From: Chrysaora quinquecirrha
Lineage: Eukaryota; Cnidaria; Scyphozoa; Semaeostomeae; Pelagiidae
Assembly (NCBI GenBank): GCA_014526335.1
Contig: JACTAT010000057.1
Location: 1-64,000, forward strand
Direction: 5' to 3'
Length of the DNA: 64,000 nt
Shown: positions 1-64,000 of the stretch, piece by piece
Layout: every line of letters starts with the position of its first letter
How positions within the stretch are numbered: position 1 is the first letter of the stretch
The notes under the pieces: generated by a model
The model's database searches: none
Told to the model about the DNA's origin: nothing
The model's input: only the letters and a program-made list of their open reading frames with translations
Translations under genes and position numbers: made by a program

Positions 1-83
1 ATGAGACATAACAAAAAGAAACTAAAAATTAAATCGTTAACGAATACAAGTAAGAGAAGGGGAAGGGCGATCAAATCATAATA

Positions 84-460
84 CACTTTTTTAATAAGCA
101 ACTTGACTTTCGTCCGGCATTTAAAGTTGCTTAAAATTTTAGACATTTCAGCCGTCAAAGTTGCTTAAAAGTTGCTTAGCATTTTTGTACCTAACAACCA
201 CCCCTGACTTCGCAGATCAAAATCGTCAACTGTTAGGCCCACAACACGACTTTTGGGAGACAGAGTAGAAAAACGTTAGCTAACGAACTTCAACATGCAA
301 AACATAAGAACGAACAATTTCCTAACAACAAGAAAGAGTATAAGCTTGGTTGTTGGACTTCTTAGTTGCTTACAGTAATTCCATTGAGCCCTTTAGTTGC
401 TTAATGTTAAGGTCAGTTCAGCCCTAATTGCTTATTGAGCGGTTGCTTATTAAAAAAGTG
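84..460 (+). mobile_element. AAGCAAC-type MITE, copy A1
   Basis: The element starts CACTTTTTTAATAAGCAAC and ends with its exact reverse complement, and TA flanks both sides (82-83, 461-462). It has no coding capacity. Several internal GTTGCTTA copies cluster toward both ends, like subterminal transposase-binding repeats. Related copies lie at 26999, 29469, 32335, 47349 and 51457. The TA target suggests Tc1/mariner-type mobilisation, which is an inference because no transposase is present. Confidence 0.85.
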
Positions 461-462
461 TA

Positions 463-1498
463 TGCTGGAACCCCACGTGTTGCTAGTTTTTAATGAGAAT
501 ATGCCCTGCATTAAACTATATTTAGGCTTTCACAAGACATAATATAAATCAACTTTTGTTTTGCCAAGAGAAGATTAAAGTTTTTAACAGACTTGGAAAT
601 TTTTTCGGAAATTTTCGTGTACACTCATCACGCACAAGGAAGTGCAAATGTACTTGGTAAAGGTTGTTCAGAAATGTAGTTACTTCAACAGCACTTTCGA
701 AGTTTCCCCTCTTATCGATTTGCAGCTTACTATCACTACATCGGCATTTCGCTGAAAATCTTCTCAAAGATTTGTCGGTTATTAATGTATAAGGCTCTCA
801 CTGGAAGTGCCCTTTGAATGTTGCATAGTTCTTAGGTTATTACCTCCTCTATTTGAGGGGCCAACAGTTGGTTTAATTTCATTTGACCAGTATTCCATTT
901 GTTATTATTTATTATTCGTTATTCATTATTGGTTATGCGCTATTGATTATTCGTTATTATTCAAGGGCTTGATTGAGTAACATAAACTTGTTGCTCATTT
1001 TCATGTTTGTTAAAATATTGGGGTTGAAAGTAATCCCGAAGGTCTTGAGGTATATACTACAGGAGCTCACCGAACTCAAAGTCAGATTATCATTATGTTC
1101 GAAGAATTCGAACATATTGGTGTGGGTGGCGTGTCAAAAACTAACTAACTAACTCACTCACTAACCAACGTTTGAACAATGGAAAACGTGTAACAATAGT
1201 ATAAGCATCTCAAGAATGCTCTTAGAGCCATTGTCTAGGCAATTGATGCGCAATTAGTGGTTGGCTTTTCATACTCTATGGCTTTTCACAACGGCGGCCT
1301 GCAAGCGGCTTTTTCAATCTTAGGTCATGTGACAATTGTGCTACTGACTCGTAATAGTTCACTATTAGTCATTGTTGTTTACTTTATAAACGATGACAAA
1401 TTGCCACATTGGTTTAGTTAATGGCATTTCAAACATTCTCATCATCGATCATAGAGTCTGGGCAAGAGCGGCAATTTCAAAACACTTTTCAAAGCAAA
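463..1498. other. no gene seen
   Basis: AT-rich sequence with a short TTATT-rich tract near 897-965. I see no supported coding exon, and the 72-codon minus-strand frame at 549-767 has no recognisable features. Confidence 0.5.
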
Positions 1499-1935
1499 TC
1501 GTCATCATTTTCATCATCATCATCATCATAATTATCATGATTACCATCTTTGAAGATGTGGCTGTGGCAAGATTTAAAGGAACGGTACCACCACCACAAA
1601 CACCCCTACAACCATCACCACGACCACCCCTATCAACACCACCACAACCTCCCCTACAACCATCACCAAGACCACCCTTATCACCACGACCGACCCCCCA
1701 TCACCACCACCACAGCCACCCCTCCAACCATCACCACGATCACTCCTATCACAACCACCACAACCACCCCTACCTTCAGCACCACAACCACCTCTACCAC
1801 CACCACCACACCCACCCTACCACCACAATCACCCCCTGCCAACCAGCATCATGGTCATCGTGGTCATCAACATCTTCATCATAACCACCACCATTATCAT
1901 CATAATCATTATCGTCATCGTTGTGCATAGTGATA
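1499..1935. repeat. CAT/CAC and CCACC low-complexity minisatellite
   Basis: A run of CATCATCAT leads into degenerate ACCACCCCTACAACC-like units and ends in another CAT-rich stretch. Two overlapping open frames (His/Pro/Thr-rich) arise only from the composition and are not treated as genes. Confidence 0.85.
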
Positions 1936-2967
1936 AACATCTTTCATCATTTGACCGAAATAGCTATATTCATCCAGAGTGGTTCTTCGAACATGTAAAA
2001 CGACTTACAAGGGCGTTTTACTTGTGAGTTCGTTCTTTGAGAGTTAAAAACCAAAATAAAGATAAATTCCAAAAACACACAAATACTTTCTTTATAAAAA
2101 AACTTCGGCTACAGATCAGTCTCGGATACACGTAATGCTTCGGCTCGGCTCGGCTAATTAAATCTTCTACGGCAAATCGTCAAAATGTAACTTATCGAAA
2201 CGGCTGATCTCTCTAACATCATCTTCACGACTGACTCTAGAAGTCCAAGAAACAAACTCTTGTTGGCAATAGTTACATATAGCAACAACTACACAACAAT
2301 TAAACATAATTAAAGATAAACAATAAACAAAAGCAAGTATATAACAAACATGCCCATAGGGCCCCTATGTTTTTCTGTAAGATGACAGCTTCCATTTAAA
2401 ACTCGTTTGGCAAGGTTGTCCTCGCGCACATTTATCAGGTGATAGAAAAATAAAAATTGTTTTTAGGCAATGGGATATGTTACCTTCCTTGTTCACCTAA
2501 AACCTCTAAATTTGAGCAACTTCTATTAAGAGCAAGTATGCCTTTGCAAATGTTTTGGTGCAGAGTTTCAGTTTTTTTTCATGCAAGACTCAACAATGAA
2601 GTTTATAAGTTCCTGCGCGTTGTTAATTTTTCCGAAACTCTTAATTTTCGATAATTGAGTTGCGACTAAATTTCACTATAATATGTTAAAATCGGCTGGA
2701 AAGCTGTGTCAAATATCTTTAAAGTAATATCTGTGTCAAAATTAACTCTTTACATACATTTCTCTCCTTGAAATAAGCTTTAGAAGTTGCCGCTTATTTC
2801 TTTTTTTCTCAATTGCAGGGTTTTAGGAACCCAAAGACGATATCAATGTATCAATGTACTTGTACCGGTTTGTCAATTGCACTACATTATTTCCAAAGTA
2901 GTAAACCTACATCTTGGGGGTTTTTCTACAAGTCTGGTTAAAAACCACAACATTCTGTTTTTTTTAG
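1936..2967. other. no gene seen
   Basis: Unremarkable AT-rich sequence. Short open frames at 2457-2654 and 2787-3068 show no motif. Confidence 0.4.
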
Positions 2968-3064
2968 GTTTACACTTAGATCCATTTCGAAGAATGGGAA
3001 TCGATTCAAGGGAACATGGCCAAAATCAAAGGGGAACAGTAGATCATTGGGAAACAGGGTTCAG
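2968..3064 (+). other. possible small exon
   Basis: A polypyrimidine tract ending TTTTTTTTAG precedes this 97-nt block, and a good donor, CAG|GTAAAT, follows it. Two of the three frames are open throughout. No protein family is recognised and no partner exons were found, so it may be a chance pairing of splice-like signals. Confidence 0.2.
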
Positions 3065-3831
3065 GTAAATCTTCTCTATCAATCCGCGTGACTATCAATC
3101 TTGTAAAAACCCAATCACCATTACCATTTTACTTTACTAATATCAAGAATTTTTACAATTAAGAAAAGATAAAATGAAATCACTGTTTTTAATTTGTTTT
3201 GACAAAAGATAAAGGTATCTTTTTATGATTACAGTAGACAAGTTGAGACAGAACCTACGTGTAACTTTTTACTTTCATACGAAAAGGATTAACAAAGAAA
3301 GTCTACTTTGTAGCTAGGAAGAAAGCACCTACAAAAATGCTACATTTAACAGTCCATATGGAAGAGGACGCAACTTGTCCAACTGAATGAACTAGAAATC
3401 CGAAAGCAGATTTCTTACATTAAACGTTGCATAAACTGTGTAAATGCATACTCGGGGCCGATGCACACGAGCACTAGACCTTTCAGGCAACATTCCCTCT
3501 AATTCTAAATTTCTCAGTTTCCTTCTTACTTTAGTGATGGATATCTAACAGCAGAAGCCAATCACAGTAAATTCTGTTACAGCACTGTTAATTATTCTGG
3601 AACCAAAACACTTCAAGGGGAAGATCACTTTTCGTAAAGCTAAAGAAATAGCCATTGAAACAAAGTTATATCCGTGAAAATTTGCACCGAATTCGCAAAA
3701 ATTTCAATGCTAGGTTTCCAAAGATATTAGAAATCCTCGATGAATACATTTTCATATATTGCAAGCGATATACACCTATTCTCTGTTTCTTGATTAGCCA
3801 AAGAACTGTTTTCTTGAATTGTAAAATGCAG
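3065..3831. other. no gene seen
   Basis: No supported gene; the 67-codon frame at 3655-3858 runs into the adjacent transposon. Confidence 0.4.
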
Positions 3832-3835
3832 TTAA

Positions 3836-4367
3836 CCCTAATCCTACCGGGCTTTTAATCTCAAATAGCTGGGGAGAGGTGTTTTCCATCCCCCTCCAGA
3901 ATTTGCTTTCCCGTAGAGCTAGAGGAATGAAACCTGGCACAGGCATAGGCCAATGTACTAGGAGTAATTTTGGTAAATTGGGCGTCTCTCACTTCCATTA
4001 TGACGTAATTATGACATCATAATCAAAGCATTCTGTGGATGTCAGTCAAAAATCGACCTTCCTTAATATCAATAAAAATCCAGAACTTTCTTTAAATTTT
4101 GTTGCTAGTAACCACTTTCTATTACCTTGCAAAGAATCATTCAATTTTGATAAGATTTACTGGTAAAAATAGGCATTTACATGTGGTTTTGGCATGACCG
4201 CTTTCCATATAAGGCAAATTCACGCGACCCATTGTTATTATTATCGGGATTTTTTTGTATCACATTGTAGCTTCAGTCTGGTTTAGAAACTTACATCAAC
4301 CACACAACAGAACAGTTACAAGAAAAGCTTGAGGGGGTGGATTCCACACCCCCCAGTAGGATTAGGG
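3836..4367. mobile_element. TTAA-flanked MITE (piggyBac-like termini)
   Basis: The ends CCCTAATCCTACCGGG and CCCAGTAGGATTAGGG are near-perfect inverted repeats, each flanked by TTAA (3832-3835 and 4368-4371). TTAA targets and CCC-starting ends are typical of piggyBac-type elements. There is no ORF. The right portion is present again at 6416-6732 as part of a tandem duplication whose breakpoint lies inside this element. Confidence 0.75.
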
Positions 4368-4919
4368 TTAAACTATTGAAATTCCTTTACAACTTAGTGC
4401 CACAGCCAGTGAAGAATATCTCAACAATATCTATTTGACTGCCTATAGGTCTTCTGCAGCGCTACAAAAAAGACAATTTAAAATGTTGGTTCGTTGCAGT
4501 GCCACATAATTATAGTAAAGATAATACAAGGGTTATAGATAATAATTAATCTCAAAGAGAATAAAATTTTGAAAAACAAATTAAAGGTCTGCTGCAATGC
4601 CACAAAAAATCAACTTCAGCATTAGTATGATTTCAAAGACATATTGTATTTGTAAATTAACAAATAAGAAAATTACTTGAATTAACTTTGTTTGATCGTC
4701 AAGATCCTAACTATGTACACATATTTGTTTTAATGGGACTGTTGCAATGCCAAAGAATCCAACGAACACAACAACCACGTCGTTATAGCAGATAAATCAA
4801 TGAGAAAAATTATACAACTTCCTAAATTTTTGTAAGTTTCAATCAAATGTCATGCAAAGGGCAATGAAAATTTGTTATCAGCTCTTGTTCAAGATAACTC
4901 ATATCATAATAGAGCTAAA
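4051..4919. repeat. duplicated block X, copy 1 (3' flank of GPCR)
   Basis: It is nearly identical to 6416-7286 (offset 2365), with only a few substitutions and one A-tract indel. It contains four spaced variants of TCTGCAATGCCACAAA (near 4450, 4494, 4588 and 4742), the core word of the satellite at 13-21 kb. Confidence 0.9.
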
Positions 4920-4955
4920 TCAAAATTTTTCTCAGAAATGCCCATCCGTTTATGC

Positions 4956-6398
4956 AGTCAAACAGCCGTTGAAATAGTTTTTATGAATGAATGTAGAGCT
5001 AACTTAAGAGTTGTAAATCTAAAGTAGCTAACGCAATAAATATACAAAGTAACACGCATGCTTTACGTGGAAAAACTAAATACCAAAATGTTACCATGCT
5101 CTATTGTTCATCTTAATTGTAATTACAGCTCAGACTTTTGTTAGGTATACTTTAATTTGAACGCCAAGTTAAATACCGATAAAGTTATCTTAGCCTGGAT
5201 AATTTAGTGAACGTTTTTGAACTTTGATTACCACGTTGAATTTTCTAAATTCATCATGTTAGTTTTCTGTGCTTTATAAAACTGACGTTTTCAATATCAT
5301 CCCAGTACAGAATTTCATGAACATTAAGACAAGAAGGCCTAATGTACGACTCTTGGTTAAGCATTTTATTTCTCTATTCTGGTATTTTCAGATGTTTGGA
5401 AAACTCGCTACTTTTCCGATGCCGAGTTTCGATAATTCCTCAGTTCCACAGTGTTGTTATCTTGAACCTTCATACGTGTTCGGCAATATGAAACAAAGAA
5501 GTATAGCATGGAATTGAACAGTGGATTGAAAAGAAAGAACATACGAGCGATATTACTGAACCAAGCGCTTGTTTGTCCTTTATAAAGAACGACAATTCCG
5601 ATTGGAAGAAAGCAGCAAACAAATACTGCAATTAATGAAAACGAATGCACAATAACTCTTTTATTTGTATTTGCTCTGCTACTGCATGAAATTGCTGGTC
5701 TTCTCTTTATAAGAAACAACAAAATGCTGTACAGGAAAATAAGACATGCTGTCGATAATATTATACTGTAGCCAAGTCCAGTTATGCTTATATGGTTCCC
5801 ATTAGTAGCACGCAAAGCGAAAACGGTTGCAAAAGGTAATCCGATAGATGATAACCATATAAAAATATTGAAATAAGACAGCGGCGAGTACTAAACAGTC
5901 TTTTGACTTTAAATGGAACAACAACAGCGCAAATTCGCTGTAGGGCGATGAATATTCCATGGAATAATGAACTAAATACTGAAAAATATGTCGAAAGGGC
6001 TGCGGTAACTAGTATCTTTAAAACCAAAGTAGTCATTGTGAAGAGCATGATAGTATTTGCTAGCAGAGTAGGCACTAAGACTACGACATCGCTCACACAA
6101 TGGCTGAGCAGTACCAAATCAAACGTTGTTCGCTTTTTACCTTTGTGACATATGCATCCAATCTGTAGCATATTTGCAATGATTCCTGCTAAACCGATTG
6201 CAATATATACTATGCTTAATATATCGTCAGTTGATGTACGTCCAGGGGGAAAATGGTAATCAGGGATAGAAATGTTCGAATAAAAATCTGAAATGTTGAA
6301 TCTAGAGAATGTATCATTGAACAAAAGATCTTTGTCATTGAAAGCGAAGCTATGATTGAGGGAAGATGTAGTGTCATGCTTAAAGTCTGAAGTATTCT
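4956..6398. repeat. duplicated block G, copy 1 (GPCR locus)
   Basis: It matches 9522-10959 at an offset of about 4566, with roughly one substitution and one 1-base deletion noticed by eye in the coding part, which indicates a very recent duplication. At 6391 copy 1 jumps to sequence that in copy 2 lies near 11100, so about 140 bp including the start codon was deleted. Confidence 0.9.
5408..6391 (-). pseudogene. class A GPCR, frameshifted recent copy
   Basis: This is the sister copy of the intact receptor at 9974-10969. An A-tract one base shorter near 5868 shifts the frame in TM4 (after RRCLISIF). The reading is therefore split into an N-terminal half (to about 5788) and a TM5-TM7/C-terminal half ending at 5408. 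The first ten or so codons, including the initiator Met, are removed by a deletion joining 6390 to sequence upstream of the gene. Apart from these lesions and a Ser-to-Cys change in TM2, the protein is the same. The one-base indel alone could be a sequencing error, but the 5' deletion cannot, so a pseudogene is the better call. Confidence 0.85.
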
Positions 6399-6415
6399 TC
6401 GGAAAAAGATCACAA

Positions 6416-7286
6416 AATCGACCTTCCTTAATATCAATAAAAATCCAGAACTTTCTTTAAATTTTGTTGCTAGTAACCACTTTCTATTACCTTGCAAAGA
6501 ATCATTCAATTTTGATAAGATTTACTGGTAAAAATAGGCATTTACATGTGGTTTTGGCATGACCGCTTTCCATATAAGGCAAATTCACGCGACCCATTGT
6601 TATTATTATCGGGATTTTTTTGTATCACATTGTAGCTTCAGTCTGGTTTAGAAACTTACATCAACCGCACAACAGAACAGTTACAAGAAAAGCTTGAGGG
6701 GGTGGATTCCACACCCCCCAGTAGGATTAGGGTTAAACTATTGAAATTCCTTTACAACTTAGTGCCACAGCCAGTGAAGAATATCTCAACAATATCTATT
6801 TGACTGCCTATAGGTCTTCTGCAGCGCTACAAAAAAGACAATTTAAAATGTTGGTTCGTTGCAGTGCCACATAATTATAGTAAAGATAATACAAGGGTTA
6901 TAGATAATAATTAATCTCAAAGAGAATAAAATTTTGAAAAAACAAATTAAAGGTCTGCTGCAATGCCACAAAAAATCAACTTCAGCATTAGTATGATTTC
7001 AAAGACATATTGTATTTGTAAATTAACAAATAAGAAAATTACTTGAATTAACTTTGTTTGATCGTCAAGATCCTAACTATGTACACATATTTGTTTTAAT
7101 GGGACTGTTGCAATGCCAAAGAATCCAACGAACACAACAACCACGTCGTTATAGCAGATAAATCAATGAGAAAAATTATACACCTTCCTAAATTTTTGTA
7201 AGTTTCAATCAAATGTCATGCAAAGGGCAATGAAAATTTGTTATCAGCTCTTGTTCAAGATAACTCATATCATAATAGAGCTAAAT
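6416..7286. repeat. duplicated block X, copy 2
   Basis: Second copy of 4051-4919. It begins abruptly inside the TTAA MITE and ends where unique sequence starts. The order X-G-X'-(2.2 kb)-G' shows that an X-G unit was duplicated head to tail. Confidence 0.9.
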
Positions 7287-8111
7287 ACGATGAATTTTAG
7301 TTAATTATTTGACGCCAAGCACCTCTCGCCCAGCTTGCGTTAAAGCCGGTTCTGTGTTCTGTAAATATGAAAATTAAGTATTGACATGTACAGGACGCGG
7401 AAACTTCAGCAGCTTTCACTCTGTTTACATTTCTGTGTGGTCCAAACACAGTAAATCTAAAATGGGCTCGTTATCCAATCGCAGTACGGTATTTAGTCAG
7501 CTGACGAACTTTGACCAATCATAGAGCAAATCTGAGTTTCGGGCTCCTCACATGTCAATCAAACCGATACAAAAGAAACCTCCCAAATTTCACCATGCAC
7601 TCGATCAGATTTCGCACGGAAAACACAGAATCAGAGCTTCAGAATAATTTTGAACTTCAGAAAATTTTTCCCACCCACCCCCAAATTCCCAGTGCGGCTA
7701 CTTCTCCAACTCACATGACCGAGCTGGTATTTTAATTCAGGCTGGACTATTCTATTTTCTTTATTTTACACGTATGTTATCATCTGCTTGATTTTATATT
7801 ATAATTAAAGTATGCATGATTGAGCTAATTCTGGACATTATGAGGAACTTTGCAATTCGTAGTGCTTGTTTAATATTAATTTTTCCGTGTTTCAGTTAGA
7901 TTATGATATGATAGCCTGTCTTGTTTCAGTTGTTTTATGACATGATAAATTTGAAGTGGTTCTCGGCTATGAATCTTGCACCCCCCCCCCCTTTTTGCCA
8001 CTCCCACAACTATGTTCTTTTCACGCATTGCACAATGATGAAATCAGGATGAAAGTATTGTGAGGCAGAAAATCTCACTGCTAAGAGGTTCTTTCAGCAC
8101 ATCAGTGCCAG
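7287..8111. other. no gene seen
   Basis: AT-rich unique sequence between GPCR copies, with a C homopolymer near 7980. The open frame at 7511-7735 is unsupported. Confidence 0.4.
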
Positions 8112-8957
8112 GTTTTTGAGCTGTTCACCTCGCGTTGAGGTTTCCTTCTACCACCCTCTACGCATAGGAACATGTCTCCGCATCGACGCGTTACGACAGC
8201 GGTACTGTCACCTATCGTATCTCCGATGCTCCAAAATTGATGTACAGGCATTTTATTATATTTCACACGAGGCTGCTTCATTCGTGTTGAGGACCACCCT
8301 TCACCCTCTTCACAATGTTTGCATGTCTCGGCATGCAGTGCCGCCAGGGCCTTCACACCCCCTGCCACTGTTATGCTCTAACGAGGCCCCCTTTTTCTAC
8401 GATTCCTGGAGCTGTCCGACTCGCTTTGAGGTTTCTTCTGCCCCCCTCTTAGTGATACGACATGTCTCTGCATCGACGCGTTACGACAGCGGTACTGTCA
8501 CCTATCGTATCTCCGATGCTCCAAAATGGATGTACCGGCATTTTAATATATTTCACACGAGGCTGCTTCATTCGTGTTGAGGACCACCCTTCACCCTCTT
8601 CACAATGTTTGCATGTCTCGGCATGCAGTGCCGCCAGGGCCGTCACACCCCCTGCCACTGTTATGCTCCAACGAGGCCCTTTTTCTACGATTCCTGGAGC
8701 TGTCCGACTCGCTTTGAGGTTTCTTCTGCCCCCCTCTTAGTGATACGACATGTCTCTGCATCGACGCGTTACGACAGCGGTACTGTCACCTATCGTATCT
8801 CCGATGCTCCAAAATGGATGTACAGGCATTTTAATATATTTCACACGAGGCTGCTTCATTCGTGTTGAGGACCACCCTTCACCCTCTTCACATGACTGCC
8901 CGTCTCGTCACGCAGGGCTGCAGGGCCTTAACACCCCCTGCAACTGTGTGCTTTAAA
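8112..8957. repeat. three tandem copies of a ~290-bp unit
   Basis: The word CCTATCGTATCTCCGATGCT recurs at 8211, 8501 and 8789, giving a period of 288-290 bp. The units are GC-richer than their surroundings, with only a few differences between copies; the third copy ends diverged. Open frames on both strands are by-products of the repeat. Confidence 0.9.
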
Positions 8958-9521
8958 ATTGCCTAAAACATTTTAACGAACGCCTGAAGACGATAAATAA
9001 GAACACTGGGCGACCGCCGATTAAACGGTTTAAGTTGATAGAAAAGACGTATCCTCAATAAATATTCAAATCACATTGAGTCCAATCCTGCTGAAAAAGT
9101 GTTCAAATTTTGAACGGCTGAACATTCTTAGTAAAATTCCGAGGGCAGCAAGTGCTCCCTTTCCCAAGTTTCACACTTTTCTTCCCATAGACTTTGCCTT
9201 TTATATGGGCGCCGAGTACTTAGGGGCCTCACATCCCCCTCTGGTACTCGCCGGCCTCTAAGCGTACCAAAGCTTTGGGGTATTACACCCCCCAATGTCT
9301 TTACGCTTAGCTAACACGTATAAAAAAGAACTTATGTTTTGCATAATCGCATTCATCCCAGTGCGCGAAATCTTCGCACTGGATGGGATTATGGGAAACA
9401 AAACGGGGGGGAAGCTTCTTGCCACGAGCCACTTCCGTGTACTCCCACAAATCGTTGTTGTTTATTCTTGTTTTATCTGTTCTGGTATTCAGAATTCTGC
9501 GCGGCGAACAATAATTAATGC
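8958..9521. other. no gene seen
   Basis: Contains short local palindromes around 9240-9310 (CTAAGCGTA with TACGCTTAG). No coding support. Confidence 0.4.
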
Positions 9522-10959
9522 AGTCAAACAGCCGTTGAAATAGTTTTTATGAATGAATGTAGAGCTAACTTAAGAGTTGTAAATCTAAAGTAGCTAACGC
9601 AATAAATATACAAAGTAACACGCATGCTTTACGTGGAAAAACTAAATACCAAAATGTTACCATGCTCTATTGTTCATCTTAATTGTAATTACAGCTCAGA
9701 CTTTTGTTAGGTATACTTTAATTTGAACGCCAAGTTAAATACCGATAAAGTTATCTTAGCCTGGATAATTTAGTGAACGTTTTTGAACTTTGATTACCAC
9801 GTTGAATTTTCTAAATTCATCATGTTAGTTTTCTGTGCTTTATAAAACTGACGTTTTCAATATCATCCCAGTACAGAATTTCATGAACATTAAGACAAGA
9901 AGGCCTAATGTACGACTCTTGGTTAAGCATTTTATTTCTCTATTCTGGTATTTTCAGATGTTTGGAAAACTCGCTACTTTTCCGATGCCGAGTTTCGATA
10001 ATTCCTCAGTTCCACAGTGTTGTTATCTTGAACCTTCATACGTGTTCGGCAATATGAAACAAAGAAGTATAGCATGGAATTGAACAGTGGATTGAAAAGA
10101 AAGAACATACGAGCGATATTACTGAACCAAGCGCTTGTTTGTCCTTTATAAAGAACGACAATTCCGATTGGAAGAAAGCAGCAAACAAATACTGCAATTA
10201 ATGAAAACGAATGCACAATAACTCTTTTATTTGTATTTGCTCTGCTACTGCATGAAATTGCTGGTCTTCTCTTTATAAGAAACAACAAAATGCTGTACAG
10301 GAAAATAAGACATGCTGTCGATAATATTATACTGTAGCCAAGTCCAGTTATGCTTATATGGTTCCCATTAGTAGCACGCAAAGCGAAAACGGTTGCAAAA
10401 GGTAATCCGATAGATGATAACCATATAAAAAATATTGAAATAAGACAGCGGCGAGTACTAAACAGTCTTTTGACTTTAAATGGAACAACAACAGCGCAAA
10501 TTCGCTGTAGGGCGATGAATATTCCATGGAATAATGAACTAAATACTGAAAAATATGTCGAAAGGGCTGCGGTAACTAGTATCTTTAAAACCAAAGTAGT
10601 CATTGTGAAGAGCATGATAGTATTTGCTAGCAGAGTAGGCACTAAGACTACGACATCGCTCACACTATGGCTGAGCAGTACCAAATCAAACGTTGTTCGC
10701 TTTTTACCTTTGTGACATATGCATCCAATCTGTAGCATATTTGCAATGATTCCTGCTAAACCGATTGCAATATATACTATGCTTAATATATCGTCAGTTG
10801 ATGTACGTCCAGGGGGAAAATGGTAATCAGGGATAGAAATGTTCGAATAAAAATCTGAAATGTTGAATCTAGAGAATGTATCATTGAACAAAAGATCTTT
10901 GTCATTGAAAGCGAAGCTATGATTGAGGGAAGATGTAGTGTCATGCTTAAAGTCTGATT
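9522..10959. repeat. duplicated block G, copy 2 (intact GPCR locus)
   Basis: Partner of 4956-6398. The shared segment begins at GCAGTCAAACAGCCGTTGAA, downstream of the receptor stop, and ends within the N-terminal coding region. Confidence 0.9.
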
Positions 10960-10969
10960 TATTGAACAT
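9974..10969 (-). CDS. orphan class A (rhodopsin-like) 7TM receptor, intact
   Basis: A 331-residue single-exon receptor, expected at the cell surface. The extracellular N-terminus (1-57) has five N-glycosylation sequons (N3, N16, N29, N36, N43). TM1 is about 60-83, TM2 93-113 with SVSD, TM3 130-157, TM4 174-196, TM5 210-232, TM6 251-274 with a CCFLP motif in place of CWxP, and TM7 283-303. The DRY box is replaced by QRI (155-157), and the TM7 NPxxY region reads NSMLY, so G-protein coupling may be atypical. The basic ICL3 (KRRPAI...NKR) is class A-like. The ligand is unknown. Two damaged relatives (5408-6391, 22410-23042) and a fragment (12110-12342) show a local lineage-specific cluster. The start at Met1 is supported because frame and homology continue to it. 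Confidence is high for the 7TM class and low for function. Confidence 0.9.
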   Translation of the reverse strand: MFNKSDFKHDTTSSLNHSFAFNDKDLLFNDTFSRFNISDFYSNISIPDYHFPPGRTSTDDILSIVYIAIGLAGIIANMLQIGCICHKGKKRTTFDLVLLSHSVSDVVVLVPTLLANTIMLFTMTTLVLKILVTAALSTYFSVFSSLFHGIFIALQRICAVVVPFKVKRLFSTRRCLISIFFIWLSSIGLPFATVFALRATNGNHISITGLGYSIILSTACLIFLYSILLFLIKRRPAISCSSRANTNKRVIVHSFSLIAVFVCCFLPIGIVVLYKGQTSAWFSNIARMFFLFNPLFNSMLYFFVSYCRTRMKVQDNNTVELRNYRNSASEK

Positions 10970-11947
10970 TGTTGAATTATGAAAAAGCGAGACGTCAAAT
11001 ATTCACTCTGATACTTAAGTATTGAAATATCTTTCCTTTCCAATCAATTGCCCAATTGACAGGAAGTTAGCAATGAAATACAATACTGGTATAGCAATGT
11101 AAGTATTCTTCGGAAAAAGATCACGATGTTTAATCTAGCAAGTCGATCACTTGCGATTCTGATTTTGATTCGAGTCGCTATTTATTAAAAACTTGCTAGC
11201 AATTTTCCCAAGTTCTTTCTATCCAAAGATCGGATCGTCTCGAATCCAGTAGATTTCAGTTAATGTACTTGAGGAATAAAAGCAGCTGGAACGTACAAGT
11301 TTATTTAAAAGAGTTGTCGTTCCGATGTTTCTTTGCGGTCTCTCATATTCTTCTCCCTTGCAATTATTCAGCGATCGGCGTGTCACATCGCATCACGTTT
11401 ACTGAGTGCAGTCTTGTCAGACTGATTTTGAGAATGACATAATTTTTATGCTTCTTCGTATAAGTAGGAAAATTAATACAGCTCATCACGTGATGCTCAA
11501 AACCAATTATAGACTGGTTCTAATCTGTTTATTATTTGATGGTTGTTCGATTTTTTCATAATATAAATCACAAAAATAAACTACAGGCATAAAACCTCCT
11601 CCCAATTATGAAATTACGTTAAGTTCGCGAATAATATTCACATCTTTTGAAAATAGATAGCTCATTAAACTAATCAAAGCTGATCAAAACCGGGTTTTGG
11701 ACGTGTTATTTGAACTTCTGGAGATCAGTTTATGATAGCAGGAAACAAAGTTTGGCTTGTTTGGTCTAAACAGCCCAATAATTTAAATAGGAATGCAAAT
11801 AGCGGGATTTCAAAAGATTGAGGGCAGCAAAAATTGTTTACAAGTATAAATATTCATTTCAGAGGCAAAACTGATGTGATTTGATGAGCCAATGATGTTG
11901 TAAGATATCTTGTACTGAGATTCAGAAATTTTTGCCTAGCGTTTTCA
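10970..11947. other. 5' flank of GPCR, no gene seen
   Basis: AT-rich sequence upstream of the receptor. It holds the segment (11100-11125) to which the damaged copy is joined. I could not assign a promoter. Confidence 0.4.
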
Positions 11948-12067
11948 TTAAGGATTTTCGAAAAGAATTCTGGGAATAATTTCCTTAGTTACGTATTTTA
12001 CATAGCTGCAGACGTTGAATTTGTAACTAAGGACATTATTCCCAGAATTCCCTTCGAAAAACCTTAA
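11948..12067. mobile_element. 120-bp hairpin MITE with TTAA ends
   Basis: Two ~45-base arms (11948-11992 and 12023-12067) are nearly perfect inverted repeats around a ~30-base loop. The outer ends read TTAAGG and CCTTAA. The sequence shows a small fold-back insertion, plausibly at a TTAA site. Confidence 0.75.
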
Positions 12068-12109
12068 GAAAAACAAGGGATTGACAGAAGCGGCGGCCAT
12101 CTTTTGCGG

Positions 12110-12342
12110 AAACCTCTATAGTAGTTCGCTTTTTCCCTCTGTGTTTTATACTTTGAGTCTGTGCTATGTTTATAATAAAACCTGCCAAAGCTATTTCAGT
12201 AGGGACCATTGAGATTATAGCAGCACCGTCAACATATAAGCACCACTGAATGAAAGCAAAGCTATCATTGTTAGTACCTGTTATGTTTGATGCTAAATAT
12301 GAATTAGTGAACGCAGTGGAATCGTTGAACGTAAATGATTAA
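12110..12342 (-). pseudogene. GPCR N-terminal/TM1 fragment
   Basis: The minus-strand reading contains NDSFAF, then a hydrophobic segment ending in GFIINIAQ and HRGKKRTT. These align with NHSFAF, TM1 and HKGKKRTT of the intact receptor. The sequence is clearly diverged, has a stop instead of an initiator Met upstream, and loses homology right after ICL1, next to the hairpin MITE. It is an old truncated family member. Confidence 0.75.
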
Positions 12343-12439
12343 TAGTAGCAAATATCTTGACCATTGGAAAACGTCAGTGAAGTACACACATACGTACATA
12401 CATATACACCTATAGCTGCATGAGTGGCATAATAGAGTT

Positions 12440-12570
12440 GATCTAAACCTGGAATGCATGATCAGAGAGCCAACGACGTTTCCATTGAGCCACGGAGTTC
12501 GATGAAACGTCGGGTAACTCCCCATGTCATACATATTTGGATTTGTGTTTCTTATGTTGAGCCTTCTTTT
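12440..12570. mobile_element. SINE-like repeat fragment
   Basis: The stretch around GCCAACGACGTTTCCATTGA and TATGTTGAGCCTTCT matches the better-preserved tRNA-like SINE at 61020-61265 and the tail at 48524-48600. The A-box/B-box region is degraded here. Confidence 0.6.
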
Positions 12571-12949
12571 GAATCCTTCATATTAGCAGAAACTCTAAGC
12601 AAAAACGGGAGGAGAGTGTTGGGCTGTATGAATTGGAGAATTAGTCGACGATTTCATTATGCTCTTTAGCTTAGTGGAATTGTTATTGACTCTCAGATCG
12701 TGCTGACCATGTTCAAATATCATCTATACTGGAATGCCACTTGTGGAAAATCTTTCCGAATTTAGAGTGTGTTCCTATTACAATTGTTTTTTCATACACC
12801 ATGAGCAATCCATAATGTTCAGACTGAAAATGATTTATACGCATTCGGCCATTTTGAAGATGCTTATGATAAAAAAAGGCTAACTGAATAAGTTCGGTTT
12901 TTGGCCTGAAAAATCAAATGGCAATATGAATAGTGCCTGTTCAAAAGAT

Positions 12950-15900
12950 TAATGAAGAATATTTACAATATAAAGTTAAAATATTAGTCAGAGCCGTGTT
13001 GTAATTAATGAAATGAGTGAGCAAAGTCTAGAAATACTTGTCTTATGTTTTTATCTCGAAGATTGTAAAACATCAGGCAAGTAAAGATATTCTGCAATTC
13101 CACAAGAAGCTGGAGCCATTGTTTGATTTATGAAAACAGTGAGCAAAGCCATGCACTTGACTGACGACTGGAAAATGTTGGTCAAGTATTGGTTCTGCAA
13201 TGCCACAAGAAAACAGAAACATGGTTTGTTTTATGAAATGAGTTAGGTGAGCAAAGTCATAGAAATAGTTGTAATACTGTCTTGACGATTCGAAAACATC
13301 AATCAAGTATAAGTCGTCTGCAATGCCACAAATGTCAGAGCTGTGCTGTAAAAAATGAAATGAGTGAGCAAAGTCATAGAGATACTTGACCTAATGTTTC
13401 AAAATAATGCCTCGGCGATTGGAAAACGTCAATCAAGTATAAATCGTCTACAATGCCACAAAAGTCAGCTGTGCTGTAAAATATGAAATGAGTGAACAAA
13501 ATCATAGAGATACTTGACCTAATGTTTCAAAATAATGCCTCGACGATCGGAAAACTTCAATCAAGTATAAGTCGCTGCAATGCCACAAAAGTCAGAGCTG
13601 TGCTGTAAAAAATGAAATGAGTGAGCAAAGTCATAGAGATACTTGACCTAATGTTTCAAAATAATGCCTCGGCGATTGGAAAACGTCAATCAAGTATAAA
13701 TCGTCTGCAATGCCACAAAAGTCAGAGCTGTGCTGTGAAAAATGAAATGAGTGAGCAAAGTCATAGAGATACTTGACTTAATGTTTCAAAATAATGCCTC
13801 GACCATTGGGAAACGTCAATCAATTATAAGTCGTCTGCAATGCCACAAAAGTCAGAGCTGTGCTGTGAAAAATGAAATGAGTGAGCAAAGTCATAGAGAT
13901 ACTTGGTCTAATGTTTCCAAATAATGCCTCGACGATTGGAAAATGTCAATCAAGTATAAGTCGTCTGCAATGCCACAAAAGTCAGAGCTGTGCTGTGAAA
14001 AATGAAATGAGTGAGCAAAGTCGTAGAGATACTTGATCTAATGTTTCCAAATAATGCCTCGACCATTGGGAAACGTCAATCAATTATAAGTCGTCTGCAA
14101 TGCCACAAAAGTCAGAGCTGTGCTGTGAAAAATGAAATGAGTGAGCAAAGTCATAGAGATACTTGGTCTAATGTTTCAAAATAATGCCTCGACGATTGGA
14201 AAATGTCAATCAAGTATAAGTCGTCTGCAATGCCACAAAAGTCAGAGCTGTGCTGTGAAAAATGAAATGAGTGAGCAAAGTCGTAGAGATACTTGGTCTA
14301 ATGTTTCAAAATAATGCCTCGACGATTGGAAATCGTCAATCAAGTATAAGTCGTCTGCAATGCCACAAAAGTCAGAGCTGTGATGTGAAAAATGAAATGA
14401 GTGAGCAAAGTCATAGAGATACTTGGTCTAATGTTTCAAAATAATGCCTCGACGATTGGAAAATGTCAATCAAGTATAAGTCGTCTGCAATGCCACAAAA
14501 GTCAGAGCTGTGCTGTGAAAAATGAAATGAGTGAGCAAAGTCGTAGAGATACTTGGTCTAATGTTTCAAAATAATGCCTCGACGATTGGAAATCGTCAAT
14601 CAAGTATAAGTCGTCTGCAATGCCACAAAAGTCAGAGCCATGTTGTAATAAATGAAATGAGTTTATAAAATCATAGAAATACTTACTTATGCTTATTCTT
14701 GAAGATTCAAACACATCAATCTAGTAAAAGTTTTCTGCAATGCAACAAAAAGTCAGAGCCATGTTGTAATTAATGAAATCAGTGAGAAAAGTCATAGAAA
14801 TACTTGCCTATAGTATCAAAGCAATGTCCTGACGACTGGAAAACATCAGTCAAGTATAGATTTCTGCAATGCCTATAAAAGTCAGAGCCATTTTGTAATA
14901 TATGAAATTAGTGATCAAAGTTATGGAAATACTTGACTTGTGTTTCAAAGTTATGTCATGACGATTGGAAAACATCAGCATGTATAGGTCATCTGCAATG
15001 CCAAAAAGTCGGCCATAGTTTAATTAATGAAATTAGTGTGCAGAGTCATAGAAATACTTGACTTATGTTTCAAAGTGATGTCTTGACGATTGAAATAGAT
15101 CGATCAAGTATAGATTTCTGCAATGCAACAGAGTGAGCAAAGTCATAGAAATACTTGACTTATTGTTTCAAATCAATGTCCTGACGACTGGAAAACGTTG
15201 GTCAAGTATAGGTTTTTGCAATGCAACAATAAGACAGAGACATGAATTATTTGATGACATGAGTGAGGCAAGTCATAGAAATACTTGACTTATTGTTTCA
15301 AAGCAATTTTACTGACGACTGGAAAACGTTGGTCAAGTATAGGTTTTTGCAATGCAACAATAAGATAGAGACATGAATTATTTGATAACATGAGTGAGGC
15401 AAGTCATAGAAATACTCGACTTATTGTTTCAAAGCAATGTCCTGACGACTGGAAAACGTTGGTCAAGTATAGGTTTTTGCAATGCAACAAGAAGACAGAG
15501 GCATGAATTATTTGGTGACATGAGTGAGGCAAGTCATAGAAATACTTGACTTATTGTTTCAAAGCAATGTCCTGACGACTGGAAAACGTTGGTCAAGTAT
15601 AGGTTTCTGCAATGCAACAAGAAGACAGAGACATGAATTATTTGATGACATGAGTGAGGCAAGTCATAGAAATACTTGACTTATTGTTTCAAAGCAATTT
15701 TACTGACGACTGGAAAACGTTGGTCAAGTATAGGTTTTTGCAATGCAACAATAAGATAGAGACATGAATTATTTGATGACATGAGTGAGGCAAGTCATAG
15801 AAATACTTGACTTATTGTTTGAAAGCAATGTCCTGACGACTGGAAAACGTTGGTCAAGTATAGGTTTCTGCAATGCAACAAGAAGACAGAGACATGAATT

Positions 15901-18900
15901 ATTTGATGACATGAGTGAGGCAAGTCATAGAAATACTTGAATTATTGTTTCAAAGCAATGCCCTGACGACTGGAAAACGTTGGTCAAGTATAGGTTTCTG
16001 CAATGCAACAAGAAGACAGAGACATGAATTATTTGATGACATGAATGAGGCAAGTCATAGAAATACTTGACTTATTGTTTAAAAGCAATTTTACTGACGA
16101 CTGGAAAACGTTGGTCAAGTATAGGTTTTTGCAATGCAACAATAAGATAGAGACATGAATTATTTGATGACATGAGTGAGGCAAGTCATAGAAATACTTG
16201 ACTTATTGTTTCAAAGCAATGTCCTGACGACTGGAAAACGTTGGTCAAGTATAGGTTTCTGCAATGCAACAAGAAGACAGAGACATGAATTATTTGATGA
16301 CATGAGTGAGGCAAGTCATAGAAATACTTGAATTATTGTTTCAAAGCAATGTCCTGACGACTGGAAAACGTTGGTCAAGTATAGGTTTCTGAAATGCAAC
16401 AAGAAGACAGAGACATGAATTATTTGATGACATGAATGAGGCAAGTCATAGAAATACTTGACTTAATGTTTCAAAGCAATTTTATTGACGACTGGAAAAC
16501 ATCTGTCAAGTATAGGTTTTTGCAATGCAACAAGAAGACAGAGACATGAATTATTTGGTGACATGAGTGAGGCAAGTCATAGAAATACTTGACTTATTGT
16601 TTCAAAGCAATGTCCTGACGACTGGAAAACGTTGGTCAAGTATAGGTTTTTGCAATGCAACAATAAGATAGAGACATGAATTATTTGGTGACATGAGTGA
16701 GGCAAGTCATAGAAATACTTGACTTATTGTTTCAAAGCAATGTCCTGACGACTGGAAAACGTTGGTCAAGTATAGGTTTCTGCAATGCAACAAGAAGACA
16801 GAGACATGAATTATTTGGTGACATGAGTGAGGCAAGTCATAGAAATACTTGACTTATTGTTTCAAAGCAATGTCCTGACGACTGGAAAACGTTGGTCAAG
16901 TATAGGTTTCTGCAATGCAACAAGAAGACAGAGACATGAGTTATTTGATGACATGAGTGAGGCAAGTCATAGAAATACTTGACTTATTGTTTCAAAGCAA
17001 TTTTACTGACGACTGGAAAACGTTGGTCAAATATAGGTTTTTGCAATGCAACAATAAGATAGAGACATGAATTATTTGATGACATGAGTGAGGCAAGTCA
17101 TAGAAATACTTGACTTATTGTTTCAAAGCAATTTTACTGACGACTGGAAAACGTTGGTCAAGTATAGGTTTCTGCAATGCAACAAGAAGACAGAGACATG
17201 AATTATTTGATGACATGAGTGAGGCAAGTCATAGAAATACTTGAATTATTGTTTCAAAGCAATGCCCTGACGACTGGAAAACGTTGGTCAAGTATAGGTT
17301 TCTGCAATGCAACAAGAAGACAGAGACATGAATTATTTGATGACATGAATGAGGCAAGTCATAGAAATACTTGACTTAATGTTTTAAAGCAATTTTATTG
17401 ACGACTGGAAAACATCTGTCAAGGATAGGTTTCTGCAATGCAACAAGAAGACAGAGACATGAATTATTTGATGACATGATTGAGGCAAGTCATAGAAATA
17501 CTTGACTTATTGTTTCAAAGCAATTTTACTGACGACTGGAAAACGTTGGTCAAGTATAGGTTTTTGCAATGCAACAATAAGATAGAGACATGAATTATTT
17601 GATAACATGAGTGAGGCAAGTCATAGAAATACTCGACTTATTGTTTCAAAGCAATGTCCTGACGACTGGAAAACGTTGGTCAAGTATAGGTTTCTGCAAT
17701 GCAACAAGAAGACAGAGACATGAATTATTTGATGACATGAGTGAGGCAAGTCATAGAAATACTTGAATTATTGTTTCAAAGCAATGTCCTGACGACTGGA
17801 AAACGTTGGTCAAGTATAGGTTTCTGCAATGCAACAAGAAGACAGAGACATGAATTATTTGATGACATGAATGAGGCAAGTCATAGAAATACTTGACTTA
17901 ATGTTTCAAAGCAATTTTATTGGCGACTGGAAAACATCTGTCAAGGATAGGTTTCTGCAATGCAACAAGAAGACAAAGACATGAATTATTTGATGACATG
18001 AATGAGGCAAGTCATAGAAATACTTGAATTATTGTTTCAAAGCAATTTTACTGACGACTGGAAAACATCTGTCAAGGATAGGTTTCTGCAATGCAACAAG
18101 AAGACAGAGACATGAATCATTTGATGACATGAATGAGGCAAGTCATAGAAATACTTGACTTATTGTTTCAAAGCATTTTTGCTGACGACTGGAAAACATC
18201 TGTCAAGGATAGGTTTCTGCAATGCAACAAGAAGACAGAGACATGAATTATTTGATGACATGAATGAGGCAAGTCATAGAAACACTTGACTTATTGTTTC
18301 AAAGCAATTTTACTGACGACTGGAAAAAATCTGTCAAGTATAGGTTTCTGCAATGCAACAGGAAGACAGAAACACGAATTATTTGATGACATGAGTGAGC
18401 AAAGTTATAGAAATACTTGACCTATTGTTTCAAACCATTGTCCGACGACTCGAAAGCTTCAGTCAAGTATAGGTTTCTGAAATGCCTAAAAAAGTCAGAG
18501 CCATGTTGTAATATATGAAATTAGTGATCAAAGGTATAGAAATACTTGACTTATGTTTCAAAGTTATGTCTTGACGATTGGAAAACATCAGCATGTATAG
18601 GTCGTCTGCAATGCCACAAAGTCGGCCATAGTATAATTAATGAAATTAGTGTGCAGAGTCATAGAAATACTTGACTTATGTTTCAAAGTGATGTCTTGTC
18701 GATTTAAAAACATCGGTTGAGGATAAGTCTTCTGCAATACCACATGAGGTCAGAACCATATTTTGATAAATGAAATGATTGAGCAAAGTCATAGAAAACA
18801 TCATGTATAGGTGGGTCTGAAATCAAATAAAAACTTTCACTTGCATTGCTTCACTTAATTTTCAAAGTAATGAAGATTGGAAAACATCATCCAAGTATAG

Positions 18901-18983
18901 GTCTTCTGCAATGCCACAAGAAGTCAGAGCCATGGTTTAATTAATGAAAAGAGTGAGCAAAGTCGTAGAATGTTTTTAAAGTA
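12950..18983. repeat. 130-bp satellite array, left block
   Basis: The head-to-tail monomer has a period of 130-131 bp (for example TCGTCTGCAA at 13961, 14091 and 14221). There are two main subfamilies: A, about 13310-14640, with TGCAATGCCACAAAAGTCAG; and B, about 15110-18420, with TGCAATGCAACAAGAAGACA. Diverged monomers lie at both borders. Shared boxes are AAGTCATAGA-ATACTTG, TGTTTCAAA, TGACGACTGGAAAAC, TCAAGTATA and CTGCAATGC; the stretch between CTGCAATGC and the AGTCATAG box is subfamily-specific. No coding potential. Confidence 0.95.
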
Positions 18984-19307
18984 CAAAACTAGTTTTTTTA
19001 ATAAGAAACCGACTATAAGAAACTATATATGCCGTTTTCTAAAAAGTCAAGAAACTCTTCTATATGGACTAAGAAGTATAACAAAAACTAGGAAACTATT
19101 TCTGCCTTTAAATTCAGCTTTCTACTTTCTGATATGCATTTTATATTGTTTACATGAAAATAATCCTCAAAAACTATCATGCTTAGGAATAATTCAAGAA
19201 AATGTCCATGTTTTGAGTGCTTAGACCATCATACTTTATATTACATACAACATCATATTAAACCATTATTTCATGAAGTTCTCGAAGTTTCAATTTTTAT
19301 GTTAAGA
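16360..19307. repeat. segmental duplication inside satellite, copy 1
   Basis: Matches 19308-21600 in monomer order and private variants, including the transposon at 18984. Copy 2 lacks about five monomers (equivalent to 16860-17510) and one more near 17970, and has one extra near 20600. Confidence 0.85.
18984..19307. mobile_element. AAGAAAC-type MITE, 3'-truncated copy
   Basis: Identical or nearly so to the first three quarters of the element at 21279-21697, but cut at 19307, where satellite resumes mid-monomer. The truncation marks the junction of the segmental duplication. The 84-codon frame within it is present in both copies and is not considered a gene. Confidence 0.8.
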
Positions 19308-21278
19308 CGACTGGAAAACGTTGGTCAAGTATAGGTTTCTGCAATGCAACAAGAAGACAGAGACATGAATTATTTGATGACATGAATGAGGCAAGTCATA
19401 GAAATACTTGACTTAATGTTTCAAAGCAATTTTATTGACGACTGGAAAACATCTGTCAAGTATAGGTTTTTGCAATGCAACAAGAAGACAGAGACATGAA
19501 TTATTTGGTGACATGAGTGAGGCAAGTCATAGAAATACTTGACTTATTGTTTCAAAGCAATGTCCTGACGACTGGAAAACGTTGGTCAAGTATAGGTTTT
19601 TGCAATGCAACAATAAGATAGAGACATGAATTATTTGGTGACATGAGTGAGGCAAGTCATAGAAATACTTGACTTATTGTTTCAAAGCAATGTCCTGACG
19701 ACTGGAAAACGTTGGTCAAGTATAGGTTTCTGCAATGCAACAAGAAGACAGAGACATGAATTATTTGGTGACATGAGTGAGGCAAGTCATAGAAATACTT
19801 GACTTATTGTTTCAAAGCAATTTTACTGACGACTGGAAAACGTTGGTCAAGTATAGGTTTTTGCAATGCAACAATAAGATAGAGACATGAATTATTTGAT
19901 AACATGAGTGAGGCAAGTCATAGAAATACTCGACTTATTGTTTCAAAGCAATGTCCTGACGACTGGAAAACGTTGGTCAAGTATAGGTTTCTGCAATGCA
20001 ACAAGAAGACAGAGACATGAATTATTTGATGACATGAGTGAGGCAAGTCATAGAAATACTTGAATTATTGTTTCAAAGCAATGTCCTGACGACTGGAAAA
20101 CGTTGGTCAAGTATAGGTTTCTGCAATGCAACAAGAAGACAGAGACATGAATTATTTGATGACATGAATGAGGCAAGTCATAGAAATACTTGACTTAATG
20201 TTTCAAAGCAATTTTATTGGCGACTGGAAAACATCTGTCAAGGATAGGTTTCTGCAATGCAACAAGAAGACAGAGACATGAATCATTTGATGACATGAAT
20301 GAGGCAAGTCATAGAAATACTTGACTTATTGTTTCAAAGCATTTTTGCTGACGACTGGAAAACATCTGTCAAGGATAGGTTTCTGCAATGCAACAAGAAG
20401 ACAGAGACATGAATTATTTGATGACATGAATGAGGCAAGTCATAGAAACACTTGACTTATTGTTTCAAAGCAATTTTACTGACGACTGGAAAAAATCTGT
20501 CAAGTATAGGTTTCTGCAATGCAACAGGAAGACAGAAACACGAATTATTTGATGACATGAGTGAGCAAAGTTATAGAAATACTTGACCTATTGTTTCAAA
20601 GCAATTTTACTGACGACTGGAAAAAATCTGTCAAGTATAGGTTTCTGCAATGCAACAGGAAGACAGAAACACGAATTATTTGATGACATGAGTGAGCAAA
20701 GTTATAGAAATACTTGACCTATTGTTTCAAACCATTGTCCGACGACTCGAAAGCTTCAGTCAAGTATAGGTTTCTGAAATGCCTAAAAAAGTCAGAGCCA
20801 TGTTGTAATATATGAAATTAGTGATCAAAGGTATATAAATACTTGACTTATGTTTCAAAGTTATGTCTTGACGATTGGAAAACATCAGCATGTATAGGTC
20901 GTCTGCAATGCCACAAAGTCGGCCATAGTATAATTAATGAAATTAGTGTGCAGAGTCATAGAAATACTTGACTTATGTTTCAAAGTGATGTCTTGTCGAT
21001 TTAAAACATCGGTTGAGGATAAGTCTTCTGCAATACCACATGAGGTCAGAACCATATTTTGATAAATGAAATGATTGAGCAAAGTCATAGAAAACATCAT
21101 GTATAGGTGGGTCTGAAATCAAATAAAACTTTCACTTGCATTGCTTCACTTAATTTTCAAAGTAATGAAGATTGGAAAACATCATCCAAGTATAGGTCTT
21201 CTGCAATGCCACAAGAAGTCAGAGCCATGGTTTAATTAATGAAAAGAGTGAGCAAAGTCGTAGAATGTTTTTAAAGTA
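19308..21278. repeat. 130-bp satellite array, right block
   Basis: Continuation of the same array, equivalent to 16360-18983 with monomer gains and losses. From 20775 to 21265 the diverged border monomers repeat those at 18480-18970 with two or three single-base changes. Confidence 0.9.
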
Positions 21279-21697
21279 CAAAACTAGTTTTTTTAATAAG
21301 AAACCGACTATAAGAAACTATATATGCCGTTTTCTAAAAAGTCAAGAAACTCTTCTATATGGACTAAGAAGTATAACAAAAACTAGGAAACTATTTCTGC
21401 CTTTAAATTCAGCTTTCTACTTTCTGATATGCATTTTATATTGTTTACATGAAAATAATCCTCAAAAACTATCATGCTTAGGAATAATTCAAGAAAATGT
21501 CCATGTTTTGAGTGCTTAGACCATCATACTTTATATTACATACAACATCATATTAAACCATTATTTCATGAAGTTCTCGAAGTTTCAATTTTTATGTTAA
21601 GAAACTCTGAAAGAAACTTTTACTATACTATTTGTGCTGAAAGTTAAGAAACGGTACTATATGGCTCAGAGCATAGTTTCTTATAAAAAAATGAGTG
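21279..21697. mobile_element. AAGAAAC-type MITE, full copy
   Basis: Runs from TTTTTTTAATAAGAAAC near its left end to GTTTCTTATAAAAAAATGAG at its right end, with TA flanks (21277-21278, 21698-21699). It contains internal AAGAAAC/AAGGAAAC-like words. Related to the element at 26355-26751. Confidence 0.75.
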
Positions 21698-21719
21698 TAA
21701 CATTCATTATTCAAGAAGC

Positions 21720-22350
21720 GGGCAGACTGCCAGAAGAAGGTGTTATTGAACCCAGCCAGTCACCATGGTGTGCTGAAGTTGTCCCAAGAGACGAGAACTA
21801 GAAGAGACGTAACGATAGATCACTCTCAGATAATCAAAAGTCTCACTCAGCTTGATGCATTTTCGCTACCACTAGAATCAATGACACTGCAAATAAAATT
21901 GCCCAGTAAAGAATTTTCAATACCTTAACCTTTGATCTTCAAAATGCATACCACCAGTTATCAGTTACCATTGAAGGATGACGACAAGCTATATACTGCC
22001 TTTGAAGCAAAAGGTGGACTTTCTCAATACCCGTTTTCCTTTTGGAGTTACCATAGGTGTACCATGCTTCCAAAGAGAAGTGGTCAGGTTTGTTGAAAAT
22101 CTTTATCTCAAACTAGTTCTCTGATACCTCGAAAACATTACTGTCTGTGGTAAGGATCAAGAGGATCACGATGGCAATCTCTCTCTAGAAGTTCATGGAA
22201 GCTGCTCGAAAAGTTAATCTTAAATGTAATGACAGCTAACGGTTTTTCGCACAAAATGTAACTCATGGCCGACATATTATTCTTATATTCTCCATAGAGT
22301 TCCAGGGCAGAACACCAAACTAATGAATTTATAGAGAGGACGAAGAAATA
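21720..22350 (+). pseudogene. decayed gypsy-type reverse transcriptase fragment
   Basis: In shifting frames the plus strand reads pieces typical of Ty3/gypsy RT: EPSQSPWCAEVV, LTFDLQNAYHQL, LYTAFEAKGGL, PFGVTIGVPCFQRE, YLENITVCGKDQEDHD and FMEAARKVNLKC. The order is correct for RT blocks. Several frameshifts and stops, and the absence of flanking gag, integrase or LTRs, mark it as dead. The YxDD box reads YLEN, which is either degeneration or a lineage variant. It sits between the satellite and a GPCR pseudogene. Confidence 0.8.
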
Positions 22351-22409
22351 TCTGTACATTTGTATTGTTGCGTTCTTCCAAACTTTTCTTGATAAAGTCA
22401 AGTAGCTTT

Positions 22410-23042
22410 CTAGTTTATTGGTGTCGAACTTCGGAAATTCGTCATTTTCGTTCGCTTGTTCTCTTGTGACGTCATATTTGCTCGAAATGACGCAATGAAG
22501 AAGTAAAGCTACGAATCAAAGAGTAAATTGCAATAAAAGAGTAGATTTGCGATGCCTTCAAACCAAAAACGTCCTTTGTAGCTACGATGAATATTGGTAA
22601 ACAGACCTTCGATTCCAAACGGAAGAACACAGTAGAGGAATATAAGCACCAATGCAAATGAATGCGCGACAACTCTTGTGTTTGGGTTATCTCTTCTGTT
22701 TGATGGAATTGCTGGCCTTCTCTTAATAAGAAACAACAAAATGCTGTACAGTAAAATGAGACATACTGCGGATGGTATGATAAGGTAGAAAGCACCTTCG
22801 ATAACTTCTGCTATTGAATTATTTCTCGACATCTGAGCTATTGCCGCAGGTATTCCGATAGACGCTACCCATATTAACAATATTGAAATAATACAGTGAC
22901 GTGTGCTGAACAGTCTTTTGACTCTAAATGGAACCAGAACAGCGCAAATTCCTTGTATGGCGATGAATATTGTATGAAGTAACGAAGAAATAACTGAAAA
23001 AATTCCAGGAGTGATAGCATATTTCCATATCGTTTTGTGCAA
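22410..23042 (-). pseudogene. class A GPCR pseudogene (TM3-TM7)
   Basis: The minus strand encodes a diverged relative of the receptor at 9974-10969 from TM3 (FIAIQGICAVLVPF, with QGI replacing DRY) through TM4, TM5 (LLYSILLFLIKRRPAI), TM6 (YCVLPFGI) and into TM7 (CNLLFDS). There an in-frame TAG (22509-22511) stands exactly where the family has Met of NSML. Homology resumes immediately after it as LYFFIASFR and runs to a natural stop at 22410-22412. TM1, TM2 and the N-terminus are missing or unrecognisable upstream of 23042. Codons are otherwise well preserved, so inactivation may be fairly recent. Confidence 0.8.
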
Positions 23043-24741
23043 GCTGTACGGCTCAGTATGGAAGTTTGGAAAATTTGCGAAGAGAAATTGGGATTTTAGA
23101 AAATCCTTTAAGACAGGCGAAATTTTTTTTCTGTTCTTTATTACTGGTATCAGGCTTAAAGTTTTGGGCTAAAAAAATCAGAATTTTTTTCAAAACATTT
23201 TGAAAACTTTAGGCGTGAAATTGCCTTAAGTGCTGTATTCTTCCATGTTATGAATCTATTTGGCTCTAACATTTCCCGTTTTTAAGATATAACGCAAAGA
23301 AAAACTTTTGCCATAGCGAGCCTTCATTAAAACAGCGGCTTCTGCCAGTTTTCCGCTTTGATAATTTTGGCCTCACCGTGAACAATACAAATTATCTCGG
23401 GTCGGACATCTAGCGACTTCGTCGCTATATCATTGCATATAATATATAATATAATATATGTTTATATATAGTACATATGAAAATTACGAAATTGTATGTC
23501 AAGTGGCCCTATCGGGTTTTAAAAATTACTTTAGCAACATGATAAGTATTTGCCGTATCTATTTCATCAAAAGAGCACAGGCCCAAAAATCCTTGGAATG
23601 AGCGACTTAGCTAATAATGCATACTCAAAGAAGAGAGCTTATTCGAATGATCACCCCCTAATCTTGTCAAAAATGCGCTTATTCTAATGACACACCCTAT
23701 ACGTACACATGGTGGTGAATACCATTCTGCTACCCCTGGATTCTTGCTAGGATTCGTTTATTGCCCGGAAGGAGCGCGCGAGAGCGCGACTGGAGGGCTT
23801 ATAGTCTCCCCCGCGTGAACTGTTTTACTGGATTCTATCTCATTTTGCCAAATGTTGTCAGCAATATGTCAGCAAATTTTGGTCAAGTTGGAACATAGGC
23901 TCGTCAAAACGAGTCTGGGATTCTGTTTTTCAGTCCGTGGAGAGGATTCCCTTACTCGATACGGCTACCATTTTCCAAAACAATGTCTCGCCCGACCCAG
24001 GCCTCTCTGTAAAGGTCTATTTGCCTCAGAAATTTCCGCCAAAGTTTGAAATTTTGTGTCCCAAAAAGGATGTGTTCCGAAAATTCGCAAAAAATTTGTT
24101 CATTTTCTGCCCAAATTTTTACCGAATGTTTTGGCGCGTACCCAAAACTTTCCTCTGAACTTGAGGCCAGGTCCGAGTTCCCCTGTCCTTTTAATGTAGA
24201 AGCGCCTCCCCCCTGGGAGAAAAATCTGAAATCCGTGGTATCTCTCTTCCTCAAACAATCGTTCTAATTTTAGCCAGTAGGTCCAGGGGGTTTCTAATAT
24301 ACGTAACCTGCGGTTTTACGAAGACCCTAAAAAATTTCCCTTGAAGAAACGAAATCAAACATTATTTGATATGCAAAATTGTGAGTAAATAGTGTATAAA
24401 TCCCTCACTCAAAATGTCGTTATCTTTTTACGAAGATCAAGACTCTCTTGGAATGTTTGTCAGCCATGTATTGTTACTATACACGTTTCTATTTAAACTG
24501 CGAAACGAATCATTTAAACTAAAGGTAAATGTTAGGAATGAACTTTGCTTGACTTTGCTATATTCTGATTTACATTGCTATAGCCGTAGCGGTCAGATAC
24601 AATATTTGGTTGCATTGCTTCGAATTTGGGATTATTTCTTTTATAGCATATAAAAAATACATATCAGCCGTTTTTGGACTCGAGAGGTAACGCAATAATT
24701 TGTTTCTTTTAGCCGAGTAACAAAAATACGTAAGTAAGCTA
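23043..24741. other. no gene seen
   Basis: Contains an (ATATA)-rich tract near 23435-23475 and a 100-codon minus-strand frame (23952-24254) without recognisable motifs. Confidence 0.4.
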
Positions 24742-25076
24742 CACTCTTTTCTTTATAGCAATTTTATAAGAATGTGCCTGAGTTTTGCCTAGATTTTAAG
24801 AAAATTAAGAGCTAGCTGAAGCTGGCTTATAAACCCATAAACCCTAAAGAATATCAGCTTAATATGAAAGTAAGACAGCCAGACTGAATGTAGAAAACAA
24901 GGGAAGAAAGAAATAGACATTACAATGCTGCATTTTTAAACAAACCTAGTGCTGCACATTCCCTGAAAAATATTACAATAAGGAACAGAGGAATTAAAAC
25001 AGATTAAGAACTTGGCAAAAATTAAGAACAGCCGGCCGTGATCAAAATTTCCTGGTTCTTATAAAAGAGAGTTTTG
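24742..25076. mobile_element. AAGAAC-type MITE, copy B1
   Basis: Left end CACTCTTTTCTTTATAGCAA, right end GGTTCTTATAAAAGAGAGTT, TA flanks. Internal AAGAAC words occur in the same order as in B3 (30953). Confidence 0.75.
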
Positions 25077-25609
25077 TACAGAAGAAGCAGTAAAAAGTTT
25101 AAGAAGCCGCATTAAAATAACTTGAAACAAAGAAAGTCTGGAATGAGCTTAGTACTGAAGATTTCTTAAGAAAAATCAAGCCTCGATTTTCTCATGGAAT
25201 TTTTTCTTATCAAAAGAAAGTGTTAAGAAAATGTTCTTATAAAACATGCTTTTGCAGTAAGTTGCGCTCGGAGCTTTCGTTATTTTGAACAGAAATTAGC
25301 ACAGTATGTTCTAATATTCATTGTTGATTTTCTCTGTTAATTGGTGTGTTTATTTACGATAAAGAAGTTTGCAGATGCGTGGGTTATTGGTATAAATCAA
25401 TAAATTGAAGTTTTGATATCTTTCGGCACAGCTTCATAAACTGTGTTGCCTCGTCCTTCTTCCTGGCAAAATGTTAAAAATAAATTGTTTATCTTGTTTA
25501 GTACTGTAGAAGTGAATGAGGGCCTTGACGAATAAATGTATCCACAAAAAGCATTGGAGTTGCTGGGGTTGCAGAAAAAGGTATGATTTTACAGGTAATA
25601 CAGTATGTA

Positions 25610-26130
25610 CACGCAGTTTTTTTTATAAGCAACTTCGCTCGGGCCTAGTTCAAAAAGTTGCTTATTTTTGGACCTGTTATGGCCACTTTTTAGTAGCAAA
25701 GTTGCTTAGTAGTTGCTTAATTTTTATTATATATTTTTTGCCCTGAGAATAGTAAAGAGGCTAGAAACTTTGGAGTTATCGCCCCCATAACGCTAGAACA
25801 CCTATTATACAGCAAAAAATACTATAAATAACATCAGTCTAGATTGTTAACATGTTATTGTTAACATACTGTATAGAGACTTTGTATTGAAAGTTAAATG
25901 GAGACCCCGAAATGCTTCACGTACTGAGTAACACTCCGTTGATATGCGAGTTTTTGGCGGCAAATGAATAGAAATAGCTTCTATGTTGATCAACCCTCGA
26001 TTGCTTGCAGTGATATAAATTATTTAATGTTGCTTAGGTTTTTTTCCTGTGGTACTATACGTTGCTTAAAGTTTTAGGCCTTCTATTTTTTGGTTGCTTA
26101 TAAGCGATTGCTTATAAAAGAAACTGCGTG
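25610..26130. mobile_element. AAGCAAC-type MITE, long variant C
   Basis: Ends CACGCAGTTTTTTTTATAAG and CTTATAAAAGAAACTGCGTG, TA flanks (25608-25609, 26131-26132). It has several internal GTTGCTTA words in its outer thirds and an unrelated centre. Confidence 0.85.
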
Positions 26131-26354
26131 TATCTTTCTTAAAAGTTTTATGATAAGAACGAATCTTAGCCTGCACCGAATTTTGGTTAGAGACACACTT
26201 CCCAAGCTTGCAAAATATTTCCTAGATCAAATTTTCTAAAAGTTATGTCCAACATTAACATAGGCTATATGGATTTTCTATACCGATTCGGGGAAAGCGT
26301 TGAAAAGTTAAAGAGTTCTGGTAAAGTTTACTTTTTTAGGGTAAAGTTGGGTTA

Positions 26355-26751
26355 CACGTTTTTTTTATAAGAAACCTGACTCAGGGCCTAGTTCTTAACG
26401 TTTCTTAATTTTTGGCCCAATTTTAGTTCTAAAAGTTTCTTAACAGTTTCCTTATTAAATGGAAATAAATTGCAGTAAAAACGACAAAAAAACCTTCTAT
26501 GGGATACAATATTGCTGACAGGTGCGAGAAAATGCACGGAATTAGCTACACTGGTGCGAGAAATCGCACGAGAACGCTTAAGAAATAATTACTGCCTCCA
26601 CAAATGTGAAATTAGTATGTTGGAAAACTGACTCAAGAATATCTAAAGTTTCTTAACTCTTTCTTCGTAGTTCTAAAAGTTTCTTAGCTTTTTGGGTGTC
26701 TAGTTCTAGTTCTGGGTTTCTTATAAACTGGTTTCTTATAAAAAATACGTG
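26355..26751. mobile_element. AAGAAAC-type MITE, copy D1
   Basis: Ends CACGTTTTTTTTATAAGAAA and TTTCTTATAAAAAATACGTG, TA flanks. Repeated GTTTCTTA words replace the GTTGCTTA of type A. Confidence 0.85.
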
Positions 26752-26998
26752 TACGCCAATTTGTCGGATAAGTTTTGGCTTTGCGGTAAACTCTTAGCTA
26801 CACCATATTATTGAAGTTGATTAAAGTAAGAAATTTGAGTACTCATGGCAAAAAATACAAGGAACCATGAGAAATAAAGAGAGCATTCTATTAAATGTTG
26901 CCGTTTTTTTTTTGCATTTGTTATTTTAAATTGGAAACTGTTGGTTCCAGTCCTGCCCGGCCGGATTGACAATTTAGAGAACTGGGACGAATCTTATA

Positions 26999-27363
26999 CA
27001 CTTTTTTCTAATAAGCAACCGCTCAATAAGCAACTAGGGCTGAACTGACCTCAACATTAAGCAACTTAAGGGCTCGATTGAATTACTGTAAGCAACTAAG
27101 AAGTCAAACAACCAAGCTTATACGCTTTCTTGTTGTTAGGAAATTGTTCGTTCTTATGTTTTGCATGTTGAAGTTCGTTAGCTAACGTTTATTCACTCAC
27201 TGTCTCCCAAAAGTAGTTTTGCAGGCCTAACAGTTGACGATTTTGACCGGCGAAGTCAGGGGTGGCTGTTAGGTACAAATGATGTTAAGCAACTTCTAAG
27301 CAACTTTGAGGGCTGAAATGTCTAAAATTAAACAAAAGTCCAGTTGCTTGTTAAAAAAAAGGG
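26999..27363. mobile_element. AAGCAAC-type MITE, copy A2
   Basis: Reverse orientation relative to A1. TA flanks. The right terminus is slightly degraded (AAAAAAAAGGG). Confidence 0.85.
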
Positions 27364-27482
27364 TACTGAAGCTAGGTAGTTTGCATGACAAGTGCAATTT
27401 CGCAAAAACATTGAGGCTGAAATTGCTTTAAAAATGAGAAATAAGAACAACTGAGAACGCTTAGGGGTGACATTATAAAATA

Positions 27483-27882
27483 CACGTTTTTTTTATAAGG
27501 AACCACTTTATAAGGAACCTACATGTAGAAGGCCCGAAAATTTAAAGAACTTATACTACTAAAGAGAAAATCACTAAGGAACTTTTCATTGTTGAATATT
27601 TTTATCACCGCAAACAATCAAGAATTAGAAAGCCCGTTCCATTCATTTGCAGTCGAAAATCACATAAACTGTACTTTACGCATGTATCAAATGTTTCCTT
27701 GAGTAGTCTCGAGCTTTGCTTACATGCAAATGTCTCTGTACAGTAGTCATTAAACTGTATGTGCAGTTAAAATTAAGGAACTATTAAGCAACTTTTGAAA
27801 GTACAATCGTCTTAAATGCGGTCAAAAAATAAAGAACTTTAAGAACTAGGCCCTGAGCTAGGTTCTTTATAAAAAAAGCGTG
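27483..27882. mobile_element. AAGGAAC-type MITE, type E
   Basis: Ends CACGTTTTTTTTATAAGGAA and TTCTTTATAAAAAAAGCGTG, TA flanks. Internal words are AAGGAAC, followed by mixed AAGAAC forms at the right side. Confidence 0.8.
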
Positions 27883-28156
27883 TAAGATGGACAAAAATCT
27901 ATGACAAAAAAAAATCTATGACAAAAAGAAAAAGATATACAACTGAGAACAAATCTAAAAGTTTTTATGCTAAATAGGATACCAAATTGAGAATATAGTG
28001 GCTTGGGCTAAATTTCCTAACTTTGTTTTAAAAGAGCGAATCTTAGAATATGGGGTGCAGGTCCCTATTTACTGTAAGGAGGATTAAAGTGCAATGATCC
28101 CCTGTCAGAACTCAACTTTTGGACCCCTTTGGGCATAGAGTCCTTTTATTTCAATA

Positions 28157-28763
28157 CACTCTTTTTTATAAGAACAATTTTATAAGAACACGAGCCTGAA
28201 TTTGGCCCAGATTTTAAGAACAAATTAAGAAGCTAAGGCTGGCCTTTTCAAAACCCTAAGAATATCAGCCAAATATGTAAGTAAACTTTTTTTTTCAATA
28301 AGCAGCTTGACTTTGGTCCAGCCCTCAAGAGTTGCTTAACATATCTAGGATTTCAGCCGTCACAGAATGTCCGGTACCCCCTAAAACCTCTTATTTTGGC
28401 TCTTTTCTGGCTTCTCAATGTAACTGACAAGTTTGCAAGGATGTACAGTATAAAGAAAGCTATTTCACCAGAAATTTTAGCACAATCTCAGCCCTGGTTG
28501 CTTATTGAACAGTTGCTTATCAAAAAAAAGAGTGTAAGACAGTCAGATTGAATGTTAAAAGCAAGCAAACAAAGAAAGAGACAAGAATGCTGCATTTTCA
28601 CCCGCACCTAGCACCATCCCAGGCATTCATTGAAAAGTATAGATATCTAAGTAACCAAGGAATTAAGAACAGATTAAGAACATTTCAGGCTAAAAAAAGA
28701 ACGGCAAAAATTTAAGAACAGCCTGCCTCAATCAAAATTTCCTGGTTCTTATATAAAAAAGTG
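28157..28763. mobile_element. AAGAAC-type MITE B2, interrupted
   Basis: Starts CACTCTTTTTTATAAGAACA and ends GTTCTTATATAAAAAAGTG, TA flanks. It is split by the 251-bp element at 28284-28534. Joining the halves restores the order seen in intact B3 at 30953-31280. Confidence 0.85.
28284..28534. mobile_element. short AAGCAAC-type MITE nested in B2
   Basis: Shares its subfamily with 62663-62914 (CCAGCCCTCA, AGTTGCTTAAC, GTTGCTTATTGAACAGTTGC). It lies between two TA dinucleotides at the point where B3 has a single TA (AAATATGTAAGTACGACAG). Confidence 0.85.
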
Positions 28764-29149
28764 TATTGGAGGATTTCCTAATTTTAGGCCAGCCTTAGAA
28801 TAAGTTATATTTTATTGTAAAGTCATCTACTGATCAGTTTGAGGAATCACATCTTTAGTGAATTAAGTGTAGGTTTTTAACGGTTTTATAGAGGATTTTT
28901 CACTTAACTGCTGAATTCGTAGAATTCATTTTACTGTCGCTTCTTTTACGTCCAATTAGGATACAAGAAAACGCGAAATAAGACATTGTATTTATTGACT
29001 GTTAATTCTCTTGTGTATTGCTGCCTTTTCGGTCATTAAAAGGTTATTATACTCAAAGGTGCCTTTGATAAGAATCGGAGGAAATGGGGGCCCTGGAGTT
29101 TCAATGGTTTTTTCGTGCTTGATCGATAGATTTTTTGCTGGGGTTTCGT

Positions 29150-29908
29150 ACCAACCACAATATACTTCCAACCACAGTATTAGAAACCAAGATTTTTTTC
29201 AGTGTCCAAAGTTTCTTAATTTTTGGAGAATTTTGGTACTGAAAGTTTCTGCACAGTTTCTTAGAAATCAACATGTTTTAATTGCCAAAACTGGTAATTG
29301 ACACTTACATTTGACAAACAGAACAAGCAATATAATTGACGTTCACATGAGCTGTTTTTTTGTAAAAGTAGACACATGTAACAAAATTTCGTTTCTCGAT
29401 GATATATTTCTAATTCTAAAGATTGTTGAGACCTGTGAGTTGAGATTCTTATAATTTTGGGTCGAGTACACTTTTTTAATAAGCAACCGCTCAATAAGCA
29501 ACTTGGGCTGAACTGACCTTAACATTAAGCAACTTGAGGGCTCAATTGAATTCTGTAAGCAACTAAGAAGTCAAACAACCAAGCTTATACGCTTTCTTGT
29601 TGTTAGGACATTGTTTGAAGTTCTTGAGCTAACGTTTTTCCACTTACTGTCTCCCAAAAGTCGTGTTATAGGCCTAACAGTTGACGATTTTAACCCGCAA
29701 AGTCATAGGTGGTTGTTAGGTAAAAAAGGTTAAGCAACTTTTAAGCAACTTTGAGGGCTAAAATGTCTAAAATTTTAAGCAACTTTGAGGGCTGGACGCA
29801 AGTCAAGTTGCTTATTAAAGAAAAAGTGTGTACTGAAAGTTTCTTAAACCAATATTGACCTCACTACTGAGTTTCTTATACACGAGTTCTTAAATAAAAA
29901 AGAGTGTA
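29150..29908. mobile_element. AAGAAAC-type MITE D3, degraded, with A3 inside
   Basis: The left part (29187-29260) resembles D1 with CCAAAGTTTCTTAATTTTTGG. After the A3 insertion the right part ends GAGTTTCTTATACACGAGTT and an AAAAAAGAGTGTA-like terminus. The left terminus is not sharply defined. Confidence 0.5.
29469..29830. mobile_element. AAGCAAC-type MITE, copy A3
   Basis: Left end CACTTTTTTAATAAGCAACC, right end GTTGCTTATTAAAGAAAAAG followed by TGTG, TA flanks. Reverse orientation. Confidence 0.85.
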
Positions 29909-29935
29909 ACCAAAAATACCACCATACTAGTGCTT

Positions 29936-30062
29936 AAAAAAATACGACCACATCAATAACTCGCCACATCAAGCATAATAATCCACCACAGTAGTGCGTA
30001 TCCATCACAGTACGCAAGAAGTACCACCACAGTTGTTCGTATCCACCACAGTATTGCGTATA
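29936..30062. repeat. short minisatellite of CCACCACAGTAGTGCGTAT
   Basis: Five or so degenerate ~22-bp units centred on CCACAGTA-TGCGTA. Confidence 0.7.
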
Positions 30063-30952
30063 GATTCGCTAGCGTGAATCCATTGAATAAGTATTTGAAA
30101 TACTTTGGTTTTCACATGATCTGCACAAAAATTTTGTGAGTAAGAAATCCTAAAAGGAAACGACAAAATAACCACAATAAAAGATACGAGAATTTGCCTC
30201 TGGATCTAGTTACTCCACACACATCATATTAATCCGTGTCGGATTTTCTATTATTTGGAAATGAAATTCTATTATGTGAATATTTCTGTAAAGTATCTGT
30301 GTTGGTTTTTGTAGATCATGTTGAAGCGAACCAGTCTAGAACATTTAAATGCTGTCAGGAACACGTTAAACTAAATTGATAAAAATAGGAAAGCAGCATA
30401 AGAGGATAGGAGGGTAAGCGAATTTCGTGAGTAAATTTCGATTGAGATTATTCTTAATTTTTCTCCAGGTTTTAAGGTTAAAATTTTCCTAATCCTTTCT
30501 TAGATTCTTTCATTGTTTAGATAATGCTATTTTCAAATATACATTCGCCCAAAATATACCTAAGTCTGTTTTCGAAGAATACGCGGCAAGAAAGTTGTGA
30601 ATAAAATGTTGCAATACTTTCGTGATATCAAATGCAGTTGCTTGATGCTGATATCGAATTTAATATTTCCTGGCTTTCTCCTTCTCTCAGTCTATTCTAC
30701 AGGCCAATCTCAATGTGCTGTTAAAGTCCATATTGTCACTAAAAAAAATTCTTGAAACTTCATCAGCAAATGAAAAAAATATATCTATTTTGTACAATAA
30801 ACTTTGGTCCATCTATCAAAGCAGGGTTTTAGGCTTTGGCCCTTTGAACGTTCTAAAAGTTCCTCAGAGTTTCTTAATTTCCAAGGAGTCGCTCACTTGT
30901 GTTTGCTTGACATATAGGGAAACGATGAGTAATAGGAGTAGGACTTGAAGTA
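30063..30952. other. no gene seen
   Basis: AT-rich; a 77-codon frame at 30715-30948 lacks motifs. Confidence 0.4.
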
Positions 30953-31280
30953 CACTCTTCTTTTTATAAGAACAATTTTATAAGAACACGAGCCTTGATT
31001 TTGCCCAGATTTTAAGAACAAAATAAGAACAAGCTGAGGCTGGCCTTTTAACAGCCCTGAGAATATCAGCTAAATATGTAAGTACGACAGTCAGACTGAA
31101 CGTAAAAAGCAAGCAAACCACCAATCTACTACCACCCAAGACATTAATTGAAAAGTATAGATATCTAAGTAACCAAGGAATTAAGAACAGATTAAGAACA
31201 TTTCATTCTCCAAAACGGCAAAATTTTAAGAACAGCCAGCCTCGATCAAAATGTCCTGGTTCTTATAAATAAAAAGAGTG
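30953..31280. mobile_element. AAGAAC-type MITE, intact copy B3
   Basis: Ends CACTCTTCTTTTTATAAGAA and TTCTTATAAATAAAAAGAGT-G, TA flanks. About eight AAGAAC words, nearly all in one orientation except the terminal one. Serves as the empty-site reference for B2. Confidence 0.85.
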
Positions 31281-31358
31281 TATGTCTAGTTGCCTCACCT
31301 CCTGATTGGAAAAGTGTTGTCTTGAATAAATTCGTTTTCCTTTTGCCTTTGTGAACTA

Positions 31359-31713
31359 CACTCTTTTTTTTAAAAAGAACCATGAAATTTTGATCGAGGT
31401 TGGCTGTTCTTAAGTTTTTGCCTTTTTAAAGCCTGGAATGTTCTTAATCTGTTCTTATTTCCTCGGTTACTTAGACAGTAATATTTTTCAGTGCATGTCT
31501 GGTACTACAGGTTTGTGTAAAAATGCTGAATGCTTAACTAATTTTCTGTTCGCTTGCTTTGTATAGTCAGCCTGACTGCCTTACTTTCATATTAGGCTGA
31601 TCTTCTTACGGATTATAAATAGGCTACCCTCAGCTTGTTCTTACTGTTCTGACAAGCTGCGCAAAATCCAGGCTCGTGTTCCTGTGAAATTGTTCTTATA
31701 AAAAGTGAATGTG
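31359..31713. mobile_element. AAGAAC-type MITE, copy B4 (reverse)
   Basis: Starts CACTCTTTTTTTTAAAAAGA and continues as the reverse complement of B3. The right terminus is degraded (TTCTTATAAAAAGTGAATG). Confidence 0.75.
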
Positions 31714-32334
31714 CGTAGTAAAGTAAAACCTATTGCAGATAATGGAAACCAAGAAAACTGTGAAGTGTAGAAAGAGACAACACGTTGAAAACTATATACA
31801 AAACCTCATGAAATATATACAAAACATCTAACTAAGAATAACATCGTAATAATCGTGAGTGAACATGAACGTTAACGTGAGAGCGAACGTAGAAAGCGAA
31901 TACAAGACGAATACAAACGAATAAATCTAAAAGCTAAGCTACACAATTATAAGGAAACAGGAAAACGTGACTAGTGTCCAGACTTCTAAGATTACTAGGG
32001 TCCAGACCTCCGTACTTGTCAAAAACTCTAGCTCTTTGTTGTTCTAGCCTTTTTTTAGCTATTAAGGGATGATCGAGATAACTGAAGAGTCAGAGTTAAC
32101 ACTTGGTTGATGGACGAGCTTTTATTACATTGAAATTTGAGAAACTTAGAAAATATTTGCATCTCAAACGTTTTATAAGTCTAAAGCTTGTTCTAAATTT
32201 CCTAAATTGTCCAGCATTAAATGAGAGAATTACTGAGTCGTAGTTTTCGCTGGCTTCACCTTATTTCTTTTTAGATCATCCCAAAAACAATTGTCGTTGC
32301 TGTTGTTGACGGCGGCAACTCAGACTTTCTAGTA
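31714..32334. other. no gene seen
   Basis: AT-rich, no supported gene. Confidence 0.4.
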
Positions 32335-32708
32335 CACACTTTTTTTTGATAAGCAACTTGACTTTCGTCCAGCCCTCAAAGTTACTTAAAATTTTAGACA
32401 TTCAGCCCTCAAAGTTGCTTAAAAGTTGCTTAACCTTTTTTGCCTAACAACCACCCCTGAATTTGCAGGTCAAAATCGTCAACTATTAGGCCTATAACAC
32501 GACTTTTGGGAGACAGTAAGTGGAAAAACGTTAGCTAAAGAACTTCAACATGCAAAACAAACAATGTCCTAACAACAAGAAAGCGTATAAGCTTGGTTGT
32601 TTGACTTCTTAGTTGTTTACAGAATTCAATTGAGCCCTCAAATTGCTTAATGTTAAGGTCAGTTCAGCCCTAGTTGCTTATTGAGTGTTTTCTTATTAAA
32701 AAAAAGTG
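32335..32708. mobile_element. AAGCAAC-type MITE, copy A4
   Basis: Starts CACACTTTTTTTTGATAAGC, ends TTCTTATTAAAAAAAAGTG, TA flanks. Same orientation as A1. Confidence 0.85.
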
Positions 32709-32956
32709 TATTTATATTTAAAGTTCAATGGGCAGTGCGCATGGAGGCTTGGAGCGAATTTAATGGCTTGCAGTGAGTCTAGAAACTTTGCTGAAAGTTT
32801 GGCTGTGACCCTGCTCCTAGTCTTTTTCCGACGAACTATTAAAGTTTCTCCTCCAAAGACTAGGACATGGTCCCAAAACAACTGTCTGCGCTCCTGTGCA
32901 GCGAACAGAATTGACAGAAAGAGATGGGAGGAAGTCTAAATTAAACACTGTAGTAT

Positions 32957-33744
32957 CACCCCGTACAACGTGTGTGCAGTAGTGTGGGGGATGTGCAGTA
33001 GTGTGGGGGATATTCAGTAGTGTGGAGGGATATCATGAGTTGCACGGGGAGGCATCTCTGAGTAGTGTGGGGGATGTTCAGTAGTGCGGAGGGATATCTC
33101 TGAGTAGCGCGGGGGATGTTCAGTAGTGTGGAGGGATACCATGAGTAGTGCGGAGGGATATCATGATGCTTTCGGGGAGGCATCATCAGTAGTGTGGGGG
33201 ATGTTCAGTAGTGCGGGGGGATACCATGAGTACCGTGGAGGGATATCATGATGCTTCCGGGGAGGCATCTCTGAGTAGTGTGGGGGATGTTCAGTAGTGT
33301 GGGGGATTATCTCTAAGTAGCGCGGGGGATGTTCAGTAGTGTGGAGGGATACCATGAGTAGCGCGGAGGGATATCATGATGCTTCCGGGGAGGCATCATC
33401 AGTTGTGTGGGGGATGTTCAGTAGTGCGGGGGGATATCATGAGTACCGTGGAGGGATATCATGATGCTTCCGGGGAGGCATCTCTGAGTAGTGTGGGGGA
33501 TGTTCAGTAGTGCGGAGGGATATCTCTAAGTAGCGCGGGGGATGTTCAGTAGTGTGGAGGGATATCATGAGTAGCGCGGAGGGATATCTTTCAGTAGTGT
33601 GGGCCATTTGCATGATGATCATGTTAATCACGCTTAATCAGGTTGAGAAACAGTGTTAAAAGACGGGGGCTCAGCAACACGCGTTTTGCAAGACCTGAGA
33701 AATCGAGCGATTCCTTCATAATGTGACAATTTTGTTGAACCGAA
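32957..33744. repeat. left inverted arm of foldback-like element
   Basis: After the 22-bp terminus, units follow in three classes. X is 19 bp (AGTAGTGTGGGGGATGTTC). Y is about 22 bp (core GGAGGGATATCATG). Z is 22-23 bp (core CGGGGAGGCATC). By hand the order is XXYZ, XYXYYZ, XYYZ, XYXYYZ, XYYZ, XYXYY, then about 150 bp of non-repetitive inner arm. The ten-unit phrase XYXYYZ-XYYZ (about 213 bp) is a higher-order repeat. Open frames here are by-products. Confidence 0.9.
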
Positions 33745-34325
33745 ATGCAATTGAGCATACTGGAAAGGAATTTTTCTTCAATTTCGCTTGCTGATTTGAA
33801 TACCTGGCAACAATATGTAAATGCCACGATATTTTTCTAAGAAAATCTATTTCTAAACTTGCAGTTTTCTCTCTCTCGCTATCGTACTTGTTGTGCTATA
33901 CACATTTTCATTTCCTGTTCGAAAACGGTCGTCAGAACAATCGAGAAGCAATTTACTAAACTCCAAATTTAAGCTTTCCTTCTTTACTCGAATGTAATTT
34001 GACTTGATAATCAAAGAGATTCGCTTTTGTGCAAAGTAGCTATTCATCTGGAAAGAAAATAAGTACTTCTCTGACAATGGTTGCTTTAATGTGCATATCA
34101 TAACGCAACTCACGCGTTTCGGTATTTAAAGTTAAAATCCCTTTCTCGCAGTCTAAGACAGGGATGAAATGAAACAAAACTATTTTAGAAAGCCGTTTTT
34201 TTCAGGTTTCTTACGGGGTTTGGAAAAATGTTGAAACTCCCAGAATAGTAGCTTTAACTCCAAGTCCCTCTATGACACACACGGTCACTATATCGTGCCT
34301 TACTGACTTTGCGTGACCATAATCG

Positions 34326-34558
34326 TTGTCTAGAAAATATATACTTCCTACCAACAAAGGTTGCTTTAATAATAGCTATTCAATAATAAGCCCACCTAGC
34401 CTGAAAAAGTACAGCCCCTTCAAAGTTCATTTCAGTTTCAGTCGCAGTTCGAGCAAGATTTCTTTGACAATGTCTTCGTTTACTAGTCCGATTCAAGGTT
34501 TTAGAAGAATTCTAGAAACTGGAAATACGGAAGAAATAGAAAGGAACTGAGTGAGTCG
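34326..34558 (+). promoter_or_regulatory. leader with upstream ORF of the zinc-finger gene
   Basis: An ATG frame here (with an internal ATG at 34470) ends in TGA at 34548-34550, eight bases before the zinc-finger ATG at 34559. If transcribed, this short uORF could limit translation or require reinitiation. A GTGAGT at 34551 also resembles a splice donor, so an alternative first exon is possible. Neither use is demonstrated. Confidence 0.3.
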
Positions 34559-35470
34559 TTGATGCCAACAATACCGAAGCCTTTCAATATTCCACAGCAA
34601 AAACAACCACTTTCGCAAGATTTGGAATACAGTTATGAAGATGCTCAGCAAGTGTACGACAGTGATTTCAATGCTGCAGCAAGCAACTCGTATTCAAGTC
34701 TTCATCGTACTAGCGCTGGAAGCTCCTCCACAGCAACACAGTCGTCGTTATTACCCCTCCATTTCCCGCAAGACAATTCGGTCAAAGGAAAAGCAACTTC
34801 AGAAAACGATATTTTGAAGAAATACAATTGTCCAGAGGAAAATTGTAAAGCCGCGTTTTTCAGAAAAGACCGTTTGGACCGACACATCGCTACCATACAC
34901 CGTGGAATAAAGATCGCCTGTCCTCATGATGGTTGCGAAAAGCTGTACAGAGACAAATGGGACCTACAACGTCATATTGCTGGACAGCACGAGGGTATGG
35001 AATTCAAATGTAGTTTTCCTGGTTGCAAGAAAGCTTATAAGCATAAGCGAAGTCTCACCTTGCACAAGTTCCAGTGTCATGAAGAGGAATTGGAAGGAAA
35101 TCAAGCATCTTTCATTTGCTCTGTACCCAGTTGCGAAAAAAGATTTAGCCAGTCACATCTTTTGGAAGGTCACATGACATTGCATGATGGGGGAAAAAAG
35201 CACAAGTGCAAAATATGCAAAAAGGAATTTGGCTATGTGCATAACTTAAGAAGGCACGAAAAGAAAGGATGCAGCTCGGCAAGTGTTGCAGCAAAGTCTT
35301 TTTTATGTTCTGAAGGAAATTGTGATGCTGGGTTTTCCGATATCAGGAGTCTAAGAAGACATATTCAGACAGTTCATGAAAAAAGAAGATTTGAATGCAG
35401 AATTTGCAAAGCCAAGTTCTCGTATTCATCGGGTCTTAGTAGACATAAACTGACTTGTACAAGTCAGTAA
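34559..35470 (+). CDS. seven-finger C2H2 zinc-finger protein, TFIIIA-like
   Basis: An intact 303-residue single-exon ORF. Residues 1-90 form a low-complexity Ser/Gln-rich N-terminus. Seven C2H2 fingers follow from about residue 95 to the C-terminus. Fingers 1-4 and 6 have the Cx4C spacing of TFIIIA/Zic types (for example CPEENCKAAFFRKDRL then HIATIH). Fingers 5 and 7 have Cx2C spacing and end in a Cys (HEKKGC, HKLTC), so they are C2HC. Linkers such as HRGIKIAC and HEGMEFKC are TFIIIA-like, not TGEKP. Expected to be a nuclear DNA- or RNA-binding protein. TFIIIA itself has nine fingers, so this is a shorter relative. It is the only intact gene in the loop of a foldback-like element and has no frameshift, which suggests selection or youth. 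Targets are unknown. Confidence 0.85.
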   Translation: MMPTIPKPFNIPQQKQPLSQDLEYSYEDAQQVYDSDFNAAASNSYSSLHRTSAGSSSTATQSSLLPLHFPQDNSVKGKATSENDILKKYNCPEENCKAAFFRKDRLDRHIATIHRGIKIACPHDGCEKLYRDKWDLQRHIAGQHEGMEFKCSFPGCKKAYKHKRSLTLHKFQCHEEELEGNQASFICSVPSCEKRFSQSHLLEGHMTLHDGGKKHKCKICKKEFGYVHNLRRHEKKGCSSASVAAKSFLCSEGNCDAGFSDIRSLRRHIQTVHEKRRFECRICKAKFSYSSGLSRHKLTCTSQ

Positions 35471-35896
35471 CTATGCTAGTATTTCCTTCTTTATTATTTA
35501 TTTTCTTATTTAGCCTACTGATGTTCGTTGTATTTTATTACATTATGTTATGTTAAGTTTTGATATGGTTATATACAACTTATCGGAGTTGAAAGTCGCA
35601 TTCTTATGAAACGTTCAAGCGATTCTAAACTGAGATTAAATTGATAATCCGCTGATTACACACTATTTTTTAAAAGAATTCAGTCCATAAGAACATCGAG
35701 GCGCAAAATGGCTAAAATTTTAGAATTATTTAAGTAAGCATAATGCAAGGCTCAAGCTTCACAAACACAATTTCTTTATTTCCTGCGTTTTATGCAAGGC
35801 GCAAAAGTTGATTGTCGCGTTGTATATGTTTAACAATACACAGACTACATTGGTACAATAAGATTGACGGAGTTGAAATAGTGCTACGAAATGCAG
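35471..35896. other. 3' flank of zinc-finger gene inside loop
   Basis: AT-rich. An ATTAAA near 35635 could serve as a polyadenylation signal. Nothing else recognised. Confidence 0.35.
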
Positions 35897-37797
35897 TTCG
35901 GTTCAACAAAATTGTCACATTATGAAGGAATCGCTCGATTTCTCAGGTCTTGCAAAACGCGTGTTGCTGAGCCCCCGTCTTTTAACACTGTTTCTCAACC
36001 TGATTAAGCGTGATTAACATGATCATCATGCAAATGGCCCACACTACTGAAAGATATCCCTCCGCGCTACTCATGATATCCCTCCACACTACTGAACATC
36101 CCCCGCGCTACTTAGAGATATCCCTCCGCACTACTGAACATCCCCCACACTACTCAGAGATGCCTCCCCAGAAGCATCATGATATCCCTCCACGGTACTC
36201 ATGGTATCCCCCCGCACTACTGAACATCCCCCACACAACTGATGATGCCTCCCCGGAAGCATCATGATACAAGGCATATTTTAACGTATGTACTGGTGGG
36301 CCATTTGGCCCACCAGGCCCCACAAGCTGGCCCACCACTGACGACAATTTTTGCCAAATTGGCCCACCACTGTTTGGGCCCTTTGCCCAAACTAGTAAAT
36401 GACCTGGAGTTGTTTCGATACAATAAAACTGAAACACGTTTTATTTTTGCTACAAAATTGTATTGAAAACATAAGAAAAGTAAATTGATTGAATTGATTT
36501 GTTGTTGCAATACATCAAAAGCTTCATCGAAATTACACCTTGAAAGGCTAAGTAGGACCACCAACTGCCTTGGAAAATATGTTTATATAATTAAGAATTT
36601 TAGTCCGAAAGAGGCTACGAGAGCAAAAGTAGCTGCTTCTATATTCAAAATTTTCCCCACAAGCTGGCCCACCACTGACGACAATTTTTGCCAAATTGGC
36701 CCACCACTGTTTGGGCCCTTTGCCCAATCTAGTAAATGACCTGGAGTTGTTTCGATACAATAAAACTGAAACACGTTTTATTTTTACTACAAAATTGTAT
36801 TGAAAACATAAGAAAAGTAAATTGATTGAATTGATTTGTTGTTGCAATACATCAAAAGCTTCATCGAAATTACACCTTGAAAGGCTAAGTAGGACCACCA
36901 ACTGCCTTGGAAAATATGTTTATATAATTAAGAATTTTAGTCCGAAAGAGGCTACGAGAGCAAAAGTAGCTGCTTCTATATTCAAAATTTTCCGGGGGAG
37001 CATGCCCCCGACCCCCCAAGGAGGGTCCGCCTTCGGCGCACTAACTCACTTTAGTGCCCCTTTTTTCATGTTCCACCCCCCCCACTTTTCAATACCCTCC
37101 TACGCCCCTGTGATACAGTTGTTTTACGTGCTATATGCAAGGGATGTACAAAATTTGTTGCTCAATTCATTTCTCTCTATTCTATTTATTGAAGAAGCCG
37201 GAGTGTAAAGTAATTGGACTTTATGAATGAGCTTCCGATAGGGCTTGGATATTAAAATTAGGATCTCATCTCTGTGGACTTTCTCCGGGCTGGCAGTGAA
37301 AAAAAATTATAAGAATTTATTGGGCCCCATGTCACCTTTGGCCCACCACTGAAAATTTCTTAAAATATGCATTGTCATGATATCCCTCCGCGCTACTCAT
37401 GGTATCCCTCCACACTACTGAACATCCCCCGCGCTATTTAGAGATAATCCCCCACACTACTGAACATCCCCCACACTACTCAGAGATGCCTCCCCGGAAG
37501 CATCATGATATCCCTCCACGGTACTCATGGTATCCCCCCGCACTACTGAACATCCCCCACACTACTGATGATGCCTCCCCGAAAGCATCATGATATCCCT
37601 CCGCACTACTCATGGTATCCCTCCACACTACTGAACATCCCCCGCGCTACTCAGAGATATCCCTCCGCACTACTGAACATCCCCCACACTACTCAGAGAT
37701 GCCTCCCCGTGCAACTCATGATATCCCTCCACACTACTGAATATCCCCCACACTACTGCACATCCCCCACACTACTGCACACACGTTGTACGGGGTG
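35897..37797. repeat. right inverted arm, interrupted by hAT MITE
   Basis: Reverse complement of 32957-33744, split at 36262-37382 by the hAT element and its duplicated TCATGATA. Unit order and even unit variants (for example the CGGTACTCATG Y unit) mirror the left arm. Confidence 0.9.
36270..37374. mobile_element. hAT-type non-autonomous element
   Basis: Termini CAAGGCATATTTTA and TAAAATATGCATTG are 13/14 inverted matches. Flanked by the perfect 8-bp duplication TCATGATA (36262-36269 and 37375-37382). No transposase. It contains two tandem ~337-bp copies of a segment (starting CCCACAAGCTGGCCCACCAC at about 36320 and 36657), rich in TTGGCCCACCACTG words. Confidence 0.9.
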
Positions 37798-38074
37798 AGT
37801 ATGAACACTTTACTAAGAAGACTTCTGAGAGAAAACGAGACTTTTTTCTTGCCGAAATTTAAGAACCATTGCCAATAACATTGTAAGACCGTTATTGCAT
37901 TATACAAACGTTATTACATTATACGATGGTCTTTTCTTTGTAAAAACATATCTACTTCCATACAAGCGGAAACCTCTAGAAAGCCCCTATACTATGGAAA
38001 ACTAAATGGACTGTTGTCTGGCGTTACCCCCTGGCGCCTTTTCTATATATTGTGCAACGGTACTTCCTACAGTC

Positions 38075-38153
38075 ATTCTGTGGTAGTACTCGTTGAGTAA
38101 ATACAAATACATGACTCTTTGTTGCGTTATTCCTAACATTACTACCACAGAAT
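38075..38153 (+). promoter_or_regulatory. leader hairpin upstream of gag
   Basis: ATTCTGTGGTAGTA (38075-38088) and its exact reverse complement TACTACCACAGAAT (38140-38153) enclose 51 bases, ending 16 bases before the gag ATG. TGGTAG also resembles the start of an initiator-Met tRNA primer site, but no LTR end could be placed, so the role is open. Confidence 0.5.
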
Positions 38154-38169
38154 CTCTCTCAACGAAATC

Positions 38170-39108
38170 ATGGAGTCGAAAATTCGAAATTTTGATGGCA
38201 ATGGTGAAATCAAAGTTTTTCTCGAAAAGGTTGATTTGCACTCAGCCCTAAAGGGCTATGATGCTGCAAAGTCAGCGCAGAATCTGGCAAGCAAACTCGA
38301 AGGTCGTGCCTTTGACGTTTATATGCGGTTGTCTGACACAGATAAGAAAGATGTCAAGAAAATAAAAGAAGAATTAATGAAAGAATTTCAACTGGGAAAT
38401 CAAGACAGAGAAAAGGCCATGCAAGAATTGGGTACCCGACAACGTAAACCTGGTGAGTCTCCACAAACCTTTGCTTTTAAAATAATGGAGCTCGTTAAAC
38501 TTGCGTATCCTACTTTTGACAATGCAAATCAAGAGACCATAGCGAAGGATTACTATATGAAAGGCATCCATCCGAAAATGCAAATCGCTTTAAAAACAAT
38601 GCCAAATTTTACTGCATTAAGCCTCAACGAGGTGGCCAAGGAAACTATCAGATTACAATTAGCCGGCATTGAATCGATTTCTTTGCCCACACAAAATCAA
38701 TGCATGAGCATCAACAATGACGCAAATGAGAAGAATCAAACCCTGATGGACTCAATTGTAGAAAAAGTTGTTGCTAAGATGACAGATATGTCTGTGGGAG
38801 CTGAAACGTCCAATGAAGCCTGTAGTGAAACTACCCAGGAATTTCCCTCCGCTAATTTCCTTAGTAGTCGTTTCAATAGGAATCAAAGAGGAACAAGAGG
38901 ACGACAATATGTCAACAGAAACAATAGCCGTTATAACAACCGGGGGTACAGGCAAAATAATTCTCGTACGAATAATCAACAAACCAGGAAATGCCGTGCC
39001 TGCCAAAGCACCGATCACTTTGTCCGTGATTGCCCAACTAGGTTTTGCCAGGCTTGCGGTCAAAGAGGTCATGACTCTTGGGACAGGTCGTGCCCAAATT
39101 TCCAATGA
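38170..39108 (+). CDS. gag: retrotransposon Gag-like polyprotein
   Basis: 312 residues. The N-terminal two thirds are helical and charged, as in Ty3/gypsy capsid proteins (MQELGTRQRKPGESPQTFA region). An Arg/Asn/Gln-rich basic linker follows, then two C-terminal zinc knuckles: C275-C278-H283-C288 (CX2CX4HX4C) and C293-C296-H301-C308, the second with an unusual H-x6-C spacing. Such Gag proteins package element RNA in cytoplasmic particles. The ORF is intact and ends CAA-TGA-CTA, after which the same frame continues into protease. No flanking LTRs were recognised. The element is truncated within RT, so this is a remnant despite the clean gag. Confidence 0.85.
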   Translation: MESKIRNFDGNGEIKVFLEKVDLHSALKGYDAAKSAQNLASKLEGRAFDVYMRLSDTDKKDVKKIKEELMKEFQLGNQDREKAMQELGTRQRKPGESPQTFAFKIMELVKLAYPTFDNANQETIAKDYYMKGIHPKMQIALKTMPNFTALSLNEVAKETIRLQLAGIESISLPTQNQCMSINNDANEKNQTLMDSIVEKVVAKMTDMSVGAETSNEACSETTQEFPSANFLSSRFNRNQRGTRGRQYVNRNNSRYNNRGYRQNNSRTNNQQTRKCRACQSTDHFVRDCPTRFCQACGQRGHDSWDRSCPNFQ

Positions 39109-39375
39109 CTAGGCCAAGAAGAAAAAGCGAGTAGCACTGGAACACCTAGTCGTCCATTTTCTGCCGTATTAGAAGTAAAGTTCGAGAATAAATTACTAAA
39201 TGCTTTGTTAGACACTGGAGCGAGTTGCTCAATTATTGATCTTGGAACTATTCAAAATCTCGGACTTGATAAGAATATAATTAAATCTACCCACGAATTG
39301 ATAGATGCTTCAGGGAACGATATGAGCATTGCAGGGTCTGTCGATTTAAACGTGCATTCCGCGATTTCCGAGTAG
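39109..39375 (+). pseudogene. pro: aspartic protease segment, same frame as Gag
   Basis: The frame continues directly past the gag TGA. Codon 35 of this stretch starts the retropepsin signature DTGAS (Asp codon at 39211), followed by CSIIDLGTIQNLG and a flap-like ASGNDMSIAG segment. It terminates at TAG (39373-39375). The following Pol frame carries the expected next residues (FRVVQN, ILGRDFL) in another phase, so a one-base shift near 39355 breaks the protease. Stop readthrough could express it if the shift were absent or bypassed. Confidence 0.75.
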
Positions 39376-39383
39376 TTCAAAAC

Positions 39384-40616
39384 ATGAAAGTTCTCAATTC
39401 GAAAACATTTCGTAACGTTATTCTTGGAAGAGACTTTCTGTCTCATTTTAAAACGGTCGAATTTGACTTTGTAGGCAATCGCGTAAAATTGGGAAATCAG
39501 TGGTCTAACTGCGTAGAAATAAGAGGGAAAGAACTTGTCCGATTAAACGAAAAAACTTCAGTTGCAGGTCGAACAGAAACGGTAATCCAAGTCAAATGCA
39601 AAAAATCAACTGCACTGATTACTGCAGATTTCGAACCAATTCCGATTTCAGAAAAACCTGGCATTTACGCAACGTACTGTCGAGTAATTCCAAACATTGA
39701 AGGAGTTTTCAACATCACCCTTCTAAATGTAACCGATCAATCCATAGAGCTAGATTGTGATCAAATGATTGGGCATTTGGTTAGCACAGATAAATCTGTC
39801 TCTGTTATTGAACCCGTATCCGCCGCTACCTCGCCTACGAAAGATAACATTGTGGTTGGCAGTAATCTTTCTATGACGGAGAAAGAACAGATTTCTTCAT
39901 TAATTTGTAAATACAAAGACGTATTTGCGTCAAATCCTAAAAAACCCAACCTTGTTAAGAACATGAAACATCGTATCATCACAAATAATGAACAGCCAGT
40001 TAATAGGAAACCGTACCGTGTTCCTTATGCCTGGCATGCAGAGGTCGACAAACAAATTCAAGAAATGGTCGACAATAATATCATCCGCCCGTCATCTTCC
40101 CCTTGGAATGCGCCGATCATTCTTGTCAGAAAAAAAGACAATTCAATGAGGTTCGTGTGCGACTTTCGTGGGCTTAACGACGTCACAAAAAAGGATTCCT
40201 ATCCTCTACCTCGTATTCGTGACGTCATAGACAATATGCAAGGGACAGAATATTGGACGACACTAGACGCGGCGTCGGCATATTGGTCTATTCCGGTAGC
40301 AGAGACAGATAAAGAGAAAACTGCTTTCTCCGTCTCCCGCGGCAAGTTTGAATTCAATGTGATGCCCTTTGGCTTGTGCAATGCCGGGGCGTCATATCAA
40401 AGAATGATGGATATAAACTTGGCTGGTCTGCCAACTAATCGAATCTTAGCATACATGGACGACATCGTTGTGTTCAGCAAAACGTTTGATGAACATTTAT
40501 CCAGCATTGAGCAATTATTTCAGCGGCTTCAGACATCCGGAATATCCCTCAAACTCTCAAAGTGCGTTTTCGCCAGTAACAAAGTTGACTTTCTCGGATT
40601 GGAACCCTTCCTTTAA
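39384..40616 (+). pseudogene. pol: Ty3/gypsy-like Pol: protease end plus truncated RT
   Basis: A 410-codon open frame. It starts in the protease tail (ILGRDFLSHF) and continues through the classical RT blocks: SSSPWNAPIILVRKKD, RFVCDFRGLND, TLDAASAYWSIPV, FNVMPFGLCNAGASYQRMM, then catalytic YMDD at 40452-40463 (YMDDIVVFS), and KLSKCVFASNKVDFLG. It then ends abruptly (EPFL, stop at 40614-40616). Thumb, RNase H and integrase are absent. Sequence after 40605 is unrelated, so the 3' half has been deleted or replaced. The RT core itself shows no stop, implying recent truncation. Confidence 0.85.
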
Positions 40617-40948
40617 TGTTGGACGCCTGTAGTTGGGGTCAGAAACCAAAGGAAGCCGCATAAAATGGGAGAAATCGTTCAAGTCATAAACACTTTAATT
40701 CCAGTACTTTGCTGCCAGAAAGTTATTTGTCTTTTCATTGCACTTCGGGTGTTCTGGCGCCGAAAAAATTCTGGCGCCGAAAAACTTCTGGCGCCTAAAT
40801 TTTTCAGAGAGGTTATTCGTTACCGATCAGATTGCGATTCTAGGTGTCGAGTAAAGTTTTTGACCTCGTTTTGTAAGGTTATCGTGCTTACCCGTTATTC
40901 GTTGCTCAGGGACTGTTGACGTAGACAAAACAATCTCGTGTAGCAGGG
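40617..40948. other. no gene seen
   Basis: Contains three repeats of TTCTGGCGCCGAAAA-like words near 40750-40800. Not coding. Confidence 0.4.
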
Positions 40949-41389
40949 GTGATTTCTAAAAGTATTAACAAGGGGGGCTCACGTGGTCACGTCATAAGAG
41001 AGGGGTGTGGCTCCTTGTGACCACACCCTTATTTTGATCAATGAAAATATTAAAACCCATCCTTAATCAACCAAATATTAGAGCAAATATTAATTAGAAA
41101 AGTCTCAATAGCAATGAACATAGGAGCATCCAGTGTAGGGGAAGAAGAATAGCCTAAATAGCCTTAAGGAGCAAACAAAAGTCGAAAAGATGATAAGGAA
41201 AAGAGAAATAACAATTAATGTACACTCAACGCAAAGATCTTTGCAAATCAAGCATGTTTAGGAATTTGAAAACAAAAGGAGATTTTTAAAACAAGATCAA
41301 TGCAAAATCGTGGGGGCTGAGCGCCCTCAAAATCAATAATAATTTAACAAGGGGCTCTGCCCCCCCTCTGAGCCCCCCTTAGAAATCAC
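40949..41389. mobile_element. TIR element (GTGATTTCTAA ends)
   Basis: Terminal 11-bp inverted repeats GTGATTTCTAA/TTAGAAATCAC, with GGGGGGCTC-rich subterminal sequence on both sides. No ORF and no clear target duplication. Confidence 0.6.
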
Positions 41390-41693
41390 AACTGTCGTTT
41401 AGCCGAGACAAGTTTCAGGTCGGGAGTATTTTCAGCTTGCGTTTATTCCGAGGAAATAGTCCCGGCTGTCCGAGACAATTTCCACCATCCTCGGAGGGCC
41501 TATTTTGGCGCGAAAATTCAACATGGCTCGACACAGTTACGAAGGAACGAACGATACTCTCGCTTCTCATAAAGATCCGGGGAAATGAGCATCCACCGCC
41601 ATTTTAACGCGGGGAAGATCTCCGCATGCGCATCGCAGAGAATGTAGTCCCTCCCATTATGCCGAGATTAATTTCAGATTGCGTTAATAAGGA

Positions 41694-41969
41694 TACCCTG
41701 GGTACCAGAGCCTCTAAATTAAAACAAGACGGACATGGGAGGAGGAAAAGAAAGAAGGATGATAACCCAACCTCGTTTTGGTTTTGATTTCAGTTTCGGA
41801 ATCAATTAAATCACCATTCGCGGAATCATGGTAAGCAACACATGATCCGATTAATCATGCGATTAATCCATCCGTGCAATCATTTGACTGCTGCTTTCTC
41901 CTTTATTTTCTTTAATTATTTTTTATTTTTTATTTATTTCTCATTTTTTTGGCTCTGGTACCCAGGGTA
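41694..41969. mobile_element. MULE-like MITE with 9-bp target duplication
   Basis: Perfect 19-bp inverted ends TACCCTGGGTACCAGAGCC / GGCTCTGGTACCCAGGGTA. Direct repeats TAATAAGGA at 41685-41693 and 41970-41978. A 9-bp duplication is characteristic of Mutator-like elements. 276 bp, non-coding; an internal T-rich tract lies near the right end. Confidence 0.85.
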
Positions 41970-42364
41970 TAATAAGGAGAAAAATAGACTTGGAATGCCG
42001 AGATCTCGCCTGTCTGAGCCGGGATCCTGGTAGCTGACAATAATCTTCGTTAGCCGGGCTGATTTTAAATTTCCATATAAACGCAAATGCAAATATAATG
42101 GGTTAGATCCCGATCATAAAAATTGTTTGGGTAATTTTCTCAATGTAAACAGGCCCTTTGACAGCCTAGTGCTTATGCTTTCTTTTTGAGATTAGGCGGT
42201 CTCTGGCACACACCCCAGACGGACACTTGTTCAAGTTGTGGACTTTACAATCCAAACTATTGACCTGTCGGGACGTAAACATAGTTTTCAAAACAGCACT
42301 AGGCGTTGTCGAGAATTCAGTCTCCAGTTGTTTTTTCACTGAAAGAAAAAGTAGTGGTTCTCTT

Positions 42365-43945
42365 GAACTGTCGATACATCTATTCTATTCTATTCTATGA
42401 TTTATTTAATGTTAGTTTTGACAATAGTGATGTGACACTAATTTACACTAACATGAAGCAACTTCAGAGATTGCATTAGGTCATTATTTGTTGCAAAAGG
42501 AGCAAGCGCATTTGTTACTAAGAAACCACGTTTTTAGCAAGTTTTTAAACTGCCTTGGGTTTCGAGCCGATGTTATTTCATCCGGAAGGGCGTTCCAGAT
42601 TTTTGGTCCTTGGAAACTTAGTGATTTGATTCCATAGCTTGTAGTCCTGACTTTCGGAATTTCAAGGATATTTCTTTTACGGAGGTTGTGATCTACTTGC
42701 TTTGGTGAAAAATAGCTTTTCATAAATGCTGGGTTAATATTATTAAGAGTTTTGTAGACTTCATACGCTAGAAGTCTAATGGATTGGACATGGACAGTAG
42801 TTTCTCTAGATCTTGCAAGTAAAGTTTCGTACGAGGACGTGTAATCAGAGCACGCTAGTCGCAAAGCTCTTTCATTTATTTTTTCAAGCTTGTCTTGGCT
42901 ACCCTTGTTACATAGCATCAAAATCAATGGGCAATAATTGAAATGACAGAGGATAAATGAATTTATTATGATCTTTCTTTCTTTTTCACCCATATATCTT
43001 GCTAAACGTTTGAGCGAGTTTAGTTGTTTTGCAGCTTTTTTACATATTTTGTCAATGTGGGAATCAAACTTTAAGTTGTCATCCAATTCAACACCAAGAA
43101 GGGTAACCTGATTGTCTACTTTTATGTCTAGATTTGCGTCAATTTCAAAGCTATGTGTTTATCTTTATTTCCAATAGTTATTGCTTGAAACTTAGGAAAG
43201 ATAGTTTTGAATTAACAGGAGAGATCTTAGTTCTATTCCGTAAGCATGCAGTTTTGCTAGAAGCAGATTTTTTGGAAGGCAATCAAAAGCCTTAGATAAA
43301 TCCATAAGGACAGCGCCTATATGTTTGTTGTTTTCTAAACCTGATTTCCAATCTTCAATCAGCCTAAATAGAGCGTGTTGTGAAGAAAAGTGTTTTCTAT
43401 AAGCACATAGGTACATTGAGTACCGATCCTCGAAAAATAGAGAGAGTTGAAGCTCAATTGCTTTTTCAAAAACTTTTGAAAAAGTTGTCAGTAAACTAAT
43501 GGGTCTGTAATTTTCTTTATTAAAAGGATCTTTTTTCTTATATACTGGTGTAACAACTGCTTGTTTTAAAGATTTAGGAAAAGTCCCTTGAGAAATACAT
43601 TTGTTCAAAACATTAAGCAATGGCTGTAAGATTAAATCAACTGAGATTTTTAGAAGTTTAGCGCTTATCATGTCATGTCCAGTTGCTTTTTTATCATCTA
43701 GATTTGTAATAATATATCGAAGTGCTCCTTTAGGAACAAGTTTAAAGTTTAAGCTGGAATCATTTGATAAATTAGCTTTTATTTTTCTAATACTTGGATG
43801 GTCTTGGAAATTGTGTATTATATCTCCTATTGTTAATTGTTCTTTATAATAGACAAATGTATGTGTCTCTATTTCCTTTACAAGGCTATGGTTGTTGAGT
43901 ATCCTATTTGTAGTTGTTAATAGAGGACAAATCTTTTTCGCTGAG
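42365..43945 (-). pseudogene. LINE (CR1/L2/jockey-type) with RT core deleted
   Basis: The minus strand reads N-terminal RT blocks (ATGHDMISAKLLKI, TPVYKKKDPFNKENYRPISLL, VLMDLSKAFDCL) down to about 43195. It then jumps directly to the connection region (FPKFQAITIGN) and, after a frame shift near 43150, to VTLLGVELDDNLKF and the C-terminal domain ending at 42484. The palm segment with the YADD box is missing. The 3' end carries a (TAGAA)n-type simple-repeat tail on the minus strand (plus-strand TCTAT repeats at about 42380-42400), typical of CR1/L2-group elements. The 5' end is truncated around 43945. Confidence 0.85.
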
Positions 43946-43971
43946 TTTTCAGTTCTTGAAGTTCCCTTCAC

Positions 43972-45152
43972 TCACTTTTCTGGCAAAAGTCCTAAAAACC
44001 ACCAGAACCACTGATAGGAAACACGAAGCTCAGATACCGCAAATTCTCGAACCCCCTTTGGGTGGGGGCTTAAACGAGGGAGAGGGCTTGACGAAAGCAT
44101 AATTTATCATCGACTTAGAGTATGCATTTTTCTGTCATAACTCGATAAAGTACCAATATGGACTCAAAAGGCTAACACCAACATGTCAAGGGTTGGGGCT
44201 TATTCGAAGGGGGGAGCTTATTTACGATTTGTCGCCCTAGTGTCGGGACTAATTTGAGGCGAGGACTTATTCAGAGGGCTTTATGATATGCGTAATCCGT
44301 TTTCTAAATTGGTTGAGCTATTTCACAAATTGGTTGAGTTTGTAGTAGCAAGAAAGATTCAATCTTATACTTAAAAGGGCACTTTTCTCACCCTTGCATC
44401 TCCTTTGTTAGGGCAAGAGGGGCAATGCCCTGTGCCCTCTTTCTGGTGTCTCTCGTTATTTTATCATGGATGGGATGTAGATAAGGGATGTGGCTATTGT
44501 GCCCTTAATAAACGCTACAATATTCGTATATTTCCATGCTCACTTGAATTTTCCCCGTCAACGATTCTTCTGTCCGATAGCACATAATGTTACTATGCTA
44601 ACGGTAGAAAACCTCAACCTGGCTCACAAGATCAGAACAAAATCAATTACAGAATAATTTTCTTTGTTGCTAAACTTGCTTTTTCCTAAGTGGCAAATAA
44701 AGTTTCATCTTATTCATCTGCCTCGTAGGAGTTGTTAACCTAACATCCTTCCTAATCAATTTTGAAGCTCGCAGAATCCTATCTAATATTCATTTTAAGC
44801 ATTAATGTTCCAAATCTCATTATATTTGCGTGGAATTAGATTTAAAGGCGTTCTGAACTGTTGTCCGTTTTTGCAAGGCCCAAAGCCCAAGGCCCAAGGT
44901 CCAAAACGAAGAGGATGGTCGCATGCGCATATTTTTACGCATGTATGGACGATAGATCTTTTAGAACGCATTGTTGGATGCCAGATATTTTGGGTCATTT
45001 TCTACATTGACTATGTTTTTTAGGAATGGAAGGAAGGATCGACGATACCCCTTCAACTATTTGTATTATTTGTAACAATGGCTCGCCAATATAATATTGT
45101 TACAAGATGAACACAACAGAACAGGCCATTTTGCAAGTCAACATAGCAGAAC
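43972..45152. other. no gene seen
   Basis: Repeat-like GC-variable sequence. Short frames at 44405-44587 and 44795-45023 have no motifs. Confidence 0.4.
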
Positions 45153-45160
45153 TATCAATT

Positions 45161-45624
45161 CAGTGGCGGAAATTCAGGTTTTTGAGTGGGGGGGCCCTGT
45201 TTTGGATTTTTCCGACAAAAAATGAGAAACATAAGTTGCGTGCCGTAGGCACGCTCGCAATGACCTCAGGTCATTGCGCACAACAGCTGGGGGTCTGGGG
45301 GTGCTGTAAGCCCCCAAGCGGGTCCAGGGCAGAGCCCTGGCAGGGGTACAGGGGGCGGAGCCCCCGGAAGCTCATGAGATTTTGCCATCTAGGAGGTCTT
45401 AAAATGGCTTAGGATTCTGCCAATTCTCATTCATGAAATATCTTCTTGTTTGCTCTTATTTGATAAACCAACCAGGTTCAATTAAGAGCAAAGAAAAGTC
45501 CAAAGCAATTTTAATTCTGTACTGTCTCTACAATATCATGAACTCGAAATTTCGCTAAATTTTTCCGACAAAATCAAAGGTGGGGGCTTGCGCCCCCCCA
45601 GCCCCCCCACAATTTCCGCCACTG
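45161..45624. mobile_element. hAT MITE with 8-bp target duplication
   Basis: Ends CAGTGGCGGAAATT and AATTTCCGCCACTG are perfect 14-bp inverted repeats. TATCAATT is duplicated at 45153-45160 and 45625-45632. CAGTG-like termini and 8-bp duplications are diagnostic of hAT. GC-rich interior, no ORF. Confidence 0.9.
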
Positions 45625-45677
45625 TATCAATTGATTCAGTTGCCTCCGTCAATCTTTTTCTCGCGATTTCACTCTGA

Positions 45678-45906
45678 GGCCTGGCTAAACTAAGAGACAT
45701 GTCGCGTGCGACACTGTACTCGCCGTGTCTCTCAAAGTGGCTAAACATGCGAGTGACAAGCGAGCAACATGTCCCCCAAGTCGCGGAGACAGGAAATGGT
45801 TCTGTTGTCTCTCAGAAACATTTGCGTGTCTCTCGCTACAAATTTTGTCGTGCGCTGCAAAGCATGACCGTGTCGCGCGCGATATGTCTCCTAGTTTAGC
45901 CAGGCC
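45678..45906. mobile_element. TIR element (GGCCTGGCTAAACTA ends)
   Basis: GGCCTGGCTAAACTAAGAGA at the left and TCTCCTAGTTTAGCCAGGCC at the right. Interior rich in GTGTCTC and GTCGCG words. A related copy starts at 59311. Target duplication not clear. Confidence 0.65.
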
Positions 45907-46305
45907 TTTACTTAAGTCGAGCCGTGCCGTGTTGCACCACACCAGCAGTAAATCAGTTCGACTGTGGTTCGACTCGATGCACCTCTGTTTCATAAGGCAT
46001 TTTTCTAGTCGCGCCGTAACCATGTTCTTCTGGTTTCATACGTCGCTCTGGGTCGACCTTGGCAAAAGGCCTTTGCCGCATGGTACGACTCAGTCAAAGC
46101 CTTATAAAATTTGAGTAGGATTCGGTCACCACCTAAAATCAGTCAAATTTTGCTCGCCACGACACGGCACGGCATGACGTATGAAACAGGCAACATTGCT
46201 GGAGGTACTGAGAGGATTCAGTTGCTTTGACTTTTCACAAATGAAACTGCGGTTTGGTTGGAATTTGGCGTTTCCATTCACTCATCGAAATTTCCTGTGA
46301 ATGCT

Positions 46306-46611
46306 CACCCCCTAAATGTCTGTGCAGTACGGTGGGGGATGTGCAGTGCGGTAGCGGATACTCAATACGGTGGGGGATCTGTGATTGCTGCGGGGAGGCA
46401 TCTTGCAGTACGGTGACGGATATTCAGTACGGTGGGGGATACCATGGTGCCTGTGGTGGGATACCATGATTGCCGTGGCGGATATTCAGTACGGTGGGGG
46501 GATACCATGATGGCTGTGGAAGGCATCATGATTGCCGGGGCGGATATTCAGTACGGTGGGGGGATACCATGATGGCTGTGGTGGGATACCATGATTGCTA
46601 TGGGGAGGCAA
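46306..46611. mobile_element. diverged solo arm of the foldback-like family
   Basis: Begins CACCCC...TGTCTGTGCAGTA, like the terminus at 32957. It continues with 19-23-bp units in which the X word reads AGTACGGTGGGGGATGTGC. Unit order by hand is XXYZ, XYY, XYZ, XYYZ. Only one arm is seen, and it ends at a Z unit (GGGGAGGCA). Open frames are incidental. Confidence 0.75.
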
Positions 46612-47348
46612 ATTTGTTAAGATCAATAACTAGCCTGGTGTTACGTACTTAAATACTTCTCGACGTTTTCAAGTTTGGAAAACATTGAACTTTCTTAAGA
46701 AAAATCTGATACGTTACCACATTTCATACAGTAGACCAAATAATGTTTTACACACGAATTTTGAAATGGGTGGGGTTGTGCACACCCTACGACCCTATAC
46801 CGTAAATCTCTGCTGGGTAAAACTACATGAGCCACTGTTTAAAGGGTTACATACGTGGTTCTCCTTTACAATTTCGTCCTCATCTTCAGTTCATGCAAAA
46901 ACTCTTACCCCCTGACTGGCCTATTCATTCATGTAATAATAATCTGCTGACATAAATCTTGTTATTTTTGATGTACTTAAATTCGGGTAATCCATTCCGC
47001 TAAGGCCTACTATAAACGTTGAACGTTCCGCTTTATACGACTCTCGTTCTTGCAGGATTTACGGGGATTTACCTCCCCATTGAGACAACTGTGAATCTCA
47101 ATGGATTGACAACATAGATGACAACCTGATCAGTTGATGTTTGTTTTTCCAGAGCTTCTATTCAGAGTTGCTGTGTCTTGTTACTTGTTGGTCCTGGTAT
47201 CCTCTGCTTACGACTTTCACTTCTTATTTGCTCTGTGTTGATGATTGGTACGACGATTACATAACAGGTATGCTATAGTTTGTAGCCACAGGCGCAATTT
47301 TTATCTGGAACTTCGCTCTGATTATTGTATTATAAATTTGATTAATTA
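46612..47348. other. no gene seen
   Basis: No supported gene or repeat. Confidence 0.4.
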
Positions 47349-47736
47349 CACTTTTTTTAAATAAGCAACCGCTCAATAAGCAACTACAGTAGGGCTGAAC
47401 TGACCTTAACATAAAGCAACTTGAGGGCTCAATTGAATTACTGTGAGCAACTAAGAAGTCAAACAACCAAGCTTATTCTCTTTCTTGTGTTAGGAAATTG
47501 TTCTTCGTTCTTATGTTTTGCATGTTGAAGTTCGTTAGCTAACGTTTTCCCACTTACTGTCTCCAAAAAGTCATGTTGTAGGCCTAACAGATGACGATTT
47601 TGACCCGCGAAGTCAGGGGTGGTTATTAGGTACAAAAAATGTTAAGCAACGTTTAAGCAACTTTGAGGGCTGAAATGTCTAAAATTTTAAGCAACTTTGA
47701 GGGCTGGACGAAAGTCAAGTTGCTTATTAAAAAAAG
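47349..47736. mobile_element. AAGCAAC-type MITE, copy A5
   Basis: Left end CACTTTTTTTAAATAAGCAA, reverse orientation. The right terminus is shortened (TTGCTTATTAAAAAAAG then TA). Closest to A6. Confidence 0.85.
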
Positions 47737-48023
47737 TATGGGCACAGTCTTAGGCCTCTGTATGGTTGCTTGCAAAGGGCTCTAGATCCTGATTTTTCAC
47801 AAAATTAAATTCCCATTATTTTCTAAGAAAATCGAAAAAAATCTTTAATCAACCTCACCATATTTCCACTTGCAATGTTTCTAAATCTTTTAGACCGAAG
47901 AAATTTCTTTTTAAAAATAAATGCTTTTTCTAAAAATAACTTTCGAACTGGACGAAGATAGGTTTCACATTGAAAACATTTTCATAATTTCATTCACTTC
48001 TTAGTACTGAATCCAACAGAATC

Positions 48024-48523
48024 NNNNNNNNNNNNNNNNNNNNNNNNNNNNNNNNNNNNNNNNNNNNNNNNNNNNNNNNNNNNNNNNNNNNNNNNNNNNN
48101 NNNNNNNNNNNNNNNNNNNNNNNNNNNNNNNNNNNNNNNNNNNNNNNNNNNNNNNNNNNNNNNNNNNNNNNNNNNNNNNNNNNNNNNNNNNNNNNNNNNN
48201 NNNNNNNNNNNNNNNNNNNNNNNNNNNNNNNNNNNNNNNNNNNNNNNNNNNNNNNNNNNNNNNNNNNNNNNNNNNNNNNNNNNNNNNNNNNNNNNNNNNN
48301 NNNNNNNNNNNNNNNNNNNNNNNNNNNNNNNNNNNNNNNNNNNNNNNNNNNNNNNNNNNNNNNNNNNNNNNNNNNNNNNNNNNNNNNNNNNNNNNNNNNN
48401 NNNNNNNNNNNNNNNNNNNNNNNNNNNNNNNNNNNNNNNNNNNNNNNNNNNNNNNNNNNNNNNNNNNNNNNNNNNNNNNNNNNNNNNNNNNNNNNNNNNN
48501 NNNNNNNNNNNNNNNNNNNNNNN
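48024..48523. other. assembly gap of 500 Ns
   Basis: Exactly 500 ambiguous bases, a placeholder length. True size and content are unknown. Confidence 1.
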
Positions 48524-48600
48524 TTTGTTTCGGCTATGTTGAGCCTTCTTCAGCACCATACATATTTGTACATATTTGTCATGAATGGCGATTCTATTTC
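48524..48600. mobile_element. SINE tail fragment at gap edge
   Basis: Shares CTATGTTGAGCCTTCT and ACATATTTGTCATGAATGGC with 61190-61258. The remainder lies in the gap. Confidence 0.7.
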
Positions 48601-48892
48601 AAATATATTTTTGTGGTCGTTCATCAAATTTTACCCAAACTCTTCCCCAAGTGTTGGAGCAAATAAGTGCTTTACGCTTATCAATGTAATATTGGTACTC
48701 TTGCTGAAATGAATCGTACCTCAGTAAGGCCACCAAGTGATACAACTGTTCTGTACAGTTTGAATAAATCTAAAGGTTGTTTCGCCATTGTTGGAATTCT
48801 TGTGACAGTTGCATCTAGAGTAAAACATATTTCATTAATATTAACGTTGATTTATGGCATTACGAATTCTAGCTTCTGATTAATCAACGCTG

Positions 48893-49570
48893 ATGGTGTT
48901 GATGTTGGTAATGATAATGATAATGATGATTATGATTATGATTTTGATGATGAAGATGATGATAATGATGATGATGATAATGATGATGACTATGACAACG
49001 ATGATAATGACCATGATAATAATTAGATGATGGTGATGATGATAGTGATGATGCTGATGATAATGATGATGATGATGATGATGATGCTCATATGTGGTGA
49101 TATGGATGATGATGATGATGACGATGATGATTTTGATGGTAATGATGATAATGATGCTGATGACAATGATGATGATGATAATGATGATGCTCAGAGTAAG
49201 GATAACAAAGAAGCTGGTGATATGGATGATGATGATGATGATGATAATGATGATGATGATCTTGATGGGGTAATGATGATAAAGATGCTGATGATAATGA
49301 TGATGATGATGATGATGATGCTCATATGTGGTGATATGGATGATGATGAAGATGACGATGAATGGAAATATGATGATAAAGATGACGACACGGATGGCAA
49401 TGTTGGACAGAATATGGAAAAGCCTGGCGACGGCGACGGCAATTGTGGTGACGGTAGCAATGTTACACTTTCAAAAAATGGATGACGGTAAAGATGATGA
49501 TGTTGATGAAGATGATGATCACGATCTATTTGATGATGATGATGTTGTTGATGATGATGATGATTATGAA
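48893..49570. repeat. (GAT)n microsatellite tract
   Basis: Long imperfect GAT/GATAAT repeats with an internal duplication (a CTCATATGTGGTGATATGGA block at 49087 and again at 49320). Asp-rich open frames are compositional. Confidence 0.95.
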
Positions 49571-51456
49571 GCGATGTCGTCAATTATGGGGCTCTGAAAG
49601 GGGTTTTTTGGAGTAAGGGAGCAAGACCTGCAACACGCTGGGAGCAAGGTAGCATAAGTAGGAAGTAGAAAGCACTGGAGCTTAGCTTAGGAGCGAACCG
49701 ATTGCTGGAGAGTACTAAGGTGAGATGCGAAGGAGGATACTGTGAAGGAGACTACTCGGGCACAGCACAAGTTTAACTTCGACGGGAGCATGGTGCTTTC
49801 TAAGATAGGAGCAAAGGAGCAACTACCCCACATATCAGCGCCACAGTTATGATGGTGATGATAATCGTATTCTATAAAAAGCTACAACAGTTGTTCGGTT
49901 TGAAGAGTAGCTCCTTAGCTCCAACCCAACAGTATCTTCAATATTTGAACTATGCAAATTTTTAAAAGATGACGTCATAAGAATGCGTGATAGAGGCTAC
50001 ACGAAACGAACGCAAAGACCAAAACGTGGATGCGCGCCATCAACTATCAAAGGTATACTACTGATTACTCTTAATGAATGATCATTAATCGTAATTAAGC
50101 ATCATTAATGCAATATGATAATTATCTAGCAATCAATAGACGTCTGAGGTCCACGTACATATATTAATATAATTTTCACAAATTACCACATTTACCTCTT
50201 TTTCGCATAAATTCAAAATAGTCATCTAGAAATTCTTTTCTTTCGGGATCGTCATCAATATAATACAACTATAATGAAAGCAAAATCATCATAATTATGT
50301 GTATTTGATTTTATATCTACCACACCCATATAATTTCGGCCATTGCGGTGTCTGTTTTGGTCAATTTCGCGCCAGTTCTAAAGAAAGTGGAGAAATTATT
50401 ATCAAAACCACGCAATTGCTAAGCAAATTTTGAAAAGGAATTTCGGAAATGTTTTGGTTGCCTTTACCACCCTATTCGCGAGTTACTACTTTTCTTCGGA
50501 TGCTTTTGATACTTTATTTTTTCGGACCAAACTAAGATTCGACAACGATTCGCCTGCTTCGCTTGTGTTGGTGCGAAAAATTAAAAACACATCTGTCAGT
50601 GAGGCTGTTCGTTAACATTGAACCCAGGCGGAAAATGCCCCAACACCAGGGAACCTTTTAACGTACCGAGTAGGCTCCTAGTCCTACCCTAATCGATAAA
50701 ATAGTACTTTTGCCCAGGTGGCCGAAGTCAAAACACCCCCCCCCCAAACAGCATCTTGATCACGAAAAAATGTTTTGTTCCCTTTCGATCTCCCATTGAC
50801 AAAATTTTAACTAAGGAACTATAATCTCTGCTGACGGAAAATTGTTAAACTCCGACGATTGGTGTACCATTTGATAAAAATCATGTTTCAGTTTAATTTT
50901 GCTTTGTTTCGTGATTTTTTGTGTCTGTTTCAGCTACAGTAGGTATTCAACCTTTGTTTTTCAATGCACCTCGGCGTATCGAGACACGTGTTAAAACACA
51001 AGGTCCCGGGGCCCTTTTCTGGGCCATTCATCACTCCAAAGATCCTTAAAAAACCGCTCCGCACTCCCCGTTTGCCCCAGGCAGTAATAACTTTTTGCCA
51101 CTGGTAAAAAGTATCCGCTTTTCACCAAGGACCAGATAGGTTTGATTAACATTACTGTGAATTCGTGAAATTGTATTAATTGTCTTGCATGTCTTTGAAC
51201 CAAACAGCAAGCCGATGCAACATTACTTAAAGAGGCCCTTGGCTACACCTAATCTTTATCTTTATTAAAAAAAGAGATTTCATTTCAAAATTGTTCTGGA
51301 CACAGTAACTACAGAAGCTACTATAAGATAGGGATGGGGTTGCTAGTAACAGGAAGTTAAAGCTGATAAAAATTTGTAACTTCATTCAGAAAAATCAGAA
51401 GTTTTTGAGACCCAGTTTCGCAGTGTGCATTGTCTGACGAAAATGCGCCTCGTATA
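49571..51456. other. no gene seen
   Basis: Mostly AT-rich; a C homopolymer near 50740. A 70-codon frame at 50991-51203 has no motif. Confidence 0.4.
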
Positions 51457-51844
51457 CACTCTTTTTTTTAAATAAGCAACCGCTCAATAAGCAACTAGGG
51501 CTGAACTGACCTTAATATTAAGCAACTTGAGGGCTCAATTGAATTACTGTAAGCAACTAAGAAGTCAAACAACCAAGCTTATTCTCTTTCTTGTGTTAGG
51601 AAATTGTTCTTCGTTCTTATGTTTTGCATGTTGAAGTTCGTTAGCTAACGTTTTTCCACTTACTGTCTCCCAAAAGTCTTGTTGTAGGCCTAACAGATGA
51701 CGATTTTGACCCGCGAAGTCAGGGGTGGTTAGTAAGTACAAAAAATGTTAAGCAACGTTCAAGCAACTTTGAGGGCTGAAATGTCTAAAATTTTAAGCAA
51801 CTTTGAGGACTGGACGAAAGTCAAGTTGCTTATTAAAAAAAGTG
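51457..51844. mobile_element. AAGCAAC-type MITE, copy A6
   Basis: Left end CACTCTTTTTTTTAAATAAG, right end TTGCTTATTAAAAAAAGTG, TA flanks. Nearly the same sequence as A5. Confidence 0.85.
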
Positions 51845-54710
51845 TACATAAACATACAAAAAAGTTAACAGTCAGTTTTGTCGTGTGTGTTTCCACAGCT
51901 TTCTTCTGTGCCGCTCACGTTTTATTGATCTGCTTCGAACCTAAAAATTGCTCGAATTTCCGAAACAGGCGTAAGCAAACGTACAAAACAAAGGCACCCC
52001 AGTAGCGTCATTGGTGGCTTCGCCAAAGCGATGCGTAGCTACAACACTGCGTTGGATCAAAGATCATGAAATAGCATGATAGCAAATGTTTCTGGCTACC
52101 TTGCTTTGCGCTGGCGTCTACTTAGCTATATCTGGAACTGATTTGTTTGCGTTTTCTTTCATTAAATTTCGCAATCTTCAGTCTTATCTTCTCGTAGGTG
52201 TGATTTATCGATATCGAAAGTAAATTTAACTTTCCTACAAATAAGACCCACGCCAAATGACTACACAATTATGCCATTCATGTTAGTGTTGTTTGGAGTT
52301 GTTCGGTGTTGTTCGGTAAATCTGGTCACAAGCAAAAATTTTGGGACAAGGAATAAAAAGTTCTGTTGTACAAAGTGGCAATTCTTTTGTTCAGCAGTTG
52401 TTCGGTGCGTTTTGCTACCTCTGCAACTACTTAAATTAACAATAAATATGCCGGCAAAAGGCATTTGACAAAGGCTCCTTCGAATGTTCCGAGAAAAGTT
52501 TACCGGAATGTTATACGTGCGTTTGGCCACCGCAATGAGCAACGCTGAACGGTGTTGGGACTTATTCAGTGAACATGTTCAGTACTAGCAGAGGGCTCTT
52601 ACTAAACAACGGGATTACCTGCACCTGCAGATCCGGTGCAGTATAAACGCGGTCGGGGTAAAAGGAACAATTTATAGGTGACGGTGTAAGAAATGCACTT
52701 TTACAGACATGGAATTTCGGCCCAATTTCGGGACGATCTTAATTTGACTTTAGGGAAGATTTAAGGATATAGTCGAACAGTAACCCAAAATGAATAAGAA
52801 CACAGCCTGTCCCTAAATTTTAAGGACAATCTAGGGAAAGAATATGGTCAATGTATGGTCAATTTAAAGACAAAGTTGGTTTAGAGTCGATTTGTTTTCC
52901 ATGTATTGGATCAAAATTGTACTGATGCAGTGTAAGATTTAGCCTAACTGCAGAACACTGGACTTGACGTTGAGTGCCAATAGCGACAAGAGAGGGCAAA
53001 ATGATTGCAACGGTTATATCTCCATTCGACGAAATTTCTGATTCCTGCATACTTATATTTCTTGATCTTGGCATCATAGAATAAGCATACAGCCAATCTC
53101 CTGAATTTCATCCAATACGTAATAAGTCTATCAAAGACCGATCAAACTTTAATTTCATTGTTCTATTTAGGCTACAGCCTTTAGCTTTTGCAAACGACTA
53201 AACTTTTAAAATTGTGAGAAATAGTGCAAAAATTTTTGGACATAGCTTAACTTTCGTATCACAATCCTTAGTGTTAAAGTCAGAAACAGATCGAAACAAT
53301 TGACTCAGGTAAAATTTATGCCCAGATATGGGTCAAAATGCAGGAATCAGCAAGACAAACTGAATTGGAATTGTTGTTTCAACACCAATTAGCTCGCGGA
53401 ATACAGCGGGAAGACCAACATAACTAATTGAATAGTCCTGTAGCGCCTGCCCTGTTTACCTGAAGTGCCTAACGTCGCCTTGCGATTCCAAAATCAAGTA
53501 GCTAAAAAGGCACCATTACTCTTATTCAATGTTTCGCTGCTGCCAACGCTTGGTTAGTTTTACCGCTCGGAAAGTTCTACCATCCATTCAAAATATGAGG
53601 ACCTATTGGGGAAAAGAAAAAAGAAGAACGCGACATAAATTCGGCGCGCTCCGATAAATGTTTCACGATATAGCGCGCGCGCGCGTTTGAGTGCGCTAAA
53701 CTAAATTCTGAGGTTGGCAAAAGGACGAAAAATTTAATAACCACAATTGAACAACACTAAACACTTTTTGACAGAGACTGTTGCAAACTTAACTAACATT
53801 GATAAACATCAATAAACACCTATAAAGAGGTTCCAAAATGGCTAAACATTTCGCTAAACAATTCACCGAACAAATGTTTTGCGAAAACGTTCAGTGAAAG
53901 TTTAGTCGTTTTACCAGCAAGGTTAGGGTTAAATGGAGACTGCTCACTCAAGGGTTAAGCCGGTGTTACGACGATTATATAGCTAGCGTTGTAGGCTTGA
54001 CGCAATGATCGACTTTGCCTTATTGTTCTGCGCCGACTTACGTTTGAATGGAGCCTTTGAAAGTTTATTTTTTATTATTTATTATTTTCTATTTTCTATT
54101 TTTTTTTATTTTTTTATTTAATGTTTTTAAAGGTTTGAAGTTTCTCTAAACTTTTACCTTAGAGCATTGTGAAAATCTGTGCAAATATTTTGTCTAAAGG
54201 AGATAAGGACTTCAAAACTTAAAATGCAGTCGTTTACCGCTGGTATTAAAGAAATTTAAAGATGAAGAACAGTTAGCTCCTAAACATCTCTTAGACGATT
54301 ATGGACAGAGAGTAGTTTGTAAATGAATATTTTTCCTTATCTTCATTAGAAAACACTTTGATTTGTCCACATGAATATAGACTAAAAAATACATCGCTTT
54401 ACTAACCAACGATTAACCAATCGCGCACAACTCCCATGTATAAGATCTTGTACAGTATCAGTCAGAGAAATAGGCGGCTAATCACACGTCTTGGAACTCA
54501 GTCCCATTTTAAAGTCCCAGTTTAAACAGTTGATTAAATAGTACCATGGCAGCATGGGTAGAACAGAGATGGGGTAGAATGACAGTTTAACCTACTATTA
54601 GAAGAATTCTAAAGAACAATTGACCTCCGTTATAGTCGGCGAAATCAATTATTTCAACAGTGATGACAAAAAACTCCCGGGGGCTAGGTAAATGCCCCGT
54701 AATTGCTCAC
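51845..54710. other. no gene established
   Basis: Contains a GCGCGCGCGCG run near 53678 and T/A-rich low complexity near 54068-54120. A short plus-strand frame after 53343 (ESARQTELELLFQHQLARG) looks protein-like but has a poor acceptor. Later exons of the minus-strand gene at 54711 may lie here unseen. Confidence 0.35.
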
Positions 54711-54968
54711 CTGTTTGATACGATCCATAATGGCAGCTGCACGCTGTTCTACAGAAATGGCATTTTGCTCTGCAATGTTGCTGACATGATCATACTGTCG
54801 ACCAGTGTCTGACAGACGGCGGGAAGACATGCTTAAGTGTTCATTAGAGCAACGTTCACCTGGCTGCCTCCCAGCTGGGTACACATCTTGCATCTCCACC
54901 TTAACTATATCATCATCATCAGAACGCTCATCCATCTTCAAATGACTGTTGATTGTGACTCCGAGAAG
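54711..54968 (-). CDS. probable exon of an unidentified gene
   Basis: On the minus strand a pyrimidine-rich acceptor (TTGTTTCAG) precedes 54968. The frame is open for 86 codons with a Met at 54935, and a strong donor follows (CAG|GTGAGC at 54711). The 75 residues from Met have an acidic start (MDERSDDDDIVKVEM), a polar middle and a probable helix (AISVEQRAAAIMDRIKQ). The codon pattern and clean splice signals support a real exon; it ends in phase 0. I do not recognise the family and found no partner exon, so it may be an internal exon or the first coding exon. Confidence 0.5.
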
Positions 54969-56219
54969 CTGAAACAACACGGCTCTTCAGAAAAGCGTTG
55001 CTTTCTACTGATTTCGTCCCACGCTCAACAAAGTTTGATATGTTGATAATATTGTGCTAGGGTATAAAAAGTTGATTATCTTTTCTGATTCAACAGGCGC
55101 AGCAGACCGAGCCAACGCGGTCTAATTAATCAACCGCAAAGCAAAGTAAATCAGATGAAATCGAGCACGTCTCGATAAATACAATCAAAGATTGAATCAC
55201 TTTGAAAATCTGCTCAAGATAACTCAAATAATCGACATTGGACAGCTTTGAAAGTTTTGGCGATGTTGAATAATCAATTCTGATAAAACGCTGTTTTTAG
55301 ATATAAATGTGCGCATAGAGAGTTTGAGATAAACATTTACTGATATCATCCCTTCATCAAAACTGAATATTATGCAAAGAACAATTGGAAATCCAATAAT
55401 GCGGTCATTTATAAGTCTCAAAGGTATCATTTATCATTCAATCTTTCTCTAGCCATGGCGTCATTCGATATCTGATTAATGTATACTCCGACAATTTGGT
55501 TTTATACAAAGACATTGGGTTTCTTCATCATATTATCATTGGACGAGATTCAATAGAATGTTGAATAAGATCAAAAATATTATTGCTTTTAGTTTAGCTC
55601 TGGCGTCTAGATTTAATTATAAATTTTCGAAGCAAATTGCGAATTGTTTGATCAAAGTAATTATTATTTGCAGTATCAGACTCAGTTAAAGCTTTCGGTC
55701 AACCGAAGAAAGATTTTAAGATAATTAGAAAAGACAGACATTTTTTGTGATATAATCAAAATGGTAGTCTGTTTTATGACTAAAGTCTAAGTTTACATGC
55801 GGTAACAGCCTTTCCCTATGTTTAATGCTAACATCTATATATTTGTCCTATCCAATGTTGTGATACTTGTAAAGTATGTAGTAGCTATTTCATAGTTATA
55901 AATTTTAAGATTTACAGTAAGTGTTGTCTCATTAAATTTTGATATTGAACTATGATTAAATTACAATAGTTACTTGTTAAGCCCTGTTTCATTTGAAGAC
56001 GAATCATTTTCGCTTGGGTATCGTCAAAGCTCTGGGGTCGGCTGTAGGATGGCAACGTCGTGAATTACGCTAATTCATAATGGATTATGAAGAATAAATC
56101 CTGAGAAAAAAGAAGAAAACTAATGAAGGCTGCAGATAGACTTATTACAGAGGTCCCTGCATTGCTCCTCGGAGATCTGAAGATCACCGATTTTGTGAAC
56201 AGAATCCTGATCCTGGGAC
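54969..56219. other. no gene seen
   Basis: AT-rich, possibly the 5' intron or upstream region of the minus-strand exon above. Confidence 0.4.
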
Positions 56220-57050
56220 CTGGCCAAACGGGCCAAACGATCAAACATTGTTGGTCAAACGTAAATTCGCCTTCAAACAGATGTTAGACTACTGTTTGAC
56301 CGATTGGCCACGTCCAAAAAAATTGCTGTAAAACATTTGGGAACAACGAAGTCATTTCTACGGCCCTGTCGAAACGATTAAACATTGTTGAACAAACATT
56401 TGAAATTTGCTTGCCAAGCAAAATGATTTACCGTTTGGCGACGTCAAAAAAAATTGCTCGTCAAGTCCAACAATTTGTCAAACTTCGACACTTGCCTATA
56501 AACTTGCAACATTTCATACCGACAAGGAGTTCGTGTTGTGCATCAGCAATGACTTCGTTGTTCCAAAATGTTGTACAGCAATATTGGACGTGGCCAAACG
56601 GTCAAATATTTGTTATAAAGCAGATGTAAAATGTTTGACAAACAATGTTTGATCGTTCGGCCAGTGCCTAATTGGCAAGCACGAACATAGAAATGTTGCT
56701 CGGTACCGAGATGTTGCTAGCCTGCGTGCAGCCTCAAATTGTCCCATTCTTCTACTCTTTCTTCCTTTCTGGGAGAGGCTAAGATGTTGCAAGTTGTTGA
56801 AGTTGACAATAAGAAAAGAAATATTTGACAAGAAATGATGGAAAGGTGGTTAAAGGATGAAACCACTGTTTGACAAGCAAGCAAAATTTGTGGCATGCTG
56901 CTTTTGAAAATGTTCAAAAGCAATTTTGCTTGATGCAGCAATAAAAAATGTTGGACAAGCAATGGTATTGGACGTGGCCAAAGGGTCATGCATTCTGCTT
57001 GACAAACAAATTTGACGTTTGAGATTGTTTGACCAACATTTTTTGGCCAG
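56220..57050. mobile_element. TIR element built of TGGCCAAACG/CAAACATTGTTG words
   Basis: Left end CTGGCCAAACGGGCCAAACG followed by ACATTGTTGGTCAAAC. The right end has GTTTGACCAACATT and terminates TTTTTTGGCCAG. Variants of GGCCAAACGGTCAAA and TGTTTGACAAAC recur throughout in both orientations. No convincing ORF. No clear target duplication. Confidence 0.6.
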
Positions 57051-57147
57051 AGTACTGTAAGGCCTAAACAAAAACAACGACAACAACAACAAAAGGGAAC
57101 AGCCTCGCATTGGAGGTGAGGAATGTGATGTGATGATTGTGAAAAAT

Positions 57148-57258
57148 ATGGCGCCGTCTCAGGTGGAAGTGAATTTTCGAAGGCTTTTGGGAAAATGCGA
57201 GTCTATGGTAGCAGAAGCGCAACAAAACGACGGAAGGTTCGAGTGGAGGATAGAGAAG
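57148..57258 (+). CDS. USE1: USE1 exon 1 (ER SNARE), N-terminus
   Basis: 37 codons from ATG (57148) to a donor AAG|GTAATC. The residues (VNFRRLLGKCESM, then FEWRIEK) match the N-terminal helical region of metazoan USE1 (LNLVRLLSRCEAM and EWRLEK in human). USE1 is a tail-anchored Q-SNARE of the ER that works with syntaxin 18, Sec20 and Sec22b in Golgi-to-ER retrograde fusion; the SNARE motif and anchor lie in later exons outside the window. The upstream 60 bases are A/C-rich with CAACAACAAC and may be 5' UTR. Phase 0 exit is compatible with exon 2. Confidence 0.85.
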
Positions 57259-57355
57259 GTAATCCACCATCTGCAGAACTTAATACATTGAATAAATAAA
57301 GAAGCAGGCTCCTAACTTTCTGGTGTCTGGTCTTCTATAATAAATAGGCCTAGAT

Positions 57356-57948
57356 ACCGTCAACGGGGTGACTTCGGACACTTTTTGGTATATTTCTATG
57401 AATATTACAAAAACTAATCATATAATTCTTTTAACTCTTTGATAAAAGTAACAAAGGTCCAAAGCAAATTTGAAAAGAGGTGTCTGTTATTTCCTCGATC
57501 TTATCTCCTTTGCGGTAATTGAAGATAAAGTCGTCCGAAGTCACCCCGCCTACTCTGGGGTGACTTCGGACAGACGTAATGTTTTCGCATTGAAAAAATT
57601 AAGACATATTTCGAAGATGAAAAAACTACAAGAAGTTTCCAAAAGAGTGAAAAAGAGAAGATCTGGCAAGAAATTTTGCAGAAGGTTCCATCTGTTCGTG
57701 AGAAAAGACATCAAAACAAATTCGCTGAATTTAGGCCCATTGCGATAAATTTGCGAGCCGGTTCTTTGAGAGTTTCTAGACTGAGTTGATAAATTTCCAG
57801 TCAAAGCAAGAGTTTCACCCTCGAACAACTTAAATAAACTTAATTCACGATTTCTTAATCTTCTCAAATGCCACCACAAAGCAGAAAGCAGAAACAATAT
57901 TTTTGTCCGAAGTCACCCAGCAGTCCGAAGTCACCCCGGTTGACGGTA
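57356..57948. mobile_element. TIR element (GGGGTGACTTCGGAC ends) in USE1 intron 1
   Basis: ACCGTCAACGGGGTGACTTC at the left and GAAGTCACCCCGGTTGACGG at the right, with possible TA flanks. The core GGGGTGACTTCGGAC recurs internally as a palindrome at about 57536-57575 and twice at the right end. Confidence 0.8.
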
Positions 57949-58360
57949 ATTTATCTGTGTGTGTGTTCCTGACCATAAGATCAAGATTGCATATTTTTTT
58001 AAATCAACTTTTAACACACACACAAGTACTATAGTTATCAGTAAAAAATTAAAAAGCATAAACCTCTACATATAACCAAAGCTATCAAAAATAATACATT
58101 TAAAAATTATCGAAAAAGTGATAAAAACAGCCTTAAGGCTTAGAAGGAATCCTTGATTGATCCTCTGCTCTGACGAAGCATAAAATAAAACTAAAGGCAT
58201 TGATCTTAGTGCAACTCCAGTCAGAGAAGTGTAGCATGAGCACGCAGGAGATAAATAATAGAACAATAGAAAAGATCAATGGAAAAGTGCTTCTTCATGC
58301 CAATGAGATCTCATCGAGATTCAAAAACAACCATACTCCACAGATTTGCAAAAGCTAAAA

Positions 58361-58795
58361 AGAGGGCCCTGAAGGGGGGGGGGGTATCTCATCCCATTTC
58401 CCAGTCAATTTTTCTTCTAAATCCAATTTCCAGTCTTCAATATCCTTTCCCAGTCTATGTCTTTTTTCTTAATTTCCAAAACAACAGTGTGATCTGCTGG
58501 GGATTGAGGACTACATTATGATTGAACTAATATGTTCAGTCTGCGTGTAAAGACGTAGAAAAGTCTGAAAGTGTTATTTATTTCATCTAAAACATTGAAC
58601 AGCTACATTTTCATTGAAAACTTCTTATTAAAATTCATTTTTATGTATTTTCAGAACGGCAAAAAGCGAATTCCAATCCCATCTGGTGTTCTGTTCCCCA
58701 TTCCCAGGGGACAAAATCCCAGTACATCCAATCCCATTTTCCCAGCCCAAAATCAGGCCACCCCCAATTCCAATTTTACCCCTTCAGGACCCTCT
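58361..58795. mobile_element. TIR element (AGAGGGCCCTGAAGGGG ends) in USE1 intron 1
   Basis: AGAGGGCCCTGAAGGGG and CCCCTTCAGGACCCTCT match at 16 of 17 inverted positions. The interior repeats TTTCCCAGTC and AATCCCATTTCCCAG words. A-rich on both flanks. Confidence 0.7.
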
Positions 58796-59049
58796 AAAAA
58801 TGTCTTGGTTCTAATGTCTGTTACAATTCTATGATGTTTCTTATTTTGTTTTTTTTGACAGTTTCTTTGCCAGATTTTTGTGGAATAATTGACATCCTCT
58901 GCCCATTGCTTCCTTGTCCCAAAGACAGGGGTTGAAAGTGCCATGTACCAGATTGCATATTAGATATTTCATCTTGCACCAGCTGACTTGTGACTTGTTT
59001 AACCAACCTTCAATTTCCAATCATCTAATGTAACTTTGTCTTTTTCTAG

Positions 59050-59086
59050 TACCTTGAGGCTCTACAATTCCAACTCCAGGATATCA
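59050..59086 (+). CDS. USE1: USE1 exon 2
   Basis: A 37-nt exon between TTTTTCTAG and GTAAGC. It encodes YLEALQFQLQDI plus one base, aligning with YVGALEDMLQAL that follows EWRLEK in human USE1. Joined to exon 1 in phase 0, it gives EWRIEKYLEALQ. It leaves one base, whereas the next good exon (63058) needs two. A microexon of about 13 nt, which would also supply the roughly five residues missing relative to human, or a sequence error, may lie between. Confidence 0.8.
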
Positions 59087-59310
59087 GTAAGCAAACAAGG
59101 TAGTGTATTCAATATCTTCCCCTGATTTAAATCTTGTTTGTTCCAACATCAAGTGATTTGACAATGATGCTCTATGGGGAGGGGTACTGATATGTTTTGA
59201 CCTACAAGGAGGTGCTGCAAAATAGGGTAGGCCTACTGGTTTGAGATTTTCAACTCCAGGACTGGGTATCACTTTTCGTCTTATGACTGGGTGACAGGGT
59301 CTTAAGTTAA

Positions 59311-59545
59311 GGCCTGGCTAAACTAGGAGACAAGTCGCTTGTGACATTGATGTCCCCTTGATGTCTCCCAGTTTAGCCACCTCAGAAAGTTTGTAGCATG
59401 TGACGAAATTTGTAGCAAGAGATGCATATGTTTCTGGGAGACAACAGAAACATTTCTTGTCTCTGTGACATGCAAATGACTTGGGGACATGTTGCTCACT
59501 TGTCACTTGCATGTTAAGCCACCCTGGGAGACCTGCCATGTATTG
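59311..59545. mobile_element. relative of the GGCCTGGCTAAACTA element
   Basis: Starts GGCCTGGCTAAACTAGGAGA after TAA. It shares the GAGACAACAGAAACATTTCT and AGCAACATGTCCCC-type blocks with 45678-45906 but has no clear right terminus. Lies in USE1 intron 2. Confidence 0.55.
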
Positions 59546-61019
59546 CATCATTTTTAGAAATTTACCCCAGGACAGGGTGCCCTTTTTGAAAATTTCACTC
59601 CAGGACAGGATGGCTTTAACTGATTTTGTAGTGGCACATCCCTGTATTGCAGAAAGTCAATAGCCAATTTTGACAGAGACAGATTTGAACCCTAACATTG
59701 TCGCAGTTATAGAGGGGTGAGAAAGGAAAAGCCTTTGGCAGTTTAGAACTTAGGCAAGAAAATCCAAAAAACCAAGAAATTTAGGCATCCATAGTTGACT
59801 GTCCTAACAGTTTTTGCCAGGCAATGCAAACTACATAAAAATGAAAAATATTATTTTTTTGGACACTTCATCAAGCTTTAACAGCAGTTATAATGTAAGG
59901 GGCTGGGAATTGCTTTAACAAACACACTAATGCAGAGGCTGAAGAGTATGGAAGAGTACGGTTCCAAGAAGATCAAAATCTCGTTGAGTTCTTTAGTCAC
60001 AAGGCATACTGTTATTGCACAAGACCTGTCTAACTGCCCAACCTGAGTTCACTTGCATCTGAGTTCACCTTAAGTGAGACTCCCCTCCCCCACATATGGT
60101 CTTGTGTGAATGCTTAAAACTGTTTTTAGTCAACCGAAGATACTGTTTATCCTATCATCTTATTTTTGGGAAATGGAGCCAATGTAACAGGAATTAAACC
60201 GTTGCAAAAATCATAGACAACCACTCTTTCTTGGGTAGGAACCAAAGCCCTTTCAATGGCTGCAAGGACTTTCCAAGTGCTAAATACTACACCATTATTT
60301 TCAACAGCAAAACCTTTTGCACTGGCCCTTTTTGTTCACATTTAGAATCTTAAAGAAACGATTATTTATTAGGTAACAAAATGCTCACGGAAGTCTTTGC
60401 AAAGAAACAATCATTCAAAATGATGACGTCACGGTGATGGCGTCATTGTTTGCTTAAGTAGGAAAGCATTTCGCAAGGACGGGATGGTATTTTCAAAGTA
60501 AATCGATGTCGTAGTCAGCAAATGCATTTTCCGATCAAAATTTCAAATCTCGGATTCTAAACCAGCACTATCGATATCAATTTGCTCACATTGTTTAATA
60601 AAGATTCAAAGTTAGGTTGAAAGTCAGATTATTATGGAAAATTCCCTGCCTTAAAGTGGGCACGTTGTCGGCCTTAAGTTCTCCAGAAAAAAATTTGTGA
60701 GAAAAACTTGCTTTTCAATTTTAAAATAGCAAAATCCTTGCTTTTCGAAAACTACTATCCAGAAGGTATGATGTTGGGGTGTTGTTTCCATAAGAAGGTA
60801 GCAGGTTTTTTGGCTGACAAGAGTTTGGCCATTCATTTTTAGCAAAATCCCTTTATTCTTTGGCTATTCCGATTTCACTTCACTATAATGACTAAATATT
60901 TTGTTAAAAACATTTGTTTCTTGAGGAAAGGATTAACAGTTCAAAACATTAAGAAAAGTTCAATACTTACCTACAGTGTGCAGGGTTTGTGCACAAGGCT
61001 ATCTTCATTGTGTGACAGA
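59546..61019. other. USE1 intron 2, no gene seen
   Basis: AT-rich intronic sequence. No exon or element could be supported, but a short USE1 microexon could be hidden here or further along. Confidence 0.4.
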
Positions 61020-61265
61020 TTTTTCGACAAGTGGCATACCACGATAAGTGGGACCCGAACCTGGGTTGCATGACGAGAGAGCAAACGACGTTTCCACTTA
61101 GCTATAGAGCTCGGCTCAGTGAAATCGCCGAGTAACTCTTCAAGTCATACAGCCCAAAGCTCCCACCCGTTTGACTTTTTCGTGTTCTAGCTATGTTGAG
61201 CCTTCTCCAGCGCCATACATATGTATGATGATTTATACATATTTGTCATGAATGGCGAACACAAG
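61020..61265 (-). mobile_element. tRNA-derived SINE (minus strand)
   Basis: Read on the minus strand, TAGCTAAGTGG (A-box-like) is followed about 45 bases later by GGTTCGGGTCCC (B box), the spacing of a tRNA promoter. A second B-box-like GGTTCGAGTCCC lies at 61300-61311 on the same strand. The plus-strand part TATGTTGAGCCTTCTCCAGC to TTTGTCATGAATGGCG recurs at 12540 and 48530, defining a family. Confidence 0.7.
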
Positions 61266-61433
61266 GATAGATTTTTCCACATGTGGCATACCACAATAAG
61301 TGGGACTCGAACCGTTCCTCCAGGACCGATAGAACTGGACCGAAAGAATTACAAACGTATCAAATGTAACAAAACAGTTTTTTTCTTAATTAAGAAAGTC
61401 GTAAACAAGCGCGAGTAATGAAATTGTCAGATA

Positions 61434-62179
61434 GACTCTTTTATTTATAAGAAACAGTAAATTTTGATCGAGCCTGGCTGTTCTTAACTTTTCTTCGGTG
61501 TTTTTATTCTTCTCTTAATGCCTCGGTTGCTTAGACAGTAATTTTTTCACTGAATAATTGGAGTGGTAGTAGCTTTGCGTATGATAAAAGTGCATCTTTT
61601 TTGTTCGCTTGGTTTTTACTTTCGTTATGATGGTCTCAGGGCCTGTTTATATTAGGGAAAACAACTCACCTGCCAGACCCGGGGCTGATTGGCGAGATTT
61701 CACCTTCCTATAGAATGCTTTTTATTTTCGATTTCGTGTTTATATGACGAACCCAACACCACCGGTATAGTGAGATTTCACCTCAACCATCAAGTTGAAA
61801 TTTCACCCAGGCGATGTGAGTTCTTCCCATGTAAACGAAACACCACCGGTTATGATGAGGTGAATCTGTTTGAGTAGAATGCTAGAATCCTCGTTCTCAT
61901 GTCATGAAAGCGAGACTTTTAAACACTTCACCTCTAAGCCCTGGAGCTGATAGGTGAAGTGAAAATGCCATATAAACAGAAGCAAACAATTGTCCTCGCC
62001 TCTCTGCTGCGGGTCTCCCTGGTGAAGCGTTTTTATCATATAAACAGGCCCTTACTTTCATATTCAGCAGATATTCTTAGGGCTTATGCAAAAACTAGCT
62101 CCAGTTTAGTTTGTTCGTAAAATCTGGGTAAAATCCAAATTCGTGTTCTTATAAAATTTGTCTTACAAAGAGAGGAGTG
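61434..62179. mobile_element. AAGAAC-type MITE B5, interrupted
   Basis: Left GACTCTTTTATTTATAAG, then GATCGAGCCTGGCTGTTCTT as in B4; right end GAGAGGAGTG followed by TA. The 413-bp insertion at 61639-62051 splits it. Confidence 0.75.
61639..62051. mobile_element. Harbinger-like MITE nested in B5
   Basis: Termini GGGCCTGTTTATAT and ATATAAACAGGCCC are perfect 14-bp inverted repeats. Flanks are TCA on the left and TTA on the right; comparison with B4 suggests an original TTA site, the 3-bp target of PIF/Harbinger elements. The interior repeats GATTTCACCT and ACACCACCGGT words. Confidence 0.75.
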
Positions 62180-62662
62180 TAACTAAAACGTCTTAGTTCT
62201 GGGCTGAGTCGTAAGAAAGTTTACTAAAAGACGTGTAAGCTAATATGTACGAAAACTATTTTTGGTTGCGAAAACTTTGACTCGTGTATTAGGTCTAATG
62301 AACAGTATACCATAATATAAATCGATAAGACAACAGTTTGGTATATATCTGGCAGTTTCTAGGTGATGGTGTGGCGTGTTTGTTTTACGATATAGGTTTG
62401 GCGATACAGAATACGTTCCTCTTCTATTTAGAGCAATTTTCTTGGCTATTATTAAATATCCAGGCGCTTGAATAATATTCAAGCGTTGCGTAATATATTA
62501 CCAACGATAACCTCCACCCTTCTTATGCTTTTTGAATATTGAATATCGTTGTAGCTCTGCAATCATTTATTCTGATTATAAGAGCACGTGAATTTTATCG
62601 GTATCGGTATCGGTTCTTATATGTTCTCCTGTAAAATTTTCCAAAATACACGAATTAGGGTA

Positions 62663-62914
62663 TGGGATGTTTTTTTAAATAAGCAACTGGACTTTTGGTC
62701 CAGCCCTCAAAGTTGCTTAACGTATCTGGTCTTTCAGCCCTCACAGAATGACTGGTACCCCTAAAAACTCTTTTTTGGCTCTTTTCTTGCTTTTCAATGT
62801 AATTGACAAGTTTGCAATGATGTATTGTATAAAGAAAGCTATCTCAACCAAAAATTTGAACAAAATCTCAGCCCTAGTTGCTTATTGAACAGTTGCTTAT
62901 TCAAAAAGGGGGTG
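62663..62914. mobile_element. short AAGCAAC-type MITE next to USE1 exon
   Basis: Same subfamily as 28284-28534. The right end TTGCTTATTCAAAAAGGGGG-TG with TA abuts the extra USE1 exon copy by about 20 bases; the left terminus is degraded. Confidence 0.8.
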
Positions 62915-62934
62915 TATCAACCACTCTCTGAATC

Positions 62935-63001
62935 TGAAGTTTTTCGAGAATACAAAAGGAAAGTTGATTTTCTACAAGGAGTTGTACAAACTGAGAATAT
63001 T
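62935..63001 (+). pseudogene. USE1: upstream duplicate of USE1 exon 3
   Basis: Encodes EVFREYKRKVDFLQGVVQTE and NI before GTAAGT. It differs from the downstream copy (63058-63136) by only a few bases, at a spacing of 135 bp including the first intron bases. Its upstream side lacks a polypyrimidine tract or good acceptor because the MITE at 62663-62914 lies there. It is probably unspliced, but alternative use cannot be excluded. Confidence 0.65.
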
Positions 63002-63057
63002 GTAAGTTAAGTTCCTCATAAGCGACCTTTTGGCTGAGATTTGTTCTTTTTTATTAG

Positions 63058-63136
63058 CAAACCCAACGATGAAGTGTTTCGAGAATACAAAAGGAAAGTT
63101 GATTTTCTACAAGGAGTTGTACGAACTGAGAAAATT
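63058..63136 (+). CDS. USE1: USE1 exon 3
   Basis: The acceptor TTCTTTTTTATTAG is followed by codons for KPNDEVFREYKRKVDFLQG and VVRTEKI, then donor GTAAGT. It aligns with [20 protein letters not shown] and MLQAEKL of human USE1. Exit phase is 0. The following exons (the TSSSEKALANQF-equivalent region, SNARE helix and tail anchor) are not seen in the last 860 bases and presumably lie beyond the window. Confidence 0.85.
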
Positions 63137-63644
63137 GTAAGTTAAGTTCCAGCAACTAAGTTTTTATTGTGTACGTTATCATTTTGTAAAGTATTTCACT
63201 TGTTTTTTTGCAGTGATCAAAACTTCTTACCAAAATCGGTATTCAAAATTTCTTACCAAAGTTTTTAAGGTTCGGTAAGGGAACCAAAGAGGTGATTTTG
63301 CATCACTTTGGTATAAATTAAGGGTAGACAGAGGTGCGGGTACAGAACAAGAACAAGGGAGCGCCGACAAAGACAAGGTTAAAAGCTAGTGCTTTTAAGT
63401 TCAGTTTTAGAGTGACATCAAAATAGGATACTGGCTTCGCCATATCCCGTGTCCCTGATAGAAGCTCCCCTTTTATATCATATTACAGTTTTTATCATCC
63501 TCCAAAATTGTTCCGACCCCCGTATTATTATATTTCAGCATTTCAGCTAACTTCCATCAATGTGCTTTTAATTCTAGTGTTTCCATTCCTTAGAGCTGTA
63601 TTGTATTCTTGTAAAACCTAGGACTTGACCCAGCCAACTCTTTT
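63137..63644. other. USE1 intron 3, no gene seen
   Basis: AT-rich intron. ACTTCTTACCAAAATCGGTA and similar words near 63220-63270 are locally repeated. Confidence 0.4.
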
Positions 63645-63880
63645 ATGTGTTCGTTTAACACTAGCACTCTTTTTATCAACGTGCCTTTGGACGAAACAAT
63701 CGGGATTCGTACTAATGCGTTACACCGAGGGGAGCTTGTCAGTCCGCCGTTCACTGAAGAGGTATTCGTTGAACCGATGGAGTCTGCCATCAGATCGGTG
63801 GAGTTCAGCTTCAACAATGAGATGTACCGACAATAATGATTGCGCCATGCCAAGGATCCCTGATAGAAGAGCCTCAGGGT
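63645..63880 (+). pseudogene. Penelope-like element RT fragment
   Basis: Reads SFNTSTLFINVPLDETIGI, then VEFSFNNEMYRQ, corresponding to the FDVSSLFTNVPLDET and FSFN-xMYxQ blocks of Penelope-like reverse transcriptases. Stops follow at MYRQ, and the next block (NDCAMPRIP in another frame, near 63836-63862) matches the DGVAMGSPLGP motif after a one-base shift. A short, dead fragment in the USE1 intron. Confidence 0.7.
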
Positions 63881-64000
63881 CCCTCATAGAAGAACATTAT
63901 TTCCACCGGTCCCTACCGGTCATTATTCATGATCTGCTTGGGGCTGATTTGCTCTATAAAATTATTTTGTTGGGATATTTACGAATTTTAGACAATTGTT

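Follow-up and report, generated by a model that had tools for sequence, protein, structure and literature searches.

Long inverted arms with internal tandem repeats are known from Foldback/Galileo elements of the P superfamily. In one Galileo subfamily, the internal repeats are about 210 bp long and have been proposed to provide additional binding sites for the transposase, and Galileo copies are flanked by 7-bp duplications (excerpts of PMC3573991). ISL2EU (PHIS) is a DNA transposon with a YqaJ nuclease domain; most candidates have two ORFs, YqaJ and the transposase are separate ORFs, the target duplication is AT and the ends usually begin with GG (excerpts of PMC4482050). KolobokE carries a lambda-exonuclease-like nuclease of the PD-(D/E)XK type, and Kolobok transposases have a C/DxxH signature (accessible part of PMC9587614). 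The element described here shares the long arms with internal tandem repeats with Galileo, and the YqaJ nuclease with ISL2EU, above the Pfam cut-off in three sequences and weak elsewhere. It differs from Galileo/P in its 5-bp duplications, in having two genes of another kind and in lacking a Pfam match to the P-type transposase in the tested exons. It differs from ISL2EU in that YqaJ lies within one large protein, the duplications comprise 5 bp and the ends are CACCC. Kolobok elements duplicate TTAA, whereas the duplication here was a variable 5 bp with TTAA in none of 11 exact cases, and there was no sequence match.

Structure of the element in the window

The window is the whole stretch of 64,000 nucleotides from Chrysaora quinquecirrha that was analysed. 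Positions 32957–37797 hold a single mobile unit. Its inverted arms are nearly identical, and it is flanked by the duplication AGTAT at 32952–32956 and 37798–37802. These coordinates, the termini and the duplication had been proposed in a sequence-only reading and were exact on re-check. The left arm (32957–33752, plus strand) comprises 796 bp and begins with CACCCCGTACAACGTG at 32957; the reverse complement of CACCCCGTACAACGTG ends at 37797. The right arm (minus strand) is composed of an outer part at 37375–37797, ending CACGTTGTACGGGGTG, and an inner part at 35889–36269. It also comprises 796 bp, with 5 mismatches between the arms. The near-identity of the arms noted earlier was thus correct, while the length of 788 bp was too short and the right arm is split. 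The interruption at 36270–37374, missing from that reading, is a younger nested insertion of 1,105 bp with short inverted ends (CAAGGCATATTTTAA / CAATGCATATTTTAA) and an 8-bp duplication, TCATGATA, at 36262–36269 and 37375–37382. By its structure alone, it is hAT-like.

The outer portion of the arms consists of a G-rich repeat of 19–22 bp (CAGTAGTGTGGGGGATGTT type) arranged in higher units of 213 bp; in the left arm, this array spans 32973–33602 (plus strand) and holds putative protein binding sites. The tested families carry related repeats in their arms. All seven arms tested contained the repeat CAGTANNGTGGRGGAT one or more times, and none of six tested bodies contained it more than once. 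However, the full repeat consensus was found only once per arm in C290 and L031, and the commonest unit of C290 differs (TGTAAGTGGAGG). A lone end of a related family (CACCCCCTAAATGTCTGTGCAGTACGGTGGGGG), with the repeat type of the C113 copy, is located at 46306–46613 (plus strand).

Between the arms, a left core (33753–34469, plus strand), non-coding and also found in other copies, lies 5' of a zinc-finger gene, and a non-coding right core follows at 35471–35888 (plus strand). The reading frame at 34559–35470 (plus strand) encodes seven C2H2/C2HC fingers by pattern count. It measures 321 codons from stop to stop, whereas 500 single-base shuffles of the core yielded no frame above 170 codons. 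The conserved protein start (MSSFTS..., 34470–34550, plus strand) is out of frame with the remainder: the ATG at 34470 meets a stop at 34548, while the same start region is open in P0006, L009 and the long copy described below. The finger frame of the window is open from 34505, and the first ATG of the annotated frame, at 34562, is a possible start. The gene had been described as intact; frame and fingers are real, but the stop at 34548 makes this wording too strong. The window copy, a deletion derivative, retains the finger gene with a frame shift near its start. The large gene of its relatives is absent, so that protein would have to come from another copy.

Copies, empty sites and full-length relatives

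Other copies, proposed as a check of mobility, were searched for with the arms in the same genome. At least about 25 further places carry arm copies; the search gave at least 47 match rows, many in inverted pairs, with 40 of 1,464 candidates scored and matches of 90 bases or more entering the survey. An exact 5-bp duplication flanked 11 of the 16 copies with both ends delimited (11 of 15 before C290 was added), a count that leaves out the stacked copies in L015 and L016 and copies with one recognised end. Against the two-gene model described below, the remaining five did not conform: two match at four of five bases and three mismatch. When joined, the flanks of the L033 copy aligned over all 333 bases with C91 (97%) and C387 (95%), two paralogous loci that lack the element and have one GATCT each. 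Joined flanks of 15 copies gave no empty site among the retrieved loci. For the window site, C486:122803–123120 is a diverged paralogous stretch without the element, in which about 60 extra bases and other letters near the junction make AGTAT itself unreadable. Many copies, 5-bp duplications and the empty sites of L033 demonstrate mobility. Together with the terminal inverted repeats, these are the general characteristics of a TIR DNA transposon, with empty sites seen for L033 only. The description as a Foldback-like mobile unit was therefore borne out. Formation of the arms by segmental inversion or assembly error, named earlier as a possible objection, is refuted and its probability is close to nil: copies lie on many contigs with target duplications, one copy has empty sites, and no evidence in favour of either origin was found.

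Larger copies, whose search had also been proposed as a check, were recovered, and they contain a candidate transposase. Full-length relatives measure 9–10 kb. One of their two genes is spliced and encodes a large protein, and the other is a seven-finger gene; the architecture of the element is thus a two-gene one. The long copy C246:5607432–5617495 comprises 10,064 bp with GTTCA on both sides and holds both genes in convergent orientation. L033 comprises 9,134 bp between GATCT on both sides, and both its zinc-finger frame and, in the large gene, the first three exon matches are open. The distant family L031 has arms that are 94% identical and TTTCT on each flank; its zinc-finger protein is 43% identical to that of the long copy. 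A zinc-finger gene was located within 4 kb of the nuclease gene at 14 of 38 places, with a probability of about 5e-24 under random placement, counted from 70 of 145 zinc-finger rows (75 were left out). Against the two-gene model, 24 of the 38 nuclease-gene places, many of which are fragments, lacked a zinc-finger gene within 10 kb; only 14 of 63 zinc-finger places acted as such partners, in a list that includes ordinary C2H2 genes; and the order within the 14 pairs was convergent in eight and divergent in six.

The zinc-finger gene, found again in full-length copies and in distant families of this kind of element, apparently belongs to the element as one of its two genes. Its capture from the host by a Foldback element in recent time, as suggested earlier, would fit the window copy taken by itself, which consists of arms and one gene, and the best PDB match of its fingers, TFIIIA (8ffz_A, E 4.8e-16). 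This suggestion is hardly credible and was contradicted. At 14 places the gene neighbours the nuclease gene, it also lies within the arms of L031, and a dN/dS of 0.19 between the finger frames of the window and the long copy indicates purifying selection. Since full-length relatives and the distant L031 family also carry it, the finger gene has long belonged to the element and was not captured recently. An ancient capture, before the families split, is possible. In viral contigs, the finger protein query gave two pattern stretches, neither coding for a relative, and the terminus query gave no match.

The large protein and the affiliation of the element

The large protein, with exons deduced from sequence alone, is estimated at about 1,300–1,400 residues, multi-exon, with a putative YqaJ-type PD-(D/E)XK nuclease domain in the middle. 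YqaJ exceeded the Pfam cut-off in L022 (22.1 against 22.0), P0010 (33.3) and L033 (23.9). Support for the domain was weak, with a match at E below 1 in three of nine alignment members and none in P0009, which spans the domain region; this counts against the two-gene model. The motifs LSFDGK, FDGE, WDxTH and ENFFS were present in L030, C113, L033, C290 and the long copy. The acidic motifs were kept across families that are 42–62% identical and resemble those of DDE/D transposases. A spacing of about 200 residues, as seen here from FDGE to the DxxH motif, is not known from described families and speaks against this assignment. No transposase among the Pfam models and PDB chains matched either half of the protein, which leaves motif similarity as the basis for the DDE assignment. 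Matches besides YqaJ were weak only, e.g. lectin, Cas1 and SL4P.

The missing transposase match would also be expected if the YqaJ protein were an accessory, the transposase were supplied in trans by another element and the two-gene element were itself non-autonomous. YqaJ or lambda-exonuclease-like nucleases adjoin the transposase in ISL2EU and KolobokE (excerpts of PMC4482050 and PMC9587614). This arrangement is nevertheless unlikely here. The protein far exceeds the YqaJ domain of 150 positions, its acidic motifs are conserved across families, and no other recurring frame was found among those listed for the long copy (at least 100 codons) and L033 (at least 150 codons).

A divergent Transib/RAG-like (CMCT) transposon would share the start CAC and the 5-bp duplication, and RAG-like elements also have two convergent genes (excerpts of PMC7204232); CMCT elements mostly have CA..TG ends and 2–5-bp duplications (excerpts of PMC12730594). 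The terminus beyond CAC, however, departs from the protostome RAG-like consensus CACTWMCAAAC given in the accessible part of PMC7204232. The partner gene here is of the C2H2 type, and visual inspection of exon 2 downstream of FDGE revealed no C(2)C motif. RAG1 and Transib chains exist in the PDB, yet neither was matched by the profiles A4 and A5 of the large protein's halves. This affiliation is quite improbable, and any relation would be remote, at the level of structure. The 5-bp duplication is likewise shared with hAT5, found in some invertebrates (excerpts of PMC9004415 and PMC12730594), but no hAT domain was detected by Pfam in the exons tested, and affiliation with hAT5 or another hAT group is very improbable. 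Altogether, the element matched no transposon family testable by Pfam and PDB. Of the earlier alternatives, a new class or a recent capture, the first is thus consistent with the searches.

Proposed mechanism and biological meaning

The window element is most probably (roughly 0.7) a non-autonomous deletion derivative of a two-gene cut-and-paste DNA transposon in which the large protein acts as the transposase. Either by itself or jointly with the large protein, the finger protein would bind the G-rich tandem repeats in the arms, thereby bringing both element ends together. The large protein would then cut at the CACCC termini and insert the element with a 5-bp stagger, and the nuclease may trim or resolve intermediates. 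We infer this division of roles between the two proteins, as well as the DDE chemistry, the DNA binding and the cut-and-paste route.

More tentatively, and with considerable doubt, the element may represent a new animal superfamily, in which a YqaJ nuclease is inserted in a DDE-type transposase and a separate seven-finger C2H2 protein reads the arm repeats. The PD-(D/E)XK nuclease would then sit between the first and second catalytic acids, and short copies with only the finger gene could titrate or regulate full elements. No transposon combining YqaJ with a C2H2 partner was found among the matches listed from open-licence literature.

Among animal DNA-binding domains with sequence specificity, C2H2 fingers form the largest class. 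If the proposed roles are true, the element would be a natural case, open to testing, in which finger arrays evolve jointly with their target repeats. Several families with readable arms and both genes are present in one genome, which allows a direct test of how finger array and repeat are paired. The element would also be a possible origin of new host transcription factors and would add a transposon lineage with 5-bp duplications for comparison with RAG/Transib.

Structure of the window element and its zinc-finger gene

The borders set by the sequence-only reading, 32957-37797, were confirmed together with AGTAT on both flanks. Both termini read inward as CACCCCGTACAACGTG. The arms were equal, inverted and near-identical as described there, but measured 796 bp each with 5 differing positions, not 788 bp. 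The left arm occupied 32957-33752 and the right arm was split into 37375-37797 and 35889-36269. The outer ~650 bp of each arm comprised 19-22-bp G-rich units within 213-bp higher repeats. The right arm was split by a nested insertion of 1,105 bp (36270-37374) with short inverted ends and an 8-bp duplication, TCATGATA, for which the uninterrupted left arm represents the empty site. This insertion is the younger one and resembles a hAT-type element in its structure. It held an internal tandem duplication of 337 bp, and a piece of it was also present at another locus, L028:1367-1423.

The core contained a single long frame of 321 codons from stop to stop, whereas no frame exceeded 170 codons when the core was shuffled 500 times by single bases. 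It encoded seven fingers, five C2H2 and two C2HC (fingers 5 and 7). The protein matched zf-C2H2 in Pfam, and TFIIIA was the top PDB chain. The gene had been considered intact, which held for the long seven-finger frame but not for its start. Two public fragments, P0001 (55% identity over 44%) and P0006 (62% over 37%), shared the N-terminal region with the window protein and carried the start stretch MSSFTS. Its window counterpart, an ATG at 34470, was out of the finger frame and ended at a stop at 34548. The region was open in the loci L009 and L011 and in a long copy at C246:5607432-5617495; the window gene thus carries a small frame shift close to its start. A shorter finger protein could start at 34562.

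The zinc-finger gene of the long copy showed 95% DNA identity to that of the window over 1,002 bases, and its start was open. The two finger frames differed by 26 synonymous and 20 non-synonymous changes (dN/dS 0.19), and the non-coding core beside the gene was 88-89% identical. These values indicate that the finger gene works, or worked, for the element.

Other features of the window were three copies of a frame judged by eye to be seven-transmembrane receptor-like (5408-6456, 9974-11002 and 22138-23168; two in pieces), tandemly arrayed 130-bp units with higher periods of 261 and 391 bp (13273-21034) and a run of 500 N (48024-48523). Directly beside the element, 38170-40616 contained Gypsy-like frames for a zinc-knuckle gag and a reverse transcriptase. 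At 42484-43971, minus-strand reverse transcriptase frames were LINE-like by look.

Copies, target duplications and empty sites

The arms were searched in the animal's own genome (328 Mb in 740 contigs), with 40 of 1,464 candidates scored. Further copies, which the sequence-only reading had proposed to look for, were found, many as inverted pairs: at least 47 match rows, grouped by us into at least ~26 places including the window. Element parts were mapped in 20 stretches around copies, dropping arm hits below 90 bases. The termini defined two subfamilies, CACCCCG and CACCCCA. Ten of 15 copies with both ends delimited were 1.5-3.1 kb long. One internal junction was common to L012, L013 and L019 and a second to most CACCCCA copies, so derivatives, too, have multiplied. 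In the CACCCCA derivatives L011, L014, L016-L018, L020, L021 and L023-L025, the zinc-finger gene was cut down to its first 153 bp, with 97-99% identity to the window (left core, 87-91%).

The 5-bp duplications of the 15 delimited copies were exact in 11, matched at four of five positions in two and mismatched in two; stacked L015/L016 copies, L030, C113 and one-ended copies were excluded from this count. A sixteenth delimited copy, C290, had non-matching flanks (ATCCT vs ATAGT). The copy at L027:1744-7400, with a TTTAT duplication, seems to owe its length to an LTR-retrotransposon-like insertion inside it. In L015 and L016, copies were stacked at most 60 bases apart with retrotransposon-like frames adjoining, and the arm order suggests nested or recombined copies.

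Empty sites were detected for L033, a 9,134-bp element of a separate family (C246:4654929-4664062). Its ends were CACCCTGGAGAACGTC, its duplication was GATCT and its arms were 98.5% identical. Its flanks, joined at the duplication, matched C91:841792-842123 (97%) and C387:2397353-2397685 (95%) over all 333 bases with one GATCT. Many weaker matches were also present, so its target lies in a repeat. The window flanks matched a diverged stretch without the element, C486:122803-123120, where ~60 extra bases and differing junction letters prevent reading the duplication.

Two-gene copies and the large gene

Larger copies were found with two genes: L033 and the long copy, which comprised 10,064 bp with GTTCA on both sides. 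In the long copy, a spliced large gene lay on the strand opposite to the zinc-finger gene, with exon 1 a frame of 546 codons and exon 2 one of 667. Both belong to one protein, since the public relative P0009 and L033 read across the joint. Three introns had GT..AG borders. Exon 3 was conserved in C113, C290, L033 and L030, with one stop each in the C290 and L030 stretches; exons beyond it are a guess. The zinc-finger frame and the first three large-gene exon matches were all open in L033. L030 was long but damaged, and one of its ends was recognised. C113 and C290 were two-gene copies with arms of ~1.1 and ~1.36 kb; the finger gene of C113 was in two broken frames, and a search for its left end found none. 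A single end of the C113 type, which represents a related family of this transposon, was located in the window at 46306-46613, with no partner found within the window.

A Pfam YqaJ match was obtained for exon 2 of the long copy (22.1; cut-off 22.0), the public relative P0010 (33.3) and L033 (23.9), only three of nine alignment members; P0009 had none. Genome-wide, 77 nuclease-gene rows represented 38 places. For the zinc-finger genes, the best 70 of 145 rows were taken, giving 63 places. On this basis, a zinc-finger gene lay within 4 kb at 14 of the 38 (eight convergent, six divergent; random-placement probability ~5e-24), and 24, many of them fragments, had none within 10 kb. Most of the 63 places were not nuclease-gene partners, and the list included ordinary C2H2 genes. 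The pairing belongs to the element itself. At L031, with arms 94% identical, CACCCGGTGTAACGTG ends and TTTCT on both sides, the zinc-finger frame was 43% identical to that of the long copy and 47% to that of the window. Its first finger had lost the pattern, and large-gene exons 1 and 2 had no match there.

The large protein carried, in order, LSFDGK (exon 1), the nuclease with D and ExK residues (by eye), FDGE, WDxTH and ENFFS (exon 3). This succession of D, D, DxxH and E is similar to that of DDE/D transposases bearing the C/DxxH signature (PMC9587614). By this analogy, we infer a putative transposase; neither Pfam nor PDB returned a transposase match.

Affiliation and proposed mechanism

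Galileo has arms of like style but 7-bp duplications (PMC3573991), and RAG-like elements share the CAC start and 5-bp duplication (PMC7204232). The duplication is AT in ISL2EU, an element encoding a YqaJ protein (PMC4482050), and 5 bp long in hAT5 (PMC9004415, PMC12730594). KolobokE codes for a lambda-exonuclease-like nuclease (PMC9587614). CMCT elements mostly have CA..TG ends, with 2-5-bp duplications (PMC12730594). As far as the cited passages describe them, none of these matches all features tested, and the element was therefore filed under none. It is of the TIR DNA transposon kind and possibly a new superfamily, though it may already bear a Repbase or Dfam name.

The repeat CAGTANNGTGGRGGAT was present in all seven arms tested, and none of the six bodies tested had more than one match (control: crude two-base block shuffles). 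L031 and C290 had one occurrence of the full consensus, and the commonest unit of C290 differed. C2H2 fingers are suited to G-rich triplets, so the finger protein would read the arm repeats. The window copy, being without the large gene, would rely on other copies.

Follow-up and report, generated by a model that had tools for sequence, protein, structure and literature searches.

What is the unit enclosed by two long inverted arms near the middle of a 64,000-nt stretch of the Chrysaora quinquecirrha genome (positions 1 to 64,000 of contig JACTAT010000057.1, hereafter the window), and what moves it? A preliminary description, made from the letters alone, saw there a single mobile foldback unit carrying an intact seven-finger C2H2 gene, and proposed either a new element class or a recently captured transcription factor. 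The features concerned are the following.

32952..32956, no strand: left-hand AGTAT of the 5-bp target-site duplication, abutting the left end of the element exactly
32957..33744, + strand: 788-bp left arm, which starts CACCCCGTACAACGTG and is an array of 19-22 bp units
33745..34470, + strand: loop segment lying 5' of the zinc-finger gene, with a putative promoter role
34471..34550, + strand: start of the zinc-finger gene (upstream ATG plus N-terminal codons), out of frame with the remainder (break near 34543)
34562..35470, + strand: C2H2 gene, 302 open codons and a stop, seven fingers, intronless
35897..36269, - strand: right arm, inner part
36262..36269, no strand: left-hand TCATGATA, the 8-bp duplication flanking a nested insertion
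36270..37374, no strand: nested 1,105-bp hAT-like insertion, containing a 337-bp tandem duplication
37375..37797, - strand: right arm, outer part, whose first 8 bp (37375-37382) are the right copy of TCATGATA
37798..37802, no strand: right-hand AGTAT of the target-site duplication, abutting the right end of the element exactly
46306..46612, + strand: unpaired arm belonging to a related family (CACCCCCTAAATG...), made of 13 units and sharing about 72% identity with the left arm

The stretch 32957-37797 is one mobile unit. Its arms (32957-33744 and 35897-37797) align over 788 bp and are identical at 785/788 positions, the three mismatches lying at 33317, 33437, and 33471, and the two element ends are identical to each other; long inverted ends of tandem units thus surround a loop, which is the foldback architecture. 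Duplication lengths of 2 to 15 were tried at the ends, and only 5 gave a full match (AGTAT), the chance of a shared 5-mer between random pairs of window sites being 0.0016. Arms, termini, and direct repeat are therefore as first described, save that the near-identical pair is not uninterrupted: the right arm is split by the insertion at 36270-37374, which has its own 8-bp duplication and 15-bp ends agreeing at 14/15 positions, and which we take from this duplication and end pattern to be hAT-like. Elsewhere, the 46306 arm has no partner within the window and, outside the arm, has just a dispersed repeat in common with the large copies presented below. A third array (29963-30071) gave a weak match, with E values of 2.7e-5 against the 46306 arm and 0.17 against the window arm; when the window was reversed as a control, no match outside the element did better than an E value of 0.36.

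A search of the source genome with the arm returned at least 47 matches, 3 of them within the window element (40 of 1464 candidates scored). Exact 5-bp duplications flank 11/14 two-ended copies, the expectation by chance being 0.0016 for each; this set excludes the clustered C101 ends (L015, L016) and loci with at most one end in the sequence examined. The other three are L011 and L017, with no duplication, and L020, in which 4/5 bases agree. When the sequences on either side of a 10,064-bp copy were joined with one GTTCA, 21 of the 35 places listed matched all 120 bases, at 96-98% identity, and base-by-base reading of two of these matches found a single GTTCA in each. Such element-free sites establish, for the family, insertion with duplication of 5 bp. 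For the window copy itself, the joined flanks found an element-free relative at C486:122803-123030 (82-88% identical), whose junction holds about 60 unrelated bases, so that it leaves the AGTAT duplication unproven; for copy L009, the search with joined flanks found no empty site. The claim of one mobile foldback unit, which was to fall if neither other copies nor empty sites turned up, is thus borne out by many copies, by their duplications, and by the empty sites of the 10-kb copy.

Larger copies, which the preliminary description had proposed to look for, are present as well. These full-length copies (9-10 kb) are rarer. The protein predicted from them has about 1,100 residues and includes a YqaJ/lambda-exonuclease-like domain. 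The 10-kb copy has arms, two frames (546 and 667 codons) and, on the opposite strand, the zinc-finger gene, open over 353 codons. A divergent copy of 9,134 bp is organised in the same way, with CACCC ends and GATCT on both sides. The Pfam YqaJ model barely exceeds its cut-off in three proteins (22.2, 23.9, and 23.1 versus 22) and gave no match in the 726-residue L034 protein or in two L036 pieces. It is the sole model above cut-off, none of the Pfam transposase models having matched the scanned large proteins, and searches of PDB (two frames, alignment A2) and PHROGs returned nothing useful on this protein. Two conserved FDG motifs, LSFDGK and AT.FDGE, hold aspartates that are candidates for DDE-type RNase H-like catalytic residues. 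A relative of the zinc-finger gene lies within 15 kb of 17/48 ORF1 places, which encode the large protein (0.18 expected), in convergent orientation at 7 and divergent at 10, while 31/48 ORF1 places have no zinc-finger place within this distance; the count used 48/82 ORF1 rows (exons merged per place, some weak ones omitted) and the strongest 41/145 zinc-finger rows. We infer that the large protein is the transposase, or part of it.

In the window copy, all seven fingers are present and the frame is open from ATG 34562. However, the upstream ATG 34471 is out of frame with the gene, whereas the sister copy L009 (98% identical) and the relative P0001 have a single frame from this upstream ATG, so that "intact" holds for the fingers and not for the front of the frame. 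Loop positions 1-678 reappear inside both arms of the 10-kb copy, which makes the loop stretch a likely promoter region; a Pfam scan of 10/29 loop frames gave chance-level matches only (E 0.023 or worse).

We consider it probable that the window element is a non-autonomous member of a multi-copy foldback family with CACCC ends and 5-bp duplications, likely moved in trans by the predicted nuclease-like protein of full-length copies. This large protein would cut at the CACCC ends and join them to target DNA opened by staggered cuts 5 bp apart. The zinc-finger protein would be the family's own DNA-binding partner, acting on element DNA, with end-recognition factor, repressor, or anti-silencer as candidate roles. 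The window copy keeps ends and arms; since the nuclease gene is missing and the zinc-finger frame is damaged at its front, it would depend on full-length copies.

It is quite possible, if short of probable, that the two genes have separate jobs, the large protein moving the element and the zinc-finger protein acting as a VANC-like anti-silencer or self-repressor that is dispensable for movement. In the VANDAL elements of Arabidopsis, VANC, an element-encoded protein, acts on family-specific tandem units (PMC5735166, PMC10398659), and in the jellyfish each family likewise has its own homogenised arm-unit spelling. The likeness thus covers an element-encoded protein and family-specific tandem units, binding being putative in the jellyfish family; VANDALs differ in being plant Mutator-like elements with degenerate ends. 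The finger code, on the other hand, gives this explanation no support. Using a crude recognition code, arms were scored against shuffled arms and permuted finger orders: for the window arm, the score was equalled or exceeded by 200/200 shuffles, and the actual order of the fingers came 4042nd of 5040; for the 46306 arm the figures were 59/200 and 558/5040. Binding of the arms by the zinc-finger protein is thus unsupported by this test.

That a RAG/Transib-type transposase (CMC clade) encoded elsewhere moves the family, with the nuclease-like protein as an accessory, is unlikely. Ends that start with 5'-CAC and 5-bp duplications are shared with RAG-like and Transib elements (PMC7204232, PMC12730594), and RAG-like elements also have two, convergent, genes. 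In addition, the ends of the lancelet element ProtoRAG are bound by YY1, itself a C2H2 protein (PMC7481187), and RAG-like elements have been reported in corals (PMC9435367). However, the end heptamers of family copies (CACCCCG, CACCCCA, CACCCTG, CACCCGG, CACCCCC) differ beyond CAC from CACTATG/CACAGTG, target composition also differs, the 11 exact duplications being 24% G+C, and so do both proteins; no Pfam match to the RAG1 or Transib transposase was found in the scanned large proteins of full-length copies.

Capture of a host transcription factor, by which a foldback element would have recently acquired the zinc-finger gene as mere cargo, is highly unlikely, even though the gene is intronless, its spacing is TFIIIA-like, and its best PDB match is TFIIIA (E 4.9e-16). 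Its three database protein relatives are P0001 and two GTF3A-like proteins (26-27% identity; P0003 is named GTF3A); of two further protein database searches, one returned P0001 alone and the other nothing, and scans of viral and prokaryote contigs found no relatives. The capture is set aside because related but divergent CACCC-ended families carry the gene, with 33-43% protein identity. Against it also stand the nearby nuclease gene at the 17 places counted above and the retention of the gene's 5' end by short copies, the gene or this end being matched at 12/20 loci examined. Between the window and 10-kb copies, dN is 0.028 and dS 0.162, which is a low ratio. The genome search yielded at least 145 matches (130 of 383 candidates scored), and among these, part of which were inspected, no close host parent was seen. 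Judged on these comparisons, the gene is not the recent capture that had been suggested, and appears to be a partner DNA-binding gene kept under selection.

There is only a very slight chance that the family is a foldback of the Mutator or Galileo type with a transposase of its own that escaped detection. Its long tandem-unit arms do resemble those of Tm1, Tetris, and Galileo. Tm1 and Tetris, which are Mutator-type foldbacks, share with it long inverted tandem-repeat ends and many non-autonomous copies, and Tm1 includes a gene-bearing class, like the window element, but their duplications are of 8-10 bp rather than the exact 5 bp found at 11 of the 14 two-ended copies here, and Pfam models of Mutator and P transposases are unmatched in the scanned proteins. 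Galileo, a member of the P superfamily with similarly long repetitive ends, has a P-type THAP transposase and a 7-bp duplication, neither of which is seen here. Binding sites for its own THAP domain have been shown inside these ends (PMC3688188). As for segmental inversion or assembly artefact, to which near-identical arms might point, its probability is negligible and it is rejected, given other copies with different flanks and duplications, the empty sites, and a later insertion present in one arm only.

Two other systems share single traits with the family. ISL2EU (PHIS superfamily), a DNA transposon of animals, also encodes a protein with a YqaJ domain (PMC4482050, PMC9179366); here this domain is just above cut-off, in three proteins. 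ISL2EU has AT 2-bp duplications and a separate DDE/THAP transposase, in contrast to 5 bp and a YqaJ domain inside one large protein. The hAT5 elements have 5-bp duplications, but the hAT transposase is unmatched in the proteins of full-length copies. By these sequence features, the family fits no superfamily among those tested, namely Mutator foldbacks, Galileo/P, Transib/RAG, and ISL2EU. The suggestion of a new element class gains support, the foldback families compared having duplications of other lengths and the nuclease-like protein of full-length copies being unfamiliar. A literature search, covering listings and selected passages, brought up no paper recognised as describing the element.

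More tentatively, the family could represent a new superfamily of eukaryotic DNA transposons, whose foldback arms consist of family-specific 20-bp units and which would combine CACCC ends and 5-bp duplications with a large transposase that incorporates a lambda-exonuclease-type nuclease, and with a co-inherited seven-finger C2H2 reader of element DNA. As such a protein would read the element's own DNA, DNA and reader would co-evolve as lock and key. If true, the mechanism would be unusual too, a lambda-exonuclease-like domain being built into a transposon protein. Foldback elements are often orphans, in that their arms are known and their movers are not. Here, full-length and short copies, empty sites, and a DNA-binding partner gene apparently under selection occur together in a single genome, so that both the mover of a foldback element and the purpose of its arms become testable.

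The foldback-like unit of the window, described at first as one mobile element with 788-bp arms and a 5-bp direct repeat, is borne out at 32957-37797: its inverted arms are 788 bp each with three mismatches between them, its left and right ends are identical (CACCCCGTACAACGTG) and AGTAT flanks it on both sides. The arms are arrays with a unit size of 19-22 bp (a regular-expression split of 654 bp of the left arm gave 29 pieces, of which the first measures 39 bp) and a higher-order repeat of 213 bp; their G+C content is 52%, that of the loop between them 38%. A hAT-like insertion of 1,105 bp, flanked by an 8-bp duplication, interrupts the right arm. Since the arms may convert each other, their identity would be a poor guide to the age of the element. 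The window also holds the following features.

4949-6396 and 9515-10963: chemoreceptor-like 7TM gene in two copies, 99.7% identical
4049-4920 and 6414-7286: further duplication adjoining the 7TM copies, 99.7%
12983-21602: long tandem array in steps of about 130 bp, including a 2.3-kb duplication at 97.7%
82-463, 26992-27329, 29467-29840, 32324-32714, 47343-47735, 51450-51846: six copies of a dispersed repeat of about 390 bp, 84-96% identical
38170-40616 and 42484-43971: retrotransposon remains, with zinc-knuckle and reverse-transcriptase frames on + and a second reverse-transcriptase frame on -

The duplications in 4049-7286 and 9515-10963 reflect either recent duplication or an assembly duplicate. 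Chemoreceptor-like receptor genes in the window suggest an animal genome, perhaps that of a cnidarian.

Second copies of the element were sought in the same genome (328 Mb in 740 contigs, the window lying on C486) and found, with at least 47 arm matches, three of them within the window element itself (40 of 1464 candidates scored). Twenty loci, and later a few more, were examined, and duplications were judged at the 14 copies for which both ends were recovered. Exact 5-bp duplications flank 11 of these (AGTAT, TAGAC, ATAAG, ATCTT, AATAT, AGCAT, AAAGT, TTTAT, GTTCA, TTTCT and GATCT; 24% G+C, with T in the last position in 8/11), while random pairs of window sites share a 5-mer at a rate of 0.0016. 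The flanks agree at four of five positions in L020 and do not match in L011 and L017. Several family ends cluster at C101:111000-128400 (L015/L016), two of them 60 bp apart and facing away, which we read as nested or rearranged copies. At L028 (C424:4143000-4152900), a short family copy contains, as judged by eye, an apparent gypsy-type retrotransposon (4752-8638; frames of 669, 278 and 183 codons).

Element-free sites were found for a 10,064-bp copy (C246:5607432-5617495), which sits within a dispersed repeat. A 120-base query joining its flanks with one GTTCA gave 35 genome matches, of which 21 span all 120 bases at 96-98% identity with no length change and four more cover 118-120 bases at 91-93%; the rest are the copy's own two flanks and matches that are partial or about 75% identical. 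Two of the 21 full-span sites, read base by base, carry a single GTTCA, which shows that insertion of the family duplicates 5 bp of target. The search with the flanks of the window copy found one element-free relative only (L038, C486:122803-123030), on the window's own contig at a distance of 85-90 kb and 82-88% identical to the flanks. Because about 60 extra unrelated bases stand at its junction, it does not verify the AGTAT duplication; the repeat is present on both sides, and it is taken for a duplication on the strength of the pattern across the family. Joined flanks of the sister copy L009 gave no empty site in the genome.

The 10,064-bp copy comprises, in order:

Left arm, 766 bp
Stretch homologous to window loop 1-678
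Frame of 546 codons
338 bases with stops and plausible splice sites
Frame of 667 codons
Zinc-finger gene, on the opposite strand to both frames
Second stretch homologous to loop 1-678, on the opposite strand
Right arm, shortened to about 300 bp

Two damaged relatives (L030, L031) retain parts of the same genes. In copies of divergent families the gene pair is convergent at C246 (4.65 Mb), C113 and C439, and divergent at C322; the one on C246 is a complete element of 9,134 bp, which begins and ends with CACCCTGGAGAACGTCTGTGCAGTAC and is flanked on each side by GATCT. A 3,644-bp copy on C286 retains its two ends between TTTCT repeats; the first finger of its 321-codon zinc-finger frame has lost a cysteine, and the copy gave no match to the large protein. 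From genome matches, 48 places encoding that protein (ORF1) and 41 zinc-finger places were typed. At 17 of the 48, a zinc-finger place lies no more than 15 kb off, where uniform placement would predict 0.18; the two genes are convergent in 7 cases and divergent in 10, never in the same direction, and two ORF1 places on C347 share one partner. The other 31/48 have none of the 41 within that limit.

The large protein, of about 1,100 predicted residues, was aligned in pieces, using five families plus the damaged copy L030. Its conserved blocks include LSFDGK..R.GLT...GD..M.G.E, KQGT..W..LR...VFTGST (the second block, 44-62% pairwise identity), EVS.DG.IC and AK.E.KCP, together with AT.FDGE..SL..ED....PLT..QLQ and WW.AEDEPG. 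The middle blocks are its YqaJ/lambda-exonuclease-like domain, and the invariant residues include the D and E.K expected of such nucleases. Pfam YqaJ, the only Pfam family over its cut-off, barely passes it in three proteins (L019, L033, L035) and is absent in the scanned L034 and L036 pieces; the NCBIfam model TIGR03033 stays below its curated cut-off throughout, with E 1.6e-7 for L033 and 0.03-0.05 for L034 and L019. PHROGs and PDB returned nothing useful. At a guess, the two FDG motifs might supply DDE aspartates flanking the nuclease.

The C2H2 gene, initially called intact, does have seven fingers and an open frame from ATG 34562, but its front is broken: from the upstream ATG 34471, where the frames of L009 and of the database relative P0001 run through, the window frame breaks near 34543 at a one-base length difference. 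As L009 keeps the frame (lacking the middle of the protein with most fingers) and the gene of the 10,064-bp copy is open throughout its 353 codons, unbroken frames exist among copies, the window's being damaged at the front. Between the window gene and that of the 10,064-bp copy, dN of 0.028 and dS of 0.162 over 302 shared codons point to purifying selection. P0001, from a 1,027-bp NCBI contig, is 56% identical to the window protein over 44% of the query (41/48 in the finger part, 36/73 in the N-terminal part). The gene was matched at 12 of the 20 loci first examined, mostly at its 5' end: the short copies descend from an ancestor that carried the gene.

Scored at the three bases following AGTA, over the terminal 600 bp of an arm, the arm units have a spelling particular to each family, unlike the outer 25-30 bp of the ends, which are similar across families.

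Unit spelling after AGTA
GTG: window 15/21; 10,064-bp copy 15/22
CGG: 46306 arm (solitary, related family) 4/4
CCG: L032 18/21 and 18/22
CTG: L033 22/25
CAG: L035 21/25

Such family-wise homogenised units resemble VANC target arrays (PMC5735166, PMC10398659). A crude finger-code test for zinc-finger binding of the arms was negative. A degenerate array like the arm units at window 29963-30071 (-) matches the 46306 arm at E 2.7e-5 and the window arm at 0.17, and may be what remains of yet another family. Downstream of the 46306 arm, a 500-N gap (48024-48523) could contain its missing partner.

Galileo elements duplicate 7 bp, against 5 bp in this family. The family is foldback in architecture but belongs neither with Galileo (PMC3688188) nor with the Mutator-type foldback elements, whose duplications measure 8-10 bp (PMC3169594, PMC4079207). 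RAG-like and Transib elements share CAC ends and 5-bp duplications with the family (PMC7204232, PMC12730594) but differ in the heptamer beyond CAC, target composition and scanned proteins. ISL2EU likewise has a YqaJ protein, but its duplications are AT and its DDE/THAP transposase is a protein apart (PMC4482050, PMC9179366). We class the family as a novel DNA transposon variant; a claim to a new superfamily would need its fold and chemistry.
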